NCBI GenBank assembly: GCA_015521735.1
Contig: WANQ01000018.1
Coordinates: forward strand, 1-64,000
Direction: 5' to 3'
Origin: Pyrodictiaceae archaeon
GTDB lineage: Archaea > Thermoproteota > Thermoprotei_A > Sulfolobales > WANQ01
DNA: 64,000 nucleotides
Each line of letters starts with the position of its first letter. Position 1 is the first letter of the stretch. Both the position numbers and the translations under genes were made by a program. Below the pieces are notes generated by a model that was not told the DNA's origin, did no database searches, and worked only from the letters and a program-made list of their open reading frames with translations. Shown piece by piece: positions 1 through 64,000 of the stretch.

Positions 1-71
1 AGTAATACGTAGTGTACCATAATATTGAACTACCAATTACTATGTTAAAGTATACTTAATACTAGTTAAAC

Positions 72-80
72 TTATAAATA
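72..80 (+). promoter_or_regulatory. TATA box of the secreted beta-rich protein gene
   Basis: TTATAAATA is a strong archaeal TATA element. Transcription would be expected to start about 25 bp downstream, near 103-108, giving a leader of roughly 35-40 nt that contains the GGGAGGAA ribosome-binding site at 128-135. This arrangement supports the start at 143. Confidence 0.6.
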
Positions 81-142
81 CAGAAATACTATAACTTTTT
101 AGTAAGAGCATTACAAAAATGGTATATGGGAGGAATAGTCCT

Positions 143-721
143 ATGAACAAAAAGTTATTAAAAGTACTACTCCCACCGCTATTGCTACTGATTGCTGCTG
201 TACCATTAGCTTATGCTGGCGTAGTAGTAGCCTACCCTATCACTGGTAACGTAGGCTATGCTGCACCAGACATTAAGCTACAGCCTGGCAGTAATGCTGG
301 TCAACCAGGTTTAGGCGGCAATACTATTGCTGTAACAGTAGGCCCCAACTTCACGTCAGCACAATTCAATATCACTATAACGTACAGTATAACGGAATAT
401 CACGACATACTAGTAATCAATAACACTAATCCAACACAAGCATTCTACATAGGATTCAACGCTGTAACAAACTTACCGGCACAGGTATCGAATGCTACAC
501 TAATAATAACTGATGGAGTAGGTAACATAATAGCTACATATGACTTGCTAGCAGGTGGATGGAGTGGATGGTTATTCCAAATACCAAATGCGACAACATA
601 TCACATTAACCTAATATTCAAGATGGCTGAAGGACAACCATTACCGACAACGCCAGGAACAATAACACTATACCTGTACTGGAGTAATAGCAATACAGAG
701 ACGCCCATGACAACACCATAA
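143..721 (+). CDS. Small secreted beta-rich protein, possible filament subunit
   Basis: A 192-residue protein. I chose ATG 143 because GGGAGGAA lies 7 nt upstream; an ATG at 119 is in frame but has no ribosome-binding site. Residues about 3-26 are a Sec-type signal peptide (KK, hydrophobic core, then AYA). The mature part has no cysteine, is rich in Thr, Asn, Val and Ile with many N-x-T/S sequons, and reads as alternating beta strands with no membrane anchor. The family is not recognised with certainty. Size, signal peptide and all-beta character resemble archaeal strand-exchange surface fibres (AbpA/TasA-like) or cannula subunits. That is inference from general character, not from a motif. 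Two membrane/secreted genes follow on the same strand. Confidence 0.6.
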   Translation: MNKKLLKVLLPPLLLLIAAVPLAYAGVVVAYPITGNVGYAAPDIKLQPGSNAGQPGLGGNTIAVTVGPNFTSAQFNITITYSITEYHDILVINNTNPTQAFYIGFNAVTNLPAQVSNATLIITDGVGNIIATYDLLAGGWSGWLFQIPNATTYHINLIFKMAEGQPLPTTPGTITLYLYWSNSNTETPMTTP

Positions 722-828
722 GGTTAGTCTAAACAATAAACATTTTTTATAAACTCTTTACTTATCTATTAGAAAATACACGACAACACTATGTTTAACG
801 TTGATACTGTTATGTGAGGGTATAGCAG

Positions 829-1557
829 TTGAAGCTTAATGTAAGGAAAATACTAGAAGAATTCCTCATGTATGGTGTCCCAATTATAGTAGTAGCATTA
901 ATGGTTTCAACCATACATTTTCTTGCACCTCTCCATGCTAGTAGTTCTGCAAGACAGTTGACTGAAGGACAACCATACATTTACTATTCACGACACATAC
1001 TATACGATAATGGTACACTAGTATTGTATTACAATAGTGTTGGCGCCCAAATAATAGGTGTACGTCTTGTTTCAGCTATAGATAATAGTAGAAAAGAGTA
1101 TAGTTTATTAGGTGAGCTACATAGTAATAAGGTAATTGTAGATCTTCCATCAGACCTTATGAAGTATCTCTGTACTAGTGGTGATTCTCTCAAAGTTAAT
1201 GTTAGTTTAATTATTAGAGCATATAATACTACAGCTATGTTCTATAGCTACCCCATCATAGTAAAATACATGTGTAAAATAAAATTTAACGTCGCTGATA
1301 GAGGTAATGCTATCGTTATTAATGGTAGTAGCTATAGGTGGCTACTTGATGAAGGACTAGATATTAATGTAACAGTTAACTTGTATAAGACCAAACCCGT
1401 TCTAAGATTAATGTACACTAATACAACTCATCTAAAATATTATGGATTCCCTATTACACTTAGTGTACCCGACCATGACTACGGTTACGTTATTATAAAG
1501 TATAGAATTAATGGTAGAATAGTGAGGAATGGATTTTACATTGAGCCGTCAAGATAA
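829..1557 (+). CDS. Secreted or N-terminally anchored protein of unknown function
   Basis: A 242-residue protein starting with TTG 829, which has GTGAGGG 8 nt upstream. A hydrophobic segment at residues about 15-34 is a signal peptide or N-terminal anchor; the rest is extracytoplasmic, with several N-x-T/S sequons (for example NGT, NTT, NGS) and beta-strand-like alternation. There is no second membrane segment. It overlaps the next gene by about 29 nt, so the two are almost certainly co-transcribed and translationally coupled. It sits just downstream of the small secreted beta-rich protein, and may help export or anchor that protein. No family is recognised. Confidence 0.6.
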   Translation: MKLNVRKILEEFLMYGVPIIVVALMVSTIHFLAPLHASSSARQLTEGQPYIYYSRHILYDNGTLVLYYNSVGAQIIGVRLVSAIDNSRKEYSLLGELHSNKVIVDLPSDLMKYLCTSGDSLKVNVSLIIRAYNTTAMFYSYPIIVKYMCKIKFNVADRGNAIVINGSSYRWLLDEGLDINVTVNLYKTKPVLRLMYTNTTHLKYYGFPITLSVPDHDYGYVIIKYRINGRIVRNGFYIEPSR

Positions 1558-2116
1558 AGGTAGAAGAATATTAGTATTAATAGCTACCGTCATTGTGCCC
1601 TTAGTCTTAGCTACTACTGCTAGTGCCGTATACTTCTACATACTTGCTTATCCATGGGTTGTAATTAGAGGTGTTGTTGAAGCATATATTTCCCCGTTAT
1701 CAACTAGGATTACCTATATGGGTATTCCAGTACGTGATCCTAGTGTTGAGTCTTCTATGGCTCTTACACTAATTCTCGGATTACTTGTTATAGCTGTTAA
1801 TATGTTGGTTGGTATAAGTCATTTACCGTTTATGAGCTATCGTGTACGTGGTAGTCTTGCCTATACTGTTATAGTTATTTCATTCATCTATAGCTTCATA
1901 ATAGTGCCTCAAATGTTTAATAGAATAGAGGGCTTCATTGACGACTTAGGTATAAGTACTTCAGGTGAAATTAGAGCTGAAGCGGGTTCCGGCATAATAG
2001 TTTATGGACATATAGATGTTACTGTAATGAACCCTGTATTCCTAGGCTATGCTGCATTTCTATTCACTCTTATATCAGTTATCTACGTCTTCTATGAGCT
2101 CTATACTAGGCTTTGA
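1529..2116 (+). CDS. Four-helix membrane protein of unknown function
   Basis: A 195-residue polytopic protein. Predicted membrane segments lie at residues about 14-40, 72-93, 108-127 and 166-192, with an extracytoplasmic loop between helices 1 and 2 and another between 3 and 4. It overlaps the end of the preceding secreted gene, and the TGAGGA preceding ATG 1529 abuts the start codon. TTG 1541 is an alternative start that would cut the overlap to 17 nt. The three-gene order (secreted beta protein, anchored secreted protein, membrane protein) suggests a surface-structure locus. I see no signal-peptidase Ser/Lys dyad or other catalytic motif. Its 3-prime end overlaps the opposing HD-domain gene by 42 nt. 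Confidence 0.6.
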   Translation: MDFTLSRQDKGRRILVLIATVIVPLVLATTASAVYFYILAYPWVVIRGVVEAYISPLSTRITYMGIPVRDPSVESSMALTLILGLLVIAVNMLVGISHLPFMSYRVRGSLAYTVIVISFIYSFIIVPQMFNRIEGFIDDLGISTSGEIRAEAGSGIIVYGHIDVTVMNPVFLGYAAFLFTLISVIYVFYELYTRL

Positions 2117-2728
2117 CTCTTCTAGATCCCTTAATAGCTCGTTGAGGAATTTTTCTAGGAATACCCTCCTTCTTTTAGCAATATTCTTGGATTCCTCTAG
2201 GTACAACATGTTTTCAAGTCTCAATAGTTTTTCGTGGAAATGCCTTATTGTTTCACTTATACCTCTACCCTTGATACCGCTTAACATGAATGCTCTAGCA
2301 ACACCTATAGCACCCATTGCGTCAATTTTATCTGCATCACTTAGTATCATGGCTTCAATACTCTTAGGCTTCTTGTTAAGAGAGTAGCTATGTGTTTCTA
2401 TTGCTTCTGACACCCTACTTATTGTGTCATCATCGTATCCTAGGAGTGATAGTATTCTACGAGCTATTCTACTGCTTAATACTGAGTGGTGTATTCTCGT
2501 TAAGTCTTCTAAACCCCTACCAATATCATGTAATAGTACTGCTAGTACTAGCACATTATAGTCTACCTTGACATTATTTTCTTCAAGCTTTCTAGCTATT
2601 CTTAAGGATAGCCCTAAAACTCTTAAAACGTGAGGCCAGCCATGTACTGGGTCATTGCCCATTAACAATCTTATGGTATTTAATATTACTCTAATCCTCT
2701 TATCCTCTATTAGCTCCACTATACTCAT
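2075..2728 (-). CDS. HD-domain metal-dependent phosphohydrolase
   Basis: A 217-residue soluble protein of the HD superfamily. An early His lies in the HGWPHVLRV segment (about residues 29-37), the HD doublet in LLHDIGRG (about 66-73), a further His in HHSVLSSRIA, and a late Asp in SDADKIDAMG. These are the metal-ligand positions of the YedJ/uncharacterised HD hydrolase group, which acts on phosphate esters or nucleotides; the substrate cannot be read from the sequence. The gene runs convergent to the preceding membrane-protein gene, with 42 nt of coding overlap, and is divergent from nurA. Length is normal for a single-domain HD hydrolase. Confidence 0.8.
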   Translation of the reverse strand: MSIVELIEDKRIRVILNTIRLLMGNDPVHGWPHVLRVLGLSLRIARKLEENNVKVDYNVLVLAVLLHDIGRGLEDLTRIHHSVLSSRIARRILSLLGYDDDTISRVSEAIETHSYSLNKKPKSIEAMILSDADKIDAMGAIGVARAFMLSGIKGRGISETIRHFHEKLLRLENMLYLEESKNIAKRRRVFLEKFLNELLRDLEESKPSIELIEDVDN

Positions 2729-2853
2729 CCCACTATAGTGGTTTAGGCTTAATATATTAGATGAGATTGCCTCAGTTGAACCAGTTGTAGAACTACTACA
2801 CTTTTATACACTTGTGGCACCTAACTATTCAGTAGTCCGTGGTAGGTGTAAGT

Positions 2854-4143
2854 GTGGATATCAAGGGAGCTAAAGGATTACTTATTGAAGAGATTACTAG
2901 GAATCTAAGTAGCATTATAGAGAATATCTCTAGAGCTATACAGGATAGTGTTGTTAGAGAGTTTAATGAAGTTGAAATATATTCAGGTTTTGTTGATGGA
3001 AGCTTTATTGCTGATGAGAGAAGAGGTGGTGTTGTAGCTTTACTTTCAGCTTATGGTCTTATTGTTAAGGAGTTTAGTGGAGGATTACACATGTATAGTG
3101 TTGATGGTGTTAATGGTGCTCGTAGACCTATTCCAGTAATAATGTTGCCACGTACGAATTATGGTACAAGACTAGGATTACTTATGAGAAGTCTAGAATT
3201 GACAATAGCTAATTCAATGATATTGCAGGGAGTTAAGTACGTGTTTATGGATGGAAGCTATTTGAGTACTATACTATCACCTAGTGGTGCTTCTAGAATC
3301 GCTTATCGACTATTGGTTGAAGATCTATCTCTTAACCGTGTAGAAAGAGTAGATGAGATTATTAAGTCTATACTCTTAGAGTTCTACGATGAGCTTGAGT
3401 CTATAGACTTGGAGGATCCAGGTAAAGCCTTTAGTTTAATCCTAGATGTTCTTCCTAAATACTATGCCATGCTCGTTAACTACTTATTGAATACTATAGG
3501 GGATACTAAGAGGACTTCAAGCATAGTTGATTACTCGTTATTAGCTATAGATGAGAACTTGGCTTTTAAGCTACTAGTAGGTCTCTTAGAGAATGCTCAT
3601 GGCAGAGGATCTAGGATTGTATGGGTTGCAAAGGATAGTGATAGTAGGTTTTTCTCAAAAATACTCCATACGGCCTCATGGATAACTGATACGTCTATTC
3701 TAGACTATACTTGGAGTAGTGAGAGCCAAGTAGCTCTTAGAGTAAACGATATAGTTGAACTAGCACCGATAACTCCTTGGAGAACAACTAAACTTGACGG
3801 TAAGGGGAGTGAACTAGTATACGAGCCTTCTACGGCTAAGGAGTTTTATGATAAGTGGGGTAGTTATAGTGTATGGTATTTTAAGCTTAGTAGACTTGGC
3901 CCAGTTCTCCAGTTATCTTATCCTAGCATTTATGGTAGGAGTACTGGTCTTGAAGCACTAGGTGTTTTGAAGAAACTATGTGATGCCAGGACTGGTTACC
4001 CTAAACCCCTAATACTGGTTCATCATGCTACTAGATTAGAGGAGGGGTTAGCTGAAGGGTTCGGTGATAGTGTTTGGTCGAGGCTAGAGGATCCACTTCT
4101 CAAAATACTGTTGTCGAGGAAGGCAAGGATAAGAGTTCTCTGA
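2854..4143 (+). CDS. nurA: NurA 5-prime-to-3-prime nuclease
   Basis: NurA is the toroidal Mn-dependent nuclease that pairs with the HerA translocase to resect DNA ends for archaeal homologous recombination. The NurA signature is seen in the acidic FVDGSFIADERRGG segment near the N terminus (metal-binding Asp) and a second Asp in VFMDGSYLS about 85 residues later, with a WVAKDSDSRFF segment toward the C terminus. I prefer GTG 2854 (429 residues) because GGTAGGTG lies 5 nt upstream; GTG 2839 is an in-frame alternative. The immediate downstream neighbour is HerA, its known partner. Mre11 and Rad50, which often sit in the same archaeal operon, are absent from this window. Confidence 0.85.
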   Translation: MDIKGAKGLLIEEITRNLSSIIENISRAIQDSVVREFNEVEIYSGFVDGSFIADERRGGVVALLSAYGLIVKEFSGGLHMYSVDGVNGARRPIPVIMLPRTNYGTRLGLLMRSLELTIANSMILQGVKYVFMDGSYLSTILSPSGASRIAYRLLVEDLSLNRVERVDEIIKSILLEFYDELESIDLEDPGKAFSLILDVLPKYYAMLVNYLLNTIGDTKRTSSIVDYSLLAIDENLAFKLLVGLLENAHGRGSRIVWVAKDSDSRFFSKILHTASWITDTSILDYTWSSESQVALRVNDIVELAPITPWRTTKLDGKGSELVYEPSTAKEFYDKWGSYSVWYFKLSRLGPVLQLSYPSIYGRSTGLEALGVLKKLCDARTGYPKPLILVHHATRLEEGLAEGFGDSVWSRLEDPLLKILLSRKARIRVL

Positions 4144-4148
4144 AATCT

Positions 4149-5852
4149 GTGGGGAGAATAGTTGGTGTTTATGGCCGTAATCTTGTGAGGATTAGTGTTG
4201 AGGAGAAGAAGCTTAAATGGGTTGCTAGGCCTGGTGCCTATGTCGTGTTGAGAGGTCTTGATGGTAGTACTCTTTATGGTATGGTTGTGGGATTTAACTT
4301 AGTTGACGAGTTGTATCGTAGGAGCCGTATACTTGAGTCAATTGAGGGTTATGAGGATATTACTCCTGCACGTAATGAGTTACTGGTTAGTATTGTTGGC
4401 TATGAGCGTGGAGGAGTTATTGGGAGGGGGGTTCCATCGCTTCCACGTCCTGGGGATAAAGTGTTTTTAGCTGAGAAAAGTGTTTTGAGGAGAATATTTA
4501 GTGGTAATGGTGTTGGCGTAAGTGTTGGCCACTTAGTATACGATAAGAGTGTAGAAGTATTATTGGATGTAGATAAACTGTTTACACGGCATTTAGCAAT
4601 ACTTGCTATGACTGGTTCTGGTAAATCAAATACATTGGCAGTGATAATAGCTGAGGTTCTTAAGAGCTATAGGTATCCTAGAATAATATTGTTTGACACT
4701 CATAGCGAGTATGTATCTCTTTCATCAAGCTTTAATGCTACAGTGTATTCTCCTTCAAAGGATATGTCTAAGATTATAAGGGATACATATAATGTTAACG
4801 TAGAGTTACTTGAAGTACCATTATGGGCTCTAACTGTAGAGGAAATGTATAGTCTCCTACGACTAGATTCTCGTGCAACTAAGCAGAGAATGTATCTTAG
4901 ACAAGCTATTAGGAGTATAAAGCAACGCTACTCTAAGAGTATTAGTGTAGATGACCCAGTACACTATACCATAGAGGATCTTAGGAATAGTATTAGGGGT
5001 AGAGATACATCAGCCGAAGACCTTAAACTTAAAGTTGAAGAACTAGCTGATAACGAGGAATTCTTCTTTATAACTAAGCCAGAGTACTGGGATAATCGTG
5101 TAAGGAAGCTAGTAGACGAGTACTTGTCTCAGGGAATTGAGGAGGACCTTGCAGTTGTTGAGGCAAGCTATAGAGCTTATATGGAGCTTGCTTCAAGACT
5201 CCTTAAACCAGGGCTTACAATTATAGCATTGGGTGGGTTATCATCTGAAACACAAGTTGTGGTAGCGTCAATGCTTCTTAGGGCTTTATGGAGGCTTATT
5301 GTTTCCCAGAAGTTGCAGGGGATAAGTTTGCCAACGGTTATAGCATTGGAGGAGGCACACGTCTATGCTCCTATTGATAGATGGACTCCTTCGAGAGAAA
5401 TACTTGAAAAAATTAGTCGAGAGGGACGTAAGTTTGGTGTAGGCTTAATAGTTGTTAGTCAGAGGCCAAGAGAGCTTTCATCAACTCTTTTAGCTCAGTG
5501 TGGTAACCTAATAGCGTTGAGAACAGTTAATCCAGAAGATCAACGTCATATCCTTAGTAGTGTTGAGGAGGCTTCACGTGAATTAATAGAGAGCTTACCT
5601 AGTCTTGGAGTAGGTGAAGCACTGGTTTCGGGTCCAGCTATTACGTTTCCAGCTGTAGTGAAGATACACTCATTCCACGATAGGTATGGTTTAGAGCTTG
5701 GAGGTAAAGACATATCATTCCATAATGAATGGTCTAAGAAGCCAAGGGAACTAGTGTTAAGGAAGCCTGAGCTAGGAGAACTAGAACACAAAGCCCATAG
5801 AAGAGAAAAGCAGTCCAATATACCGTTAACAAGCTTTATCTCTCAGAACTAG
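4149..5852 (+). CDS. herA: HerA hexameric DNA translocase (FtsK-HerA ATPase)
   Basis: HerA is the hexameric ATPase that drives NurA in end resection. The N-terminal HAS beta-barrel begins VGRIVGVYGRN, the Walker A is TGSGKSN (GSGKS at about residues 156-160 from this start), the Walker B is VIALEEAH, and a RxxGVGLIVVSQRPRELS-type sensor segment follows. GTG 4149 places the HAS barrel at the protein start as in characterised HerA proteins (567 residues). A TTG at 4074 would give 592 residues and overlap nurA by 70 nt. The gene follows nurA by 5 nt with the chosen start, so they form an operon. The 3-prime end overlaps the opposing vapC by 17 nt. Confidence 0.87.
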   Translation: MGRIVGVYGRNLVRISVEEKKLKWVARPGAYVVLRGLDGSTLYGMVVGFNLVDELYRRSRILESIEGYEDITPARNELLVSIVGYERGGVIGRGVPSLPRPGDKVFLAEKSVLRRIFSGNGVGVSVGHLVYDKSVEVLLDVDKLFTRHLAILAMTGSGKSNTLAVIIAEVLKSYRYPRIILFDTHSEYVSLSSSFNATVYSPSKDMSKIIRDTYNVNVELLEVPLWALTVEEMYSLLRLDSRATKQRMYLRQAIRSIKQRYSKSISVDDPVHYTIEDLRNSIRGRDTSAEDLKLKVEELADNEEFFFITKPEYWDNRVRKLVDEYLSQGIEEDLAVVEASYRAYMELASRLLKPGLTIIALGGLSSETQVVVASMLLRALWRLIVSQKLQGISLPTVIALEEAHVYAPIDRWTPSREILEKISREGRKFGVGLIVVSQRPRELSSTLLAQCGNLIALRTVNPEDQRHILSSVEEASRELIESLPSLGVGEALVSGPAITFPAVVKIHSFHDRYGLELGGKDISFHNEWSKKPRELVLRKPELGELEHKAHRREKQSNIPLTSFISQN

Positions 5853-6282
5853 TTCTCCCTAATTTCTCCCTAATACTCGGTGGTATAGGATTTTCTACTA
5901 TTAAGCCATATTTCTCTGCAAGCTTTTCTACATGTCTATCATTTGATATTATTACCGGTATATTGTGTTCTAGTGCTGTTGCAATGAGTAATGCATCTCC
6001 TAGTGGTACGTTCTCTTCTACAGCTATATGGTATCCATAGCTTGAAGGAGCTACGAGTACTAGGCCTTCAGCAACTGCTAGTATCTTCTTTGCAACCCTA
6101 GTTCTAGGCCTTATATGGTAGTACCAGTAGAGTACATTGTATGTCTCCAGTAATGTTGTATGGGTAACATATATTCTTAGTTCACCCTTCAATGCTTTCT
6201 CTATTAAGGGCTTAGTGTATGGCGTAGCTACATGGTTTTCAACTAATGCATAGGATAATATATCTGCATCAATTATCCTCAA
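5836..6282 (-). CDS. vapC: VapC-type PIN-domain ribonuclease toxin
   Basis: A 148-residue PIN-domain protein. The acidic quartet typical of PIN nucleases is visible: Asp5 (IIDAD), Glu46 (LLETYNVL), Asp96 (PLGDALLIATA) and Asp115 (ISNDRH). VapC toxins cleave tRNA or rRNA and are neutralised by a co-encoded DNA-binding antitoxin. The gene overlaps the upstream AbrB-type antitoxin by 4 nt (ATGA), the usual toxin-antitoxin organisation. It also overlaps the 3-prime end of herA on the other strand. Length and motif spacing are normal, so the toxin looks intact. The RNA target is unknown. Confidence 0.85.
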   Translation of the reverse strand: MRIIDADILSYALVENHVATPYTKPLIEKALKGELRIYVTHTTLLETYNVLYWYYHIRPRTRVAKKILAVAEGLVLVAPSSYGYHIAVEENVPLGDALLIATALEHNIPVIISNDRHVEKLAEKYGLIVENPIPPSIREKLGRTSSER

Positions 6283-6518
6283 TCCTTTCTAGCCCCATAA
6301 TAGTGTTTTACCTCCGAGACATCCGAATATGCTTTGTCATCTGGAATGAACAGTTTAACCTCATTGAATAATCTTAGAGGGTCAATAGCCTTCCTAATAG
6401 TAATTACTTGTCCCTGACGTATTACTAGTACCTCATCACCGGGCTGGAATCCTTCTCTAACATTTGCAGGTAAGACTATACGCCACTTGCTATCAATTTT
6501 TGCTTTTCCCACACCCAC
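6279..6518 (-). CDS. vapB: VapB-type AbrB/SpoVT antitoxin
   Basis: A small SpoVT/AbrB swapped-hairpin DNA-binding protein with the signature AKIDSKWRIVLPANVR followed by GDEVLVIRQGQVITIRK. The C-terminal region would wrap the VapC active site. A run of GTG codons follows a GGGGGA ribosome-binding site at about 6525-6530. I prefer GTG 6518 or 6512; a TTG at 6548 is in frame but lacks such a site. The 4-nt overlap with vapC indicates translational coupling, and the VapBC complex would be expected to repress its own promoter, located between here and the ThiF-like gene. Confidence 0.8.
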   Translation of the reverse strand: MGVGKAKIDSKWRIVLPANVREGFQPGDEVLVIRQGQVITIRKAIDPLRLFNEVKLFIPDDKAYSDVSEVKHYYGARKD

Positions 6519-6578
6519 ACCCACTCCCCCATATATGAGCGAAGACAACCACTATAAGTCTTAACTCAACGATAATGT

Positions 6579-7331
6579 TTAGCCTACGTTGATGTTACCA
6601 CATACTGGGCAGTTAGGATTCCTTGATACTTTTACTGTAGTGAATTCTCCATGTAACCCATCATATACTAGTAGCTTGTTGATGAGAAGGTTTCCTTTAC
6701 CTAGGATTAATTTCACAACTTCATTAGCTTCTATTAATCCTATGATTCCTGGTGTTGTTGGAACTATTGGTATGGGTGTTTCACGTGGTTTAGGCATTAC
6801 TGGTACTAGGCATTGTAGGCAAGGTGTTTTACCTGGTATTATTGTCATTGCCTGACCATACCATGCCTCAACGCCTCCATGTACTAGTGGTTTACGGTAT
6901 TTCACGCATACCTTGTTAAGTATGAATCTTGTCTCCCAGTTATCTAAGGCGTCAACTACTACGTTTACTTGGGGTACTAGTTTTTCAGCTAGTTCCTCTG
7001 TAAGCCTAGCTTTTATGGGAACTATTTCTACGTTAGGATTGAGTCTTCTAAGCTTACTAGCTGCTACTTCTACCTTAGGCTTACCTATATCATCAACACT
7101 ATATAGTACTTGCCTGTTAAGATTACTTAACTCGACAACTCCTTCATCAACAAGTACTAGTTTACCAACACCTATAGCGGTTAAGTATACTGCAACTGGT
7201 GAGCCTAATCCACCAACACCTACTACTAGTACACTAGAGTTCTTAAGCTTCAACTGGTCTTCAACACTCCATACACGTAGCTGTCTATCATATCTATCAA
7301 CTTCTTCTCTAGAAAGCTGAAGAGAAACCAT
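6579..7331 (-). CDS. ThiF/MoeB/HesA-family E1-like adenylyltransferase
   Basis: A 250-residue E1-like enzyme that adenylates the C-terminal Gly-Gly of a ubiquitin-fold sulfur carrier (MoaD/ThiS/SAMP type) for molybdopterin, thiamine, tRNA thiolation or SAMPylation. It shows the nucleotide-binding GVGGLGSPVAVYL (about residues 37-49), the LVDEGVVELSNLNRQ motif with catalytic Arg, and zinc cysteines in PCLQC and CPVCG near the C terminus. Length matches ThiF/MoeB without the rhodanese extension of MOCS3. No carrier-protein gene lies next to it, so the pathway cannot be chosen from context. It is followed on the same strand by vapBC. Confidence 0.85.
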   Translation of the reverse strand: MVSLQLSREEVDRYDRQLRVWSVEDQLKLKNSSVLVVGVGGLGSPVAVYLTAIGVGKLVLVDEGVVELSNLNRQVLYSVDDIGKPKVEVAASKLRRLNPNVEIVPIKARLTEELAEKLVPQVNVVVDALDNWETRFILNKVCVKYRKPLVHGGVEAWYGQAMTIIPGKTPCLQCLVPVMPKPRETPIPIVPTTPGIIGLIEANEVVKLILGKGNLLINKLLVYDGLHGEFTTVKVSRNPNCPVCGNINVG

Positions 7332-7391
7332 ATATTCATCCCGGAACTAGACATAATTGTTTGAAGGCTTAGAAGAATTACGATAGATAAC

Positions 7392-7799
7392 CTAGTATCT
7401 ATAAAGCTTCAACTGTTCATCAAGATAAGGATCTAAGCTACCGAGTCTTCCACGTATAATGCCTATGAACTCTTTTAAGAGTGCTATTGATTCAATTCTA
7501 CTCCTACTAGTTACAGCTTTAACTAGTATGGAGAATTCACTTCTATCTATTAGTCCTTCATCTAATGCTATTGATGCTAAGTATAAGGGGTCTTTTATCC
7601 CTAATGGTTTACGTCCATGATATAGTAGTAGTGCTTTAATAATATTAGCCGTTGCCTTCAATAACGTCTTAAATGCATGGTCTATTCTACCACTTGCTTC
7701 ACTTAAGCCTGCTTTCTCTAAAAGCCTTAATGCCGAGGTGTATAGCCTTAATACATCTGAGTAACTAGTACTCTTACCCAAGACCAGGATCTCCTCCAA
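7392..7799 (-). CDS. Small all-alpha protein of unknown function
   Basis: A 135-residue soluble protein that reads as four or five amphipathic helices, rich in Leu, Lys, Arg and Ser, with no membrane segment or cysteine. The size and helical bundle pattern recall HEPN or similar helical-bundle domains, but the HEPN RxxxxH nuclease motif is not clear, so I do not assign it. It is divergent from the DHH phosphoesterase, with the two starts separated by only 22 bp, and lies upstream of the ThiF-like gene on the same strand (60 bp apart). Confidence 0.55.
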   Translation of the reverse strand: MEEILVLGKSTSYSDVLRLYTSALRLLEKAGLSEASGRIDHAFKTLLKATANIIKALLLYHGRKPLGIKDPLYLASIALDEGLIDRSEFSILVKAVTSRSRIESIALLKEFIGIIRGRLGSLDPYLDEQLKLYRY

Positions 7800-7821
7800 A
7801 TAGACTCTGTGGCTGAAAGCC

Positions 7822-8826
7822 TTGAGTGATTACGTGTTATTGATAGGAGACTGGGATGCAGATGGAGTAGTATCATCAGCCATAATATACTATTTGCAGA
7901 GGCGAGTAGGAGTCTATCCCATTAAGTCTAGAGTTGAAGTAGTATTAGAACCTAGTGGGCCACGTGGCTTAGCTGAAAAATTAGGAAGAGTCCATGAGTC
8001 TCCTAGAGCATTAGTCTTATTAGACATACCCTACATTAAAGGACTACTAGGTATTCTCAAGGAGTTTAAGGATAAGCATAAATGCCAAATAGTCTACATA
8101 GACCATCACCTATCAACCATATATAATGCTAGTAGGCTTGAAGAAGTAGTAGACGATTTAATAGTAGGGCATAAGCCAACAGTAATACTAGCATACAATC
8201 TAGCTAGAAGCCTCAACGTTAAGCTTACGCCTAGACTAGAAGCATTTGCTAAAACAGTTGCATTAATGGAGAAAGGAGCCCGTATACCCGAAAACCTTAA
8301 AGGAATGATTAAGCTTGCATCAAGTATTTCAAAAGCACTAACAGTTACACGTGATCCAGACTACTGGAGACAACTAGTTGAATGGCTAGCTTCACCACTA
8401 ATACTACCACAACCATTAATGAAGAAAGAGGTATTAGAGAAGGCATTAAAGCTATCAGAGGAAACCGATAAGAGAGTTAAGGAAATAGCAACAGAGCTAG
8501 CAATAACTGCTAGAAACGTAGGCTACATAAAGTTCGTTGACGCACGCAAGAAATGGCATGGTCGGGGAGCTACAGCTCTAGCATCAAAACTATACCATAT
8601 ACTAAAGCATCCGGTAGCAGTACTAGTAATGGGAAGAGAAAACTATCCACTACTAATAGTGAAAGCTAAACGTGGTGGAGCTAATAGAGTAGCAAAAGTA
8701 TTCATTAATAGAGGAGTAGTAGTAGATGTTGGAGGACATGAATCTCTAGCCATAATAAGATTAAAGAAAAACCTACCCCTAGAAACAATACTATACGTAC
8801 TCAGAGAAGCTAGCTTAAAACTATAG
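7822..8826 (+). CDS. DHH-family phosphoesterase (archaeal RecJ-like)
   Basis: A 334-residue DHH/DHHA1 protein. Motif I is GDWDADGVVSS (about residues 8-18) and the DHH triad is in VYIDHH near residue 95. The C-terminal DHHA1 substrate-binding motif is VGGHESLAI near residue 304, preceded by WHGRGATALASKLY. Archaeal members include RecJ-like exonucleases, GINS-associated Cdc45-like proteins, nano-RNases and cyclic-nucleotide phosphodiesterases. Both motif sets are intact, so an active Mn-dependent phosphoesterase is expected; whether it acts on DNA, RNA or nanoRNA is not decided by the sequence. It starts with TTG 7822. Confidence 0.82.
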   Translation: MSDYVLLIGDWDADGVVSSAIIYYLQRRVGVYPIKSRVEVVLEPSGPRGLAEKLGRVHESPRALVLLDIPYIKGLLGILKEFKDKHKCQIVYIDHHLSTIYNASRLEEVVDDLIVGHKPTVILAYNLARSLNVKLTPRLEAFAKTVALMEKGARIPENLKGMIKLASSISKALTVTRDPDYWRQLVEWLASPLILPQPLMKKEVLEKALKLSEETDKRVKEIATELAITARNVGYIKFVDARKKWHGRGATALASKLYHILKHPVAVLVMGRENYPLLIVKAKRGGANRVAKVFINRGVVVDVGGHESLAIIRLKKNLPLETILYVLREASLKL

Positions 8827-8837
8827 TTTCCATGCCA

Positions 8838-10115
8838 CTACCTACTATACCTGTACCTCCTATATACATAGTATAATGCTACACCTACAACTATAATCCC
8901 TACACCTACTACTAGCCTAACAATAGATGCTAATGACACATTAGGAGGGGGAGGTAAAGGACACTCCTCAAGTGGCCCCACATTTAATACGATATTATTG
9001 AATAATACGTGGTATTCTGCTTTAATGTAGGCTGGATCTAATGCTTTATAGGATACTCTAATAAAGTCGTAGAGAACTCTTGTTCTCTCAAATCCATCAC
9101 TATTTGCACCAACATATAATGCAGTGTACCTAGCTCCCCATTTCTTAGACTCAATATCCACCACTGATGCATCTAGATTGCTAAGAGTAATATTTCCTAC
9201 AAGACTACCATTAACGTATACATTGTATGTTCTAGAGGAATTATCATATACTACGACTAGGTAAGCCCATTTCCCTTTAAGCCACGTGAGGTCTAGATAA
9301 TAGTTTTTCCTCTTCTTACCGGGCTCTTCGGTTGAAGCCGATACAATAAAGTACACATCAGGATTGCTAGCATTTTTACTATAGGATATGAAGAATGAAG
9401 TATATGGCGTAGCTATGTATGATCCATACATTAAGTCTTTATGCCAACCATACATTACTTGCTTATCGTAGACGTATAGTAGTGCTTCAATACTAAACGC
9501 CTTCTTACCGTAAAAACTTATGTTCGCAATATACCCCCAAGTACTCTTACCATCAAAGTACATTGACGGTCCTACAGGGCCCATTGTAGTATTATATTTA
9601 CCCGCCTTCAACACCAAGTTATTGTCTCTACCAGCAACATCAATTACAAGCCTCTTTCTACCAACCTCCTCGTACCTAGACATGTCTATAACAGCAACAT
9701 AGCCATCCCAAACATGCCTTGACTCTTCTGGAATCCTACTCGGATTAACTATTCCAAAATACAGATATAGCGTGTAAGTAGACCTAGCTTTAACATAGGG
9801 TATTCTAATCCATAGAACCCCGAAACCAGTACTAACATTCCAATACTCAACCACAACTGGTAGAATACTCCCATTAACCGATACTGCCACCAAGTCGTCT
9901 CCCGAGGGAGAAGTCTTAGAGAAATCAAGCATTGATGAGTCAAGCCTTATAGGTACTGTTAGATTAGTTACATCACTGTCAAGCCACGTAAAATCCAATA
10001 CCAGCTTAACCCTATACCTCCAGTTTGGATCAAACCACTCAGTACTAGCTAATGCCACTAAAATATGGGCTATGACCAACACTAGCACTATTACTGCTAA
10101 CACCGAATATTCCAT
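8838..10115 (-). CDS. Membrane-anchored DUF2341/LamG-type surface protein
   Basis: A 425-residue surface protein. I chose ATG 10115 because GGTGAT lies 4 nt upstream; GTG 10124 is in frame. The N-terminal hydrophobic segment (about 3-22) is a signal peptide. It is followed by a DUF2341-type domain (WFDPNWRYRVKLVLDF, later WIRIPYVKARSTYTLYLYFG) and a concanavalin-like LamG domain (residues about 140-370, with VYVNGSLVGN). The C terminus has a single membrane helix (VGVGIIVVGVALYYVY) and a basic tail. These folds bind carbohydrate or other surface ligands. The next gene upstream on the same strand is another C-terminally anchored surface protein, so the two may act together. Confidence 0.78.
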   Translation of the reverse strand: MEYSVLAVIVLVLVIAHILVALASTEWFDPNWRYRVKLVLDFTWLDSDVTNLTVPIRLDSSMLDFSKTSPSGDDLVAVSVNGSILPVVVEYWNVSTGFGVLWIRIPYVKARSTYTLYLYFGIVNPSRIPEESRHVWDGYVAVIDMSRYEEVGRKRLVIDVAGRDNNLVLKAGKYNTTMGPVGPSMYFDGKSTWGYIANISFYGKKAFSIEALLYVYDKQVMYGWHKDLMYGSYIATPYTSFFISYSKNASNPDVYFIVSASTEEPGKKRKNYYLDLTWLKGKWAYLVVVYDNSSRTYNVYVNGSLVGNITLSNLDASVVDIESKKWGARYTALYVGANSDGFERTRVLYDFIRVSYKALDPAYIKAEYHVLFNNIVLNVGPLEECPLPPPPNVSLASIVRLVVGVGIIVVGVALYYVYRRYRYSR

Positions 10116-10170
10116 GCTAATCACCGTGTCTAAGGAATCCCTATACTAGGTCGGTACGTTAATGTCTACT

Positions 10171-11226
10171 CTAGGAAATATACTTTCTTAACAATATTAT
10201 TGTGGCTAGGCTACCCAGTAATGCCGATAATGCTGACAACATTATTATTCCAGGAGTTGTTGCATAGAATGGCGTAATGTTTTCACCAGTAATAGTAATA
10301 TATGATACCCTTGTAATGGTTACAGTCTTTGTTATAGTCTTAAGAACAGTTATTATAGATTCTGCTGATGTAATAGTTGTACGTTGCATTGTTGTTCTTG
10401 TGGGCCTGGTCCTCTTAGTAGTCTCTCTAACAATAGGTGTTGGCGGTGGTTGTGGTGGGGGAACAGAGGAAATAACCATTGCTGGCTGTGGTTGAGGTAG
10501 TAGTAAAGAGCTAGTGTTATTTAATGGTGTAGTAGTATTTCCTGTTACCTTGATTATAGCTGTGGTAGTTGTAGTCGCAGTAGTTGTTACCGTAGTAGTT
10601 GCTTTCGTTGTATTAGCGGGTACAGTATTGTTGATAAAGGCTGTCGGTGTAGTTGTCTGTGTTTCCCGCACTTCTTGTGTAGTGGTTGCTTGAATTAGTG
10701 AAACCGTTAGCTTCCATGTAGCTGGCTTAAACTCGTTAGCAGTATCAAGTATTAAAGCATAACCTTTAACAACTAATAACATGTTTAAGTTTATAAGCGT
10801 CGTAGTGTTAGGGTTCTCCTGCAAGTAGACTACTGCTAATATGTAGCCTTCTGGTGTAAAGACGTTTAAGTCATCAATGTCTAAATAAACTAGCTTGTTA
10901 ATAATGTTCTCACGGAGAAAGTTTAATGCTTCAATTTCCTTATCCTTAGGAACCGTTATATCAGCTAATTTAACATAACCTATACCAGATACATGTACTA
11001 CTGTAGGATCTACTATGGAATCCACTATACCCGCCATACCAAACTGTGCTGTATATAGAGTAGATGTTTCAACATACCGCGTTTTTGGTAAGTTCTTGGT
11101 ACCTCTAGGTGTAACTACTTTCACAACGTTTTCTTGAGCACTAGAAGACACTATACTAGCTAATACCAGCACTAATACCACAAACAATACTATTTTTAAG
11201 CAATATCTAGATATACGGAGCAACAC
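10171..11226 (-). CDS. Surface protein with degenerate SNase-like OB fold, Thr stalk and membrane anchor
   Basis: A 351-residue protein starting with GTG 11226. A signal peptide covers residues about 10-30. An SNase-like OB fold (about 55-170) shows the thermonuclease pattern GIVDSIVDPTVVHVSG, YVKLADITVPKD and GYILAVVYLQ. The catalytic SNase positions appear substituted: Lys for the first Arg, no Glu after the ITVP turn, Tyr for the second Arg. Nuclease activity is therefore unlikely, and a binding role is more plausible. A Thr-rich mucin-like stalk (about 180-310) and a C-terminal membrane helix (SALSALLGSLATIILL) follow. It is probably glycosylated and exposed on the cell surface. Confidence 0.72.
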   Translation of the reverse strand: MLLRISRYCLKIVLFVVLVLVLASIVSSSAQENVVKVVTPRGTKNLPKTRYVETSTLYTAQFGMAGIVDSIVDPTVVHVSGIGYVKLADITVPKDKEIEALNFLRENIINKLVYLDIDDLNVFTPEGYILAVVYLQENPNTTTLINLNMLLVVKGYALILDTANEFKPATWKLTVSLIQATTTQEVRETQTTTPTAFINNTVPANTTKATTTVTTTATTTTTAIIKVTGNTTTPLNNTSSLLLPQPQPAMVISSVPPPQPPPTPIVRETTKRTRPTRTTMQRTTITSAESIITVLKTITKTVTITRVSYITITGENITPFYATTPGIIMLSALSALLGSLATIILLRKYIS

Positions 11227-11393
11227 TAGACCCTAATACTCCATATTGTTTAAAAGAAATAAATAAGTTATACGTGCACCGATCCCACATTGAATCGAAC
11301 TTCATCTAATTAGGATATTTAAACTTTTTGTTAATCGATCCTCTACTTTTACGTACAAGTATTACTAATACAGTAATGAACTTGTTCTAATGT

Positions 11394-12494
11394 ATGGGTG
11401 CACGGTTGGAGAAAACTGTTATAGCAAGAGAAAATGCAGAGTATAGTAGTTTAAGGTTCCTTGAGAAAGGGCTTACACCAGAAACAGCTAGGATACTTGA
11501 AGCTATCTTCAACCTTAAACCAATTATACGTGCTTCAAATGTAGCAAGAATTACTGGTAAGCCCTTAGACTACGTTAAGAAGAAGATTTATTCTCTTAGA
11601 GCTCGTGGATTAAGGGTAATGGGAGTAGTAGACTATTATAGACTTGGGCTTATAAGATACATAGCGTTTACTAGGTATTCTAGCGATGACACCTATAGAT
11701 ATAGGGATTTAATGAGCTTCTACGTTGAAGTACTTTCACCTATAACTGGTGCATTCTACGGCATATACATGCCACTAACATTCATGTCAGTATATGATTA
11801 TGTAGTCCACGAATTAAGGCCTTTCTACTATTTCCCAGCAGAGATAACAGTTTACCCTAAACCTGACTTCGACCACTACTATAATTTTGCATCTAGGAAA
11901 CCCGTAGTAGACTTCACCTATCTTTACTCAAGATTTAACACTATGGTTGATGAGATCATATTACCTAGCCATAGTATTGCTAAGCACATAGATCTCTTAG
12001 ACCTACTCATATTAAGGGAAATAGAAAGTAATGCTCTTACAACATTCAAGGACATAGCTCTTAGAATTAAAGCCTTAACGGGTAGAGATGTAAGGGTATC
12101 AAAGATATCAAGGCATTACTCAAACCATATTCTAAAACAAAACTTGGTTAAAGGTACAACACTTCATCTTCCACCAAGTAATGGTTGCTCAATCCTAGTA
12201 ATGCTTATGACTAGAGGTGACTCAGAAGTAAACTATGCTTTAGCAAATGCTTTCTCAGAGACATTTCTACATAGGGTAAGCTTTGTATCAGCTAGTAGTA
12301 GGAGGAGCCTACACATCCTATCAATTCCTACTGATGTCCTCCACGGGCTAGTAGAGTTTATAAGAAAGATTAATGCATGGTTTGATGGCATAGAAGTGTA
12401 TGTTGCAGGTAAGCAGAGTATCAAGTATTGGGGTGTACCCTACCACTTATTTGATCGTGAAAAACGATGGTGGAGCCTAGATAAGTTTACCTAA
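11394..12494 (+). CDS. Double winged-helix DNA-binding protein, family not recognised
   Basis: A 366-residue soluble protein. The N-terminal region (about 25-75) reads as a winged helix: IIRASNVARITGKPLDYV, then VKKKIYSLRARGLRV and a VVDYYRLGL wing like archaeal Lrp-type proteins. A second helix-turn-helix-like region occurs near residues 200-255 (LLILREIESNALTTFKDIALR, read here only as its parts). The last 100 residues have alpha/beta character. No cofactor motif is visible. A transcription regulator is the best guess. It is flanked by the SNase-like surface protein (divergent) and an SDR (convergent, 13 bp apart), so surface genes are possible targets. The upstream region 11227-11393 is AT-rich with no recognisable RNA gene. 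Confidence 0.55.
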   Translation: MGARLEKTVIARENAEYSSLRFLEKGLTPETARILEAIFNLKPIIRASNVARITGKPLDYVKKKIYSLRARGLRVMGVVDYYRLGLIRYIAFTRYSSDDTYRYRDLMSFYVEVLSPITGAFYGIYMPLTFMSVYDYVVHELRPFYYFPAEITVYPKPDFDHYYNFASRKPVVDFTYLYSRFNTMVDEIILPSHSIAKHIDLLDLLILREIESNALTTFKDIALRIKALTGRDVRVSKISRHYSNHILKQNLVKGTTLHLPPSNGCSILVMLMTRGDSEVNYALANAFSETFLHRVSFVSASSRRSLHILSIPTDVLHGLVEFIRKINAWFDGIEVYVAGKQSIKYWGVPYHLFDREKRWWSLDKFT

Positions 12495-12507
12495 CATGGA
12501 AACCATG

Positions 12508-13296
12508 CTACAGCGTACTCCTTAAGAACCCTCCATCAAATGGTATTATTGCCCCGTTTATGAACCCTGCTTTCTCAGAGACAAGAAATGCTACTAGCCA
12601 TCCAAGTTCCTCTGGTCTCCCAAGTCTTTTCACAGGTATAGACTTAGCCATCTCGTCTAATACCTCATCTACACTTACTCCACGCTTCCTTGCCCTCTCA
12701 TAAGCTATTTGGCGTACACGATCAGTTAACACTATACTTGGTAGTACTGCGTTAACAGTTATACCGTGAGGTCCTAGTTCTCTTGCTAGAGTTCTAACAA
12801 TACCTGCTACGGGCAACCTCATAATATTGCTTAACGCTAAATCCTCCCAAGGCTCCTTAATTGTAACCGATGCTATAAACACCATTCTACCCCAACGCTG
12901 AGGCAACATGAGCTCAGCTGATCTTCTTGCAACCCATACAGCACTAAGAGCTAGTAGTCTTGACGCTTCAACCCAGTCATCCCATGAAAGCTCCATAAAC
13001 TTTCCTGGCCTTGGCCCACCAGTACTATAGACTAGTATGTCTAGTTTACCAAAGCTCTCCTTAACCCAATTGAATAAGGAGTCTATACTCTCCTTAACTC
13101 TAAGATCAACAACGTGGTAGTATACTTCTCCTCCAATACCCTTAAGCTTACTGTATGCTTCCCTAAGCCTGTCTAGGTTCCTAGAACTTATTATGACCTT
13201 AGCACCTTCTTCTAAGAGAGCCTTAGCACAAGCATAGCCTAGTCCACGACTACTTGCTGTAACTAGTGCAAGCTTATCCTTTAAGCCCAAATCCAA
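12508..13296 (-). CDS. SDR-family protein lacking the YxxxK catalytic pair
   Basis: A 262-residue short-chain dehydrogenase/reductase fold. The nucleotide-binding turn is TASSRGLGYA (about residues 13-22), followed by STGGPRPG in place of NNAG and by the PSIVLTDRV and FLVSEKAGFINGAIIPFDGG C-terminal segments of FabG-like proteins. The catalytic Ser is in IASVTIKEPW. Counting from it, the usual Tyr is Ser and the usual Lys is Arg (SNIMR). This matches the known BKR-like subgroup that lacks the canonical tetrad, so dehydrogenase activity should not be assumed. It starts with TTG 13296, with an AGGTG site 9 nt upstream. Confidence 0.8.
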   Translation of the reverse strand: MDLGLKDKLALVTASSRGLGYACAKALLEEGAKVIISSRNLDRLREAYSKLKGIGGEVYYHVVDLRVKESIDSLFNWVKESFGKLDILVYSTGGPRPGKFMELSWDDWVEASRLLALSAVWVARRSAELMLPQRWGRMVFIASVTIKEPWEDLALSNIMRLPVAGIVRTLARELGPHGITVNAVLPSIVLTDRVRQIAYERARKRGVSVDEVLDEMAKSIPVKRLGRPEELGWLVAFLVSEKAGFINGAIIPFDGGFLRSTL

Positions 13297-13332
13297 GCTT
13301 AAACACCTAGTACATGGTTAATTGTTTACAGG

Positions 13333-14280
13333 TTATAGGTGTTTCCATAGTGTTAATGGTGATACTAGGTTAGGGTCAGGCTCAATTCTACCCTCAACGA
13401 GTCTTTTAATGGCTTTCGTTAATGGTTCAGCATCTAGTACTATTGTTGTAAAGAGTGCAGCTAAGCCACTCCACTTTCCCCAAAAACTCTTATAGACTTC
13501 TTCTTCGCGTCCCTCAGCTTTATAGGCTAATGCTATTAGTTTCTTAAGCCATCTATCTATTGGGGGCTTCTCATAATACCTCTTACTCAAGACCAAGACT
13601 AGTCTTATCGTATACGAGCCTACACCCTTAACGCTTAGGAGCTCCTCTTCAAGCTCACCTACACTAACCTCCCACGTATTTAGCTCTGGTTTCCTAGCGA
13701 ATAGCTTAGCTAGCTCTATTATCGTTTTAGCTCTATAGCCTACACGAGCCCTAGTTAACGCGTTTACACCATGCTCTAAAACATCTAGTGGTTTTGGTGG
13801 AATAATAGTTCTAGTACCCTCCACTACTACTTCTCTCCCCATAAGCTTGTAGATGTTGTATAGCATTCTCCATCCTTGCTTGAAGCTAGCATTTTGCTGG
13901 CAAACACTAATTAATACAGCATTCCACGGGCTAGTAGCTCTTACATGTAGTCCTCTAAGCTTTAGTGGTACACGATTTAGTATTGGATCTTTAAGAGCTA
14001 TACTATAGAATTCCGTTAAATCCTCGTTTAAGCCTAACACGTATTCTACCAGCTTTAGCACTTCATCTAAGTCTTTACGTCTACCATTAATTGAGTATAC
14101 TCTCGCATTAAGGCCTTCTCTACTTTCACCTATAACTACAATGTAGTCGCCTAACACTAGGATTAGCTTGTTGCCATTAAACCACCATGAAAAATTGTAG
14201 ACCATGCCCGTTAACTTGAAGTCAAAGTCTACTCTAGGTTTAGGTAAGGTGTATTCTCCTAGAAACACAGGTTTATCCAT
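13333..14280 (-). CDS. HhH-GPD base-excision DNA glycosylase (OGG1/AlkA superfamily)
   Basis: A 315-residue protein of the HhH-GPD superfamily, which removes damaged bases. The N-terminal beta-rich domain (residues 1-75) resembles the OGG/AlkA N domain. The helical core contains SPWNAVLISVCQQNASFKQ, the hairpin SVKGVGSYTIRLVL, and the catalytic Asp in PPIDRWLKK. The bifunctional OGG1 Lys, expected just after GVG(S/T), is Tyr here. The enzyme may therefore be a monofunctional glycosylase of AlkA type rather than a glycosylase/lyase. It follows the metallo-beta-lactamase-fold gene by 5 nt, so they form one transcription unit. Confidence 0.75.
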   Translation of the reverse strand: MDKPVFLGEYTLPKPRVDFDFKLTGMVYNFSWWFNGNKLILVLGDYIVVIGESREGLNARVYSINGRRKDLDEVLKLVEYVLGLNEDLTEFYSIALKDPILNRVPLKLRGLHVRATSPWNAVLISVCQQNASFKQGWRMLYNIYKLMGREVVVEGTRTIIPPKPLDVLEHGVNALTRARVGYRAKTIIELAKLFARKPELNTWEVSVGELEEELLSVKGVGSYTIRLVLVLSKRYYEKPPIDRWLKKLIALAYKAEGREEEVYKSFWGKWSGLAALFTTIVLDAEPLTKAIKRLVEGRIEPDPNLVSPLTLWKHL

Positions 14281-14285
14281 GGCTT

Positions 14286-14948
14286 TTAGACCTTATATGA
14301 TAATATTTCTCTTACGAACGGGTTATTCTTTCTCTCAAAACCTATTGTTGTCGAGTCACCGTGTCCTGGAAACACTACTACGTCATCATCTAGTGACATT
14401 AACTTGATTATTGAGTTGACTATTTTATTCCAGTTTCCTCCTGGGAAATCAGTTGAACCTATAGTTCCCTTAAACAACGTATCTCCTGTAAACAACACTT
14501 TTCCTAATAGAAGCGATATGCTCCCCGGAGTATGACCTGGTGTATGTATTACTCTTAGCTCAAGGCTACCCGACTTAATTATATCTCCTTCTTCAGGGTA
14601 CTCGTCTACACTAGGCATTCTCCATGATGGATCATAGTATCTACAGTACTCTGAGCTAAGCTCCATTATTGGCTCATCTTCCTCGTGGAGTAGAAACAAT
14701 GCATCTGTATAGTCTAGTAGCTTTGGAACACCTAGTATGTGGTCGAAGTGTCCATGAGTTGATACTATGTGTGTTACCGTAGTCTTAGTAGACCTTATAG
14801 CATCAATTATATCGTCTACATTACCTCCTGGATCTACGACTACACCCTCCATTGCTACAGGGTCTCTAACGATATACGTATTCGTTAACAAGGGCCCAGT
14901 CTTAAGCATGTAGACTTCTACTTTATCGCTACGGTAAACTAGTTGCAA
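14286..14948 (-). CDS. Metallo-beta-lactamase-fold hydrolase, glyoxalase II-like
   Basis: A 220-residue hydrolase of the glyoxalase II/MBL superfamily. The metal ligands are visible: THGHFDH (about residues 64-70), the His in HTPGHTPGS, the Asp in LFTGDTLF and the final His in VFPGHGDS. Single-domain archaeal members hydrolyse thioesters or related compounds; without the C-terminal glutathione-binding domain it is unlikely to be a true glyoxalase II, and archaea of this type lack glutathione. It is translated just ahead of the DNA glycosylase gene. The motifs are complete, so an active binuclear metal site is expected. Confidence 0.83.
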   Translation of the reverse strand: MQLVYRSDKVEVYMLKTGPLLTNTYIVRDPVAMEGVVVDPGGNVDDIIDAIRSTKTTVTHIVSTHGHFDHILGVPKLLDYTDALFLLHEEDEPIMELSSEYCRYYDPSWRMPSVDEYPEEGDIIKSGSLELRVIHTPGHTPGSISLLLGKVLFTGDTLFKGTIGSTDFPGGNWNKIVNSIIKLMSLDDDVVVFPGHGDSTTIGFERKNNPFVREILSYKV

Positions 14949-15003
14949 TACCTAGCACCTTGGAAAGCTATAAGCTAAGTAGCTTTATGAATGCTTATCC
15001 TAG

Positions 15004-15489
15004 CTATGTTTTCACATATACTCTTTTAGTCTTTAATAGCCTACGTGCATATTTAAGAAGCCTTATACCCTCAATCCATAAGACTATATCCGCTACCAAC
15101 GCTAGTACTACTGGTATAAGGTCTATTCTAGGGAAAAATACTATGATGTAGGCTACTATCCCAGCTAATACTCCTGCTGCAATAGGTATGAGTTTAGGTA
15201 CCATTGAACCAGCTATGAGTACGTAAGCTGATAAAATACTCGTCTTTGATTCTACTGCACGGTATCTACCATCAAATGTTTTCTCAACCAAGCCTAACCG
15301 TACAAGTCTATCAAGATGATGTTTAGCACTACTAGGACTCTTAAAGCCTAGTCTACGCTGAAGTTCTCTTACACCAAGTGGTTCACGGCTAACAAGGAGT
15401 TCAAGATATACTCTAAGCGATTGCCCACCAAGCACTAGTTCTACAGGCATACTAGTATCGTCTTCAACTCTCCTACTACCCTTGCTCAA
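15004..15489 (-). CDS. Membrane-anchored winged-helix regulator
   Basis: A 161-residue protein. An N-terminal winged helix (about residues 12-75) carries the pattern LGVRELQRRLGFKS, PSSAKHHLDRLVRLGLVE, like ArsR/IclR-type archaeal regulators. Two membrane helices follow (about 88-110 and 115-140), ending with a basic tail. Such fusions place a DNA-binding domain under control of a membrane sensor. The next upstream gene on the same strand (59 bp away) encodes a Thr-rich stalk protein, so this regulator may respond to, or control, envelope genes. Confidence 0.7.
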   Translation of the reverse strand: MSKGSRRVEDDTSMPVELVLGGQSLRVYLELLVSREPLGVRELQRRLGFKSPSSAKHHLDRLVRLGLVEKTFDGRYRAVESKTSILSAYVLIAGSMVPKLIPIAAGVLAGIVAYIIVFFPRIDLIPVVLALVADIVLWIEGIRLLKYARRLLKTKRVYVKT

Positions 15490-15548
15490 GGCGTTAAAGC
15501 CCTACACGAATAATGGTATAGCGTAGTCTTCCTAGTAGTCTAACATGT

Positions 15549-16679
15549 TTATGCGAGTATTTTCTTAATAACTATTAGTGCTAGTACACCTGCTAGAAGA
15601 GAAGATGCTAGAACAACTACTATTTTCACTTCCTCTACAATTCCAGTCCTAGCAGTTTTCTCTCCTAAACTTAGAGTAGCCGTAGATTCAGGCCTCAGAC
15701 CATTACTTGTTTGCGTAATTGTCGTGGTAGTATTAGGCTTTGTAGTATACTCAATGGGTGTTGGTGTTGTCAAAGTTCTAGTAGTTGTTGGGGAAGTCTT
15801 CTTCAACACCTCTACGGATACATTGGCTTCAATACATTCTATACATTGAGCTTCTCCTTCAGTACTCATAATACTCGTGTTCCTGGCCTGCGTAGTTGGT
15901 GCTTGAACTCTAGGAGTAGTTGTTGGAACTACTATTTGGGTAGCCGTAGGACTTGTAATAACAGCTATAGTCGTAGTTGGTACATGTCTTTGTAGTCCTA
16001 GAGCATTTACTGGAGTAGCAATAAGGTCCTGGCTTGTTCTAATAATTACGTGTCTTCCCCAATCATATATTACCCCATACTCTCTACCATCAACAACATA
16101 TATTGCTGCCAACAACTTGTCTTCAGGATTGATTACTTCAGCGAATCCTAGTGAAAACCAGGTAAAGTTCACGTTACCTAAACCCAAAGCCGAGAAAGAT
16201 TTTACCACAGCCTCAATAACCCATCGCGTGAACGTGGATCGCCTTGTCTTAAAGACAGCGTTAACAACTAGCGGGTCATCAATACCTACACCAACCTCAT
16301 ATATAGAGTACTTGATACTATCCGAGCTTAACAGTACTTTAACATAGCACACAATGAGTCTACCAGCAATATCTCTTCCCATAAACTTAACGTAAAACTT
16401 ATCGCCAATAACGTAGACTCTTACATAACTTAACTCAAATCCACGAGGCAGATTAAGAGAATCATAAACCTTGTGAACTAACCCATAAACATCTCTTAAG
16501 CTAATACCCGAGTCTGGGTCAAGATATGCTATTTCAATTACAACACCATTAATATAAGCTAATGGTACAAGATCACTAGGAATAGTGGTATAAGCTACAA
16601 CCACAATATTAAAGGCTATTGCAACAGCAATTAACATTAAGGTCGTTAAACCTAGTCTTAGTATACCTAGCTTACTCAA
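15549..16679 (-). CDS. Secreted Thr-rich stalk protein with C-terminal anchor
   Basis: A 376-residue surface protein. The signal peptide lies at residues about 8-30. An ectodomain of about 200 residues, with repeated beta-strand pattern and no recognised motif, is followed by a Thr/Pro/Val-rich stalk (about 230-335) holding a CIECIE cysteine pair. A C-terminal membrane helix (VVVLASSLLAGVLALIVI) ends in a KKILA tail. The architecture matches the SNase-like and thioredoxin-like surface proteins nearby, as if the domains were displayed on a common stalk type. It precedes the membrane-anchored winged-helix gene in the same direction. Confidence 0.65.
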   Translation of the reverse strand: MSKLGILRLGLTTLMLIAVAIAFNIVVVAYTTIPSDLVPLAYINGVVIEIAYLDPDSGISLRDVYGLVHKVYDSLNLPRGFELSYVRVYVIGDKFYVKFMGRDIAGRLIVCYVKVLLSSDSIKYSIYEVGVGIDDPLVVNAVFKTRRSTFTRWVIEAVVKSFSALGLGNVNFTWFSLGFAEVINPEDKLLAAIYVVDGREYGVIYDWGRHVIIRTSQDLIATPVNALGLQRHVPTTTIAVITSPTATQIVVPTTTPRVQAPTTQARNTSIMSTEGEAQCIECIEANVSVEVLKKTSPTTTRTLTTPTPIEYTTKPNTTTTITQTSNGLRPESTATLSLGEKTARTGIVEEVKIVVVLASSLLAGVLALIVIKKILA

Positions 16680-16846
16680 ACACCTCCCCTAGGAAACTCT
16701 CTAAACAATAAACTAGCTTAGACAAAATATATAGCGAACTGCTCGAACACTTCTATAGTTGTGATGAAGAAGACTTACACTAAAAGGCTTGATGTTTGAG
16801 TATTGCTTATATTAGTGCCTATTCTTAGTAGCTTACCTAGAACCCC

Positions 16847-16853
16847 TATAAAG
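16847..16853 (+). promoter_or_regulatory. TATA-like element close to the start of the small anchored protein gene
   Basis: CTATAAAG lies about 24 bp before ATG 16874, so transcription would start at or within a few bases of the start codon. A GGTGTAGG at 16863-16870 would then be untranscribed. Either a leaderless transcript or a promoter further upstream is possible. Confidence 0.35.
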
Positions 16854-16873
16854 TAACTACTTGGTGTAGGTCC

Positions 16874-17674
16874 ATGAGTAGGGTTTTACCACTATTATTA
16901 TTTCTCGTTATCATCGTGCAGTTTAACGTTATAGTTTTCTCTGCTTACAACCTTAATAATAGAGTGTTTGAATACCATGCTTCATACTATGTTATACGAG
17001 GTAGTAGGGTTAGTGAACCCTTTAATTATAGTATCAATGTGATGGTATTGAGGAATACTAGCAGGGGTGTAGTACTTCGAGTAGAATCAATACCTACAGC
17101 TTCTAATCCCTTATATACTTCTAGATCTACTACTCCACCTAAAACAGTAATAACATATGCGATAGAGTATCTTAAACCTGCTGGGTTTAGAATAAATGGT
17201 TCTTACATCCCATTCATTGTCTCAAAGAAGCTTATTGAATATATTAAACATGGAGAAATAGACAGTATAAGGATTGAGATGTGGGGATACAATGATACTA
17301 ATATTAGTAGTGTAGACGTAGAAGAAAATAGGACATGTATAAATATGGTGTTCTCGCATTCTAAGTTAAATCTTGTCACGTGGACTCAGAAAGTAAAATT
17401 ATGCTATAATGATGATGGCGTATTAGTGTATATGAAGTCTAACACTACTAGAAAAATAGGTGATCAGCCACCAGAACATCTAATATATGTTATCTCATTG
17501 AGTAAATCCTCAATGACTACGGCTACACAATTAACTATGCAAGAAACCTTAACCGTTAATAGTAGTAGAGTAGAGGAGAAAAAAGCTTGGGGTTACAATG
17601 AAGCTGTAATAGCATTTATTGCTATAGGATTAATAATCGTTAGCATACTAATAGCGTTTTCTAGGAGGAAATAA
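16874..17674 (+). CDS. Secreted protein with C-terminal membrane anchor, unknown function
   Basis: A 266-residue protein with a signal peptide (about residues 5-24), an extracytoplasmic beta-rich domain carrying many N-x-T/S sequons and one Cys pair (CINMVF and KLCYND), a short Ser/Thr-rich linker, and a C-terminal membrane helix (VIAFIAIGLIIVSILIAF) with an RRK tail. No domain is recognised. It converges on the thioredoxin-fold surface protein, with 14 nt of coding overlap at the 3-prime ends. Like its neighbours, it is probably a glycosylated surface protein. Confidence 0.62.
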   Translation: MSRVLPLLLFLVIIVQFNVIVFSAYNLNNRVFEYHASYYVIRGSRVSEPFNYSINVMVLRNTSRGVVLRVESIPTASNPLYTSRSTTPPKTVITYAIEYLKPAGFRINGSYIPFIVSKKLIEYIKHGEIDSIRIEMWGYNDTNISSVDVEENRTCINMVFSHSKLNLVTWTQKVKLCYNDDGVLVYMKSNTTRKIGDQPPEHLIYVISLSKSSMTTATQLTMQETLTVNSSRVEEKKAWGYNEAVIAFIAIGLIIVSILIAFSRRK

Positions 17675-19058
17675 GCCATTTTATTATGTTTTCGAAGTCT
17701 TTACTGTCAATGTATCCTTCTATGAGTATTCCTTTTCCAAGCCTGTAATTATAGAATAATAGTGTTGGTGTTGCTCTTATACCGAATTCTCTATTATAGC
17801 TTCTAGTTTCATCTAATACTAGGTTTACCAGTACTTCGTCTTTTACACAGTTTCTTGCTTTATCTACAATATCTTTTCCGACAATATCTTCAGCGTATTT
17901 AGCAGCCATATCTACACTAGGCTTATTTCCGGAAAGGAGTTCTCTGTACAATCTAACCGTTATATTATAGTATGCTAAACCATTGCCGCTAATGTTATAT
18001 AGGCACCTCATGAATACATGCAATCCTGCTATTTCACGATGTACTATGAAGTCTAATGGTACTAGTTTTAGTGTTCCATTGCTTATTAGTTTTTCTAAGA
18101 CTTTTTCATTGACGCTATAAAACCTTGCACAGTAAGGACACCAATAATCTTCAAATACGTATAACGTTATGGGTGCATTATTGTTTCCTACGACTACTGT
18201 TTCTGTTATGTTTGGCTTAAAGTATACTTCTATAAATCTTGTTCCAAACATATTTGTTACAAGCATTATCATGTATTGCCTTGTAATAATATAGTAGTTT
18301 TCACCTATGTTTTCTAGATATGTTACTCCTTTACTTAAATTGTTCTTAGAGTAGAATAGAAGTGCTGGACGGTACGGTACATTTACTGGTGGATTAGCGG
18401 TTTTCTCTACACTTTCTATTCTCGCCAAGGCTATTGACTGAAGTGTTTTAATCATGTTATCCGTAATGCTTAGATTTATGCTAGTCCAATTAGTTTTACC
18501 ATCAATTATGTATACCTTGGCAGTGTAAGTGAATGTGACATTTACTTTAAGATATCTTGCTATTGCTTCGCTTATAGAATAGTCTAGTACACTGTATCCT
18601 TCAATACTGTCTTCTAGGTATTTTTTAAGACTAGGTATTTCTCCTTTAACGACTATTGATGGATATAGTCTTAGTTTCCAACCCCTACTAGTAGCATTAA
18701 CCATACATAATCCTACATTAGATAAGTCTATTCCTTGTCTGCTGGCCTCTCTGATAAAAATGTTAAGAAATGTTTCTACTTTTTGTTCCTGATCATTGTT
18801 TACGTAGACATATACTAGTGCAGGTTCACTACAATTCTCTAGTCCTTTCACAATGACTTGTTCCTGCATAGTAGTTGTTGCTGGACTACTAGGAGTGGAT
18901 GTCGTAGGCTTAGGAGATGTGGGAGGAGTGGATATCGTTGGACTACTAGTTTCTACATCTATTGTCTTGGCCTCCTTTTCTATTATACTATAGTATATTG
19001 CTCCTCCTATTACAGTAAGTACTATTATTATTACTATAGCTATGTATATGGTTTTCAC
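17661..19058 (-). CDS. Membrane-anchored DsbA-like thiol oxidoreductase with tandem thioredoxin folds
   Basis: A 465-residue protein starting at GTG 19058, with GGTG upstream. An N-terminal anchor (about residues 4-25) is followed by a Ser/Thr/Pro-rich linker (about 35-65). The first thioredoxin-like domain lacks a CxxC but keeps a cis-Pro-like LYPSIVV segment. The second, DsbA-like domain has the active site DYWCPYCARFY and a cis-Pro in IRATPTLLF, with a helical insertion between them. It would act outside the membrane in disulfide formation or isomerisation of secreted proteins. The inactive first domain may bind substrate. The neighbouring surface proteins contain Cys pairs, so they are plausible substrates. 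Confidence 0.78.
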   Translation of the reverse strand: MKTIYIAIVIIIVLTVIGGAIYYSIIEKEAKTIDVETSSPTISTPPTSPKPTTSTPSSPATTTMQEQVIVKGLENCSEPALVYVYVNNDQEQKVETFLNIFIREASRQGIDLSNVGLCMVNATSRGWKLRLYPSIVVKGEIPSLKKYLEDSIEGYSVLDYSISEAIARYLKVNVTFTYTAKVYIIDGKTNWTSINLSITDNMIKTLQSIALARIESVEKTANPPVNVPYRPALLFYSKNNLSKGVTYLENIGENYYIITRQYMIMLVTNMFGTRFIEVYFKPNITETVVVGNNNAPITLYVFEDYWCPYCARFYSVNEKVLEKLISNGTLKLVPLDFIVHREIAGLHVFMRCLYNISGNGLAYYNITVRLYRELLSGNKPSVDMAAKYAEDIVGKDIVDKARNCVKDEVLVNLVLDETRSYNREFGIRATPTLLFYNYRLGKGILIEGYIDSKDFENIIKWLISS

Positions 19059-19215
19059 GTATAATGCACCAACATGTTGCTAGCTTTAAGCATGTATACA
19101 CAACTGAGATTAATAATAGTTTCCTATACTACAAACGTATTCTAGGGAGATAACACTATTATAATACACCTTAACTATACGGTAACACTGTAGAAGCTAG
19201 TAGGTGCTGTAAAGG

Positions 19216-20037
19216 GTGCCCTTATTCCCAATAGATTATAGTGATCGTAAGGAGATTGGCTGTACTGGTGAAAAGGTTTCAGCTATAGGGCTTGGTACAT
19301 GGGCTATAAGAGATTACAGTAGAGCTGAAGAAGTACTGGTTTACGCTGTTGAGCATGGAATTGACTTAATTGATACAGCTGAAATGTATGGGTATGGTAG
19401 AGCAGAAGAACTTGTTGGGAGAGTTATTCGTAGGGTTGGAAAGGATAAGGTATTTGTTACTACTAAGATGCTTCCAGAACACCTAGTATCAAGAGATAGT
19501 GTGTTAAAAGCTGGTAGGGCAAGTCTGCGTAGACTAGGTGTAGACTCAGTAGACTTATTCCTTATACATTGGCCTAACTACTCGTTGAGTATAAGTGAGC
19601 AGGTAAGAAACTTTGAGGTTCTAGTAGAAGAAGGAATTGCAAGATATATTGGTGTAAGTAACTTTAATAGAAGTGAGCTAGAAGAAGCAATTCATGCTAC
19701 ACGTAGAGCTGAGATAGTAGTTGACCAAGTACACTATAGTGTTGTTAACCGTAATGTAGAGTCAACTATACTGCCTTTTGCAGTAGAGAACTGTATTACT
19801 ATTCAAGCATATACTCCTCTAGAGAAGGGAGCAGTAGCCTACAATAGGCATGTTAGGTTCATAGCAAGTAGGATTGGACGTACACCTATACAGGTAGCAT
19901 TAAACTATCTTATATCAAGGCCTCGTGTAACAGCTATCCCTAAGACCGAGAACTTAGAGCACTTAAAGGAGATTATGGGTGCATTAGGCTGGAGGCTTAG
20001 CCCTAGAGATCTAGAGTATCTTGAAGAAAACCTATAA
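19216..20037 (+). CDS. Aldo-keto reductase
   Basis: A 273-residue TIM-barrel NAD(P)H-dependent carbonyl reductase. The catalytic tetrad is visible: Asp and Tyr in DTAEMYGYGRAEE, Lys in VTTKM, and His in FLIHWPNY. The coenzyme-binding end contains ALNYLISRPRVTAIPKTENLEHLKE. It starts with GTG 19216. The Fe-type alcohol dehydrogenase lies 42 bp downstream on the same strand, and the two may form an aldehyde/ketone redox unit. The substrate is not deducible. Full-length and intact. Confidence 0.87.
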   Translation: MPLFPIDYSDRKEIGCTGEKVSAIGLGTWAIRDYSRAEEVLVYAVEHGIDLIDTAEMYGYGRAEELVGRVIRRVGKDKVFVTTKMLPEHLVSRDSVLKAGRASLRRLGVDSVDLFLIHWPNYSLSISEQVRNFEVLVEEGIARYIGVSNFNRSELEEAIHATRRAEIVVDQVHYSVVNRNVESTILPFAVENCITIQAYTPLEKGAVAYNRHVRFIASRIGRTPIQVALNYLISRPRVTAIPKTENLEHLKEIMGALGWRLSPRDLEYLEENL

Positions 20038-20079
20038 AGACTAGTATGTGCCACGATTAAACCGTACATAGGTGGTTTA

Positions 20080-21237
20080 ATGGCTAGCCTAATACATTAT
20101 ATGCCTGCTAAAGTATACTTTGGAGACAATAGTATAGAGGTTTTAGGAGAAGAAGCTAGAAGACTTGGTACAAAAGCTTTATTCGTAGCAACTAATAAGG
20201 CTAGAGTTGCAAGGAAAACAGGATACTATGATAAGATAATGGAGTCGTTGAAGGCTAGTGGTCTAAGTGTCTACGAATACGTAGACGTAGAACATGATCC
20301 ACCCATAGATAACATTATGCATGCTGTAGAATTATTTAAGGATAAAGGCATTGACGTAATAATAGCTTTTGGTGGAGGCAGTGCTCTTGATGCTGGTAAA
20401 GCTATTGCTGTAGGATTATCACTAGGTGATGTACGTAAATACTTGTTCCCCAACATGGTTGAAGAAGAAGTTATACCAATAATAGCTATTCCCACAACAT
20501 GTGGTACTGGAAGCGAGGTTACAAGATACTCTATTCTAACAGACAAGGAGGTAAACAAGAAAGTAGCATTAACAGGATACCCTATAATACCTAGAGTAGC
20601 AATAGTTGACCCACTAACACTTAAAACATTACCAGGAAACCTTACTGCATGGACAGGCTTTGACGCATTATCACATGCTCTTGAAGCATACTTGTCTAAG
20701 AAATCTAATCCAATAGTAGAGCCTATAGCCTTGGAGGCAGCTAAAATAGTTGTAGACAATATCGTTGAATCATACAAGGGTTCTATGGATGCTAAGAGGA
20801 AACTACATCTAGCATCAACTATGGCTGGCATAGCTATTAATACAGCTGGAACAACCATGATCCATGGACTAGGATACTACCTTACAACTCACCATGGAGT
20901 ACACCATGGACTAGCTAATGCCGTATACATGCCATTTGCATTAAAGTACAACTTAGAGAACTTGAGTAACAGTAAGGTTTCTAGACTCCTCAAGGCATTT
21001 AATACTGAAACAATTGAGGACTTCCTATCAATTATATGTAGGGTTCTGGACTCTACAGGCATACCATCTAGTTTATTAGAGCTAGGGTTATCTCAAGGCG
21101 AACTCGACCTCATGGTGAAGAATGCATTAGATTACCGTAGGAATATGGAGAATAATCCAGTAGAGGTTAGCGAGGAAAGCCTAAGGACGGTTATATTAAA
21201 TGCCTTTAAGGGTAGAAGTAGTATCTGCAAGGCTTAA
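20080..21237 (+). CDS. Iron-containing alcohol dehydrogenase
   Basis: A 385-residue group III (Fe-dependent) alcohol dehydrogenase. The NAD(P)-binding GGGSALDAGKAIA (about residues 97-109) and PTTCGTGSEVTRYS are present. The metal ligands lie in GFDALSHALEAYLS and in HGLGYYLTTHHGVHHGLANA. It reduces aldehydes or oxidises alcohols; thermophilic archaeal members are typically NADP-dependent and act on butanol/1,3-propanediol-like substrates, but specificity cannot be read here. It is likely co-transcribed with the aldo-keto reductase and overlaps the opposing HAD gene by 4 nt at its end. Confidence 0.88.
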   Translation: MASLIHYMPAKVYFGDNSIEVLGEEARRLGTKALFVATNKARVARKTGYYDKIMESLKASGLSVYEYVDVEHDPPIDNIMHAVELFKDKGIDVIIAFGGGSALDAGKAIAVGLSLGDVRKYLFPNMVEEEVIPIIAIPTTCGTGSEVTRYSILTDKEVNKKVALTGYPIIPRVAIVDPLTLKTLPGNLTAWTGFDALSHALEAYLSKKSNPIVEPIALEAAKIVVDNIVESYKGSMDAKRKLHLASTMAGIAINTAGTTMIHGLGYYLTTHHGVHHGLANAVYMPFALKYNLENLSNSKVSRLLKAFNTETIEDFLSIICRVLDSTGIPSSLLELGLSQGELDLMVKNALDYRRNMENNPVEVSEESLRTVILNAFKGRSSICKA

Positions 21238-21938
21238 AGAGAACTCTTTCTACAACCCAGGATTCTTATTGTTTTTTCTACTGCTTCATAAAGAGAGGTA
21301 GCTATTTCATCGGGTTCAACCGTTAACTCTACGTCTCTATGCTTAACTAGTACTGCTTTCATACCAGCCTTCTTTGCCCCCTCTACATCCTTCCATGAAT
21401 CCCCTATCATAGCACATTCTACTGGACTTACACCGAGTTTTTCAGCTGCTATAAGGAATAGTTTTGGATTAGGCTTAGATACTCCATAGGCTTCACTAGT
21501 AACTACTACATCAAGGTAGTTATCAAATCCTAGTCTACGTATAATACCCCAAGCCATGTCGTCGTCAGCATCTGTTATCAAGCCCACTTTACCACAAGCA
21601 CTCTTAGCTAATACTAGTGAGGTATGGGAGTCAGGGTAGGGTTTAGCGTATTCTACATGGAATTCAAGATGCATTAAACGTACTTGGCTCTGCGTAACCT
21701 TTAACTTGAAACCGTAGCGAGAAGATAGTATCTCAAGAGCTCTCCAAACAGCTTGACTACTAGTCAACTTCTCCCCACCTACACTATGCACGAGTTCATG
21801 GTACATTCTAAAGTGTTCGTCCCCGCTAAATACTCCTCCATGAATTTCAGACAACTTATTAGATAATGCTCTATGAGCTTTATCATCTGACTCAGCTGTA
21901 ATCAACGTACCAAACAAGTCAAAGAATATAGCTGGCAT
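21234..21938 (-). CDS. HAD-superfamily hydrolase (phosphatase)
   Basis: A 234-residue HAD-like phosphatase. Motif I is FFDLFGTLIT (nucleophile Asp7), motif II the Thr in GLITDADDD, motif III the Lys in SKPNPKLFL, and motif IV the Asp pair in MIGDSWKDVEGAKKAG. The alpha-helical cap between motifs I and II (residues about 15-90) makes it a subfamily IA enzyme similar to phosphoglycolate phosphatase or haloacid dehalogenase. The physiological phosphate ester is unknown. It converges on the Fe-alcohol dehydrogenase with a 4-nt overlap and is divergent from the glycosyltransferase pair. Confidence 0.84.
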   Translation of the reverse strand: MPAIFFDLFGTLITAESDDKAHRALSNKLSEIHGGVFSGDEHFRMYHELVHSVGGEKLTSSQAVWRALEILSSRYGFKLKVTQSQVRLMHLEFHVEYAKPYPDSHTSLVLAKSACGKVGLITDADDDMAWGIIRRLGFDNYLDVVVTSEAYGVSKPNPKLFLIAAEKLGVSPVECAMIGDSWKDVEGAKKAGMKAVLVKHRDVELTVEPDEIATSLYEAVEKTIRILGCRKSSL

Positions 21939-22096
21939 GACCTAGCACCAAGCTAATAGCCTATGCCCATAGTGTTGGAGGAAAAGCTAACTTTAAATCT
22001 TTCCATATATTACGGGTTAGAAGAGCTTAGAGGACAATAATTGGATAAGGTTAGTAGCATAACTAGTGACTGTTAAACCAAAGGTGTTTTAAGGAG

Positions 22097-23257
22097 ATGA
22101 GCATACTCATCCTTTCTCCAAGAGCTATTCCACCCTGGGATAGTGCTATTGCAAGTTTATCAAGATCTAGGCTTAAATCACTAGCTTCTCTCACTAGACA
22201 TCTCACCCTAGTTACATGCTATAGAGACTATAATAGTATCCAGCAGTTACATGAAAATATTGTAACTAATAGTATTTACTTAGACTACTTTAACGAGTTA
22301 AGAAGGTATAGTGTTACGACATACTTTGTTAAAGTAGACCCTGATACCGAGTACAATAAAGCTATTACCAGGCTTGTCTTGGCAACGAAGACTCTAGATT
22401 CAATAGTTCTATGGAATATAGGCATACCCTTACACGTAATCATACCATTATGTAAACCTAGTACATGTATACATGAGCTAATCACTATAGAGCAAAAAGA
22501 TAGTCCACTATTAACAGTTCTTAGTAAAGTAAAACACATAGTATTTACATCTACATCATATACACGTTACACTAAGTTAAGCTCTAAGGGAGTTAGATTA
22601 GCCTACATACCTCCAGCAATTGACACAGAAGTCTATAGGAGAACCAAATGTACTCTAAATAATTATTTTCAAACAGTATGTGATCTAAGAATACTCTACA
22701 TGGGCCCTCTACTATCCGATAGATTTCCGCTTACTATTTTGAGAGCTATGAAAACTCTAGTCGATGAAGGCTATAATATATGCTTATTAGTAGTGTCTAC
22801 TATTAGAAGTAAAAGAAGTCTAACATATTATGGGAGACTGCAACGACTCATAAGAGAATTAGGGTTAGAGAAATACGTTAAAATTAAGCGTAAAGTACTC
22901 TTATCGGATCATGGGAAAGTTCAAACATATAGTTGCTTTGACGTACTACTTTATACACCTATTAAGGGTGTAGAAATGTCTGATCCTCCCCTCACAGTAC
23001 TTGAAGCACTATCTATAGGCTTACCTGTAATCGCCTCTCCTATAGGCGATCTTAAATACCTAGCTAGGCTTGGAGGAGGTTTACTTGTTAATCCACTCAA
23101 CTATACTAGTCTTGTAGAAAGCATTAAGGGCATACACGACGGTTTAGAAGAATACTCGGTTAGGGCTGTTAAAATAGTAGATAATTACTTCTCTCATAAA
23201 GTAGTAGATAAGCGCATAAACATGCTATTAGAATACCTTGGTGGTATAGTTGACTAG
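22097..23257 (+). CDS. GT4-type (group 1) glycosyltransferase
   Basis: A 386-residue GT-B glycosyltransferase. The C-terminal nucleotide-sugar-binding half shows LRILYMGPLLSDRFPL, a LIRELGLEKYVKIKRKV segment and the acidic motif DPPLTVLEALSIGLPVIAS (the E-x7-E-like region of GT4). The N-terminal half is less conserved, starting SILILSPRAIPPWDS. It would transfer a sugar to a lipid-linked or protein glycan on the cytoplasmic face. AAGGTG at 22081-22086 serves ATG 22097. It overlaps the following GT2 gene by 8 nt, so they are translationally coupled and likely act on the same glycan. Confidence 0.8.
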   Translation: MSILILSPRAIPPWDSAIASLSRSRLKSLASLTRHLTLVTCYRDYNSIQQLHENIVTNSIYLDYFNELRRYSVTTYFVKVDPDTEYNKAITRLVLATKTLDSIVLWNIGIPLHVIIPLCKPSTCIHELITIEQKDSPLLTVLSKVKHIVFTSTSYTRYTKLSSKGVRLAYIPPAIDTEVYRRTKCTLNNYFQTVCDLRILYMGPLLSDRFPLTILRAMKTLVDEGYNICLLVVSTIRSKRSLTYYGRLQRLIRELGLEKYVKIKRKVLLSDHGKVQTYSCFDVLLYTPIKGVEMSDPPLTVLEALSIGLPVIASPIGDLKYLARLGGGLLVNPLNYTSLVESIKGIHDGLEEYSVRAVKIVDNYFSHKVVDKRINMLLEYLGGIVD

Positions 23258-24179
23258 AACTGCCATAATACTATTAAACTATAATGGCTTAAGCATATTT
23301 GGTGCAAAAATATTCAAGACGTTTCTTGAAAGTCTTCTTAAATCAATTACCAGTGATGATGTAGTATTATTCGTGGATAACGGCTCTATTGATGAAAGTA
23401 CTAAATTCGTTGAATCAGTATTTAATGAGTACTTGGCGAAAGGATTACTTGACATAGTTAGGCTTAGAAGAAATTATGGGTGGAGTGGTGGTAATAATAG
23501 AGGAGCAGTATATGCTTTAAGGAAATATAATCCAACGTTCTTGGTATTCGTTAACAACGATGTCATCTTTACTCGTAGCTGGATCGACAACTTATTAAAA
23601 TATATGAGCTTGGGTAATCTAGCTATTGCTTCCCCCCTAGTTTACGAGGTAGGCCTTAAAGCCTTCCACTTAGGTGATTTAGTGTTATCTGATGGTGGAG
23701 TTAAACCCATAATACTTGAACCCAGGCAACTAAGCTTTCTAAAACATAGGCATAGGTTAAGGTATGTTAGAATACCCTCAGCTAATGGTTCTGCATTAGC
23801 TGTACATAGTAAGGTGTTTAGAACTCTTAGAGGATTTGATGAGGAGTTTAAAGCATATTATGATGAAGTAGATTTCTGCTATAGAGCTTTAAAGCTTGGT
23901 GTAAGAATAGGAGTTGTTCTTGAATCCATAGTATACCATTTTGGTAGTTTAACAATCAAGGGCATTAGTGGTTTAGTTAATAAGAAGATATCGTTAACTA
24001 CTGAGAGCTCACTATATTTCATGGCTAAGCATTTCAAGCTAAAGGGATTAAGTGGGACCCTGTTATCAAATACTAAATGGGCTATCAAGTTAACCCTATA
24101 CGGGGATTTAAGAGGGTTAATGGGGGTTCTAAGAGGATTAGTATACGGTATACCTAAAGCCTTAAGGACCATACTATGA
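23250..24179 (+). CDS. GT2-family glycosyltransferase
   Basis: A 309-residue GT-A glycosyltransferase. It starts TRTAIILLNYNG, continues with the nucleotide-binding VLFVDNGSIDEST and RLRRNYGWSGGNNRGA, and has the metal-binding acidic motif VFVNNDVIF (rhamnosyltransferase-like GT2). The acceptor-side motif is DEEFKAYYDEVDFCYRA. There are no membrane helices. The gene is coupled to the GT4 gene and may add successive sugars to an N-glycan or S-layer glycan, consistent with the many sequon-rich surface proteins encoded nearby. Confidence 0.83.
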   Translation: MTRTAIILLNYNGLSIFGAKIFKTFLESLLKSITSDDVVLFVDNGSIDESTKFVESVFNEYLAKGLLDIVRLRRNYGWSGGNNRGAVYALRKYNPTFLVFVNNDVIFTRSWIDNLLKYMSLGNLAIASPLVYEVGLKAFHLGDLVLSDGGVKPIILEPRQLSFLKHRHRLRYVRIPSANGSALAVHSKVFRTLRGFDEEFKAYYDEVDFCYRALKLGVRIGVVLESIVYHFGSLTIKGISGLVNKKISLTTESSLYFMAKHFKLKGLSGTLLSNTKWAIKLTLYGDLRGLMGVLRGLVYGIPKALRTIL

Positions 24180-24328
24180 TTAAGGTTTAATAGGCAAGGA
24201 AAAATGCTAACATACTATTAGTTGTACTTGAAGTTAAGAAGGGTATTGCACATGGACTTGGGTTAAAAGTAGGGGAAAGAAAAGATAAAAATTGACAATG
24301 GGTTATCTAGGACTAGGTAATTTTATTT

Positions 24329-26512
24329 TTACTGTGTTTTGGATTCTAGTTCCTTCTTTATCTCCTTTATTGTTGCTAGTACCTTTTCTCTAAACTTTAA
24401 GTAGGCGTCGGTGAACTCCTTCATTGTCTTCTTGCATGGGCCATAGTTTGGCCAGTCTTGGGTTCTTATGCCACGGTTGCCGTAGTCTTTGGTTATTCCT
24501 ACTTTTCTTAGAAGCTCGTTTAGTTCTGGTGATGCCTCGTATGCTTTTACGAAGTCTTCGTATCTCTCCATTAACCTCTTAAGGGCTTTCTCGTCTAGTG
24601 GTTGTAGTATTGATTCTGCGTAGTCGTCTAGTTTGAAGTCTGGTTTCATGTATTCTTGTTGTACTTTTAGCTGGTGGTTGGGGAATTCGGTGTTGGTCAT
24701 GTTTCTTGAGGCGAACGTGTATAGTGTGTCTATTGGTTTTCTCTTAGATGCTGGTAGTAGGTCTAGGCGGTCGAATACGTATTCTGCTTGCTCACGTGTT
24801 AGCTGGTATTTGTCCATTAGGTACTTGATCCACTTCTCACGGTTCCATGGCGAGAATAGTATGTCGTATACTCTTTGTGCTACAAATGTACCTGATAGTG
24901 CTAGATCGTATTGTATTTCCTTAAGCATTTCTACGAGTTTTTCTCTTGGACCAAATACTCCGCTTTCTGCTAAGAATTCTACGAATTCTTCTCTTAGCAA
25001 GTTCCTTCCTAGAACTCTCTTTGACACGAGGTAGTCTATTCTCTCCTTTAAGGGCATTTTCTTTGCTTCTTCTAGCTTCTTCTCATCCTTTAATAATTTT
25101 GCTAATAGCTCGTTTACTTTCTTCTCCTTTTCTTCATCACTTAACTTCTCTATTGCCTTCCATACCAGCTCTGCTGCTACTACATCTCTTAGGTGATCTT
25201 CTAGTCTACCACCCATGTTGGTGTCATAGGTTTGTGTAGGCTTAATGCCCTTCTTTAATGCTTTAGCCATTCCTTCTAGTGCTGCTACCCCTATCAATAC
25301 CTCTTGTGCTACTGTATAGCTTACTGTAATGTTCTGGCCTATGCCCATCTCGTTTAGTCTACGTGCTATTTCTAGGGCTGCTGGATATGCTGCTGCAACC
25401 TTGATTACTAGGTTTGGTCTACCCTTCTCTACGTCAGCTGTCTTGTAGCCCCATAGCAGGTATTCATCGTATACTTTTAGGTCTTCTTCTAGTCTCATAG
25501 CGAATTCTCTTGCTGCTCCAACGCTTTTATCAGCATCGTAGGCTATTAATGGGTTTAACTGGTAGCTTACTAGTCCATCGTGGTAGTCTGACCAGAAGAA
25601 TGGTGGACGGAATACTAGGAAGTTTTCTAGTAAACCAAATCTTGTAGCCTCCATTGCTATGTCGTCAGCATACTTTTCTGGCTCCTTGAACCATTCAGGA
25701 TACTTCTTTGACAGTACTTCTCTAGCATACTTCTTGAACTTCTCCCATAGTGTTGGGTCATCATCATATGCTTTTGCTGCAAGAGCTGGATTGGTTGATA
25801 CTTGTACGTATCCTAGGTGTCTAAGCCATCTTAGCCCTAAAGCATAGTCGTTACCGAACTTACATAGTCCTTTAAGTGATGCTTGATAGTATATGTTGTT
25901 TACGAATAATTCCTTCATAGCCTTAACGTATGATTCAGCAAGGTTGTTCGCGTCTAGTTTCTTCTCAACTTCTCCAGCCATCCATGCAAGCATACTGTTT
26001 CCTTTATTTACTATCTTCATAGACCTAAGCTGTTCATCTATTACTGCTCTTAGTATCACTGGTGACCCATACTCTTTCCTCTCAACCTCCTCCCAGTCCT
26101 TAAGTGCATTTAATATAGCATTCAATGTTGCTTCTACTTCTTCTTTAGAGAAACCTACTCTCTTTGATTCAAGTCCTATAAGGTTCCATGTAATCTCTAA
26201 TAGTACATCATAGGCATAGAATCTGTTTAATACTTGCTTCTTTCTCTCGTCGCCTTTTAGGGTTGCTGGATTAGCTGATGTAAAGACTAGGTTTAGTCTA
26301 CGTATAGCAGAGCCTACCACTTCTAGGAGCTTGCCCTTCATTTCATGGTATAGTATGTGGTCTGCTGCTAGCTTTGTATGGCCCATTAATGCTGTTTTAA
26401 CTATATGGTCTGAGTGATCTGTGCGCGGTGGTACCGGTAGAACTAGCTTTTCTGGTTCACTTGCGGATACTATTTCTTTAACTTCTTCTAGTGACAGAGG
26501 CTTGTTGCTCAA
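24329..26512 (-). CDS. Giant transaldolase-superfamily protein (727 residues)
   Basis: A 727-residue soluble protein with the transaldolase TIM-barrel signatures spread over its central part. STNPAL (residues 239-244) matches the TTNPSL motif, LVIKVAAAYP holds the Schiff-base-type Lys371, and IGQNITVSYTVAQEVL (391-406) matches the GI-x-N-x-TL-x-FS-QA motif. Standard transaldolases are about 215-380 residues; here an N-terminal helical region of about 230 residues and a C-terminal helical, Lys/Glu-rich region of about 280 residues are added. A transaldolase or fructose-6-phosphate-aldolase-like reaction is plausible. It starts with TTG 26512 (GGTGTAAG upstream) and is divergent from a PfkB kinase, suggesting shared control of sugar metabolism. 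Confidence 0.7.
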   Translation of the reverse strand: MSNKPLSLEEVKEIVSASEPEKLVLPVPPRTDHSDHIVKTALMGHTKLAADHILYHEMKGKLLEVVGSAIRRLNLVFTSANPATLKGDERKKQVLNRFYAYDVLLEITWNLIGLESKRVGFSKEEVEATLNAILNALKDWEEVERKEYGSPVILRAVIDEQLRSMKIVNKGNSMLAWMAGEVEKKLDANNLAESYVKAMKELFVNNIYYQASLKGLCKFGNDYALGLRWLRHLGYVQVSTNPALAAKAYDDDPTLWEKFKKYAREVLSKKYPEWFKEPEKYADDIAMEATRFGLLENFLVFRPPFFWSDYHDGLVSYQLNPLIAYDADKSVGAAREFAMRLEEDLKVYDEYLLWGYKTADVEKGRPNLVIKVAAAYPAALEIARRLNEMGIGQNITVSYTVAQEVLIGVAALEGMAKALKKGIKPTQTYDTNMGGRLEDHLRDVVAAELVWKAIEKLSDEEKEKKVNELLAKLLKDEKKLEEAKKMPLKERIDYLVSKRVLGRNLLREEFVEFLAESGVFGPREKLVEMLKEIQYDLALSGTFVAQRVYDILFSPWNREKWIKYLMDKYQLTREQAEYVFDRLDLLPASKRKPIDTLYTFASRNMTNTEFPNHQLKVQQEYMKPDFKLDDYAESILQPLDEKALKRLMERYEDFVKAYEASPELNELLRKVGITKDYGNRGIRTQDWPNYGPCKKTMKEFTDAYLKFREKVLATIKEIKKELESKTQ

Positions 26513-26552
26513 AACTTACACCTTAACCAATACCTACGTGATTTATCATTTT

Positions 26553-26562
26553 AAATTTATAG
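26553..26562 (-). promoter_or_regulatory. TATA box of the transaldolase-like gene
   Basis: Read on the minus strand, CTATAAATTT lies about 45 nt before TTG 26512. Transcription would start near 26528, leaving a short leader of about 15 nt that includes GGTGTAAG. It forms half of a divergent promoter region shared with the PfkB kinase. Confidence 0.5.
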
Positions 26563-26633
26563 TATTTAAACGTTACACAAATAACATTAAAGAGGAGAGA
26601 AAAAGGTTCCTATACAAGTGTATAATAGTATAA

Positions 26634-26641
26634 CTTATATA
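26634..26641 (+). promoter_or_regulatory. TATA box of the PfkB kinase gene, leaderless spacing
   Basis: CTTATATA is centred about 25 bp before TTG 26663, so the transcript would begin at or next to the start codon. The GGGGG at 26657-26661 sits too close to the start to act as a ribosome-binding site. Confidence 0.45.
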
Positions 26642-26662
26642 CTTGGCTGAATTCAAGGGGGC

Positions 26663-27580
26663 TTGAGAAGAGATGATATAGTCTTGCTAGATGTATGCGC
26701 CTTCGGCCATATTACACGTGAATCAGAGGAATGGAGAGGGCTTAAAAGAGAGTTTACCGCTGGTCCACCATACTTCTTCTCACTAGCTCTTAGACGTCTT
26801 GGCAATAACGTCATGGTTGTAACTAAGCTAAACCCTGCTGATAAGGATATTTTAACTGAACTTGAAAGGGAAGGTATAAGGATAGTTTTAAGGAAAAGTG
26901 CGAGAACTTCATCGTTTCATACAGTTTATGGTAAAAGCCTTGATGAAAGATACTTAAAGGTAATATCAGTTGCTGACCCATTCACTGTTGATGATCTTGA
27001 ATATTGCGAACCCTCTAAGTACATCTATATCGGCCCACTAACTACTAGGGATTTCGATCTAGAGTTCCTAGTAAGGGCTCGTAGAAAGGCTCCAGTAGTT
27101 CTTGATGTTCAAGGATTTACACGTAAGGTCGTTGGCGATAGGATAGAATATGTTGACTGGAATTGGAAACTTGAAGGATCTAAGTACGTTGACATATTTA
27201 AAGCTGATACTAATGAAGCTCGAATACTTACTGGCCTAAATGAACCAGTAGAAGCTTTAAAAGAAATATTAAAGTGGGGTCCTAAAGAAGTACTAATTAC
27301 ATCAGCTAAAGGCGTATTCCTAGGAGTTAAGGGTGTAGGAGTATTCTTTGCACCATTCATTGTTGAGGAAATACGTGGTAGAGTTGGTAGAGGTGATACC
27401 TGTACTGCTGCATATGTCCACGCAAGACTTCGTGGAATGAACTTCAAAGACGCAGTTAAATTTGCTGCAGCAGCTACATCGCTAAAGCTAGGATACCAAG
27501 GACCTCTAAGGAATAGTGAGAGAGAAGTACTAGAATACATCAAGGAAAAGTATATGGAAATTAATGTTAGGATAGAATAG
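26663..27580 (+). CDS. PfkB-family carbohydrate kinase (GRGDT-type)
   Basis: A 305-residue ribokinase-fold sugar kinase. The anion-hole/catalytic motif is RGRVGRGDTCTAAYVHARLRG (Asp in GRGDT, read here as its parts), a ribokinase group C variant in which Gly-Arg-Gly-Asp replaces the commoner GAGD. The N-terminal GG signature is weak (TAGPPYFFSLALRRLG). This variant includes archaeal inositol- and nucleoside-type kinases; the substrate cannot be assigned. It is divergent from the transaldolase-like gene and followed by a glycerophosphodiesterase. Its position next to the inositol cluster makes an inositol or keto-sugar-acid kinase worth testing. Confidence 0.75.
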   Translation: MRRDDIVLLDVCAFGHITRESEEWRGLKREFTAGPPYFFSLALRRLGNNVMVVTKLNPADKDILTELEREGIRIVLRKSARTSSFHTVYGKSLDERYLKVISVADPFTVDDLEYCEPSKYIYIGPLTTRDFDLEFLVRARRKAPVVLDVQGFTRKVVGDRIEYVDWNWKLEGSKYVDIFKADTNEARILTGLNEPVEALKEILKWGPKEVLITSAKGVFLGVKGVGVFFAPFIVEEIRGRVGRGDTCTAAYVHARLRGMNFKDAVKFAAAATSLKLGYQGPLRNSEREVLEYIKEKYMEINVRIE

Positions 27581-27624
27581 AGTTAAAATACATGTAATTG
27601 CGTTTAACAGTATTAGGCGTAGAG

Positions 27625-27633
27625 TTTATAAAG
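27625..27633 (+). promoter_or_regulatory. TATA box of the glycerophosphodiesterase gene
   Basis: TTTATAAAG is expected to start transcription near 27656, giving a leader of about 75 nt, long for this organism. AAGGTGATAT at 27712-27721 is a near-perfect ribosome-binding site. Short inverted repeats (CTCC/GGAG near 27665-27675 and GAGC/GCTC further down) lie in the leader, but no known riboswitch is recognised. Confidence 0.45.
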
Positions 27634-27728
27634 CGTAGTAGCACGAGTTCAACTTGTAGAAGATGCTCCCCAGGAGAGTATATATGAGCATTAAGGGGCT
27701 CTTAACTGATAAGGTGATATGTTAAACA

Positions 27729-28667
27729 ATGATGTATACCCGTAAACACATACCTATAATAGTGGCTCATAGGGTTAATAGTCGTCGTAAAATAAAGCAC
27801 TATATCTTTAACAATATAGTTGATGCCATTGAATTAGATTTTATTAAATCGCCTAGCAATGGAAGTATAGTATTACAACATGTAGACGAAGACTACGTCA
27901 TAAGAGACTTCATAACGAGAAACGAGTCAGAATTCCTGGACAATGTAAAACTAGGTTTTAATGTGAAATACTATGCTAAGCGTCTTACTTCCTGGATAAC
28001 TGATACACTAACACATAAACGTTGCAATAAGAAGCCTCGTAAATACTATATTGAGAGTATTCTAAGTTTTATAGATGAACAACTACGTAAAGCTAATCGT
28101 AGCATAACTATAATAATTGACTTAAAGGCTAAAGGTGTAGCTAAGGAACTAGCTAGGGCTCTTACAGAGTTTCCAATACGTAATGCCAAGTTATTTATAT
28201 CATCTAAGTATCATAGTGAATTAGCTAAAATTAAGCAATTAGCACCACATGTTAAAGTACTTGCTTCATTTGATGGTGAACCTATAAACATATCAGAGTA
28301 TCTTAAAAGTCTGGGTATGGATGGTGCTAGTGTTAGGGCAGCATTCGTTGACAAGAACCTTGTTAACGAGCTACACAAGCATGGATTAATTTTAGCTGTA
28401 TGGACTGTTAATGATGTGGGTATGGCTAGGCATCTCGCTAGATTAGGCGTTGACATGATAATAACCGATATACCTGAGATTATACGTAAGGTCTTAGAAC
28501 TTGATGAAGAATATAGAAGTATGCAGGATGAAATAGATCTCGACCGTTATGCTGGGCAAAGTGAGGGTAGAGTTGTTATAGGAGGACTTGAACATATGTT
28601 CGGATACGAGTTAGGGCATCAGAACGAATTTAGTGAAGAAAAGAAAAAACGTGGAAGCTCTATTTAG
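27729..28667 (+). CDS. Glycerophosphodiester phosphodiesterase family protein
   Basis: A 312-residue GDPD TIM-barrel enzyme. The catalytic/metal residues are visible as IIVAHRVNSR (His-Arg), AIELDF (Glu, Asp) and IVLQHVDED (second His). The C-terminal barrel signature is AVWTVNDVGMARHLARLG followed by VDMIITDIPE. It hydrolyses glycerophosphodiesters, for example glycerophosphoinositol, to glycerol phosphate and the head group. Two consecutive ATGs (27729 and 27732) occur at the start. A charged tail after residue 260 is not part of the barrel. Its proximity to inositol catabolic genes suggests a role in releasing inositol from archaeal phospholipid head groups (inference). Confidence 0.8.
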   Translation: MMYTRKHIPIIVAHRVNSRRKIKHYIFNNIVDAIELDFIKSPSNGSIVLQHVDEDYVIRDFITRNESEFLDNVKLGFNVKYYAKRLTSWITDTLTHKRCNKKPRKYYIESILSFIDEQLRKANRSITIIIDLKAKGVAKELARALTEFPIRNAKLFISSKYHSELAKIKQLAPHVKVLASFDGEPINISEYLKSLGMDGASVRAAFVDKNLVNELHKHGLILAVWTVNDVGMARHLARLGVDMIITDIPEIIRKVLELDEEYRSMQDEIDLDRYAGQSEGRVVIGGLEHMFGYELGHQNEFSEEKKKRGSSI

Positions 28668-28699
28668 CTTAATCATGATATAGCATGATTATTTAATTG

Positions 28700-29707
28700 T
28701 TACTTGAACCCTGGCTTACGTATATTCACTACTTCCTTATTAACTAGTGTTGGCGGTATTTCTCCCTTATAGAATGCTATTAGGTTTTCAGCTACAAGTT
28801 CAGCCATACGGTGTCTTGTTTCATATGTTGCTGAGCCTATGTGTGGTAGGAGTACTACGTTCTTGAATGCTGTTATTGGGTGGTTGGGGTCTAAGGGCTC
28901 TTGTTCGTGCACGTCTAAGCCTGCTCCACGTATCCATCCCTCACGTAGTGCTTTTACAAGTGCGTCAGTGTCTATTACTGCACCTCTAGCAGTGTTTACT
29001 ATTATTGCTCCTTTCTTCATCTTCTTTAGTCTCTCCTCATTTATGAGGTGATAGGTCTCCTTAGTTAATGGCACGTGTATTGATACTATGTCTGCTTCTT
29101 TTAACAAGTCATCTAGTTCACGGTATTCTATGCCCATTTTCTCTTCTAGGTCTTTTCTACGGAACTTGTCATAGTATATTACTTTCATTCCAAAGGCTTT
29201 ACCAAATTCTGCTACACGCGATCCTATTCTACCAAGACCTATTATTCCTAGAGTCTTACCCTGAAGTTCTACTCCTAGCATCATCTTTGGATGCCAGCCA
29301 GTTTGAAGTCTCCACCACTCACCCCATCTTACGAAGTGGTCTGCTTCTACTATTCTCCTAGCAACAGCCATTAGTAGTGCCCATGTTAGCTCAGCTGTAG
29401 CCTCTGTTAGTACTCCAGGTGTATTGGTTACGTATATTCCAAGCCTAGTAGCACATTCTATGTCGATGTTATCGTAGCCTACAGCATATTGGGCTACTAT
29501 TCTTAACCTCTTTGCTTGTTGTAGTAGGTTACAGTCTATTTTATCAGTTAACAATGTCCCGAGTGCGTCAACCTCCTTAGCCTTCTGTAACAAAACCTCA
29601 TATGGTGGTGGCTGATAACGATCCCATACCTCAACATCATAGTATTCTTCAAGCTTCTTTATAACATCTGGGAATAGCTCTCTGGTTATGAATAACTTAG
29701 GTTTCAT
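28700..29707 (-). CDS. gyaR: D-2-hydroxyacid dehydrogenase (glyoxylate/hydroxypyruvate reductase)
   Basis: A 335-residue dehydrogenase of the GyaR type. ATG 29707 is preferred (KPKLFITRELFPDV is the usual N terminus, GGTGTAAG upstream); an extension to 29746 is unlikely. The NAD-binding GLGRIGSRVAEF, catalytic Arg in NTARGAVIDT, Glu in DVHEQEPLD and His in LPHIGSAT are all present. It reduces glyoxylate or hydroxypyruvate, or oxidises glycerate. It lies at the downstream end of the minus-strand inositol cluster and could handle a three-carbon product of sugar-acid breakdown (inference). Confidence 0.87.
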   Translation of the reverse strand: MKPKLFITRELFPDVIKKLEEYYDVEVWDRYQPPPYEVLLQKAKEVDALGTLLTDKIDCNLLQQAKRLRIVAQYAVGYDNIDIECATRLGIYVTNTPGVLTEATAELTWALLMAVARRIVEADHFVRWGEWWRLQTGWHPKMMLGVELQGKTLGIIGLGRIGSRVAEFGKAFGMKVIYYDKFRRKDLEEKMGIEYRELDDLLKEADIVSIHVPLTKETYHLINEERLKKMKKGAIIVNTARGAVIDTDALVKALREGWIRGAGLDVHEQEPLDPNHPITAFKNVVLLPHIGSATYETRHRMAELVAENLIAFYKGEIPPTLVNKEVVNIRKPGFK

Positions 29708-29942
29708 CTTAAACTTACACCAAGTAACCATTACGCATGGGATCATATTTTAATTTTACCAAAATAATTTAAGACAAAGTATTAAAGCAAGACACTATAT
29801 AGGCTAAAATCTTGAGAACATATTATTCCACCTCTAGTTCCAGAATTAAAGGAACGTTAAAAGTGTAATTGAGTATAGTGGAGTAGTAATCTTCCTATAA
29901 TAAGGTTGGGTGTTAGTTTAAGTGAAAAACAATTTAACTAGG

Positions 29943-31157
29943 TTAGGGTTTTATTGTTATCTTACCATCTATTCTTTTATGTCCTCTTTCGAACGCCTCT
30001 AGTGCTTGTGTTAGCTTGAATCTACTTGTTATTATCTGTGTCATGTCTATTTTACCAGCTGCCATTAGCCTTATAACGTTCCTGAATGTACCCCATCCTG
30101 AGTGTCCTTGGCTTCCAAATACTTGTGCTCTTCTAACCTGTAGTACTTCTAGGTATATGGGTACTTCTTGTGGTGCTCTTCCTATCCATGTAATCTTTGC
30201 GCCAATGCCTAGGCTCTTAAGCATTTGAGGTAATGTGTGTTCGGGAGCTCCAGCTGCTTCTACGTGCATGTCTGCTCCTTCTCCACCAGTTACATCCATT
30301 ATCTTCTCCCATGGCTCTACTCCCTTATTCTTAAGCTCTATTGGGTCGAATACGTAGTCTGCTCCAATCTTCTTAGCTAGTTCTTTTCTAACAGGGCTTA
30401 TTTCGAATGCTATTACTAGTCCTGCTCCAGCCGCCTTAGCTAAAGCTATAGCTGCTAAGCCTATGGGTCCTGCACCCCATACTACAACGTATCCTCCAGG
30501 CTTGAAGCCTCCAGCACGATTGAATATTGCGTGGTAGGCTACTGATGTAGGTTCAACTAGGCTACCGGCTTCAAAGGCTTTGTCCTCGCTACGATATCTC
30601 TCAGCTATGGAGTCTATTTTCCACAAGTACTTTTCATGAGGTATTAAGACGTATTCAGCCATAGCGCCGTCATGGGTGAAGCCTAGTTCACCATACTCTA
30701 GGTCTGCTGGATCATTAAGTCTAGTACAATGGTTAACGTAGCTTAGCCTACAAGCAGTACACTCACCACACCAGAGCATTTCCTCAGAAGTAACCATGTC
30801 TCCAGGCTTAACCATTTGTACTTGTGGTCCAACCTCTTCTACAACACCACTAAACTCGTGGCCTATTACGACAGGTGTTTTAACTAGTCCTGGATAAATC
30901 ATGTAGCCATCCTTATCTGTTTCAACAAAGTGTAGATCACTACCACATATACCTACAGCTTTAACCCTAATGAGAACCTGCTTACCCTTAGGCTTAGGTA
31001 TTGGCTTCTCCTCAAGCTTAATCCTAGGATTATACCAGACCTTATTACCCTCCCTAACCTTACGTGTCTTCTTCTCTGCTTCAGTTATAGCATAACCTGG
31101 CCTAGGCTTAAAGTCTGCGTATAGAACAAGAGCTAACATCTTATCTTTTTCGGGCAA
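29943..31157 (-). CDS. iolM: Zn-dependent MDR dehydrogenase, IolM-like (scyllo-inosose 3-dehydrogenase)
   Basis: A 404-residue medium-chain dehydrogenase starting with TTG 31157 (GGTGAAAG upstream). Catalytic zinc residues are in VGICGSDLHF and GHEFSG, and structural-zinc cysteines in LWCGECTACRLSYVNHC. The Rossmann motif is VVWGAGPIGLAAIAL. The N terminus (MLALVLYADFKP) and the EEMLWCG and VRRAQVFGSQGHSGWGTF segments agree with the T. maritima IolM family, which oxidises 2-keto-myo-inositol to the 3-dehydro product. The surrounding IolG-, IolN-, IolO- and UxaE-like genes support that role. Other polyol substrates remain possible. Confidence 0.7.
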   Translation of the reverse strand: MPEKDKMLALVLYADFKPRPGYAITEAEKKTRKVREGNKVWYNPRIKLEEKPIPKPKGKQVLIRVKAVGICGSDLHFVETDKDGYMIYPGLVKTPVVIGHEFSGVVEEVGPQVQMVKPGDMVTSEEMLWCGECTACRLSYVNHCTRLNDPADLEYGELGFTHDGAMAEYVLIPHEKYLWKIDSIAERYRSEDKAFEAGSLVEPTSVAYHAIFNRAGGFKPGGYVVVWGAGPIGLAAIALAKAAGAGLVIAFEISPVRKELAKKIGADYVFDPIELKNKGVEPWEKIMDVTGGEGADMHVEAAGAPEHTLPQMLKSLGIGAKITWIGRAPQEVPIYLEVLQVRRAQVFGSQGHSGWGTFRNVIRLMAAGKIDMTQIITSRFKLTQALEAFERGHKRIDGKITIKP

Positions 31158-31328
31158 ACACTTTCACCCAATAAACCATTGAGAAAATACGTAATTTTAT
31201 ACTTTACCCAGATAAACGAAGGATTTATCCATGATAAACACTGTTAAATACTTTTAAAATGATAAATAGCATTAAGCTATACCTTACTATAGCAGGGTGT
31301 AGGGAAGGAAAAGAGAAAAATAGAAGAG

Positions 31329-32108
31329 TTAAGCTCTTGTTCTACGCTGTAGTTCTTCAGGTGGTAGTCTATGTGCTATGACGTCTATTATTTCTTCTGG
31401 AGTAGCTAGGTCTTTCGGTATGTCCAATACCTTGTGGCCACGATCTAGTACGACTATTCTATCAGCTACAGAGTATACATGGTATATGTTGTGCGATATT
31501 ATTATGCTACTAATACCCTTCTTCTTTAAATCCAATACGTACTCTAATACTCTCTCGCTTTCCTTAATGGACAGTGCTGATGTAGGCTCGTCTAAGATTA
31601 CTAGTTTAGCGCCAAAGTGTACTGCTCTAGCAATAGCTATTGACTGTCTCTCACCACCAGACATTTTGCCAACAATCATTTCTGGGTCACGTCTCTTTAT
31701 ACCAATATCTTCTAAGAGCTTCTTCGTTAATTCCCTCATCTTTTTCTTATCAAGTATTTTTATGAATCCTACCTTCTTATACACTTCTCTATTCAAGAAT
31801 AGGTTTCGGTAAACATTCATGTAGGGTACTAGCGCCATATCCTGGTAGACTATTTCTATACCTAGTTTACGTGCATCGGCAGGTGACTTGAATCTTACTT
31901 CACGTCCCTCAAAGAATATCCTGCCCTCATCTGGCTGATGGTATCCTACTATTATTTTAGCTAGAGTAGATTTTCCTGCACCATTATCTCCTACAAGTCC
32001 TACAACTTCACTATAGCCTACGTGGAAGTCTACTTTATTTAATGCTACTATTGGGCCAAACCTCTTAACAATACCCTTCATTTCAAGTAGATGTTTAGGC
32101 TTACTCAC
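31329..32108 (-). CDS. CUT2-type sugar ABC transporter ATPase
   Basis: A 259-residue single-domain ABC ATPase of the ribose/inositol (RbsA-like) class. The Walker A is GDNGAGKSTL, the signature MSGGERQSIAIARA, the Walker B LVILDEPTSAL, and the H-loop IIISHNIYH. Canonical RbsA has two fused ATPase domains (about 500 residues); this is the half-size form that would dimerise. It overlaps the permease gene by 8 nt and follows the binding-protein gene in the same direction. The transporter lies inside the inositol catabolic cluster, so inositol is the expected substrate (inference). Confidence 0.85.
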   Translation of the reverse strand: MSKPKHLLEMKGIVKRFGPIVALNKVDFHVGYSEVVGLVGDNGAGKSTLAKIIVGYHQPDEGRIFFEGREVRFKSPADARKLGIEIVYQDMALVPYMNVYRNLFLNREVYKKVGFIKILDKKKMRELTKKLLEDIGIKRRDPEMIVGKMSGGERQSIAIARAVHFGAKLVILDEPTSALSIKESERVLEYVLDLKKKGISSIIISHNIYHVYSVADRIVVLDRGHKVLDIPKDLATPEEIIDVIAHRLPPEELQRRTRA

Positions 32109-33060
32109 GTCTACTCAACCTCAAGTTAATTATACCAGCAATTATTAGCAACACACCAACGAATCCAATGTACCAGTATGCTGGAGCACCCGCCATAATT
32201 AATCCTACTCTTATCTCACCTATAAGGAATGCTCCCAACGAGGCACCAGCAACAGTTCCAACACCACCAGCTAATGAGCAACCACCTATGACTGATGATG
32301 CTATAGCTTCTAGTTCTAGACCCATACCTGCTACTGGTTCAACAACCTTGAACCTAGACATAGCTATAAGCCCAGCTAGTGCAGCCATAACGCTACTTAA
32401 CACGAAGTTAATGGTTTTAACCTTAGCAACATTAATACCTAGAGCACGTGCTGTCTCCGGTGCACCTCCAACAGCTTGAACCCAGTTACCGTATGGTGTA
32501 GACGTTAATATGAAATGGAATATTGCTGCTAGTATTAGGAACCATAAACCAGAAATCCTTAGATCGTATAGTATTGGTGCTGAGAGAGCTGCTAGTTCTG
32601 GAACATTGACTTCAAGTCTAACTGGGAAACCCTTAGTGATAGCCAATAATACTCCTCTAATAAACCACATCATACCTAGTGTTGTTATGAATGACGGTAT
32701 CTTACCCTTAATGGTGATTAAAGCATTAGCTAACCCTATTACTGCTGCTAAGCCTAGAGCAGCTAGGAATGCTACTATGAATGGCATGCCAGCATTTAAG
32801 AGCCATACAGCAAGTATTGATGAAGCTGCAAACACTGAGCCCACAGATAAGTCGAATTCACCTGCAATCATTAAGAACGATACACCAATAGCCATGATGC
32901 CTAGCTCAGCTGCAAGTGACACCATGCTGCTAAGCGCTGAAAGCGATGCAAATCTGGGGTTAAGGTATGTGAACACTATAGCCATACCAATAATTGATAA
33001 TATTACTCCTAGCTCCATGTATCTTGTAATCATTTTAACTCTAATACTTGGCAACAACAA
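32101..33060 (-). CDS. CUT2-type sugar ABC transporter permease
   Basis: A 319-residue RbsC-like permease with about eight to ten membrane helices. The class signature AGEFDLSVGSVFAASS (residues about 66-81) and the ALGINVAKVKTINFVLSS and SVIGGCSLAGGVGTVAG segments are clear. Three TTG codons follow AAGGTGG at the start (33060, 33057, 33054), so the exact start is uncertain by a few residues. It is coupled to the ATPase gene and separated from the binding-protein gene by 142 bp, which may allow higher expression of the binding protein. Confidence 0.86.
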   Translation of the reverse strand: MLLPSIRVKMITRYMELGVILSIIGMAIVFTYLNPRFASLSALSSMVSLAAELGIMAIGVSFLMIAGEFDLSVGSVFAASSILAVWLLNAGMPFIVAFLAALGLAAVIGLANALITIKGKIPSFITTLGMMWFIRGVLLAITKGFPVRLEVNVPELAALSAPILYDLRISGLWFLILAAIFHFILTSTPYGNWVQAVGGAPETARALGINVAKVKTINFVLSSVMAALAGLIAMSRFKVVEPVAGMGLELEAIASSVIGGCSLAGGVGTVAGASLGAFLIGEIRVGLIMAGAPAYWYIGFVGVLLIIAGIINLRLSRRE

Positions 33061-33202
33061 CCCACCTTCTACACATTCAAACTATCATACTAGAAACCTC
33101 TACTATGCATGTAAGACTAAAATGCTGGTAGAAGTATTAGCGGGTATGTAAAAAAGGGTTTTGTTTAAGGTAAAAACCAATTAGAATCCCAAGTTCAACA
33201 GT

Positions 33203-34339
33203 TTAGGCTCCGCCAGTCTCCTTAATCTGCTTCTCAACTAGTCCTAACAAGTTCTTATCAATTACAGTTGGTCCTGTAGGCACATGTTCAGGTGGCATGA
33301 TACCGTACTTAACGTATAGGTACATGAATACTACTGGTAGGAATCCTTGAGCAAATGGCTGTTGGCTAACAGCTGCAATAACTATATCGTTCTGTATACC
33401 TTCTAGTATCTTGTCGTCAACGTCTACTGTTGCTACGTAGACCTTACCCTTAAGACCCATGTCTTGTATGAGCTGCATTGCTGGGTGTGCTCCTAGTGGT
33501 CCTAGAGTGAATATTACTTCTACATCTGGGTTTGCTTCAATGTAGGATTTCATGATCTCGTAGGCCTTGGTTGTATCAGTGGTTATGTCTAGTTTCTCTG
33601 GAACATAGTCAGCTCCAGCCTCCTTGAATGCATCCTGTATACCCTGAGCTCTAAGCTCTAGGCCTACATGGCCTACCTCGTGAATACCTATGAATGCTAG
33701 CTTTGGTAATCTACCATACTTTTCTTGGAACCACTTTATCACGTACTTTGCTAGCTTGTAACCAGCCTGGTACTCGTCTTGGCCAACATATGATAGATAT
33801 GGTATTCTCTCCTCAGGAGGTCTTGGATCATAAACGTTGACAGCTATAACTGGTATACCTTGCTGAATAACTTTTCTCAAGGGCTCATCTAAGGCCTTGT
33901 AGTCGGTAATAGTTATTATTATTCCATCTGGTTTTGCTGCAGCAGCACTCTCTAATGCATCAACAAGCCATTTAATTGAGAACTTCTCTGGACCCTGGTA
34001 GATAACTTTTACTCCTAGGAGCTCACCAGCTAGCTCAGCACCCTTAATTACGGGTGCCCACCATGGGTCAGCTGGACCACCATGCGATATATAGTAGAAT
34101 GTGTACTCGTATTCTTTCTTAGCAGGTGCTGTGGCTGTTACAGTCTCTGTAACAGTAACTGTTTGGGGTGCTGCCCCAACAGTAGTAGTTACAGTAGTTG
34201 TTACAGTTGTAGTTTTAGCTGGAGCAGCCTGCATACCAACAAAGTAACCAGCAATGATGCCGATGATTAGTAGGACTATTGCTATTCCAGCCCAAGCAGT
34301 TGTTGATAAAGCTTTTCTTAAAATTGGTGTGTAACCCAT
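33203..34339 (-). CDS. Membrane-tethered CUT2-type sugar-binding protein
   Basis: A 378-residue periplasmic-binding-fold (RbsB-like) protein. An N-terminal membrane anchor (about residues 15-36) is followed by a Thr/Val linker (TTTVTTTVTTTVG), then a type I binding domain (YTFYYISHGGPADPWW, PDGIIITITDY, PVIAVNVYD, FTLGPLGAHPA, VATVDVDDKIL). It presents sugar to the adjacent permease/ATPase. Located between the IolG-like dehydrogenase and the permease, it is the likely specificity determinant for inositol or a related polyol (inference). The linker closely resembles that of the CUT1 binding protein in this window. Confidence 0.83.
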   Translation of the reverse strand: MGYTPILRKALSTTAWAGIAIVLLIIGIIAGYFVGMQAAPAKTTTVTTTVTTTVGAAPQTVTVTETVTATAPAKKEYEYTFYYISHGGPADPWWAPVIKGAELAGELLGVKVIYQGPEKFSIKWLVDALESAAAAKPDGIIITITDYKALDEPLRKVIQQGIPVIAVNVYDPRPPEERIPYLSYVGQDEYQAGYKLAKYVIKWFQEKYGRLPKLAFIGIHEVGHVGLELRAQGIQDAFKEAGADYVPEKLDITTDTTKAYEIMKSYIEANPDVEVIFTLGPLGAHPAMQLIQDMGLKGKVYVATVDVDDKILEGIQNDIVIAAVSQQPFAQGFLPVVFMYLYVKYGIMPPEHVPTGPTVIDKNLLGLVEKQIKETGGA

Positions 34340-34374
34340 AATACGGACACCACTTATACTAAGTAAAATTGTTG

Positions 34375-34384
34375 GTTTAAAAAG
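34375..34384 (-). promoter_or_regulatory. TATA-like element upstream of the CUT2 transporter genes
   Basis: On the minus strand, CTTTTTAAAC lies about 36-45 nt before ATG 34339, with GGTG close to the start. It suggests the transporter genes have a promoter of their own, separate from the dehydrogenase gene upstream. The rest of the 207-bp spacer (34340-34546) holds nothing else I recognise. Confidence 0.45.
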
Positions 34385-34546
34385 TTTAGCATAATTGTAC
34401 TAGTTAGAATAGTTCAATCAAGTAGAATATTATTGCGATATTTTATTTAAGAAAAGATTGTTTCGAGTAGTTTTCCTAAGTTAGTAGAGATTGACATGTT
34501 TTATAAGGGAAAAACATGTATATAATTATTGCGTTTAATTGCATTA

Positions 34547-35569
34547 CTACAACTCTACTTTAATACTTCTACCTTCCCTATATGATTTCCAGCATGCTTC
34601 GGCTATCTGAACAGTTCTGAGACCATCTATTACTGTTACTGGTGGTTCCTTGTCTTCTACTATGGATTTTATGAATGCTTTAAGCTCCTCTATGTATGCT
34701 TCATAGAATCTCTTCTCAAACCATGGTGCTCCAAAGTATGTTAGTCCCTGCTTAGTACCTATAGCAAACATATTGTCTATATTACTTCCAACATATATTA
34801 CTCCTTCAGAGCCGTAGACTTCTGTTCTAAGCTCGTATCCGTATGGGAACTTCCTGGTACCATGTATTAGTCCTTGTGCACCATTATCAAACTTAAAAGC
34901 TATGCTTACGACGTCTAAGTCTCCTTTAGCTTTAAGTTCATCGTATATGTAGTTTCCTCCAATAACGTAGACTTCTACTATTTCGCCTACCAGGAATCTA
35001 GCCATATCGAAGTCATGTGACAACATGTCTAGGAATATGCCACCACTCTTCTTTGGATCAGCTGCCCAGCTTGGAGGTGCACCAGGGTCTCTAGCAACTG
35101 CTATATACGCTATTGGTTTCCCTATTTCACCATTCTCTATACGCTTCTTAGCGTTAAGGTAAGCGTAGTCGAATCGTCTATTGAATCCTACTTGTAGTTT
35201 TAATCCATGCTTCTTAACAGCTGCTACTACTTCTTTTGCTTCACTAACTGTAACCGTCATAGGCTTTTCAACGAATACGTGCTTACCTGCTTCAAGAGCC
35301 TTAATTATCATGTCCTTGTGTAGAAAGGTTGGTACACTTATAACTACAGCATCTATTTTCTCATTGGCCAACATTTTATCGTAGTCAGTATACCATTCAA
35401 CTCCTAGTTTCTCCCCAACACTTCTAGCAAGGTTTTCAATTACATCTGATACGGCTACTAGTTCAGCGTTTTCAACCTTATACTTTAATATCTCTGCATG
35501 GAGCCTACCTATCCTACCTAGACCTACTACACCTACACCTACCTTAGAATTAGGCAAAACCAATACCAC
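34547..35569 (-). CDS. iolG: Gfo/Idh/MocA-family oxidoreductase, IolG-like inositol 2-dehydrogenase
   Basis: A 340-residue NAD(P)-dependent sugar/polyol dehydrogenase. The N-terminal Rossmann motif is GVVGLGRIGRLHAE (residues about 13-26), the EKP motif is FVEKPMTVT (catalytic Lys), and the active-site Asp/His lie in GGIFLDMLSHDFDMARF. In the known pathway IolG oxidises myo-inositol to 2-keto-myo-inositol (scyllo-inosose). The assignment to inositol rests on motif match plus the IolM/N/O-like neighbours. Related members oxidise glucose, galactose or scyllo-inositol. It sits between the UxaE-like epimerase and the CUT2 transporter. Confidence 0.77.
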   Translation of the reverse strand: MVLVLPNSKVGVGVVGLGRIGRLHAEILKYKVENAELVAVSDVIENLARSVGEKLGVEWYTDYDKMLANEKIDAVVISVPTFLHKDMIIKALEAGKHVFVEKPMTVTVSEAKEVVAAVKKHGLKLQVGFNRRFDYAYLNAKKRIENGEIGKPIAYIAVARDPGAPPSWAADPKKSGGIFLDMLSHDFDMARFLVGEIVEVYVIGGNYIYDELKAKGDLDVVSIAFKFDNGAQGLIHGTRKFPYGYELRTEVYGSEGVIYVGSNIDNMFAIGTKQGLTYFGAPWFEKRFYEAYIEELKAFIKSIVEDKEPPVTVIDGLRTVQIAEACWKSYREGRSIKVEL

Positions 35570-35646
35570 CCCTAAGGAGGTACACGTACTTACTCTAAGT
35601 CAAATTGTAGTGGAAGGGGAAAAACGTGTTTCTACTTATTAAATCA

Positions 35647-37104
35647 TTAGGACTCTACTAGGTTGTAGTATACTATGTTACCTTCAAATCCTAGCTTATC
35701 AATTATTCTCAGTGTTAGCTCATAGGCCTCTCTAGTATACTCTTCTCTTAGCTCTCTATCCTCACTGTAAAGCTCCAATAATCTGTCGCGGAGATATCTT
35801 TTACCCTTCTCGTCTACTACTGCTTGGAATATGAAGAAGTAGTGTCTGAAGAAGTCTGCTCTAGGGTTTCTTTCATAGCTTTTATCTACTTTAACTATTT
35901 CCTCGTATTCCTTCAGCATTTCCTCTAGGTGTAGAGAGTATAATCCTGTCTTTGATTTAACGTATTCTCTTACCCTGTCAAGTACTGTGTCAAATATTTC
36001 TTCATACAATCTTCTAGGCTTAGAGCCTTGAGGGAACCTGCTCATTACCTCGAGTAGTAGTTGTATGTATACGCCAGAAACCTTGTATTTAACCATGCCG
36101 TTGGTTACGTCTCGAATAGTCTCCCATACACCGTATCCTTTATCGCTATAGGGGTGGGCTCCACTACCCGAGTGGAACGATAATAGTACTCCTAGGCTAC
36201 GTGCTACACTATGTAGCTCGTCTATTTTACCAGCTAGCTCGTCTAAGTCGCCATCATAGTCTTCACGCTTCTTAAACCCTACGTTGGGTGCTATGAAATC
36301 TATTCTTAGTCCTAATCTATCGAGTTCTCTCACGTAGAAGAATAGGTCTTTAGGTCTAGTTTCAACTGGTAACTCGTCTAATGCGACCTCAACACCGAAT
36401 TCACGTTCACCTAGATACTTTCTAGCTATCTTGTATACTTCTAAGACGTACTTAATGCTTTCAATGTATTTTAATGCAAGTCTTGCTACATCTAGCTTAG
36501 TAAACTTTAACACATAGATGTTCCCGGTATCGGATATGAAGTAGAATCTTCTACCAACATATGTTTTCTCTAACTCCCTCCTATAGTCACCGTCAATTTT
36601 ATCCTCATAGAGACTCATTACTTCTTCGCTACTCTTCTCATCTACTCCTAAGTCTATGAGCTCGCATGTATCAATTGTTACAAAGTCTACTCCACTAACC
36701 CTACTTACTTCCCTAAACTCCTCCTCAATATATCTAAGTGATTCCTCTATTTCCTCCTTGGTTAACCCGTACTCGAATCCTCCACCTGCAATTCTCTTAA
36801 TAGCTCTTTCAGGTGAAGCCATTAATGATACGTGGTCTGCTTCAACTTCTACTACTACTCCATAGTAGTCGGCGTAGCGTGTAGCCTTGGTTATGTATTC
36901 TTCTATTGATGTACCCGTATGCCCCCTCAATAAGTCCTTGGCTTCTTTAATTATTCTTGTTGGAGCTGTTTCACGGTGGTATGAGAGCATTAGTGTTCCA
37001 GCTACATCTCTAGCCTTGAAGGCTTTTAGTACTGGTGGAACAACGATATCGGGTAAACGTATACCTATAGCTGGGTGAGGTATTGGTCCAAGATACTTTC
37101 TCAT
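35647..37104 (-). CDS. uxaE: UxaE-like tagaturonate/fructuronate epimerase
   Basis: A 485-residue soluble protein. I prefer ATG 37104 because GGTGCTAGGT precedes it; ATG 37116 is in frame. It matches the UxaE (PF16257) pattern as I remember it: VALDELPVETRPKDLFFY, the FIAPNVGFKKREDYDGDL segment, VARSLGVLLSFHSGSGAH, and a KYKVSGVYIQLLLEV block. UxaE interconverts D-tagaturonate and D-fructuronate. In the T. maritima inositol route IolO yields D-tagaturonate, so UxaE would be the next step. The gene lies between the IolG-like and TIM-barrel isomerase genes in the same direction, consistent with one pathway. Confidence 0.72.
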   Translation of the reverse strand: MRKYLGPIPHPAIGIRLPDIVVPPVLKAFKARDVAGTLMLSYHRETAPTRIIKEAKDLLRGHTGTSIEEYITKATRYADYYGVVVEVEADHVSLMASPERAIKRIAGGGFEYGLTKEEIEESLRYIEEEFREVSRVSGVDFVTIDTCELIDLGVDEKSSEEVMSLYEDKIDGDYRRELEKTYVGRRFYFISDTGNIYVLKFTKLDVARLALKYIESIKYVLEVYKIARKYLGEREFGVEVALDELPVETRPKDLFFYVRELDRLGLRIDFIAPNVGFKKREDYDGDLDELAGKIDELHSVARSLGVLLSFHSGSGAHPYSDKGYGVWETIRDVTNGMVKYKVSGVYIQLLLEVMSRFPQGSKPRRLYEEIFDTVLDRVREYVKSKTGLYSLHLEEMLKEYEEIVKVDKSYERNPRADFFRHYFFIFQAVVDEKGKRYLRDRLLELYSEDRELREEYTREAYELTLRIIDKLGFEGNIVYYNLVES

Positions 37105-37194
37105 ACCTAGCACCATTTAAGTTAAGGGTAGTGGGGAGGAGATAGTAAAAACCTGTTAGGTTAAAATTATTTGTTTACTATGGCTTGTACTATC

Positions 37195-38124
37195 TTACAA
37201 GTTGTTTTCTAGGAATATCTCGTAGGCTCTCATTAGTACTCCTTTAGCTGAGTTAACTACCTCTAAGGGATGCTGACCTTCTTCAGGTTTTACTTCAAAG
37301 CTTACTGCTCCACGATACTTTATGTCGTGTAGTACTTGTAGTAGTTCTGCTACTTCTTTCTCTGTGTTTAATGCTCCTGGACGATAGAATCCTGGATGCC
37401 AGTCGTAGAGCTTGTCGTCTACTTTCTTAGCACAACCTATGTGTATATGGCCTAGGAGGTCAGCGTATGGTTTAAGATCTTCTGGTTTCTCGCCGAGGAG
37501 TGGGCCGTGGCTTAAATCCCACATCAAGTATACGTTCTTGTAGTTAGCTCTTATTTCTTCTACTACTTTTGCTGAAAAGTCTATTGGTCCAAGTAGTCTC
37601 TTCTTATCCCATTGGTAGTCGAATGTCTCAACAAGTACTGGTATATTGTACTCCTGTGCTTTCTCAGCCATAGCGCTTACAGTCTTAATGAATGATTGAA
37701 CAGCCTTATCTTTTTCAGCTTCAACGTAAGGTCCTGAGCATAGTGCTACAGCCTTCATTCCACGTTTACCAGCTACTTCAACGCCTTTAACTAGTATTTC
37801 TTCAGCTTTCTTCCTCTCATCTTCGTTAACAGCACTTGGATTATACTTTTGTACTAGTACTTGTGGTTGTAAGCCCATAGAGAAGTCTATTCTTCTACCA
37901 GTCTTATCGACGTATTCCTTTAGTTTATTCCACTCAGCATCACTTATCCATGAGAGTTCTAGTAGGTCGAAGAACTTGTCATCTACTAGTATTCTTGTTT
38001 TCTCAGCTGCACCTTCATCTGACTTTAATAGCTCGGGGAATACCATGAATACTACTATTCCAACCTTATATGGGAACCTAGATACTATTTCAATATCTTT
38101 CTTTTCTATTCTGGTGTAGAACAT
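37195..38124 (-). CDS. Xylose-isomerase-like TIM-barrel protein
   Basis: A 309-residue protein of the AP endonuclease 2/sugar isomerase superfamily. ATG 38124 is preferred because GGAGATGA lies 5-9 nt upstream; ATG 38133 directly abuts that GGAG. Putative metal ligands are Glu in VLVETFDYQW, Asp in LMWDLSHGPL, His in LGHIHIGCAKK and Glu in VSFEVKPEEG, an arrangement typical of sugar epimerases and isomerases. It is not closely like the IolO-type neighbour. Its position in the middle of the cluster suggests an additional isomerisation step in the same pathway; the reaction is unknown. Confidence 0.72.
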   Translation of the reverse strand: MFYTRIEKKDIEIVSRFPYKVGIVVFMVFPELLKSDEGAAEKTRILVDDKFFDLLELSWISDAEWNKLKEYVDKTGRRIDFSMGLQPQVLVQKYNPSAVNEDERKKAEEILVKGVEVAGKRGMKAVALCSGPYVEAEKDKAVQSFIKTVSAMAEKAQEYNIPVLVETFDYQWDKKRLLGPIDFSAKVVEEIRANYKNVYLMWDLSHGPLLGEKPEDLKPYADLLGHIHIGCAKKVDDKLYDWHPGFYRPGALNTEKEVAELLQVLHDIKYRGAVSFEVKPEEGQHPLEVVNSAKGVLMRAYEIFLENNL

Positions 38125-38198
38125 GTATCTCATCTCCTAAGGAGTACTTCTACGATAATGGTTTCATCTAATTTATAATTTTAATTTTTCCATAATAG

Positions 38199-39008
38199 CT
38201 ACATTAGGAGTGGCTTCAATGTCTTAGCGCTTACGCTTAGCATTGTGTCTAGGTCTGGTTCTATTCTTGACTCTACACTCACGTAACCCTTATACCCTGT
38301 ACGTAGCAATCTATAGATTATTTTTTCCCAGTCTAGCATTCCCATACCTGGTGCTAGCCTATTACTATCAGCTACGTGAAAATGCCCTATATTACTACCT
38401 GCTCTAAGTATGGCTTCGTAGACGTCTTTTTCTTCAAGCATCATGTGGAATGTATCGAATAGTATCTTTACATTCTCATACCTACTAACTAGTTCTATGG
38501 CATCATCTAGTCTGTTAACCAGGTCTGTTTCATACCTATTTAGCGGCTCAAAAACCAAGATAACACCATGTTCTCCAGCATATCTGTCAAGTATTTTTAG
38601 TGATTCCTCTAGTCTCTTTAGAGCACTATTACAGTTGTCTTCGCATTTACCTCTAGCTAATCCTACGACAACCTTGTATGCTTCTAGTTTTTCTGCAACT
38701 TCAATATACTTCTTAAAGAACTCGATAGCTTTACTTCTAATATCAGTGCTAGGACTTGATAAACTATACTTGTATCTAAGGTAGGATAGACCAGTAGATA
38801 TAGCTGAAATCTCTAATCCATAACTCTTAGTCTTAGCTTTTAGCTCACCTACATCTACTTCATTTGGGTTAGAGATATTGTATTCTACACCATCATATCC
38901 ATAGCCTTGAAGCTTCCTTAAAACATCTTCTAATGGAGCTTTGATTACAACATAGAATTCTACACCCTTCGCAAGAGCGTGTACAGCTGAGAGTTTTAGT
39001 CTAGGCAT
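38199..39008 (-). CDS. iolO: D-tagatose 3-epimerase-like TIM barrel, IolO-like 5-keto-L-gluconate epimerase
   Basis: A 269-residue sugar epimerase, the same length class as T. maritima TM0416. The metal/catalytic residues are Glu in VLVFEPLNRYETD, Asp and His in ILFDTFHMMLEE, His in GHFHVADSNR and Glu in GYVSVESRI. TM0416 (IolO), a D-tagatose 3-epimerase-related enzyme, converts 5-keto-L-gluconate to D-tagaturonate. The motif match and the IolN-like gene just upstream support the same role here, although ketohexose epimerisation cannot be excluded. Confidence 0.7.
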   Translation of the reverse strand: MPRLKLSAVHALAKGVEFYVVIKAPLEDVLRKLQGYGYDGVEYNISNPNEVDVGELKAKTKSYGLEISAISTGLSYLRYKYSLSSPSTDIRSKAIEFFKKYIEVAEKLEAYKVVVGLARGKCEDNCNSALKRLEESLKILDRYAGEHGVILVFEPLNRYETDLVNRLDDAIELVSRYENVKILFDTFHMMLEEKDVYEAILRAGSNIGHFHVADSNRLAPGMGMLDWEKIIYRLLRTGYKGYVSVESRIEPDLDTMLSVSAKTLKPLLM

Positions 39009-39101
39009 GAACTAAAACCTCTTCATACACTAAGAAGACGTGTATAGAGAGGATAGAAAAAAGAGATTAAGCTAGTACACGCATTTGGGCTACTATTGTG
39101 G

Positions 39102-40061
39102 CTAGCCTTTAGGTTCAACGTACTCTTTAGGCTTATTGTAGAATAAGTCTTCCCAGTCAATCCAAGTCCTCGGTACCGTTCCTGGAGGATAGTTCTCTTT
39201 CAACCAGTTTACGAACTCTATTACTCTCTCAATAACCTTGTTTACTAGTACTTCTCCTTTCTTAGGATCAGCTAGTTTAGGCCATCCTACAAAGCCTTTC
39301 TTATAATAGTAGAATTCTGGTAGGTGGCTTACATCGTACCAATTGAATGGTTTATCTGGGAATACATTGCCTGCAGCGTTAACCCATTTACCTGGTATTA
39401 CTCTTACTACACCCCATTCTCCTTCCTTCTTCAATGACTCCTCGTCTATTAGGTCTGGTGCTACATACCATGTAACGCTTGCCTCGACCTCATCTGCGTG
39501 TATGAATGGTGTTTCTAGTTTTACTCCTGGCGCTATTTCTTCACCTGTACCAGCTTTTCTTAGGAGATCTTGAACCCATTTCCACCAGCTTGTTACGAGG
39601 ATTAGTGCGTGTACATCTTTCTCTATTATTGCTATGTCCTTAGCTATTGGTAGTACGTATTCTTGTCCATGGCTATTCCATACTATTATTTTCTTAAACC
39701 CAGCATTTGATAGCCACTTGATGATGTCTGCAACGTATTCTATAAGTGTTGTAGCTCTTACTGGTATAGTTCCACGCATACCATAGTGGTGGCTCGGGTG
39801 GCTACCATAAGCTATTGGGAGTGCTACAGTACACCCAGTTTCATAGCAGACTCGTTCAGCAATACTAACACCTATAATAGTATCCTCTCCTAAGGGCTCA
39901 AAGGGTCCGTGAGCTTCAGTTGAACCTACTGGTAAGAATACTATGTCGTTTTCCTTAACTCTTTCCTCAAGTTCCTTCATAGTCATTTGGTCTAAGTATA
40001 TCTTCTTACCCCACTTGTTTAGAACAAGCTTACCCCAACGCTCACTTAATGGTTTAGACAA
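39102..40061 (-). CDS. iolN: Creatininase-fold hydrolase, IolN-like (3-dehydro-scyllo-inosose hydrolase)
   Basis: A 319-residue creatininase-superfamily metal hydrolase starting with TTG 40061 (GGAGAAAG upstream). Metal-site segments are FLPVGSTEAHGPF, PLGEDTIIG, GSHPSHHYGMRGTIPV, VWNSHGQEYVLPIA and FIHADEVEASVTW. They correspond to the creatininase pattern with family-specific changes (NSHGQE for NGHGGN). IolN opens the ring of the diketo-inositol made by IolM to give 5-keto-L-gluconate. It is the first gene of the minus-strand run and has its own TATA element upstream. The C-terminal YPPGTVPRTWIDWEDLFY segment is not part of plain creatininase. Confidence 0.72.
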   Translation of the reverse strand: MSKPLSERWGKLVLNKWGKKIYLDQMTMKELEERVKENDIVFLPVGSTEAHGPFEPLGEDTIIGVSIAERVCYETGCTVALPIAYGSHPSHHYGMRGTIPVRATTLIEYVADIIKWLSNAGFKKIIVWNSHGQEYVLPIAKDIAIIEKDVHALILVTSWWKWVQDLLRKAGTGEEIAPGVKLETPFIHADEVEASVTWYVAPDLIDEESLKKEGEWGVVRVIPGKWVNAAGNVFPDKPFNWYDVSHLPEFYYYKKGFVGWPKLADPKKGEVLVNKVIERVIEFVNWLKENYPPGTVPRTWIDWEDLFYNKPKEYVEPKG

Positions 40062-40093
40062 GGCTTTCTCCCTAATTAATCATGCAGAATCAT

Positions 40094-40102
40094 CCTTTTT
40101 AT
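40094..40102 (-). promoter_or_regulatory. TATA box at the head of the inositol gene run
   Basis: On the minus strand ATAAAAAGG lies about 33-41 nt before TTG 40061. Transcription would start near 40073, giving a short leader with GGAGAAAG. It is the likely main promoter for the IolN/IolO/isomerase/UxaE/IolG-like genes. It lies back to back with the plus-strand promoter at 40157. Confidence 0.45.
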
Positions 40103-40156
40103 CCTATACTATTCTTAGCTCATATTCGTAAGAAAAATAATCTCGGAGTAAATTCG

Positions 40157-40166
40157 GTTTAAAAAC
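40157..40166 (+). promoter_or_regulatory. TATA box of the two-domain cyclophilin-like gene
   Basis: GTTTAAAAAC is expected to start transcription near 40186, leaving a leader of about 28 nt with GGTGTAGGA at 40201-40209, 4 nt before TTG 40214. Confidence 0.5.
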
Positions 40167-40213
40167 ATGTTTGTATCTGAGCTAATATAGAGTTCTCCTA
40201 GGTGTAGGATTCC

Positions 40214-40951
40214 TTGCTACTAGAAATACTAGATAAGGATAAGGGGTCATCATTCATAGTTAAACTCTACAGAAACCTAGAGGAATGGCGTAAAGCCATG
40301 CCATTTGAAGCTGAACTTAATGTGTGGAAAGAGGAAGTATATTTTTCTACACCAGTAGAACTAGAGTTTAAGCCAGGTGAACTAGTATATAGAGTAGAGT
40401 CTGGCCACGTCTACTATTGGCCTCCAGGTAAGGCTATGTGCTTATTCTATGGTTTAAGTGAAGCATATACTCCAGTAGCTCCAATAGGCTTACTTGTTGG
40501 ACCATTGAATAGTCTAAGAATAGTGGAGTCAGGAGATAAAGCTACAGTTAAAGAACACGTAGTCTACAAGGAGTACTCTGGAATAGTCAATGAACTTGTA
40601 AAAAGAGGATACTTGGCGGGAACACCGTTAAGTGAGGATACTAGGATTATAGTAGCTTCAAAGTATATTGGTAAGCATAGGTTATCATTCAATATTTATG
40701 TCGAGGATTACGGCTATCACGTTGAAACTGAAGGTATAGTACCCTATCTCGGAGACTACCCATCCATAGCCATTCTACGTAGACTTAAAGAGCTAGTGAA
40801 GGCTACAAGACTACTTAGAGCTGATATATCAGAAGACAACTTTATTGTAGTTACAAGCGGTGTTTACAGCTTAGATGAGCTGTGGGAAGCTATAGAGGAG
40901 TTGGAGAGATACTATCCACTCGTATTCGAGGAAGTGTTTAGAATGAGTTGA
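40214..40951 (+). CDS. Cyclophilin-like-fold protein with extra C-terminal domain
   Basis: A 245-residue protein starting with TTG 40214. Residues about 10-112 match the cyclophilin-like (PF04126/TM1367-type) fold, with the marker EEVYFSTPVEL and HVYYWPPGKAMCLFYG. Residues about 113-245 form an unrelated alpha/beta domain (IIVASKYIGKHRLSFNIYVE and IAILRRLKELVKATRLL are parts of it). The function of the fold is unknown; these proteins lack prolyl-isomerase residues and may bind a small ligand. It is divergent from the IolN-like gene and convergent with the CUT1 ATPase. A single-domain paralogue flanks the other side of the CUT1 operon. Confidence 0.7.
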   Translation: MLLEILDKDKGSSFIVKLYRNLEEWRKAMPFEAELNVWKEEVYFSTPVELEFKPGELVYRVESGHVYYWPPGKAMCLFYGLSEAYTPVAPIGLLVGPLNSLRIVESGDKATVKEHVVYKEYSGIVNELVKRGYLAGTPLSEDTRIIVASKYIGKHRLSFNIYVEDYGYHVETEGIVPYLGDYPSIAILRRLKELVKATRLLRADISEDNFIVVTSGVYSLDELWEAIEELERYYPLVFEEVFRMS

Positions 40952-40984
40952 AGGAGGAGTACTTTTGCTAAAAATATTTCGTTT

Positions 40985-42073
40985 TTAGATTATTGCCTTC
41001 TCGGTATACTTGTCGAAGAAGTGTATTTTCTCTTCAGGGAATACTAGTTTAACCTTTTGTCCAGGTTCAAGCTTAAGTCCAGGTGTTGATAGTATCTTTA
41101 GTAATGTGTTATCTACTTTAACGTTTATTACAAGATCTCTGCCTAGAGGTTCTATGACGTATACAGTAGCGTCAATAGCATTATCTACTTCACCACTAGT
41201 GATAACTCTAATATGTTCAGGCCTTATACCTAGTACTACGTCTGTAGACTTTGAAGCTACTAGTTCACCTAAATCCTTTGAAAGCTTTAGCTTTAAGCCT
41301 TCTGATTCAAAATAGTATTCACCGTTCTCTTCCTTAATACTTCCCTCAATGAAGTTCATTGGCGGGTTTCCTATGAATCCTGCTACGAATAGGTTTATGG
41401 GCTTATTGTATAGTACTTCTGGTTCAGCATATTGTTGTAGTCTTCCAGCTCTCATTACTGCTATTCTGTCTGCCATGCTCATTGCTTCTACTTGGTCGTG
41501 TGTAACATAGATTGTAGTTATCTTCAACTCCTTCTGAAGCCTCTTAATCTCAGCCCTCATCATTACTCTTAGTTTTGCATCAAGGTTGCTTAAGGGCTCG
41601 TCAAGTAGTAGAACATCGGGCTCTTTTACAAGAGCTCTACCAAGTGCTACACGCTGCTGCTGTCCACCTGAGAGTTGAGCTGGCTTACGGTTAAGCAAGT
41701 TGTCTATTTGTAGTAGTTTAGCTACCTCCTTAACCTTCTTATCTATTTCGTGCTTAGGCACCTTCTTTAATTTCAACGGGAACGCTATGTTGTCGTAAAC
41801 AGTCATGTGCGGGTATAATGCGTAGCTTTGGAATACCATTCCAATGTTACGATCCTTAGGTGGTAGATCTGTTACATCTACTTCATCAAACAGTATTCTA
41901 CCCTTTGTAGGCTTATATATTCCAGCTATCATCAACAGTGTTGTCGTCTTACCACAACCACTTGGGCCTAAGAGTGCTACGAATTCTCCATCTCTTACCT
42001 CTAAGTTTAAGTCTACTACAGCTTTTACTTTCCCGAAGAATTTACTCACATTATCGAGTGTTACCTTAACCAT
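40985..42073 (-). CDS. CUT1-type sugar ABC transporter ATPase (MalK/UgpC-like)
   Basis: A 362-residue ATPase of the CUT1 class. The Walker A is GPSGCGKTTTL, the signature LSGGQQQRVALGRAL, the Walker B LLLDEPLSNLD, and the H-loop TIYVTHDQ. The C-terminal regulatory/TOBE domain (about 240-362) contains VLGIRPEHIRV. AAGGTGATAAT just upstream of ATG 42073 is an excellent ribosome-binding site. It ends a four-gene operon with two permeases and a binding protein. ATPases of this class often serve several transporters. Confidence 0.88.
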   Translation of the reverse strand: MVKVTLDNVSKFFGKVKAVVDLNLEVRDGEFVALLGPSGCGKTTTLLMIAGIYKPTKGRILFDEVDVTDLPPKDRNIGMVFQSYALYPHMTVYDNIAFPLKLKKVPKHEIDKKVKEVAKLLQIDNLLNRKPAQLSGGQQQRVALGRALVKEPDVLLLDEPLSNLDAKLRVMMRAEIKRLQKELKITTIYVTHDQVEAMSMADRIAVMRAGRLQQYAEPEVLYNKPINLFVAGFIGNPPMNFIEGSIKEENGEYYFESEGLKLKLSKDLGELVASKSTDVVLGIRPEHIRVITSGEVDNAIDATVYVIEPLGRDLVINVKVDNTLLKILSTPGLKLEPGQKVKLVFPEEKIHFFDKYTEKAII

Positions 42074-42171
42074 ATATTATCACCTTCTAGGAGGAGATTC
42101 CACTATCATAAGAATATTGTTTAGAGGGTATATTTGTTTAATTAAAAATACATTAAATTTAAGGTAATGGT

Positions 42172-43071
42172 TCATCTCTTTACACCGCCAACGTATATTC
42201 TTAGTAGTAGTTTCTGTGTTGTACTGAAGAATATTAGTGTTGGTATGGTGAAGAATAGTCCTACTGCTGCTAGCATACCCCAGTTAACGAACTTTAGCTC
42301 TCCTATCAAGTAGTATATTAGTACTGGCAATGTATAGTATTCTTCGCCTACAACATAGGTGTAGACTAGTAGAAATTCAGCCCACCCTGATAGAAATGCG
42401 AATATTGATATGGCTCCAATACCTGGGAGTACTAGTGGAAGGATAACACTTCTCCAAACCCTCCACCTAGTACAGCCATCTACTAGTGCAGCCCATTCAA
42501 GATCCCATGGTATTGCATCAAAGAAGCCCTTAATAATCCATGAGGCCATTGGTATTTCTAGTCCAGCCTTGATTATAATGATCCCTAGTAGTGTCATGTA
42601 GCCTTTACCGTAGAGCCCCATTTTGTTCAATATAATGAATAATGCTATTAGTAAAATAACACTGGGAAATGCGTGTAATGCTATAATGAACTGCATTAAC
42701 CCTATTCTACCAGGGAAGTTCATACGTGATAAAGCGTAACCAGCCATACTACTAATTAGTACCTCTAATGCTGCTACACCAAGTGCTAGGAATAGCGTGT
42801 TCATGGTTATAGGCCATATATTGGGATACTCCTTAAGCCCCATCTTAAACGGTGCCCATAGGAATTTCCAGTTCTCCAAGGTGAACACTTGTGGTATTAC
42901 ACCAAAGGTTACCTTAGCACTAAAGCTTTGGGCTAAAAGCCATAGGAACATCACCCAGACAGGTATTAAGGGTATAACAGCTACTACAATTACTATAACA
43001 TATTTTATTATTGTTCTTATCCGTGCATGCATTTTCCTTCTAGCCAATTCCTCACGTGAAAGCCTGGACAA
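42172..43071 (-). CDS. CUT1-type ABC transporter permease (MalG-like)
   Basis: A 299-residue permease with about six membrane helices and the EAA loop WAALVDGCTRWRVWRSVI followed by LPLVLPGI (residues about 200-225). A cytoplasmic basic N terminus (LSREELARRKMHARIRT) precedes helix 1. It starts with TTG 43071; the GGAGGTG that forms the last codons of the upstream permease serves as its ribosome-binding site, so the two permeases are translationally coupled (6-nt gap). Confidence 0.87.
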   Translation of the reverse strand: MSRLSREELARRKMHARIRTIIKYVIVIVVAVIPLIPVWVMFLWLLAQSFSAKVTFGVIPQVFTLENWKFLWAPFKMGLKEYPNIWPITMNTLFLALGVAALEVLISSMAGYALSRMNFPGRIGLMQFIIALHAFPSVILLIALFIILNKMGLYGKGYMTLLGIIIIKAGLEIPMASWIIKGFFDAIPWDLEWAALVDGCTRWRVWRSVILPLVLPGIGAISIFAFLSGWAEFLLVYTYVVGEEYYTLPVLIYYLIGELKFVNWGMLAAVGLFFTIPTLIFFSTTQKLLLRIYVGGVKR

Positions 43072-43077
43072 GAGAGC

Positions 43078-44067
43078 TTACACCTCCACCCTACTTGGCT
43101 CCATTAGCCTACGGAAGCCGAATACCTTGAAGTAGAATACTATGAGTCCTAAGCCTATTGCTACAAGTACAAGTGATATTGCTGCAGCATAACCGTACTG
43201 GTACTGTGAGAAAGCCTGAGTATACGCGTACAGTGACCACACTGTTACTCCAGCAACCTTAGTAATACCTAGTACTTCTGATGGACTAGCTCCTTGTGCT
43301 GCACCCCACACCATTAATATAACGTCATAGGATGCCATAAGGCTAAGAGTCTGCCACGCTGTTACAAACATTATAGGCCACTTTAGTAAGGGTATAATTA
43401 TTCTTCTAGCTACCTGAAATTCTGAAGCACCATCAACTAAGGCAGCGTTAATTAGGTCAGGTGGTATTGATTTAATTGCTGCCGTGTATACTATCATACC
43501 AAAGCTAGCACCAATATAACCGTTCACTATTATCATTAGTAGCTGAGAGTAGGGTTTATCAAGTAACCAATTACTAGGAAGCCAAGACTCTGGTATACCA
43601 GCTAGTCTAAGTAGTAGATTAAACATTCCATCACGGCTAACAAACCAGTTCCACATTAAGGCATAGACTATTCCAGGAGTTATTCTAGGTAAAAGCCATG
43701 AAACTCTAAGCGACATTGAGATCAGTTCACTTTTAACGAAGTATGCTATGGCTATTGATAACACTAAGGCGAAGAAAGCATTAATGGCTAACACGCTTCC
43801 AACGTATATCATAGTTATTCTAGCTACTTCCGGTATGTATGGGTCTTGCGCAAGGAATATTCTTCTAAAGTTATCTAAGGTAAAGTGTACTTGTGGTGTA
43901 AAGAAGTCTTTAATGAATGCTATAAAGTTCTTCAACTGTAGATCCGTGAAGCCTAGATAAACTGTTAGGAATAGTGGACCTATCCATGCTAACGCTATCA
44001 TTATGAATAGTGGTGTTAGGAATAGCCACGGCGTTATCCTGTATGTTGGTATAGGCAGTTTACTCAA
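43078..44067 (-). CDS. CUT1-type ABC transporter permease (MalF-like)
   Basis: A 329-residue permease with about six to seven membrane helices. The EAA loop is INAALVDGASEFQVARRI followed by IIPLLKWP (residues about 205-230). The N-terminal segment TPLFIMIALAWIGPLFLTVY is typical of CUT1 permeases. Start TTG 44067. It lies 164 bp downstream of the binding-protein gene and directly upstream of the second permease. The long spacer may carry a partial terminator that raises binding-protein levels relative to the membrane components (inference). Confidence 0.86.
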   Translation of the reverse strand: MSKLPIPTYRITPWLFLTPLFIMIALAWIGPLFLTVYLGFTDLQLKNFIAFIKDFFTPQVHFTLDNFRRIFLAQDPYIPEVARITMIYVGSVLAINAFFALVLSIAIAYFVKSELISMSLRVSWLLPRITPGIVYALMWNWFVSRDGMFNLLLRLAGIPESWLPSNWLLDKPYSQLLMIIVNGYIGASFGMIVYTAAIKSIPPDLINAALVDGASEFQVARRIIIPLLKWPIMFVTAWQTLSLMASYDVILMVWGAAQGASPSEVLGITKVAGVTVWSLYAYTQAFSQYQYGYAAAISLVLVAIGLGLIVFYFKVFGFRRLMEPSRVEV

Positions 44068-44231
44068 GGAATACTACACCCCACATATAGGGAGAGCATG
44101 GCTTTTTCACTTAGCCCTAATATTATTTATGATGTCGTTTACGTGGTGTATTATTCCTAGTAAGTTAGGGTGGGAGAACTGGTAAAAAACATATTTGTTA
44201 TATTATGTAGTTGGGCTTACACCTAAACTAT

Positions 44232-45755
44232 TTAGCCTTTGATTATTAATTGGTCTCCTAACTGTGCTTGCAGTGTCCTAACCATTTCTTCTAATGCTTG
44301 TTCTGGAGTGGCTTCGCCTTTCTCTACCTTAGCTATTGCTTCAATCCAAGCGCCTCTGTAGGTGCTCCATCCTGGATGTAGTGGTTCGAAGCTTGTGTAT
44401 TCTAGCATATATGCTACTTCGCTTAGGAACTTTGACTGCTTGTAGTATGGGTATTCTACTGTTGTCATTCTTACTGGTAGGTGAGCACTGTCTACTGCAT
44501 GTTTAGCGTCTAGTGGTGGTGATGTTGCTAGCATTATTAGTATGAAGGCTATTTCTGGGTACTTTGACTGACTCGTCACGTAGTATAGGTATGGGCTTGA
44601 TAGCGTCATAGGCTTTAGTCCTGGTTCTGGTGCTGGTACTAGTGCGAAGCCTATGTTCTCCCACTCATAGCTTTCTGGTAGCTTACCTAACTCTTCGTGA
44701 TAGGCTACTCTCTGCCACTCAGCCCAGTGCCATGTACCACCAAACCAGAATAGTACTCTACCGTTTACGAAGTCGCTGTGTATCTTTCTCCACTCAGTAC
44801 CTATCATGTCTGGTGGTAGAACCTTTTCTACTTGAGCCATCTCGTAGAGTAACTTCAACATCTTGAGCATAGCGTTCTTGTCTAATACTAGTTTACCTGT
44901 CTCGGGATCCTGTAGTATACCTCCATACTGGTAGTAGAGTATTACGAATGGTGTTCCACCAAAGTTTGGTCTATGGTAGAAGCCCCACTGTACTAGGCCT
45001 TTCTCCATAGCCTCCTTAGCAACCTTTATCAAGTCTCTTAGAGTTACTTCACCTCTTCTTATCTTCTCTGGGAGAGCATTGATCTCCTCCTCGCTCCAGC
45101 CAAGTTTTCTTAATACGTCCTTACGGAAGTATAATGGTCTTGCCTCAGTGTCTTGTGGTAGAGCCCAAATATGTCCCTTATACTTAACAGCATTCCATAG
45201 TACTGGGTAAACGTCGTCTAGCCATATCTTATACTTGTCAATGTATTGGTCTAGCTGTATTACGTATCCTCCATCTACTAGTTCTGGTAGGTTCTTCATA
45301 GCAATTATGTCTGGTGCCTCGCCAGCAGCAAATGCTGCTGTTAACTTGTCCATGTAGTCTCCTCTAAAGAATTGTGTTTCAACCTTAATTGTAACGTTGA
45401 TACCTGCAGCTTTTAATATATTGTTAAGGAGTTCCGCTGCACGGACAACGTTCTCTACTCTGGTGGTATCTACTGGCGAACCAGATGCCCAAGCTTTAAT
45501 AGTTATCACTCCTCCAGTAGGAACAGCTTGAGCTATTGTCTGCGTAATAGTCTCTGTAATCGTTTCTGTAACTGTTGCCGTGGCACCTGGGCCAACAGTT
45601 TTAGTTACAGTAGTTGTAACAGTGGTAGTTGTGACGGGCGCTGCTGGTGCTGCTGGTTTAACTACATAGCCTATTGCTACTCCTATTACTAACCCTACTA
45701 TGAAGAGAATAACGGCTAAAGCTGTTGGGCTTATAGCAGAACTTAGTCTACTCAT
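44232..45755 (-). CDS. Membrane-tethered CUT1-type sugar-binding protein
   Basis: A 507-residue binding protein. The N-terminal anchor (about residues 10-32) is followed by a Thr/Val linker (TTTTVTTTVTKTVG) and a type II binding domain of the MalE/UgpB class (ITIKAWASGSPVDTTR, AAFAAGEAPDIIAMKNLPEL, GHIWALPQDTEARPLYFRKD, FVNGRVLFWFGGTWHWAEW are parts). It delivers sugar, oligosaccharide or sugar phosphate to the two downstream permeases. In T. maritima the InoEFGK transporter next to the inositol genes prefers myo-inositol phosphate, which makes this a candidate inositol-phosphate or glycoside binder (inference). Confidence 0.85.
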   Translation of the reverse strand: MSRLSSAISPTALAVILFIVGLVIGVAIGYVVKPAAPAAPVTTTTVTTTVTKTVGPGATATVTETITETITQTIAQAVPTGGVITIKAWASGSPVDTTRVENVVRAAELLNNILKAAGINVTIKVETQFFRGDYMDKLTAAFAAGEAPDIIAMKNLPELVDGGYVIQLDQYIDKYKIWLDDVYPVLWNAVKYKGHIWALPQDTEARPLYFRKDVLRKLGWSEEEINALPEKIRRGEVTLRDLIKVAKEAMEKGLVQWGFYHRPNFGGTPFVILYYQYGGILQDPETGKLVLDKNAMLKMLKLLYEMAQVEKVLPPDMIGTEWRKIHSDFVNGRVLFWFGGTWHWAEWQRVAYHEELGKLPESYEWENIGFALVPAPEPGLKPMTLSSPYLYYVTSQSKYPEIAFILIMLATSPPLDAKHAVDSAHLPVRMTTVEYPYYKQSKFLSEVAYMLEYTSFEPLHPGWSTYRGAWIEAIAKVEKGEATPEQALEEMVRTLQAQLGDQLIIKG

Positions 45756-45783
45756 AACTCATGCACCCAGGTATGCATATCTT

Positions 45784-45792
45784 ACTTTATAT
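45784..45792 (-). promoter_or_regulatory. TATA box of the CUT1 transporter operon
   Basis: On the minus strand ATATAAAGT lies about 29-37 nt before ATG 45755. Transcription would start near 45763, leaving a very short leader, so the GGGTG at 45764-45768 is at the edge of the transcript. Confidence 0.45.
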
Positions 45793-45967
45793 TCCACTAT
45801 TTCTGTTAGAGTATTGGTGGAACCGTATCTATTAATTCTTTACTATCATAAATTCTTGATGGAGGCTTCAACTACTAGCACATGCAGAGAAAAATACTAC
45901 TACTAGGTAGTAATTACCTGCCGTACCTTCTTGTTGGCAGGGCTTGTTTAGGTGTTAGAGAGTAAGA

Positions 45968-45977
45968 GTTAAAAATA
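45968..45977 (+). promoter_or_regulatory. TATA box of the cyclophilin-like gene at 46014
   Basis: GTTAAAAATA would start transcription near 45997, giving a leader of about 17 nt with AAGGGTAAG. The 258-bp spacer 45756-46013 thus holds two divergent promoters; I see nothing else in it. Confidence 0.5.
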
Positions 45978-46013
45978 GTTCTTGACAACACGGGCATGCA
46001 AGGGTAAGTAGTT

Positions 46014-46409
46014 ATGCCCAAGACTATCAAGGTAAGAATATACACTAAGTCTACAGGTTACGTTGAAGCTGAGTTAACGGATGAGTATGCTCCTAATACG
46101 TTTAATAAGCTGGTTGAAGCATTGCCAATAGAGTCTATAGCATATAGGTGGGGTGACGAAGTATACTTCTCGACACCTGTGAAAGCTGAAGAAGAGAATG
46201 CTGTTGAAACAGTTGAGAAAGGTACTGTAGCCTTCTGGCCTCCAGGTAATGCTTTATGTATATTCTGGGGTCCTACACCAGCAAGCCATAGCCCTGATGA
46301 AATAAGGCCTGCTAGTCCAGTAAACATATTGGGCAAGATCATAGGTGATCCAACGGTATTTTCTAAGGTTAGGAGTGGTGAGAAGATTAGAGTTGAGCTA
46401 GCCGAGTAG
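46014..46409 (+). CDS. Cyclophilin-like-fold (PF04126-type) protein
   Basis: A 131-residue single-domain protein of the TM1367/cyclophilin-like family. Family markers are AELTDEYAPNTFNKLVEALP, RWGDEVYFSTPV, FWPPGNALCIFWGPTPAS and ASPVNILGKIIGD. The fold resembles cyclophilin, but the family has no established prolyl-isomerase activity and its role is unknown. It lies divergent from the CUT1 binding-protein gene and upstream of the PfkB-G1P dehydrogenase pair. Compared with the two-domain paralogue at 40214, it lacks the C-terminal domain. Confidence 0.85.
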   Translation: MPKTIKVRIYTKSTGYVEAELTDEYAPNTFNKLVEALPIESIAYRWGDEVYFSTPVKAEEENAVETVEKGTVAFWPPGNALCIFWGPTPASHSPDEIRPASPVNILGKIIGDPTVFSKVRSGEKIRVELAE

Positions 46410-46505
46410 TGGAGAAGGGCTAGTAGAAGCCTCATATTAGCTTATATTGTTTTTCTACTACATCTTGTAGGAATGGTTAGAGCTGGGTATAGATAGTGGT
46501 GTGTT

Positions 46506-47504
46506 ATGGTTGAAGCATTAGCTATTGGAACGTTTACTGTAGATGTTATAGCAGTAGACCTACCAAAAATAGCTAGTCCAGGCGAAGTAGTCTATGTTAC
46601 GAGGCCTATAGACCTACATGTTGGTGGTCATGCTGCTAATGTATCAATTGATTTAGTTAAGCTTGGAGTAATACAAGGTGTTGTAGCTAGTGGTGCATTG
46701 GGGAGAGATGTATTTGCTCACTTAATAGAGCATGAGCTTAGAAAGTATGGTGTAGTTGTTGCAGCTGAAACCATTAGTGAGGCTGGTACGGCTAGGAATA
46801 TGATACTTGTTGTAAAGGGTGAGGATAGGAGATTCCACGTATATCGTGGAGCAAACCAGTATTTATCCGCTAACCATGTCTTAAGGTTGATAGACAAGTA
46901 TAAGCCTAGGTTTATGTACCTCTCGGTTGGGGCATCTAGGCGACTAGATAGTAGGCTTAACGATATTATACTTAAAGCTAAGGACAACAACACTGTAGTA
47001 TTACTGGATATAGCCTACACTGAGCCCAGAGCTGTTAAAGTAGTTGACTCTGTACTTGAGCTACCAGATATAGTCCACCTTAACTCAGAGGAACTAGCAA
47101 TGCTTACGGGTGAACAAGATGTGGAGAAGGCCTTATCTAGTATTAGGGCTAGAGCACCAATGCTTCTATGTGTAACTAGTGGTAGTAGAGGGTTAATGGC
47201 GTTATATAAGAGGAGAATCCTAGTAGTTCAACCACCATTTAGAGTAGAACTAGAGGATCCTACAGGTGCAGGTGACGCATTTTCTGCTGGTCTCCTCTCA
47301 GCACTAAAGACTACAGGGAAGAGCTTGGGAGACCTAGCTACTAGTGAATTAGTGAAAATGTTATTGTTTGCTCAGGCTAGTGGAGCTATTGCTGTTACAG
47401 CTGCCGGTGCTACAACAGCTGTTTCAGGTATTAGTGTTAGAAGACTTATTGAGGCTCAAGGGAACCGTATTATAGCTTCTACTAGGATAGTTAACTTGTA
47501 CTAG
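46506..47504 (+). CDS. PfkB-family carbohydrate kinase coupled to G1P dehydrogenase
   Basis: A 332-residue ribokinase-fold kinase. N-terminal GG motif: LHVGGHAANVSIDLVKLG; C-terminal catalytic motif: DPTGAGDAFSAGLLSAL with the base Asp. It phosphorylates a hydroxyl of a sugar or sugar acid; candidates include KDG, ribose, fructose or an inositol derivative, none decided by motif alone. The following glycerol-1-phosphate dehydrogenase gene begins 15 nt downstream at its preferred start, so both are probably made from one mRNA, an unusual pairing. Confidence 0.82.
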   Translation: MVEALAIGTFTVDVIAVDLPKIASPGEVVYVTRPIDLHVGGHAANVSIDLVKLGVIQGVVASGALGRDVFAHLIEHELRKYGVVVAAETISEAGTARNMILVVKGEDRRFHVYRGANQYLSANHVLRLIDKYKPRFMYLSVGASRRLDSRLNDIILKAKDNNTVVLLDIAYTEPRAVKVVDSVLELPDIVHLNSEELAMLTGEQDVEKALSSIRARAPMLLCVTSGSRGLMALYKRRILVVQPPFRVELEDPTGAGDAFSAGLLSALKTTGKSLGDLATSELVKMLLFAQASGAIAVTAAGATTAVSGISVRRLIEAQGNRIIASTRIVNLY

Positions 47505-47519
47505 TAGGGAGTGAATAGT

Positions 47520-48578
47520 ATGAGTAGTGTTCACGTAATAGATCTTCCACGTAGGGTTATTGTGGGAAACAATGTATTAGAAACCATAGGTGACCACATA
47601 CTAGATTTAGGTCTTGGTAAGAGGGTTCTAGTGGTATCTGGTAGCTCTTCTACTAGAATATATGCTGGAAGAGTACTAGACGTGCTTAGAGATAAGGGGT
47701 TTGAGGCATGGCATTTAAGTGTTGGTAGTGCTAGTATTAGTGAAGCTGAAAAAACAGTTGCAACTGCGAAGGAGGTTAAGGCTGAAGTAGTTGTTGGTGT
47801 TGGTGGAGGTAAGGCTATAGATGTAGCAAAGTATACTGCCTATAAGATTGGTGCAAGACTTGTAAGCATACCTACAGCGCCATCCCATGATGGTATTGCT
47901 TCACCATTCGCATCAATAAAGGGGTTAGATAAGCCCACCTCTATTAAAACCATTATGCCAAGCATTGTTTTAGCTGATATAGAGGTTATCTCAAAAGCTC
48001 CGCGAAGACTAATAATATCTGGTTGTGGCGACCTCATAGGAAAGTTTACGTCAGTACTTGACTGGAGACTTGCACATAGACTAAGAGGAGAATATTATGG
48101 TGAGTATGCTGCATCACTTGCACTATTATCTGCTAAGCATGTTGTAAAGTATAGTGAATGGTTTTCATCGAAAACTATACCTTTAGAGGCTGTTAGGGCA
48201 CTAGTTGAAGCCTTAATAAGTAGTGGTATAGCAATGGGCATAGCAGGTTCAACTAGACCAGCTAGTGGTAGTGAACACTTATTCGCACATGCACTAGACA
48301 TTACAGCAAACTATCCCGCACTCCACGGCGAGGAAGTAGGTGTTGGAACAATAATGATGATGTACCTACACGGAAAGAATTGGAAGAAGATAAGAAGTGT
48401 TTTAAAGAAAATAGGTGCACCTACAACAGCAAAGGAGTTAGGCGTAAAACCCGATGACGTAATCAAGGCTTTAACAATAGCCCATAAGATTAGGCCAAGG
48501 TATACTATATTGGGCGAAAAAGGGTTAACAGTAGAAGCAGCCGAAAGACTAGCCAAGATAACAGGCGTAATACCATAG
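47520..48578 (+). CDS. egsA: Glycerol-1-phosphate dehydrogenase
   Basis: The archaeal enzyme that reduces dihydroxyacetone phosphate to sn-glycerol-1-phosphate, the backbone of ether lipids. ATG 47520 is preferred, with GGGAGTG 6-7 nt upstream; GTG 47511 is in frame. NAD(P)-binding and metal-site features are VGVGGGKAIDVAKY, SIPTAPSHDGIASP, SGCGDLIGKFTSVLDW (Asp), GSEHLFAHALD (His) and ALHGEEVGVGTIMM (His). Length (352 residues) is normal. This gene also makes the archaeal assignment firm. Confidence 0.92.
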   Translation: MSSVHVIDLPRRVIVGNNVLETIGDHILDLGLGKRVLVVSGSSSTRIYAGRVLDVLRDKGFEAWHLSVGSASISEAEKTVATAKEVKAEVVVGVGGGKAIDVAKYTAYKIGARLVSIPTAPSHDGIASPFASIKGLDKPTSIKTIMPSIVLADIEVISKAPRRLIISGCGDLIGKFTSVLDWRLAHRLRGEYYGEYAASLALLSAKHVVKYSEWFSSKTIPLEAVRALVEALISSGIAMGIAGSTRPASGSEHLFAHALDITANYPALHGEEVGVGTIMMMYLHGKNWKKIRSVLKKIGAPTTAKELGVKPDDVIKALTIAHKIRPRYTILGEKGLTVEAAERLAKITGVIP

Positions 48579-48670
48579 TTTTTATTTATGCTGTGAGCAC
48601 CTATACTCTGCTCCCAAGAATTAATTCTATTATTGTGAACGTGGTGTATTGCTAAGTAGTACAGTTAAAG

Positions 48671-48679
48671 CTTATATAG
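48671..48679 (+). promoter_or_regulatory. Orphan TATA-like element in a convergent spacer
   Basis: CTTATATAG lies in the spacer between the 3-prime ends of egsA and the UspA-like gene, where no promoter is needed for either. Transcription would start near 48700. A TTG at 48700 opens a 14-codon frame ending at 48744. No known RNA motif is recognised. Confidence 0.25.
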
Positions 48680-48760
48680 CTTCTGTTACGAGTGTTAGTT
48701 TGAATGTTCTAGTTCTAGTTGATGGCGGATTAACTGGGCTGTGAGTTTCCTTTAGGCATG

Positions 48761-49528
48761 TCATACTACTATGACTGGGCTAAAAGATAGTCCAGCTAGC
48801 ATTCTCGTTAGTGTTGTAACATGTTTTCGCAGTAATGGTATTTTCTCCTCGAAGCCCTTAGTCTTGTTTACTATTACTAGGTCTGCATCCTTGGTGTATT
48901 CAACTACTTCCTCATAACTGTTAGTATGCTCTATTAGATCGTAGCTTAATTTCTTTTCCTCTAGTTTCTCCTTAACGTGTGCTGGATCACCTATTACTAG
49001 TGTAGTTATCTTTACTCCGCTATGGGTCACTGTTATTGTTTTAGCTATGTCAACTATTTTATCTATGTCTAAATGTGATGCTCTATTGAATACAAGGAGG
49101 AGTTTACCTACCTTATGTGGTGGTGCTGATAATGGTGTATAGATTAGTACTGGCTTACTAGTCTTTGACAGTACTTTTCTTGCAGTAGATCCTACTATTT
49201 CTGGAGGTGGTGTTTCACTTTTAGCAGATGACATTACTATAAGGTCTATTGGATTAGCTTCAGCATACTCTACTAGCTTCTTCGCAGGATCGCCTTCCAG
49301 CACTACCTTTCTTATAGCCAGTACATGTTCTCTCATCAATGCTAGCTCTATTAACGCTATAGCGTCTTCAGCTATATTCTTCATTGTTCTATCGTAGAGT
49401 GATGTGAATCTTACTCTAGATTTAAGTTTAGGTACAACTGCTACGACATGGTATACTGCGTTAGGAAACAATGTTACCGTGAATAATGTGGCGTTAACTA
49501 TACGTGTACTCTTGACAGCACATATCAT
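48761..49528 (-). CDS. UspA-like tandem universal-stress-fold protein
   Basis: At least 255 residues. The first UspA-like domain (about 1-130) ends with PIDLIVMSSAKSETPPPEI, GSTARKVLSKTSKPVLIYT, though the usual G-2x-G-9x-G(S/T) ATP motif is altered. The second, shorter domain (about 135-255) has DLVIVNKTKGFEEKIP. ATG 49528 is the first standard start, but the reading frame upstream encodes the typical Usp first strand (IIEFKNIM) with GGTGGG and ATA codons at 49549 and 49546 and no ATG, GTG or TTG before the stop. It is coupled to the ArsB/NhaD permease gene upstream and may regulate it. Confidence 0.72.
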   Translation of the reverse strand: MICAVKSTRIVNATLFTVTLFPNAVYHVVAVVPKLKSRVRFTSLYDRTMKNIAEDAIALIELALMREHVLAIRKVVLEGDPAKKLVEYAEANPIDLIVMSSAKSETPPPEIVGSTARKVLSKTSKPVLIYTPLSAPPHKVGKLLLVFNRASHLDIDKIVDIAKTITVTHSGVKITTLVIGDPAHVKEKLEEKKLSYDLIEHTNSYEEVVEYTKDADLVIVNKTKGFEEKIPLLRKHVTTLTRMLAGLSFSPVIVV

Positions 49529-49550
49529 TATGTTCTTGAACTCTATTATT

Positions 49551-50900
49551 CTAGCCCACCCCTAGTACCACGTACCTTAGAATAAGGTAGAGTGATGCTA
49601 AGCCCACTGTTAGGAATAGTACTGGCATACCGTATTTAAGGAATCCTCTAAAGGATATATGGTATCCGTGTCTCTCAGCAATACCTGCTACAACAACATT
49701 AGCGCTTGCACCAACAAGTGTGCCGTTTCCTCCAAGACAGCCTCCTAGGCTGAGAGCCCAGTATAGTGGTGCTGAGTTTAATCCCGTAATCCTCGCTATT
49801 ACTGATATTACTGGTACCATGGCCATAACGAATGGTATGTTGTCTACGAATGCTGATACTATAGCTGATACCCATAGTATTAGTAGGAGTAGTACAGTGT
49901 AGTCTGTTGAGAAGGAGTAGATTTTGTATGCTATAAACTCCATTACACCTAAGTCTTCTACACCCTTAATGACCATAAACATTGCTATGAAGAATACTAG
50001 TGTTGGCCAATCAACATCTTCTAGTAGTGACTCTATTCTTATACGTCCACGTAGAAGTGCTAATAATACGCCTATGCCTATTAGTGGTGGTATTGCTGGA
50101 GGATACTCTAGAAAGTCTTCTAGAAGAAACAATGCTATTACTATGCCTAGTATGCTAAGTGATCTTCTAAGCATGAATGAGTCTACTACTACGCTATAAT
50201 TCAATTTCCTGCCATCTAGGTGTCTAGCTTTACTGGTATAGAGGTTTATCCACTTTGAGAACAATAGCCTAATTAATACTAGAAATGCTAGGAAGTCTAC
50301 TATTATTATAGGTGTCAGATTGTATATGAAGTCCATGAAGCCTAAGTTAGCTCTTGTACCTATGATTATGTTTGGTGGATCTCCTATTAGAGTAGCTGTT
50401 CCACCTATATTTGACGCAAACACTATTGATATGAGAACTGGTCTAGGATCAACTTTTAACCTCTCCATTATTTCTAGTACTATAGGTGTCATCAACAATA
50501 CTGTTGTGACATTGTCTATGAATGCTGAAATGAATGCTGTTAGAGCTGACAATATTACTATCAACGTGAACGGCTTTTTATGGAATCTTACAAGTATGGT
50601 TGACGCCATATAGCTAAATAATCCTGTTCTACTTAAAACACCTACAAACATCATCATGGACATTAATAATAGTATTGTGTCCATGTCTATTCCAGCAACT
50701 ATTTCAGAGAAATCACTAAACCTAAACAGCGTATCCAGCGCTAATAGTATTGATAGTGTTAGGAGCGCTGCTGCAGTTCTATGCATTATCTCTAGTACTA
50801 ATAGAGCATATAGTATTATTAGTATGGTGAAGCCTAATATGACGCTGGCTAGGTCATTTAATGGGTAAAGGGGTTGCACTGTTTTAGTGCGCCTCCTCAC
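49551..50900 (-). CDS. ArsB/NhaD-type ion transporter (IT superfamily permease)
   Basis: A 449-residue membrane protein with about eleven to twelve helices. The repeated family signatures AFIDNVTTVLLMTPIVLEI (residues about 128-146) and AFVDNIPFVMAMVPVISV (about 345-362) mark the two inverted halves, each with FxDN. GDPPNIIIGTRANLGF and CLGGNGTLVGASANVVVAGI are the paired substrate-site loops. The superfamily includes arsenite/antimonite exporters, Na+/H+ antiporters and dicarboxylate or citrate carriers; no arsenic genes occur nearby, so the ion is unknown. The UspA-like gene follows in the same direction. Confidence 0.85.
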   Translation of the reverse strand: MRRRTKTVQPLYPLNDLASVILGFTILIILYALLVLEIMHRTAAALLTLSILLALDTLFRFSDFSEIVAGIDMDTILLLMSMMMFVGVLSRTGLFSYMASTILVRFHKKPFTLIVILSALTAFISAFIDNVTTVLLMTPIVLEIMERLKVDPRPVLISIVFASNIGGTATLIGDPPNIIIGTRANLGFMDFIYNLTPIIIVDFLAFLVLIRLLFSKWINLYTSKARHLDGRKLNYSVVVDSFMLRRSLSILGIVIALFLLEDFLEYPPAIPPLIGIGVLLALLRGRIRIESLLEDVDWPTLVFFIAMFMVIKGVEDLGVMEFIAYKIYSFSTDYTVLLLLILWVSAIVSAFVDNIPFVMAMVPVISVIARITGLNSAPLYWALSLGGCLGGNGTLVGASANVVVAGIAERHGYHISFRGFLKYGMPVLFLTVGLASLYLILRYVVLGVG

Positions 50901-51044
50901 CCCAAGTAATGTTTACTTACATTGGAGTCCTCTATACTATACAGCTTTATTTATGTTTAGCTTCAAAAGAGTTTATTGGTAAGTGTGGTATTAGGTTATG
51001 TTACTGAGTAGTAGTGAGGTATGGCTTAGAGAGGATCGTATAGT

Positions 51045-52550
51045 ATGACTAGTACTACTAGGGTTGAAGGCGGTAGTGAGTTTAATCCTTACGTTATGGC
51101 TGAGTGGCTTAGTGCTGTACTTGGCCGTAAGAAGCCTGTTCGTACACTTAGTGGTGTTACTGTTGTAGCTGTTATGACTCACCCTTATCCTTGTCCTCAT
51201 GGTAGATGCGCCTATTGTCCTGGAGGACCAGGTTATGGTACTCCTCAAAGCTATTATGGAGAAGAACCAGCGCTTATGAGGGCTATTAGGGTAGGGTATC
51301 ATCCATATAAGCAGGTTTATGTAAGGCTTAGAATGTATGAGAGACATGGGCACCCGTATCACAAGGTTGACTTGATAGTTATGGGTGGTACTTTTCTAGC
51401 AATGCCCTTGGATTATCAGGAGTGGTTTATCACCATGGTTTTTGAGGCTATGAATCGTTATCCTAACCCTAATCCTCCTAGAGGCTTCGTTAGCTTAGAG
51501 GATGCTCAACTACGTAATGAGTTCGCTAATGTGAGGTGTATTGGTTTAACCATTGAGACTCGCCCAGACTGGGCTAAGGAGAAACACGCTAATGCTATGC
51601 TTAGGTATGGTGCTACTAGGGTTGAACTAGGAGTACAGAGTATCTATGATGATGTTCTTGAACGAGTTGATAGAGGACATAGTGTAAGGGATACTATAGA
51701 AGCTACTAGGATACTAAAGGATTCTGGGTTCAAGATAGTCTACCACATTATGCCTGGGCTTCCCGGTAGTGATTGGGATAGAGATGTAGAAATGGTTAAG
51801 GAACTATTCAGTAATCCCGACTACATGCCCGATATGTTGAAGATATACCCTACACTTGTTGTTAAGGGCACTAAGCTATATGATTGGTGGAGGAAAGGAG
51901 AATACAAGGCCCTAAGCGACGAAGAAGCAGTTGACTTGATATGCGAAATGTATAGGTATATTCCTAAATGGGTTCGTGTAATGAGGGTTCAAAGAGATAT
52001 GCCTGCTAAATACATTGAAGCTGGTCCACGTAAGGGTAATCTACGTGAACTAGTTGAGAAGAGATGTAAGGAGAAGGGGATACCTATTAGGGAGATAAGG
52101 TATCGTGAAGTAGGTATAAAGTTGTTAAAGGAAGGCATTGAACCTGATCCAAAGAGGCTTACCATTACTAGAACAGTTTATGAGGCTAGTGGTGGTGTAG
52201 AAGTATTTCTTGCCGTAGAGGATCCCGTAGTAGATGTTATTGTAGGTTTCCTTAGGCTACGATACCCTTCCGAGAAGGCTCATAGACCTGAAGTAGATTC
52301 AAAGACTACTATTGTACGTGAACTACATGTCTATGGGCCTGAAGTACCTATTGGAGGTAAGCCGGTGTTTGAGTGGCAGCATCGTGGATGGGGTAGTAGG
52401 CTTCTAGAAGAAGCTGAACGTATAAGTATTGAATGGTTTGATGCACGTAAAATACTTGTTTTGAGCGGTGTTGGTGTAAGAGAATATTATAGGATGAAGG
52501 GTTATCATAGACCTCTAGGTTCACCGTATATGGTGAAATACCTGCGTTAA
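51045..52550 (+). CDS. elp3: Elp3-family tRNA uridine(34) acetyltransferase
   Basis: A 501-residue stand-alone archaeal Elp3, which uses a radical SAM centre and an acetyl-CoA domain to make cm5U34 in tRNA. The radical SAM cluster cysteines are in PYPCPHGRCAYCPGG (about residues 44-58), followed by TIETRPDW and the HIMPGLPGSDWDRD motif. The C-terminal GNAT domain (about 395-501) shows ELHVYGPEVPIG and WQHRGWGSRLLEEAERI. Full length. It converges on ileS with a 4-nt overlap. Confidence 0.92.
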   Translation: MTSTTRVEGGSEFNPYVMAEWLSAVLGRKKPVRTLSGVTVVAVMTHPYPCPHGRCAYCPGGPGYGTPQSYYGEEPALMRAIRVGYHPYKQVYVRLRMYERHGHPYHKVDLIVMGGTFLAMPLDYQEWFITMVFEAMNRYPNPNPPRGFVSLEDAQLRNEFANVRCIGLTIETRPDWAKEKHANAMLRYGATRVELGVQSIYDDVLERVDRGHSVRDTIEATRILKDSGFKIVYHIMPGLPGSDWDRDVEMVKELFSNPDYMPDMLKIYPTLVVKGTKLYDWWRKGEYKALSDEEAVDLICEMYRYIPKWVRVMRVQRDMPAKYIEAGPRKGNLRELVEKRCKEKGIPIREIRYREVGIKLLKEGIEPDPKRLTITRTVYEASGGVEVFLAVEDPVVDVIVGFLRLRYPSEKAHRPEVDSKTTIVRELHVYGPEVPIGGKPVFEWQHRGWGSRLLEEAERISIEWFDARKILVLSGVGVREYYRMKGYHRPLGSPYMVKYLR

Positions 52551-55546
52551 ACTACTACTTTAATCCAGGTCTCCTTACCTTCAATTCTCCACTTCCTAGC
52601 ATTGCTTGGAGGCTCATTTACTATCTCTATTGCTTTAGCTCTCACCTCTCCAAGTATGTAGTCTCTATGCTTTTCTATAGCTCTAACTATATCGTTATCC
52701 TTTGTATACACTTGTACCTTCTCTACCACTGCATCTAATGGTAGATCTAAGTCTCTCCTCATGACTTGGACTCTACGTACTATTTCTCTAGCAAGTCCTT
52801 CGAGTAATACTTCCTCATCTATTCTTGCATCAACATACACCTTTAATTCGCCTACTTCAGCCTCCTCTAGTCCTTCAATGTCCACTGGTTTTGAGGTAAC
52901 TTCTACTTGTTTAACGTTAGCATATATCTTTACCACTTTTGTAGATGCTTGTAGGCTTTCTGCTTCCTCTCTACTTGCCAATATTACTACTTTTCTTAGT
53001 GGCCAACGCCTTTTTATCCCTATCTTTGATCTTATTGCTAAGACCTGTTCTGCTACATCTAGTAGTTTTGATACACTCTTCCAGGCTTGCTCATCTAGTA
53101 GCTCCTTATTTACTGTAGGCCATTCCTCAAGATGTATGCTCTCCTTAGCTTTAGCTGAAAGCTTTCTTATGAATGCTTGGTAGAGGTATTCTGATATGAA
53201 TGGTGCGTATGGTGCTAGTGCTTTCAGTAATGTGTCTATTACAAGGTATAGTGTTGCATATGCGCTCCTCTTTTCCGGTTTATCTTCTTCAATCCATACT
53301 CTTGGCCTTATTAGTGTTATGTATCTGTGACTTAGTTTTTCAACTATGAATTCTAGTAGTGCTCTTCCACCCTTATGTGGATTATCTTTTTCTACTGCAT
53401 CTTCTACTGCCTTCAACATTAGGTATAGTTCATAGATTATCCATTTATCTTCTGGTTCTAGGTGTTTTAGGTCTTCCTCTAGTCTATCTGGCTTCCACTT
53501 GTCTAGTTCCATGTATGTTAATGCGAAGTTCACGCTATTCCATAGTATGTCTAGTTGGCGTTTAACCTCCATTACCTCATCTGGGTCAAAGTTTATGTTA
53601 TCCCATGGAGCACTCTTTGAGACGAGGTATAGTCTGAAGGGGTCTGCTCCATGTTTTTCCATGAATTCTAGTGCCCATACAACGTTTCCACGACTCTTAC
53701 TCATCTTCTTACCATACTTGTCTAGTACTAGTCCTTGGTTCAATACCGCCTTGTAAGGTCTTAGTCCATGCCATGCTACGCTTGTAAACATTAGTGTATA
53801 GAACCATCCACGTGTTTGGTCTACTGCCTCAGTTATCCAGTCGTAAGGGAATAGCTGGGTGAATAAGTTGTTCCAGCCATACTGGTTTAATGATGCTGTA
53901 TGAGCTACACCACTATCCATCCATACATCTACTACAAATGGCTCACGCTTCATTACTCCTCCACACTTAGGGCACTTTATCTTTACACGATCAATCCATG
54001 GGCGATGATGATCCTTTACTTCTTCAGGGTTTATAGCATGTTTCCTAACTTCCTCTAAGCTACCAAAAGCTACACGGTAACCACATTTACTACAAGTCCA
54101 TATCGGTAATGGTGTACCCCAATATCTTTCACGACTTATACACCAGTCACGGGCATTCTCTATCCAGTCTTGAAATCTCTTACTAGCCCACTCGGGGCTC
54201 CATTTAACTTTACTGTTTTCCTCTAACATCTTCTTCTTTATAGGCTCTATTTTTATAAACCATTGGCGGTCAGCATAGTACATTAGTGGAGTACCACATC
54301 TCCAGCAATGAGGGTATTCGTGTTCTACTTCACCTATGTATACTAGTAGGTTCTTCTTCTTCAAATCCTCTACTACGTGTGGGTTAGCGTTCTTAAACCA
54401 TAGTCCACTATATTTTCCTGCTTCTTCTGTGAAGTAGCCATTCTTTCTTATAGGCTTAAACACTCTTATACCATACTGTTTTCCTAGCTCAAAGTCTTCG
54501 GGACCATGTGCTGGAGCTATATGTACTACTCCTGTACCCTCCTCCATGCTAACCCATTCAGCTGTGAGAACGCTATGCTCGTATTCACCTTTATGTTCCT
54601 TGTGAGCTGGGACCTCGTCTAGTAATGGATGTATGTATTTCTTACCGAATAGTTTTCTACCAGGGAATTTTTCTAGTACCTCATATTCTTTTACACCTAC
54701 CTCCTCTAATACTTCTTTAAGCCTCTTCTCCGCCATTATCCAGTATTCTTCTCCAACTCTTATCTTAACATAGGTTTCATCTGGATGTACTGCTAAGGCT
54801 TCATTGGATATTATTGTCCAAGGAGTTGTTGTCCACGCTATCATGTATGTTTTCTCTTCACCTAAGAATGGTATCTTGAAGTAGAGGCTTGGGTCCTTAA
54901 CAACCTCATATCCCTGTGCTACTTCATGGCTACTAAGAGCTGTTTCACAGCGTGGGCATACTGGTACTACTCTTAAGTCCTCGTATAATAGTCCTTTATC
55001 CCACATTGTTTTAAGGAAGCTCCACGTGGTATCTAGGTATCTTGGATGCCTTGTCTCGTATGCGTGGTCGTAGTCTAGCCATAGTCCTAGTCTTTCACTA
55101 GCCTTCCTCCAGTGACTTATATAGTAGTCTACGAGTTTTTGGCATTCCTCAACAAATTTCTCAACACCATACTTTTCTATATCCTTCTTTGACTTAAAGC
55201 CAAGCTTACGTTCAACCTCTAATTCTACAGGCAATCCCTGTGTATCCCATCCAGCTTGATCCCATACACGGTAGCCCTTCATTCTATAGTATCTTAGCTT
55301 TACGTCTTTGAGACTCCTACCTCTCGCGTGGCCAACGTGCATGAAGCCGTTAGCTGTAGGTGGGCCTTCTAGAAACCTAAATAATGGGCTATTGTCATTG
55401 TTCCAGGACTTTTCCTTGACTTTACGGTATATGTTATTGTTTGACCAGTAAGCCATAACCCATTCTTCTACTTTCAGTGGATTATATCGTCCCTTAAGAC
55501 TAGGTGCCTCGGATAATGATACCACCCATGACACCTCAGATAACAT
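52547..55546 (-). CDS. ileS: Isoleucyl-tRNA synthetase
   Basis: A 999-residue class I synthetase charging tRNA-Ile. The HIGH-type motif is GFMHVGHARGRS and the KMSKS loop YGKKMSKSRGN. The editing domain and zinc-site cysteines (WTCSKCGYR, KCPKCGGVM) are present, and DYDHAYETRHPRYLDTTW is typical of IleRS. I prefer ATG 55546: an extension to 55579 would place the start at the predicted transcription start, and AGGGGT precedes ATG 55546. The archaeal/eukaryal-type C-terminal domain is complete. It converges on elp3 with a 4-nt overlap. Confidence 0.94.
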   Translation of the reverse strand: MLSEVSWVVSLSEAPSLKGRYNPLKVEEWVMAYWSNNNIYRKVKEKSWNNDNSPLFRFLEGPPTANGFMHVGHARGRSLKDVKLRYYRMKGYRVWDQAGWDTQGLPVELEVERKLGFKSKKDIEKYGVEKFVEECQKLVDYYISHWRKASERLGLWLDYDHAYETRHPRYLDTTWSFLKTMWDKGLLYEDLRVVPVCPRCETALSSHEVAQGYEVVKDPSLYFKIPFLGEEKTYMIAWTTTPWTIISNEALAVHPDETYVKIRVGEEYWIMAEKRLKEVLEEVGVKEYEVLEKFPGRKLFGKKYIHPLLDEVPAHKEHKGEYEHSVLTAEWVSMEEGTGVVHIAPAHGPEDFELGKQYGIRVFKPIRKNGYFTEEAGKYSGLWFKNANPHVVEDLKKKNLLVYIGEVEHEYPHCWRCGTPLMYYADRQWFIKIEPIKKKMLEENSKVKWSPEWASKRFQDWIENARDWCISRERYWGTPLPIWTCSKCGYRVAFGSLEEVRKHAINPEEVKDHHRPWIDRVKIKCPKCGGVMKREPFVVDVWMDSGVAHTASLNQYGWNNLFTQLFPYDWITEAVDQTRGWFYTLMFTSVAWHGLRPYKAVLNQGLVLDKYGKKMSKSRGNVVWALEFMEKHGADPFRLYLVSKSAPWDNINFDPDEVMEVKRQLDILWNSVNFALTYMELDKWKPDRLEEDLKHLEPEDKWIIYELYLMLKAVEDAVEKDNPHKGGRALLEFIVEKLSHRYITLIRPRVWIEEDKPEKRSAYATLYLVIDTLLKALAPYAPFISEYLYQAFIRKLSAKAKESIHLEEWPTVNKELLDEQAWKSVSKLLDVAEQVLAIRSKIGIKRRWPLRKVVILASREEAESLQASTKVVKIYANVKQVEVTSKPVDIEGLEEAEVGELKVYVDARIDEEVLLEGLAREIVRRVQVMRRDLDLPLDAVVEKVQVYTKDNDIVRAIEKHRDYILGEVRAKAIEIVNEPPSNARKWRIEGKETWIKVVV

Positions 55547-55600
55547 TGGACCCCTATATGCTTTACTTCCTCTAAACACTATGAGGGATTTAATACGCAG

Positions 55601-55608
55601 TATATAAT
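55601..55608 (-). promoter_or_regulatory. TATA box of ileS
   Basis: On the minus strand ATTATATA is centred about 58 nt before ATG 55546. Transcription would start near 55578, giving a leader of about 30 nt. The facing plus-strand gene has its own TATA-like CTTTTTAAT at about 55626. Confidence 0.5.
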
Positions 55609-55683
55609 GGTTTACGTCTACAATACTTTTTAATACATGATTGCATAGTGGTTACCGTAGACTATACTTGGAGGTGTAGCTTG

Positions 55684-56094
55684 GTGTCGGGTGAGCAAAA
55701 GCTATCGCTTCTAGAATACGCTTTAGGTGTTAATAGGGAGGGCAAGCTATTCATACTACCATCAAAAGTTGTATGGAGTGCTATGAGGAGAGTTGAGGAT
55801 CTACGTGAACTTGAGGGATACACTGTAATAGTGGTAGATGTATCTTTTGACCCAGTAGTATTGAGCAAGGATAAAGCTGAAGACTACGTAGTTAGAAACC
55901 CCGAGGTACTTAAACAAGTAGAAGCTTTCGAGCAAAGACTACCACTACTTATTAAACGCGTTGAAATAGAGGGAAATAAGTACACATTCTGGACAAAGAA
56001 GACTAGGCAAATGGTTCTAGAAAACCTGTCAAGACTTAAAAAAGAGCTAGCAGACAAGTTAGGCATAAAGTTTCTTAAGACGCAAATTCCTTAA
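55684..56094 (+). CDS. Small soluble protein of unknown function
   Basis: A 136-residue protein if started at GTG 55684, which has GGAGGTG 7 nt upstream; TTG 55681 and GTG 55648 are in frame. The N-terminal half is alpha/beta (YALGVNREGKLFILPSKVVW, GYTVIVVDVSFDPVVLS are parts), and the C-terminal half is helical and Lys/Arg-rich (TRQMVLENLSRLKKELADKL). There are no cysteines or membrane helices in the chosen product. It is probably a conserved crenarchaeal protein. It lies between ileS (divergent) and the ClC gene (42 bp downstream, same strand). No function is inferred. Confidence 0.6.
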   Translation: MSGEQKLSLLEYALGVNREGKLFILPSKVVWSAMRRVEDLRELEGYTVIVVDVSFDPVVLSKDKAEDYVVRNPEVLKQVEAFEQRLPLLIKRVEIEGNKYTFWTKKTRQMVLENLSRLKKELADKLGIKFLKTQIP

Positions 56095-56135
56095 AACTAA
56101 TCCACTATTCTTTTCCTTATTGACAATTTTAATTT

Positions 56136-58034
56136 ATGGCTAATAGGTTTATTTTAGGCTTAGCTATAGTGTTTTCAGCGGAGAACTATGTCTTGAAGTT
56201 AAGCTTTATGAGGAGAACTTATAACGTTATAATTGAACGTCTACGTAGGCTAGCATATGTTGAGAAATGGCTTATACTGGGAGTTACAATAGGTATTGTC
56301 TCCTCTAGTACAACATTGTTATTCTACTTGTTATTAATGTTTGTAGCTGGCATAGGTGCATGGATTTTAGGTGTAGTTGATAATCCCCTAAACTGGGGTT
56401 TACCTGATTTTTCTCTTGCTGCACAAGAATCTGGTAATAAGTTTTTAATACCGTTACTTGTTGTATTAGGTGCACTGTTAAGTAGTATAATAGTGTATAG
56501 GTTTGAGCCATTAGCTGAAGGGCCAGGTGTAAGTACTACTATTAAGGCTTATCATAGGGGAGCAGTTCTTAGGAAGAGATTGCCATTAATTAAGGCTCTT
56601 GCATCTGCTTTGCTGATAGGTTTTGGTGGTAGTGGTGGTGTTCAGGGACCTAGTATTCAGATTGGAGCTGGTGTTGGATCTATTATAGCTAGGTTCCTTA
56701 GACTTGGATTTGAGGATAGGAGGTTGGCAATAGTTGCTGGTATGGCTGGTGCTCTTTCAGCAATATTTCGTAGTCCTATTGGTGCAGCATTATTCGCGGT
56801 TGAAGTTCTTTATCGTAAGGATATTGAGTCTGAGGCTCTTGTACCGTCAGTTATATCGTCTGTAACGTCTTATACCTTTGCATTATACGTTGTGGGGTTC
56901 AAAGGATTATTCCCACCAATACCTGTAAATGTTGAACTATTATTTACTTACCAAGGACTGATAACGTATTTATTACTAGGTCTTTTCTCAGCGTTTACCG
57001 CCTACTTATATATAAAGTTCTATGGTTTCGTTAAAAAGTTATTTTTAAGACTTAAAGTAGGTGAAATTAAGATACTTAAACCTGTCATTGGCGCCTTTAT
57101 TCTAGGCTTACTAGGATTACTTGTACCAATTGTTATGGGTAGTGGGAATATATTCATTTCAAAGTTTATAGCCCAAAGCATTGAAGGTAAAGCTTACTTA
57201 AGCGTATTGGGGTTAGGATTTACTACAAGTCTTCTAGTATTAATAGTGTTAAAGATCTTAGGTACATCTTTTTCTATTGGTAGTGGTGGTAGTGGTGGTT
57301 TATTTGCTCCCAGCATATTTATTGGCGCCTTACTAGGATATCTTGTTGGCATATACTTTTACCCGTTCACAGGCATAGAACCTCATGTTTATGCTTACAT
57401 AGGTATGGCTAGTTTGTTTGGCGCAGCTACCAAGACGCCGTTGTCGACTTCTATTATGATTGCCGAGATGAGTAATAGTTATGTTTTAGCTATACCAGCT
57501 CTTTTATCGTCTATTATAGCTAGTGAGCTTATAGGTAATGAAACACTATATGATGCTCAACCTATTCGTAGAATTAATCCGAGGCTTGCAAGTATAAGGT
57601 TTCTACTTGACATAGTTTCAAGGCACAGAGATGCTGCTAACATTAATGTTGAAAGCCTTGTTAACACTGAGTATGAGGCAGTTAAACTTAGTAATACTCT
57701 TAGTCGTGTACTAGAGTTAATGGTTAAGGGTAAGCAGAGGGTAATACCTGTAGTAGATGATTCGAGTAGGGTTATAGGAGTTATAGATTCATCTAGTTTA
57801 AGGAGAGCTTTAGAGGTGAGTAACTTAAAGCTATCACTGAGACAGGTTAAGGTTAAGCTTAGTGTTCCACCTATAGTTAGAGTTGATGAAAATCTTCAAA
57901 ACGTAGTAGATAAGATGTTGAAGCATGGTGTTGACTATGCTGTAGTAGTGGATAAGGAGGATAGATATGTTGGTGTTATATTAGCTGAGGAGATAGTTAC
58001 TTCACTAGCATACTATGTTGCTGGTTTAGAGTAG
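56136..58034 (+). CDS. ClC-family chloride channel/transporter with Gln at the gating position, plus CBS domains
   Basis: A 632-residue ClC protein. The membrane part (about 45-470) carries AEGPGVSTT, GFGGSGGVQGPSIQIGAG and GSGGSGGLFAPSIFIGA, plus KTPLSTSIMIAEMS. In most ClC proteins the second motif reads G(R/K)EGP with the gating Glu; here it is VQGP, with Gln170 (codon CAG at 56643) replacing Glu. Two CBS domains (about 500-630) follow. ATG 56136 gives the longest product and ATG 56208 is an alternative start. It converges on dphB with 22 nt overlap. Confidence 0.85.
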   Translation: MANRFILGLAIVFSAENYVLKLSFMRRTYNVIIERLRRLAYVEKWLILGVTIGIVSSSTTLLFYLLLMFVAGIGAWILGVVDNPLNWGLPDFSLAAQESGNKFLIPLLVVLGALLSSIIVYRFEPLAEGPGVSTTIKAYHRGAVLRKRLPLIKALASALLIGFGGSGGVQGPSIQIGAGVGSIIARFLRLGFEDRRLAIVAGMAGALSAIFRSPIGAALFAVEVLYRKDIESEALVPSVISSVTSYTFALYVVGFKGLFPPIPVNVELLFTYQGLITYLLLGLFSAFTAYLYIKFYGFVKKLFLRLKVGEIKILKPVIGAFILGLLGLLVPIVMGSGNIFISKFIAQSIEGKAYLSVLGLGFTTSLLVLIVLKILGTSFSIGSGGSGGLFAPSIFIGALLGYLVGIYFYPFTGIEPHVYAYIGMASLFGAATKTPLSTSIMIAEMSNSYVLAIPALLSSIIASELIGNETLYDAQPIRRINPRLASIRFLLDIVSRHRDAANINVESLVNTEYEAVKLSNTLSRVLELMVKGKQRVIPVVDDSSRVIGVIDSSSLRRALEVSNLKLSLRQVKVKLSVPPIVRVDENLQNVVDKMLKHGVDYAVVVDKEDRYVGVILAEEIVTSLAYYVAGLE

Positions 58035-58864
58035 GATGTGTATCTAAGTACATCTGCGTATACTGATTCCTTGATGGACTCTATAGGTAAACTTGCTAAT
58101 TCTACGAGTGCTTCAAGCTCCATTGGGTGGGGTTTAGCTACAACTACTAGGCTATGTGGTGGTGGAGGGAAATTGTAGTTCTTAAGCTTTGGTAGTAGGT
58201 CTGCTTTAACCAGCATGTCTGGTGTAGCTGCTCTAGCTACTCCTACTCCTATGACTTTATCTAATACTTGTTCACAGTTATTGATTTTACAGTATTCTTC
58301 TTCTATTCTGAGTAATAGTTCGACTGCTTCATTAATCCTCATGGCTCTACCTTCATCAAATCTTATATCAAGTAGTACTAGTGTGTGTAAATTTCTCTCA
58401 AGATTTTCTCTAACTACTTCGACTGTAGTGTATGGTATATACTCCTTCTCGGGATAGGTTAATGTAACTATCCTGCCAAATCTATAAGCTTGGAGATATG
58501 ATTGTGTAATAGATGCATAGACACCGGAGACACCTAGTACAATGTCAATGTCTACTCCTTTCTTCTTTGCCTCTACTAGTAGAGATACGTGAGTTGTTGC
58601 TGTTAATGGATCACCCGCTACGAGTATAACTACCTTTCTATTCCTAGCCATCTCGATGATCCACTCATAGTTTTCTTCAAGATCTCTTCTGCTAACGTAT
58701 CTCAACTCCCCTAAGCACATTCTCCGTAGCCTTTCATAGGTGTAGCCTACTGCTATAGACGTGTATGCTTCAACTAATACAACATCAGCTGTAGACAACT
58801 CATTCAGTAACTTTATGCTAGCATAGTCTAAGCTAGTACCTAGACCAGCTAATACGAGCACCAT
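58013..58864 (-). CDS. dphB: Diphthine synthase
   Basis: A 283-residue SAM-dependent methyltransferase of the tetrapyrrole-methylase fold that makes diphthine on elongation factor 2, a modification shared by archaea and eukaryotes. Diagnostic segments are LVLAGLGTSLDYAS, VEAYTSIAVGYTYERL, ILVAGDPLTATTHVSL (SAM site), VLGVSGVYASITQSYLQAYRFG and TYPEKEYIPYTTVEV. Length is typical. It is convergent with the ClC gene with 22 nt overlap and divergent from the next PfkB kinase. Confidence 0.92.
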   Translation of the reverse strand: MVLVLAGLGTSLDYASIKLLNELSTADVVLVEAYTSIAVGYTYERLRRMCLGELRYVSRRDLEENYEWIIEMARNRKVVILVAGDPLTATTHVSLLVEAKKKGVDIDIVLGVSGVYASITQSYLQAYRFGRIVTLTYPEKEYIPYTTVEVVRENLERNLHTLVLLDIRFDEGRAMRINEAVELLLRIEEEYCKINNCEQVLDKVIGVGVARAATPDMLVKADLLPKLKNYNFPPPPHSLVVVAKPHPMELEALVELASLPIESIKESVYADVLRYTSYSKPAT

Positions 58865-58969
58865 GATTGTGTTTACCTCAATTCCGTTTAGGGGTTAAAG
58901 GTGTAGAATACTCTTATTTTAATATCTTGTACATGGTTTATAGGGTTAAGGGTTTAGTGGTGTTGGTCT

Positions 58970-60007
58970 TTGAACCCGGACTATGTAGGTATAATTGAAA
59001 GAATTTCTAATAGACTATTAGATGCAAGTAAACATGTCGTTACGTTAATGCCTGACTTCTTCATAGACCGCATAGTTGTTTTTGAAGGCGACTTCAAAGA
59101 GTTTGTTGATGTTTTAAGAAGTGTTGCTGAACGTGGTGGAGGAAACTATATAGTTAGGGAGGAGATAGTTCGTGGAGGTAATGCAACAAATACTGCTTCA
59201 GCTATAGCATCAATTGGTGTTAAAGTTAACTTAATTGTTGTTACAAGTGAGCTCGGTAAACTCTTGTTATCGTATTTTATGAGAGACCTTCCAGTAAACC
59301 TTGATCATGTTAAGGTTGCTGGTAGTGAGAGTAAGACTGTTGCACTAGAATTCTCTTATAGGGGTAGGAAGGTTAATGTTATGCTTAGTGATCCTGGATC
59401 ATTAAGGTGCTTTGACCTATCAATGCTTAACGAGGAGGATATAGAGTCCATAGAGGCATCAGATATAGTAGGAGTATTTAATTGGAATCAAAATGATTGT
59501 TCAAACAAGTTGCTTAGAGAGTTAAGGGAAAATACTAGTAGGCCGTTGTTCCTTGATACAAGTGATCCTAGAATAGCTAGTTCTAGTAAAGTCTTAGAGC
59601 TAATAGGGATGTTGAAGGAAGGTATAGTGGATTATCTAAGTCTTAATGAAAACGAGGCATTATACTATGCTAGCAAGTTGGGATACAATGTAAATGACCC
59701 TGTAAAAGCAGCTAAGCATTTATCTAGGGAATTAAATGTCAGAAACATATACTTGCATACGCCTAAGATAACAGCTGTGTTTCCCCAAGAGGTAATTGTT
59801 GAAACCATGCCGATAAAGCCATTAAGGGTTACTGGTGCAGGAGATACATGGAATGCAGGCGTAATTGCCGGTCTAATACTAGGCCTCAACCCACTAGAAC
59901 AGCTAGTACTAGCTAACACTATGAGTGCATGTTACCTTACACGTAAGGAGCCTAGACATTGTACGGTAAAAGAGGTATTAGACTTCGTTCATACAAGAAC
60001 CTTTTAA
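58970..60007 (+). CDS. PfkB-family carbohydrate kinase
   Basis: A 345-residue ribokinase-fold kinase starting at TTG 58970. The N-terminal sugar-binding motif is VRGGNATNTASAIASIG; the C-terminal motif is RVTGAGDTWNAGVIAGLILG with the catalytic Asp. An unusual N-terminal segment of about 60 residues (DFFIDRIVVFEGDF) precedes the GG motif. The substrate is unknown. It is followed 28 bp later by a secreted beta-helix protein, probably unrelated in function. The window has four PfkB genes of distinct sequence type. Confidence 0.8.
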   Translation: MNPDYVGIIERISNRLLDASKHVVTLMPDFFIDRIVVFEGDFKEFVDVLRSVAERGGGNYIVREEIVRGGNATNTASAIASIGVKVNLIVVTSELGKLLLSYFMRDLPVNLDHVKVAGSESKTVALEFSYRGRKVNVMLSDPGSLRCFDLSMLNEEDIESIEASDIVGVFNWNQNDCSNKLLRELRENTSRPLFLDTSDPRIASSSKVLELIGMLKEGIVDYLSLNENEALYYASKLGYNVNDPVKAAKHLSRELNVRNIYLHTPKITAVFPQEVIVETMPIKPLRVTGAGDTWNAGVIAGLILGLNPLEQLVLANTMSACYLTRKEPRHCTVKEVLDFVHTRTF

Positions 60008-60035
60008 AAATCATCTTATTGCTAAAGGGAGATAA

Positions 60036-62003
60036 GTGGATAAGACCAGGACCATAGTATTACTCCTACTATTCGCTACGATGGTACTGGCTCCTAATAT
60101 TAGAGCACAAGGTATTATTATACCTATTCCGCCAAACCCTCCACCTAGTCCTCAACCTCCGCCACAGCTACTGGATTTCATAGTAGTAGACGATGATGGA
60201 GCCGAGTGTCTTAACGCAGACTTTATTACTAGAGATTTAAGTAGAGTAATAGATTATGCGGTCGATAATGCTACTATAGTTCTCTGTACTGGCGTCTATA
60301 ATGGCTTCTCCAACGCTTTAATAGATCCCTGGGGCCAAGTTACCGAGTACAAACCATTGATAATTAAAGCTAATGGAAGTGTGGAAATCGTATATAATTT
60401 TAGAGAGCCCTTAGGAGACATAATATTCCAAGATGTAGACCTTATATTAAACTCTAAGATAGAACTTGGAGGAGAATACGTAAGACTTCTGAATGTAACA
60501 GTATTGACAACTACGTATCCAAACTATTACTGTATTCAAGAGGTATCTGATTTCTGGAGTGGAATAAGCTTAAAGGCGTTAAGGGAATTCGTGTTATCAA
60601 ATACTACATTAGCTAGTACTAATTGCGGAGTACTCAAAGGCTCTGTAGAAGAACTCCATATTAATGGTAGTGTATTGGATTTAGCTATAAGAATACGTGA
60701 TGCACAGTTATTCGTTATGTATGCTTCAGTTAAAACCTATAAGGGTTCAGAAGACTTTAAGGCATGGATTGGAGGTATAGGATTAACTATTTCCCCCTCA
60801 CATCCCTCACTAGAGGTTTATGCTACAAGAGTAGTAATTGAGGATTCCAAGATATATGGTACCATGTATATTAATTCACAAACAACTGTGTTTAAGAGAA
60901 ATATTGTAGATTATAACGCTTCAGGAATTCTTTTCAACTTACCAGTACTTAACTTATGGACTGGTTACGATGGAGTAATAGTTGATTCACTAAACTATAC
61001 AATAGAGTACAATGTATTTAAAGGCTACATTAATCAAAGCCGGGATCTCTACGGGGCTTTAAGAATACTTTCTGGTGTAGGCGTCATACGTAGGAATCTA
61101 TTCTATGACAATAGTGTAGCGTTAATTATAGACGAAGGCTCATCACCTACAGTATACGATAACGTCTTCATAGGGAACAAAATACACATGGCTTCAATAC
61201 AATACACAGAGATAGCCTCAATAGATCCACCTAGACCTGGACCAAACGTTATTGGCGGACCATTTCTCGGAGGCAATTACTGGGATGACTACATTGGACC
61301 AGACTATGATGGTGATGGACTAGGTGATATACCTTACGTTAACGACTATAACGTAATCGATATTCACCCATTAACTCCTTGGGGTCTAGTAAAGTGTCCA
61401 CCCTACATGGGTGGTTATAAGCTAGCTACGAGTAATACCTTATACCAGTTATTATCTATGAGAAGCTTAATCCTATTAGCCACCTTAACGTTAGGAGTAA
61501 CTATTACTAGCAACCGTAGAAGGTTTAAGGGTCTAATGGGAGTCATAGGCATAACTACCATATTAGCCATTACCATAGCTGTAGTGGTACTTGTATTTCA
61601 GCTAAGCTATAACATTAGTACATCAATACTAGCTAAACCCTTGTCACCCTTAGCTCCTCTAGGCACTCCTCTAGTAGCCGATAACAGACTATACCTTACA
61701 CTATATAATCCTGGATTAGCACCAGTATGTGTAAAGTACGCCATATTCAACTCTTCTAAAACAATATTGTACCCCGTGCAAGGAGAATATCTAGTAGACT
61801 TAGCGACAAGTCTAGAAGACCAGATACTGAGAGGAGACGTAAACTACACGTTAATACTGGAGAAGCTAGTGAATGCATTAATTATAGAGCCTAAGGACAG
61901 TAAAGAGTTTACAGCATACGTGGAAGGAGTTAGAGGAATAGCTGATCTAAGTATTGTTGCAAATAATGGTGTTTGGAGGATGCATGTTTTTGGCGAGGAT
62001 TAA
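60036..62003 (+). CDS. Secreted parallel beta-helix protein with membrane segments
   Basis: A 655-residue protein starting with GTG 60036 (GGGAGATAA upstream). The signal peptide (about 5-25) is followed by a Pro-rich linker (about 30-48) and a right-handed beta-helix of the NosD/pectate-lyase type (about 60-440) ending in GGNYWDDYIGPDYDGDG, a Ca-binding-like turn typical of this family. Two membrane helices (about 478-495 and 505-530) are followed by an extracytoplasmic domain of about 120 residues. It would sit on the cell surface, perhaps binding or cleaving polysaccharide. The downstream gene overlaps by 20 nt. Confidence 0.75.
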   Translation: MDKTRTIVLLLLFATMVLAPNIRAQGIIIPIPPNPPPSPQPPPQLLDFIVVDDDGAECLNADFITRDLSRVIDYAVDNATIVLCTGVYNGFSNALIDPWGQVTEYKPLIIKANGSVEIVYNFREPLGDIIFQDVDLILNSKIELGGEYVRLLNVTVLTTTYPNYYCIQEVSDFWSGISLKALREFVLSNTTLASTNCGVLKGSVEELHINGSVLDLAIRIRDAQLFVMYASVKTYKGSEDFKAWIGGIGLTISPSHPSLEVYATRVVIEDSKIYGTMYINSQTTVFKRNIVDYNASGILFNLPVLNLWTGYDGVIVDSLNYTIEYNVFKGYINQSRDLYGALRILSGVGVIRRNLFYDNSVALIIDEGSSPTVYDNVFIGNKIHMASIQYTEIASIDPPRPGPNVIGGPFLGGNYWDDYIGPDYDGDGLGDIPYVNDYNVIDIHPLTPWGLVKCPPYMGGYKLATSNTLYQLLSMRSLILLATLTLGVTITSNRRRFKGLMGVIGITTILAITIAVVVLVFQLSYNISTSILAKPLSPLAPLGTPLVADNRLYLTLYNPGLAPVCVKYAIFNSSKTILYPVQGEYLVDLATSLEDQILRGDVNYTLILEKLVNALIIEPKDSKEFTAYVEGVRGIADLSIVANNGVWRMHVFGED

Positions 62004-62499
62004 TCTAGCAACAATAGCCGTGGTTTTAACAGTTGCTTTAGCAATAATACTGTTACTTCCTTTAACAATAGCCTACTTAGTTAATGTTACTTCACAAATG
62101 TTAAGTGTAGTTGGCTATAGGGTTCAACAAGTATATCTAGTAGACTACGAGTCCCACAGCAACCTTACATACATGAACCTACTAATTACATCTATTATTA
62201 GTCCACGTAAACTCGTAGTAATAACACATACAACTGGCAATCACATAGTATTATCAGATAACATAAGCATTCTACAAATACTACTAGTTATTGGAGGATA
62301 CGCTGACATAATACTCGTTAATAATACTCCTAGAATAGGTTTAAACAAGTATTATGCTAGGTTACTGGGCATTAAAGCTGAAGTACTTGAGTACTATACA
62401 TGCTATCCAACTACACTAACATACATTATTGAGTCAAGTACTTATAGGAAGCTAGGAATAGTAGAACTATATACCGTCTTAGACAAGCTAAGTAGATAA
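61984..62499 (+). CDS. N-terminally anchored protein of unknown function
   Basis: A 171-residue protein. ATG 61984 has GGAGGA 3 nt upstream and overlaps the beta-helix gene by 20 nt, indicating translational coupling; ATG 61954 is in frame but less likely. One membrane helix (about residues 6-32) is followed by an extracytoplasmic alpha/beta domain (VGYRVQQVYLVDYESHSN, KLVVITHTTGNHIVLSDN). No family is recognised. It probably works with the beta-helix surface protein. Confidence 0.6.
   Translation: MFLARINLATIAVVLTVALAIILLLPLTIAYLVNVTSQMLSVVGYRVQQVYLVDYESHSNLTYMNLLITSIISPRKLVVITHTTGNHIVLSDNISILQILLVIGGYADIILVNNTPRIGLNKYYARLLGIKAEVLEYYTCYPTTLTYIIESSTYRKLGIVELYTVLDKLSR
62467..62474 (+). promoter_or_regulatory. 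TATA box of the C/D box sRNA
   Basis: CTATATAC is centred about 26 bp before the expected 5-prime end (near 62497) of the C/D sRNA and lies inside the end of the preceding gene. Confidence 0.5.
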
Positions 62500-62501
62500 G
62501 T

Positions 62502-62558
62502 AGAAGTGATGACCTCAAGCGGCACTGATAGGTGATGAAGGGTAGAGTAGCTGAGAAA
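62502..62558 (+). ncRNA. Archaeal C/D box sRNA (2-prime-O-methylation guide)
   Basis: All four boxes are present with canonical spacing: C box GTGATGA 62506-62512, a 12-nt guide, D-prime box CTGA 62525-62528, a 3-nt spacer, C-prime box GTGATGA 62532-62538, a second 12-nt guide, and D box CTGA 62551-62554. Twelve-nt guides are the archaeal standard. By the fifth-nucleotide rule, the D-prime guide would direct methylation of a G in target UGCCGCUUGAGG and the D guide a U in CUACUCUACCCU. The RNA target (rRNA or tRNA) is not identified. It would act with L7Ae, Nop5 and fibrillarin. A TATA box precedes it at the right distance. Confidence 0.85.
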
Positions 62559-62560
62559 TC

Positions 62561-62788
62561 CTATGGAGAAGCTAAGCACTCAACCAAACAGTCATCTAGA
62601 CATAAGCATTCAATGCAATTACACTCTCTTAGACATTTCTTGAAACAATATCTATCTTCTAATCCTTTCCTAGGATAAGCTTCAATGTTATCATATTCTA
62701 GTAGATCCATACAATCTATTAAGCAGTCATAATAGTTATCGAATTCCTCACCACACTTAGTTATACAAGCACTTAGATCCACTTTCAT
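62561..62788 (-). CDS. 12-cysteine miniprotein with twin CX3C motifs
   Basis: A 75-residue protein with 12 Cys and many Asp/Glu. N-terminal half: C8-X3-C12-X9-C22-X3-C26, a twin CX3C pattern like helical-hairpin proteins. C-terminal half: C48-X3-C52-X3-C56-X-C58-X2-C61-X-C63-X3-C67-X3-C71. There is no signal peptide, so it is probably cytoplasmic. The CX3C spacing suggests either disulfide-stapled helices or metal (Fe-S, Zn, Cu) binding. No known family is recognised. It is 10 nt downstream of the winged-helix-PfkB gene in the same direction and converges on the sRNA. Confidence 0.65.
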   Translation of the reverse strand: MKVDLSACITKCGEEFDNYYDCLIDCMDLLEYDNIEAYPRKGLEDRYCFKKCLRECNCIECLCLDDCLVECLASP

Positions 62789-62798
62789 GTCTAAGTCC

Positions 62799-64000
62799 TT
62801 AGCTCACGCTATGTATGCTAACACTATCCAGTAAGCTTTTAACTATCTCGTCGTTAATATTGGTTCTAGCTCCAAGCCTTGTAACAGTAACTGCGCCAGC
62901 AACAACACCCCACTTAATAGCGTCTACTACATTATCCCCTACTAGTATCCTCCATAGAGTAAAAGCTATGAATGCATCACCAGCTCCTGTAGGATCTACT
63001 ACTTTAACTCTAGGTGGACTATACCTATATACCCTACTCTTAGTATAGAGTAACACGCCTTCAGAGTCCAACGTGACAATTACTACTCCATTGCTTAGCT
63101 CTAGTAAGTCTCGTGGACTAAAGCCTAGATTGGCCTTCATAGCCTCTAATGCTTCTCTATTCAGTATTATCATAGGCTTATACTCAGATAATATTCTTTG
63201 TACCATTTTTGGTGAATACTCTATGGATTCCTTCATTGGTGCATAAACGAATAGCTTATCTTCGCTCAAGGCCTTTGATCCAACCGTTAATACGTTTTCG
63301 AGAAAGGTATCTGAAGCATAGTATATCCTAGCATTAATGCTGTTCCATTCAACTTCTTCGGGATTAGGTGCTATAGCTGAAAGTCTACCCACAATTTTCC
63401 TAACGCTAACATTATCGCCATCGTGTACTATGATTGTTTTTATAGTATATCTGTCATCGTATACTGTTACCTTGGATAAATCTACGTTGTCCTTGTATAA
63501 AGCTAGAATAGAGTAAAAGCCATCATAGTCTAAGCCAATACTTGATACTAGGCCAACGCTTACTCCAAGCCTACCCATATAGGATGCTATGTTAGCTCCA
63601 CTACCACCTAAGCCAACATATACTGGATTACAGAGGCCACTTGAAACTTCTACGTGATAGTCTACAGCTATTGAACCTGCAACAAGTACATCCCAGCTAC
63701 TTCTCTTAGAGTTATCCTTTAAAACATTGACAATCCCTCTAAACAATTCCTTAGTAAGCATGGAAGGATCAAGACTGAGCTCAATGAAATTGTAGGCAAG
63801 GCTTTCACCTAGTAGCCTATACAGGCAGGATACTTCGTTAACTAGTAGCTTCTTATCTATGCTAGTAGGCTTAGCCATGAGCATTTTAAGCCATTTACCG
63901 AGAGCTGTAAGCTTATAGCATTTAAGCTTAATCCTCCTACCACTTGGAGAAGTTGTTTCAACAACTTCTTCTACAACTACACCTGTATCCACTAACTCCC
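62799..64000 (-). CDS. Winged-helix-PfkB kinase fusion, 5-prime end outside the window
   Basis: The frame stays open to the window edge, so the N terminus is missing; GTG 63992 is only an internal candidate. The first visible residues (VDTGVVVEEVV, then SGRRIKLKCYKLTALGKWL) look like the wing and last helix of a winged-helix DNA-binding domain. After a helical linker (about 50-95), a PfkB kinase domain follows, with VGLGGSGANIASYMGRLG and DPTGAGDAFIAFTLW (catalytic Asp). The fusion suggests a ligand-responsive regulator or moonlighting kinase. The substrate is unknown. It is followed 10 nt later by the 12-Cys miniprotein. Confidence 0.75.
   Translation of the reverse strand, partial: ELVDTGVVVEEVVETTSPSGRRIKLKCYKLTALGKWLKMLMAKPTSIDKKLLVNEVSCLYRLLGESLAYNFIELSLDPSMLTKELFRGIVNVLKDNSKRSSWDVLVAGSIAVDYHVEVSSGLCNPVYVGLGGSGANIASYMGRLGVSVGLVSSIGLDYDGFYSILALYKDNVDLSKVTVYDDRYTIKTIIVHDGDNVSVRKIVGRLSAIAPNPEEVEWNSINARIYYASDTFLENVLTVGSKALSEDKLFVYAPMKESIEYSPKMVQRILSEYKPMIILNREALEAMKANLGFSPRDLLELSNGVVIVTLDSEGVLLYTKSRVYRYSPPRVKVVDPTGAGDAFIAFTLWRILVGDNVVDAIKWGVVAGAVTVTRLGARTNINDEIVKSLLDSVSIHSVS

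Follow-up and report, generated by a model that had tools for sequence, protein, structure and literature searches.

We suggest that the region described here is an archaeal module for the breakdown of myo-inositol whose ending differs from that of Thermotoga, a reading to which, taking both halves together, we give slightly less than an even chance. The upper half, which would lead from inositol to D-fructuronate, is highly probable from family tests on the sequences and from the shared clustering of the genes; the lower half is more tentative, and is suggested by which genes occur together, by folds and motifs, and by the lack of the enzymes that normally complete the route. The window, that is, the whole stretch that was analysed, comprises 64,000 nucleotides from a Pyrodictiaceae archaeon. 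No archaeal inositol pathway was on record in the open literature that we searched, and a 2022 survey describes the canonical inositol route as so far restricted to bacteria (PMC9430895).

Table. Predicted genes of the module and its surroundings, with window coordinates; paired values are score/cut-off in bits.
Predicted product	Coordinates	Strand	Evidence
tal727, 727-aa transaldolase-family protein	24329..26512	-	Pfam TAL_FSA 45/27
PfkB kinase of TM0415 (pyrophosphate-dependent) type	26663..27580	+	best solved structure TM0415, E 6e-45
GDPD-family phosphodiesterase	27729..28667	+	Pfam GDPD 49.6 bits
Glyoxylate/hydroxypyruvate reductase-type D-2-hydroxyacid dehydrogenase	28700..29746	-	NF009714 612.7/455
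IolM, scyllo-inosose 3-dehydrogenase	29943..31157	-	NF041097 530.6/450, passes
CUT2 sugar transporter ATPase, single domain	31329..32108	-	Pfam ABC_tran
CUT2 sugar transporter permease	32101..33060	-	Pfam BPD_transp_2 153 bits
CUT2 substrate-binding protein	33203..34339	-	nearest NCBIfam: rhizopine binding protein, 178/420
IolG-like inositol 2-dehydrogenase	34547..35569	-	TIGR04380 351.7/355; best solved structure 3ezy
UxaE-like tagaturonate/fructuronate epimerase	35647..37116	-	PF16257 104.7/27.1; 9kcs
TIM2, second sugar epimerase/isomerase-fold enzyme	37195..38133	-	PF01261 64.9 bits
IolO-like 5-keto-L-gluconate epimerase	38199..39008	-	NF041099 224.9/300; TM0416 structure match
IolN-like creatininase-fold 3-dehydro-scyllo-inosose hydrolase	39102..40061	-	NF041098 237.4/245
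Cyclophilin-like protein	40214..40951	+	PF04126 77 bits
CUT1 sugar transporter: ATPase, two permeases, binding protein	40985..45755	-
PfkB sugar kinase	46506..47504	+

A sequence-only reading of this DNA had claimed a five-gene run of the Thermotoga inositol oxidation type. A check of the window sequence found every open reading frame that it named in its place. Against curated NCBIfam models, IolM lies above the cut-off, whereas IolG, IolN and IolO lie below it, with their own model from the Thermotoga pathway still the best match. IolG and IolN are just under their cut-offs and IolO is clearly under; in all three the winning model leads by a wide margin, the next-best model for IolO reaching 126 bits. 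The IolN-like protein is 78-83% identical to other archaeal copies, and the IolN of a distant archaeal cluster (L116) passes with 302 vs 245 bits. In an alignment of 12 archaeal sequences the zinc-ligand residues of IolM are invariant. The best solved structures are 3ezy, presumably TM0414 of Thermotoga, for the IolG-like protein (E 5e-70) and 2zvr (TM0416) for the IolO-like protein (E 4e-46), while the PDB match of IolM, 3ip1, is a Thermotoga protein and was not counted as evidence. For the UxaE-like protein, the Pfam match passes its cut-off and spans the C-terminal two thirds; a solved "isomerase", 9kcs, is much closer (E 2e-137). Together, these enzymes would convert myo-inositol to 2-keto-inositol (IolG) and then to diketo-inositol (IolM), open its ring to give 5-keto-L-gluconate (IolN), epimerise this to D-tagaturonate (IolO) and turn the latter into D-fructuronate (UxaE).

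Next, we asked how widely the grouping occurs. Among the 229 genomes of the archaeal class, IolM is found in 13 others, where it is for the most part accompanied by the same genes in a rearranged cluster, and the clustering recurs with other gene orders in Thermoproteia, Bathyarchaeota and others. For example, L116 holds in one run IolG, IolM, IolN, IolO, tal727, UxaE, the reductase, the cyclophilin-like protein, TIM2 and the CUT1 transporter. Since the same genes lie together in different orders in many archaea, a chance grouping can be excluded, and both this clustering and the profile searches support a Thermotoga-type oxidation set with UxaE in an archaeon. The IolO tree is the only one to include a sequence from T. 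maritima, TM0416; this falls within the IolO family, where the archaeal proteins are a group of their own. For both IolM and IolO, the archaeal sequences group with one another, so the set was not recently imported from bacteria. The limits first given to the cluster (28700-40061) were too narrow, as the module also holds the genes for tal727, the TM0415-type kinase, the CUT1 transporter and the second PfkB kinase; the TM0415-type kinase and the flanking module had been overlooked.

The description of the set as complete has to be given up. Absence calls for the genome and the class rest on family searches: these did not find the mannonate dehydratase UxuA in the genome (T. maritima, as control, was positive), nor UxuB/UxaB-family reductases or the uronate isomerase UxaC in any of the 229 class genomes. 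An MR_MLE-type mannonate dehydratase was also considered and rejected, the sole MR_MLE match being the enolase. We propose that the Thermotoga ending, reduction to mannonate and dehydration to KDG, may be replaced by a route through tal727, TIM2 and the reductase.

By score, by fold and by its Schiff-base residue Lys371, tal727 belongs to the transaldolase/FSA family (PF00923), and it is far under the transaldolase equivalog cut-offs. The best Foldseek matches of its AlphaFold model (pLDDT 85) are all transaldolases; Lys371, Asn241, Gln318, Thr396 and Arg436 are invariant in 15 orthologues. It occurs in 16 of the 229 class genomes, including eight of the 14 with IolM (p 2e-7 for co-occurrence over the 229 genomes, not corrected for relatedness). 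The remaining six IolM genomes, which include one that is 96% complete, are without tal727 and must therefore finish the pathway differently. In four of these six (G029, G031, G054 and G114), a kinase 42-46% identical to the second PfkB kinase of the window adjoins IolM.

We suggest that tal727 splits D-fructuronate, with tartronate semialdehyde as one product; the dihydroxyacetone part would either be released or be passed on to glyceraldehyde phosphate. Transaldolase-type enzymes accept (3S,4R) ketoses, a description that applies to fructuronate but not to tagaturonate; this preference would account for UxaE. TIM2 might then convert tartronate semialdehyde to hydroxypyruvate, the reductase would yield D-glycerate and glycerate 2-kinase 2-phosphoglycerate. 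Homologues of the reductase adjoin IolM or tal727 in many genomes. The glycerate 2-kinase of the genome is encoded outside the cluster (C18:72213), beside a gene that we considered as a KDG aldolase and rejected, since it scores as DapA instead. That these steps form an undescribed archaeal aldolytic route, serving hexuronates as well as inositol, is a tentative proposal with the chances somewhat against it.

TIM2 is proposed to be a hydroxypyruvate isomerase or a uronate isomerase. Its Glu169, Asp206, His231 and Glu280 are invariant in 17 orthologues, and it is present in 13 of the 14 IolM genomes (p 5e-15) and 15 of the 16 tal727 genomes (p 7e-18), again uncorrected for relatedness. Its match to the hydroxypyruvate isomerase model TIGR03234 is weak and far below the cut-off (30 vs 353 bits), and that to the IolO model is weak too. 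Its structure model has the epimerase/isomerase TIM-barrel fold and also fits 3-epimerases; the matches of a structure search do not single out a substrate.

This fold would also suit a uronate isomerase replacing UxaC, converting glucuronate to fructuronate for tal727 to cleave, in a module for both hexuronates and inositol. The class is without UxaC, yet one of seven Ignisphaera genomes was found to have a beta-glucuronidase-type enzyme, together with glycerate 2-kinase, beside tal727 and TIM2. All seven have tal727 and no IolM above the cut-off; near tal727 they have TIM2 (7/7), UxaE (5/7) and the reductase (5/7), an association that also speaks for the aldolytic route proposed above. On the other hand, inositol breakdown needs no uronate isomerase, whereas TIM2 accompanies IolM almost throughout, and we regard this role as unlikely.

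It is slightly less likely still that the usual ending is carried out by enzymes outside the tested families, with fructuronate or tagaturonate reduced and dehydrated to KDG, followed by the TM0415-type pyrophosphate kinase and an aldolase, and with tal727 and TIM2 otherwise employed. A kinase of apparent TM0415 type does lie within the window, and in Luteolibacter the pyrophosphate-using KDG kinase LguH acts downstream of an IolO-like epimerase (PMC12632266). T. maritima uses its own, separate fructuronate reductase UxaD (PMC7953866); as UxaD may belong to another enzyme family, the absence of UxuB does not exclude a reduction. However, UxuA, the UxuB/UxaB family and any MR_MLE dehydratase are missing as described above, and tal727 and TIM2 track the inositol pathway across genomes. 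The substrate could also be a different polyol or sugar acid (L-gluconate or an inosamine resembling rhizopine, for instance) that enters at or above 5-keto-L-gluconate, in which case the Iol names would reflect family resemblance only. The binding protein nearest to the rhizopine family, the three Iol proteins under their cut-offs and the IolO-like LguG, which acts in L-glucose breakdown (PMC12632266), fit this idea; it is nevertheless improbable, given that IolM, the maker of diketo-inositol, passes its cut-off and that IolN-like hydrolases adjoin IolM in many archaea.

The inositol pathway TM0412-TM0416 of T. maritima was reportedly described by Rodionova et al. in 2013. As there, IolG, IolM, IolN, IolO and a kinase of apparent TM0415 type are clustered in the module proposed here, with UxaE available downstream; unlike there, the host is an archaeon, the transporters are of CUT2 and CUT1 type, and UxuA, the UxuB/UxaB family and UxaC are missing, while tal727, TIM2, the reductase, PfkB and cyclophilin-like genes are additional. 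The UxaE hexuronate pathway of T. maritima (Rodionova et al. 2012, as summarised in PMC6353982) shares the epimerase family PF16257, but here the partners are tal727 and TIM2 instead of UxuB and UxuA. The L-glucose pathway of Luteolibacter LG18 (PMC12632266) likewise forms D-tagaturonate with an IolO-like epimerase. It also has a sugar-acid kinase that uses pyrophosphate, as the TM0415-type kinase of the window may do, and differs from our proposal in ending with reduction, dehydration and a KDPG aldolase. The canonical bacterial iol pathway (PMC9430895) also begins with an IolG-type inositol dehydrogenase, whereas its later steps are not in the archaeal cluster. The association of UxaE, tal727 and TIM2 is a candidate for the hexuronate metabolism of these archaea without UxaC, UxuB and UxuA.

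Inositol is a building block of some hyperthermophilic archaeal lipids and, in some of these organisms, of heat protectants; the conserved cluster would show that hyperthermophilic archaea can also consume it. Inositol or a derivative may be taken up by the CUT2 and CUT1 transporters. The transporter reported inside the cluster is indeed of CUT2 type, with a binding protein that is closest to the rhizopine family but below its cut-off; homologues of its ATPase adjoin IolM in Desulfurococcales and Thermoflexus. Two inositol clusters, L116 and L089, have all four parts of the CUT1 transporter (47-62% identity), and L054, L055, L069 and L077 have some of them. Since the genome has a myo-inositol-phosphate synthase and a GDPD-type phosphodiesterase, the inositol is possibly self-made or lipid-derived. 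The latter enzyme might release inositol from glycerophosphoinositol; two inositol clusters, L039 (35%) and L089 (26%), encode weak homologues. The cyclophilin-like protein recurs in L031, L033, L039 and L116.

The signature of TM0415-type pyrophosphate kinases consists of Lys171, Phe221, Arg229, Arg232 and Met266 (PMC5931981). In our alignments, the TM0415-type kinase of the window keeps four of these five residues and has Leu for Met266. The exact sequence ATTTATCATTTTAAA occurs both upstream of IolM and in the interval that separates tal727 from this kinase. It was considered as a shared operator and rejected, as inexact matches are no more frequent than expected by chance and the sequence is missing from relatives. 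The motif AACAHGTTTTT is over-represented, with 15 occurrences seen versus 4 expected.

Inositol oxidation of the Thermotoga type appears to be encoded in the window as far as its upper steps are concerned. The open reading frames listed in the sequence-only reading are present, and the genome around them (G000, with the window on its contig C18) is archaeal and 2.03 Mb in size. The family profile checks placed IolM above its curated NCBIfam cut-off (530.6 bits against 450), and UxaE is matched by Pfam and is also closely similar to a solved isomerase (9kcs). For IolG, IolN and IolO the proposed assignments held in part: the top match is in each case the protein's own Thermotoga-pathway model, but all three stay under the curated NCBIfam cut-offs, IolG and IolN by a few bits (351.7 against 355 and 237.4 against 245) and IolO by more (224.9 against 300). 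The solved structure that matches IolO best is TM0416 of T. maritima, and archaeal IolO, which was to be checked against the T. maritima clade, forms its own group inside the family that contains TM0416 (support 92). Archaeal IolM is a single group as well (SH-aLRT 96); both trees come from quick searches without bootstrap. Furthermore, a fifth Thermotoga gene, missed in the sequence-only reading, lies in the window, namely a kinase that is nearest to TM0415. The kinase TM0415 has been shown to depend on pyrophosphate and to phosphorylate inositol, for which its Km is poor (PMC5931981); in an alignment, the archaeal protein retains four of the five TM0415 signature residues, with Met266 replaced by Leu.

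Canonical inositol breakdown was described as so far restricted to bacteria in a 2022 survey (PMC9430895), and we found no account of an archaeal inositol route of this kind in the open literature. IolM scores above the cut-off in 14 of the 229 genomes of the class, and the same partner genes are found on the IolM contigs of these genomes, many of them short, in varying order and strand. A scan of named genomes gave archaeal IolM relatives in Desulfurococcales, Bathyarchaeota, Thermofilaceae, Asgard, Brockarchaeota and Archaeoglobales and bacterial ones in Chloroflexota, Armatimonadota and Bipolaricaulota, often accompanied by IolN, IolO and IolG.

The cluster is not complete as had been proposed, since the Thermotoga ending (reduction of fructuronate and dehydration of the resulting mannonate to KDG) is missing. 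We were not able to find UxuA in the genome itself, which is assessed as 100% complete, and neither the Pfam family of UxuB and UxaB (PF08125) nor UxaC was found in any of the 229 genomes of the class; T. maritima and others, serving as positive controls, were matched in these searches. A reductase from another family may serve in place of UxuB/UxaB; UxaD of T. maritima may be such an enzyme. As for a dehydratase of the MR_MLE type, the sole MR_MLE match is enolase.

Because the Thermotoga ending is missing, and from the co-occurrence, neighbours, fold and residues of two further proteins, we infer an alternative ending that proceeds via cleavage of D-fructuronate down to 2-phosphoglycerate. 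These proteins are tal727, a transaldolase-family protein of 727 aa, and TIM2, a second enzyme with a sugar epimerase/isomerase fold. D-fructuronate would be cleaved to dihydroxyacetone and tartronate semialdehyde, the latter would be converted to hydroxypyruvate and on to D-glycerate, and D-glycerate would yield 2-phosphoglycerate. A glycerate 2-kinase is encoded 8 kb past the window end, and the requirement for UxaE fits the stereochemistry of a transaldolase-type cleavage. The model of tal727 predicts a transaldolase fold with large additions (pLDDT 85), its top structure matches being transaldolases; the Schiff-base lysine is invariant, and by curated scores the protein is distant from known transaldolases. 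For TIM2 an epimerase-type fold is confidently predicted and the metal-binding Glu-Asp-His-Glu set is retained, while its matches to the IolO and hydroxypyruvate isomerase models are weak. We found no account of an aldolase of the proposed tal727 type in the open literature.

Of the 229 genomes of the class, 16 encode tal727, and IolM is present in eight of these 16 (Fisher p 2e-7, kinship ignored). TIM2 occurs in 21, including 13 of the 14 IolM genomes and 15 of the 16 tal727 genomes (the p-values for co-occurrence ignore relatedness). In seven Ignisphaera genomes (L141-L147), tal727 is present and IolM does not reach the cut-off; TIM2 is near tal727 in all seven, and UxaE and a reductase like that at 28700 each lie inside the fetched stretch in five. 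A scan of L141 identified a glycerate 2-kinase as well as a GH2 enzyme of the beta-glucuronidase type; GH2-sized open reading frames occur in other loci, the GH2 identification covering L141 alone. Against an ending through tal727 speaks that six of the 14 IolM genomes are without it. In four of these six a PfkB kinase adjoins IolM, which may mark a second ending, and the same kinase family is present in the window. In the two Ignisphaera genomes that have both IolM and tal727, the two genes are on separate contigs.

The cluster limits proposed earlier (28700-40061) are too narrow. On L116, a distant thaumarchaeal contig, four CUT1 transporter genes stand in one run with IolG, IolM, IolN and IolO, and the same run holds tal727, UxaE, a 28700-type reductase, a cyclophilin-like protein and TIM2. 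Since all of them share this run, the CUT1 transporter, tal727 and the 28700 reductase (a glyoxylate/hydroxypyruvate reductase-type enzyme) are most likely parts of the module.

Positions in the window of the features discussed
Feature	Position	Strand	Remark
tal727	24329-26512	-	
ATTTATCATTTTAAA, copy 1	26542-26555		divergent gap between tal727 and PPi-type kinase
TM0415-type kinase	26663-27580		
28700 reductase	28700-29746	-	
ATTTATCATTTTAAA, copy 2	31253-31266		upstream of IolM
TIM2	37195-38133	-	
Cyclophilin-like protein	40214-40951		PF04126
CUT1 transporter	40985-45755	-	
PfkB kinase, glycerol-1-phosphate dehydrogenase	46506-48578		kinase starts at 46506; six bases between
AACAHGTTTTT-like motif	34510-34520, 35620-35630, 37147-37157, 40161-40171, 44185-44195	-	five cluster gaps

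The cyclophilin-like protein recurs in the inositol clusters of four other loci (L031, L033, L039 and L116); in L031 and L033 the copies are short (132-133 aa) and lie between UxaE and IolN. The glycerol-1-phosphate dehydrogenase behind the PfkB kinase (474.9 bits against 413) is the archaeal lipid enzyme. In L141 (6515-7967), from a single-contig Ignisphaera-type genome of 1.876 Mb, the reading frame of UxaE is broken in two, with TIM2 and tal727 intact next to it, and the tal727 match of another locus, L132 (G125:C2:210658-212790), has one internal TAG codon. The sequence ATTTATCATTTTAAA, which is present in exactly two copies in the window and was not found in relatives, is possibly a shared operator. 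The AACAHGTTTTT-like motif is matched 15 times in the window, where 4 occurrences would be expected.
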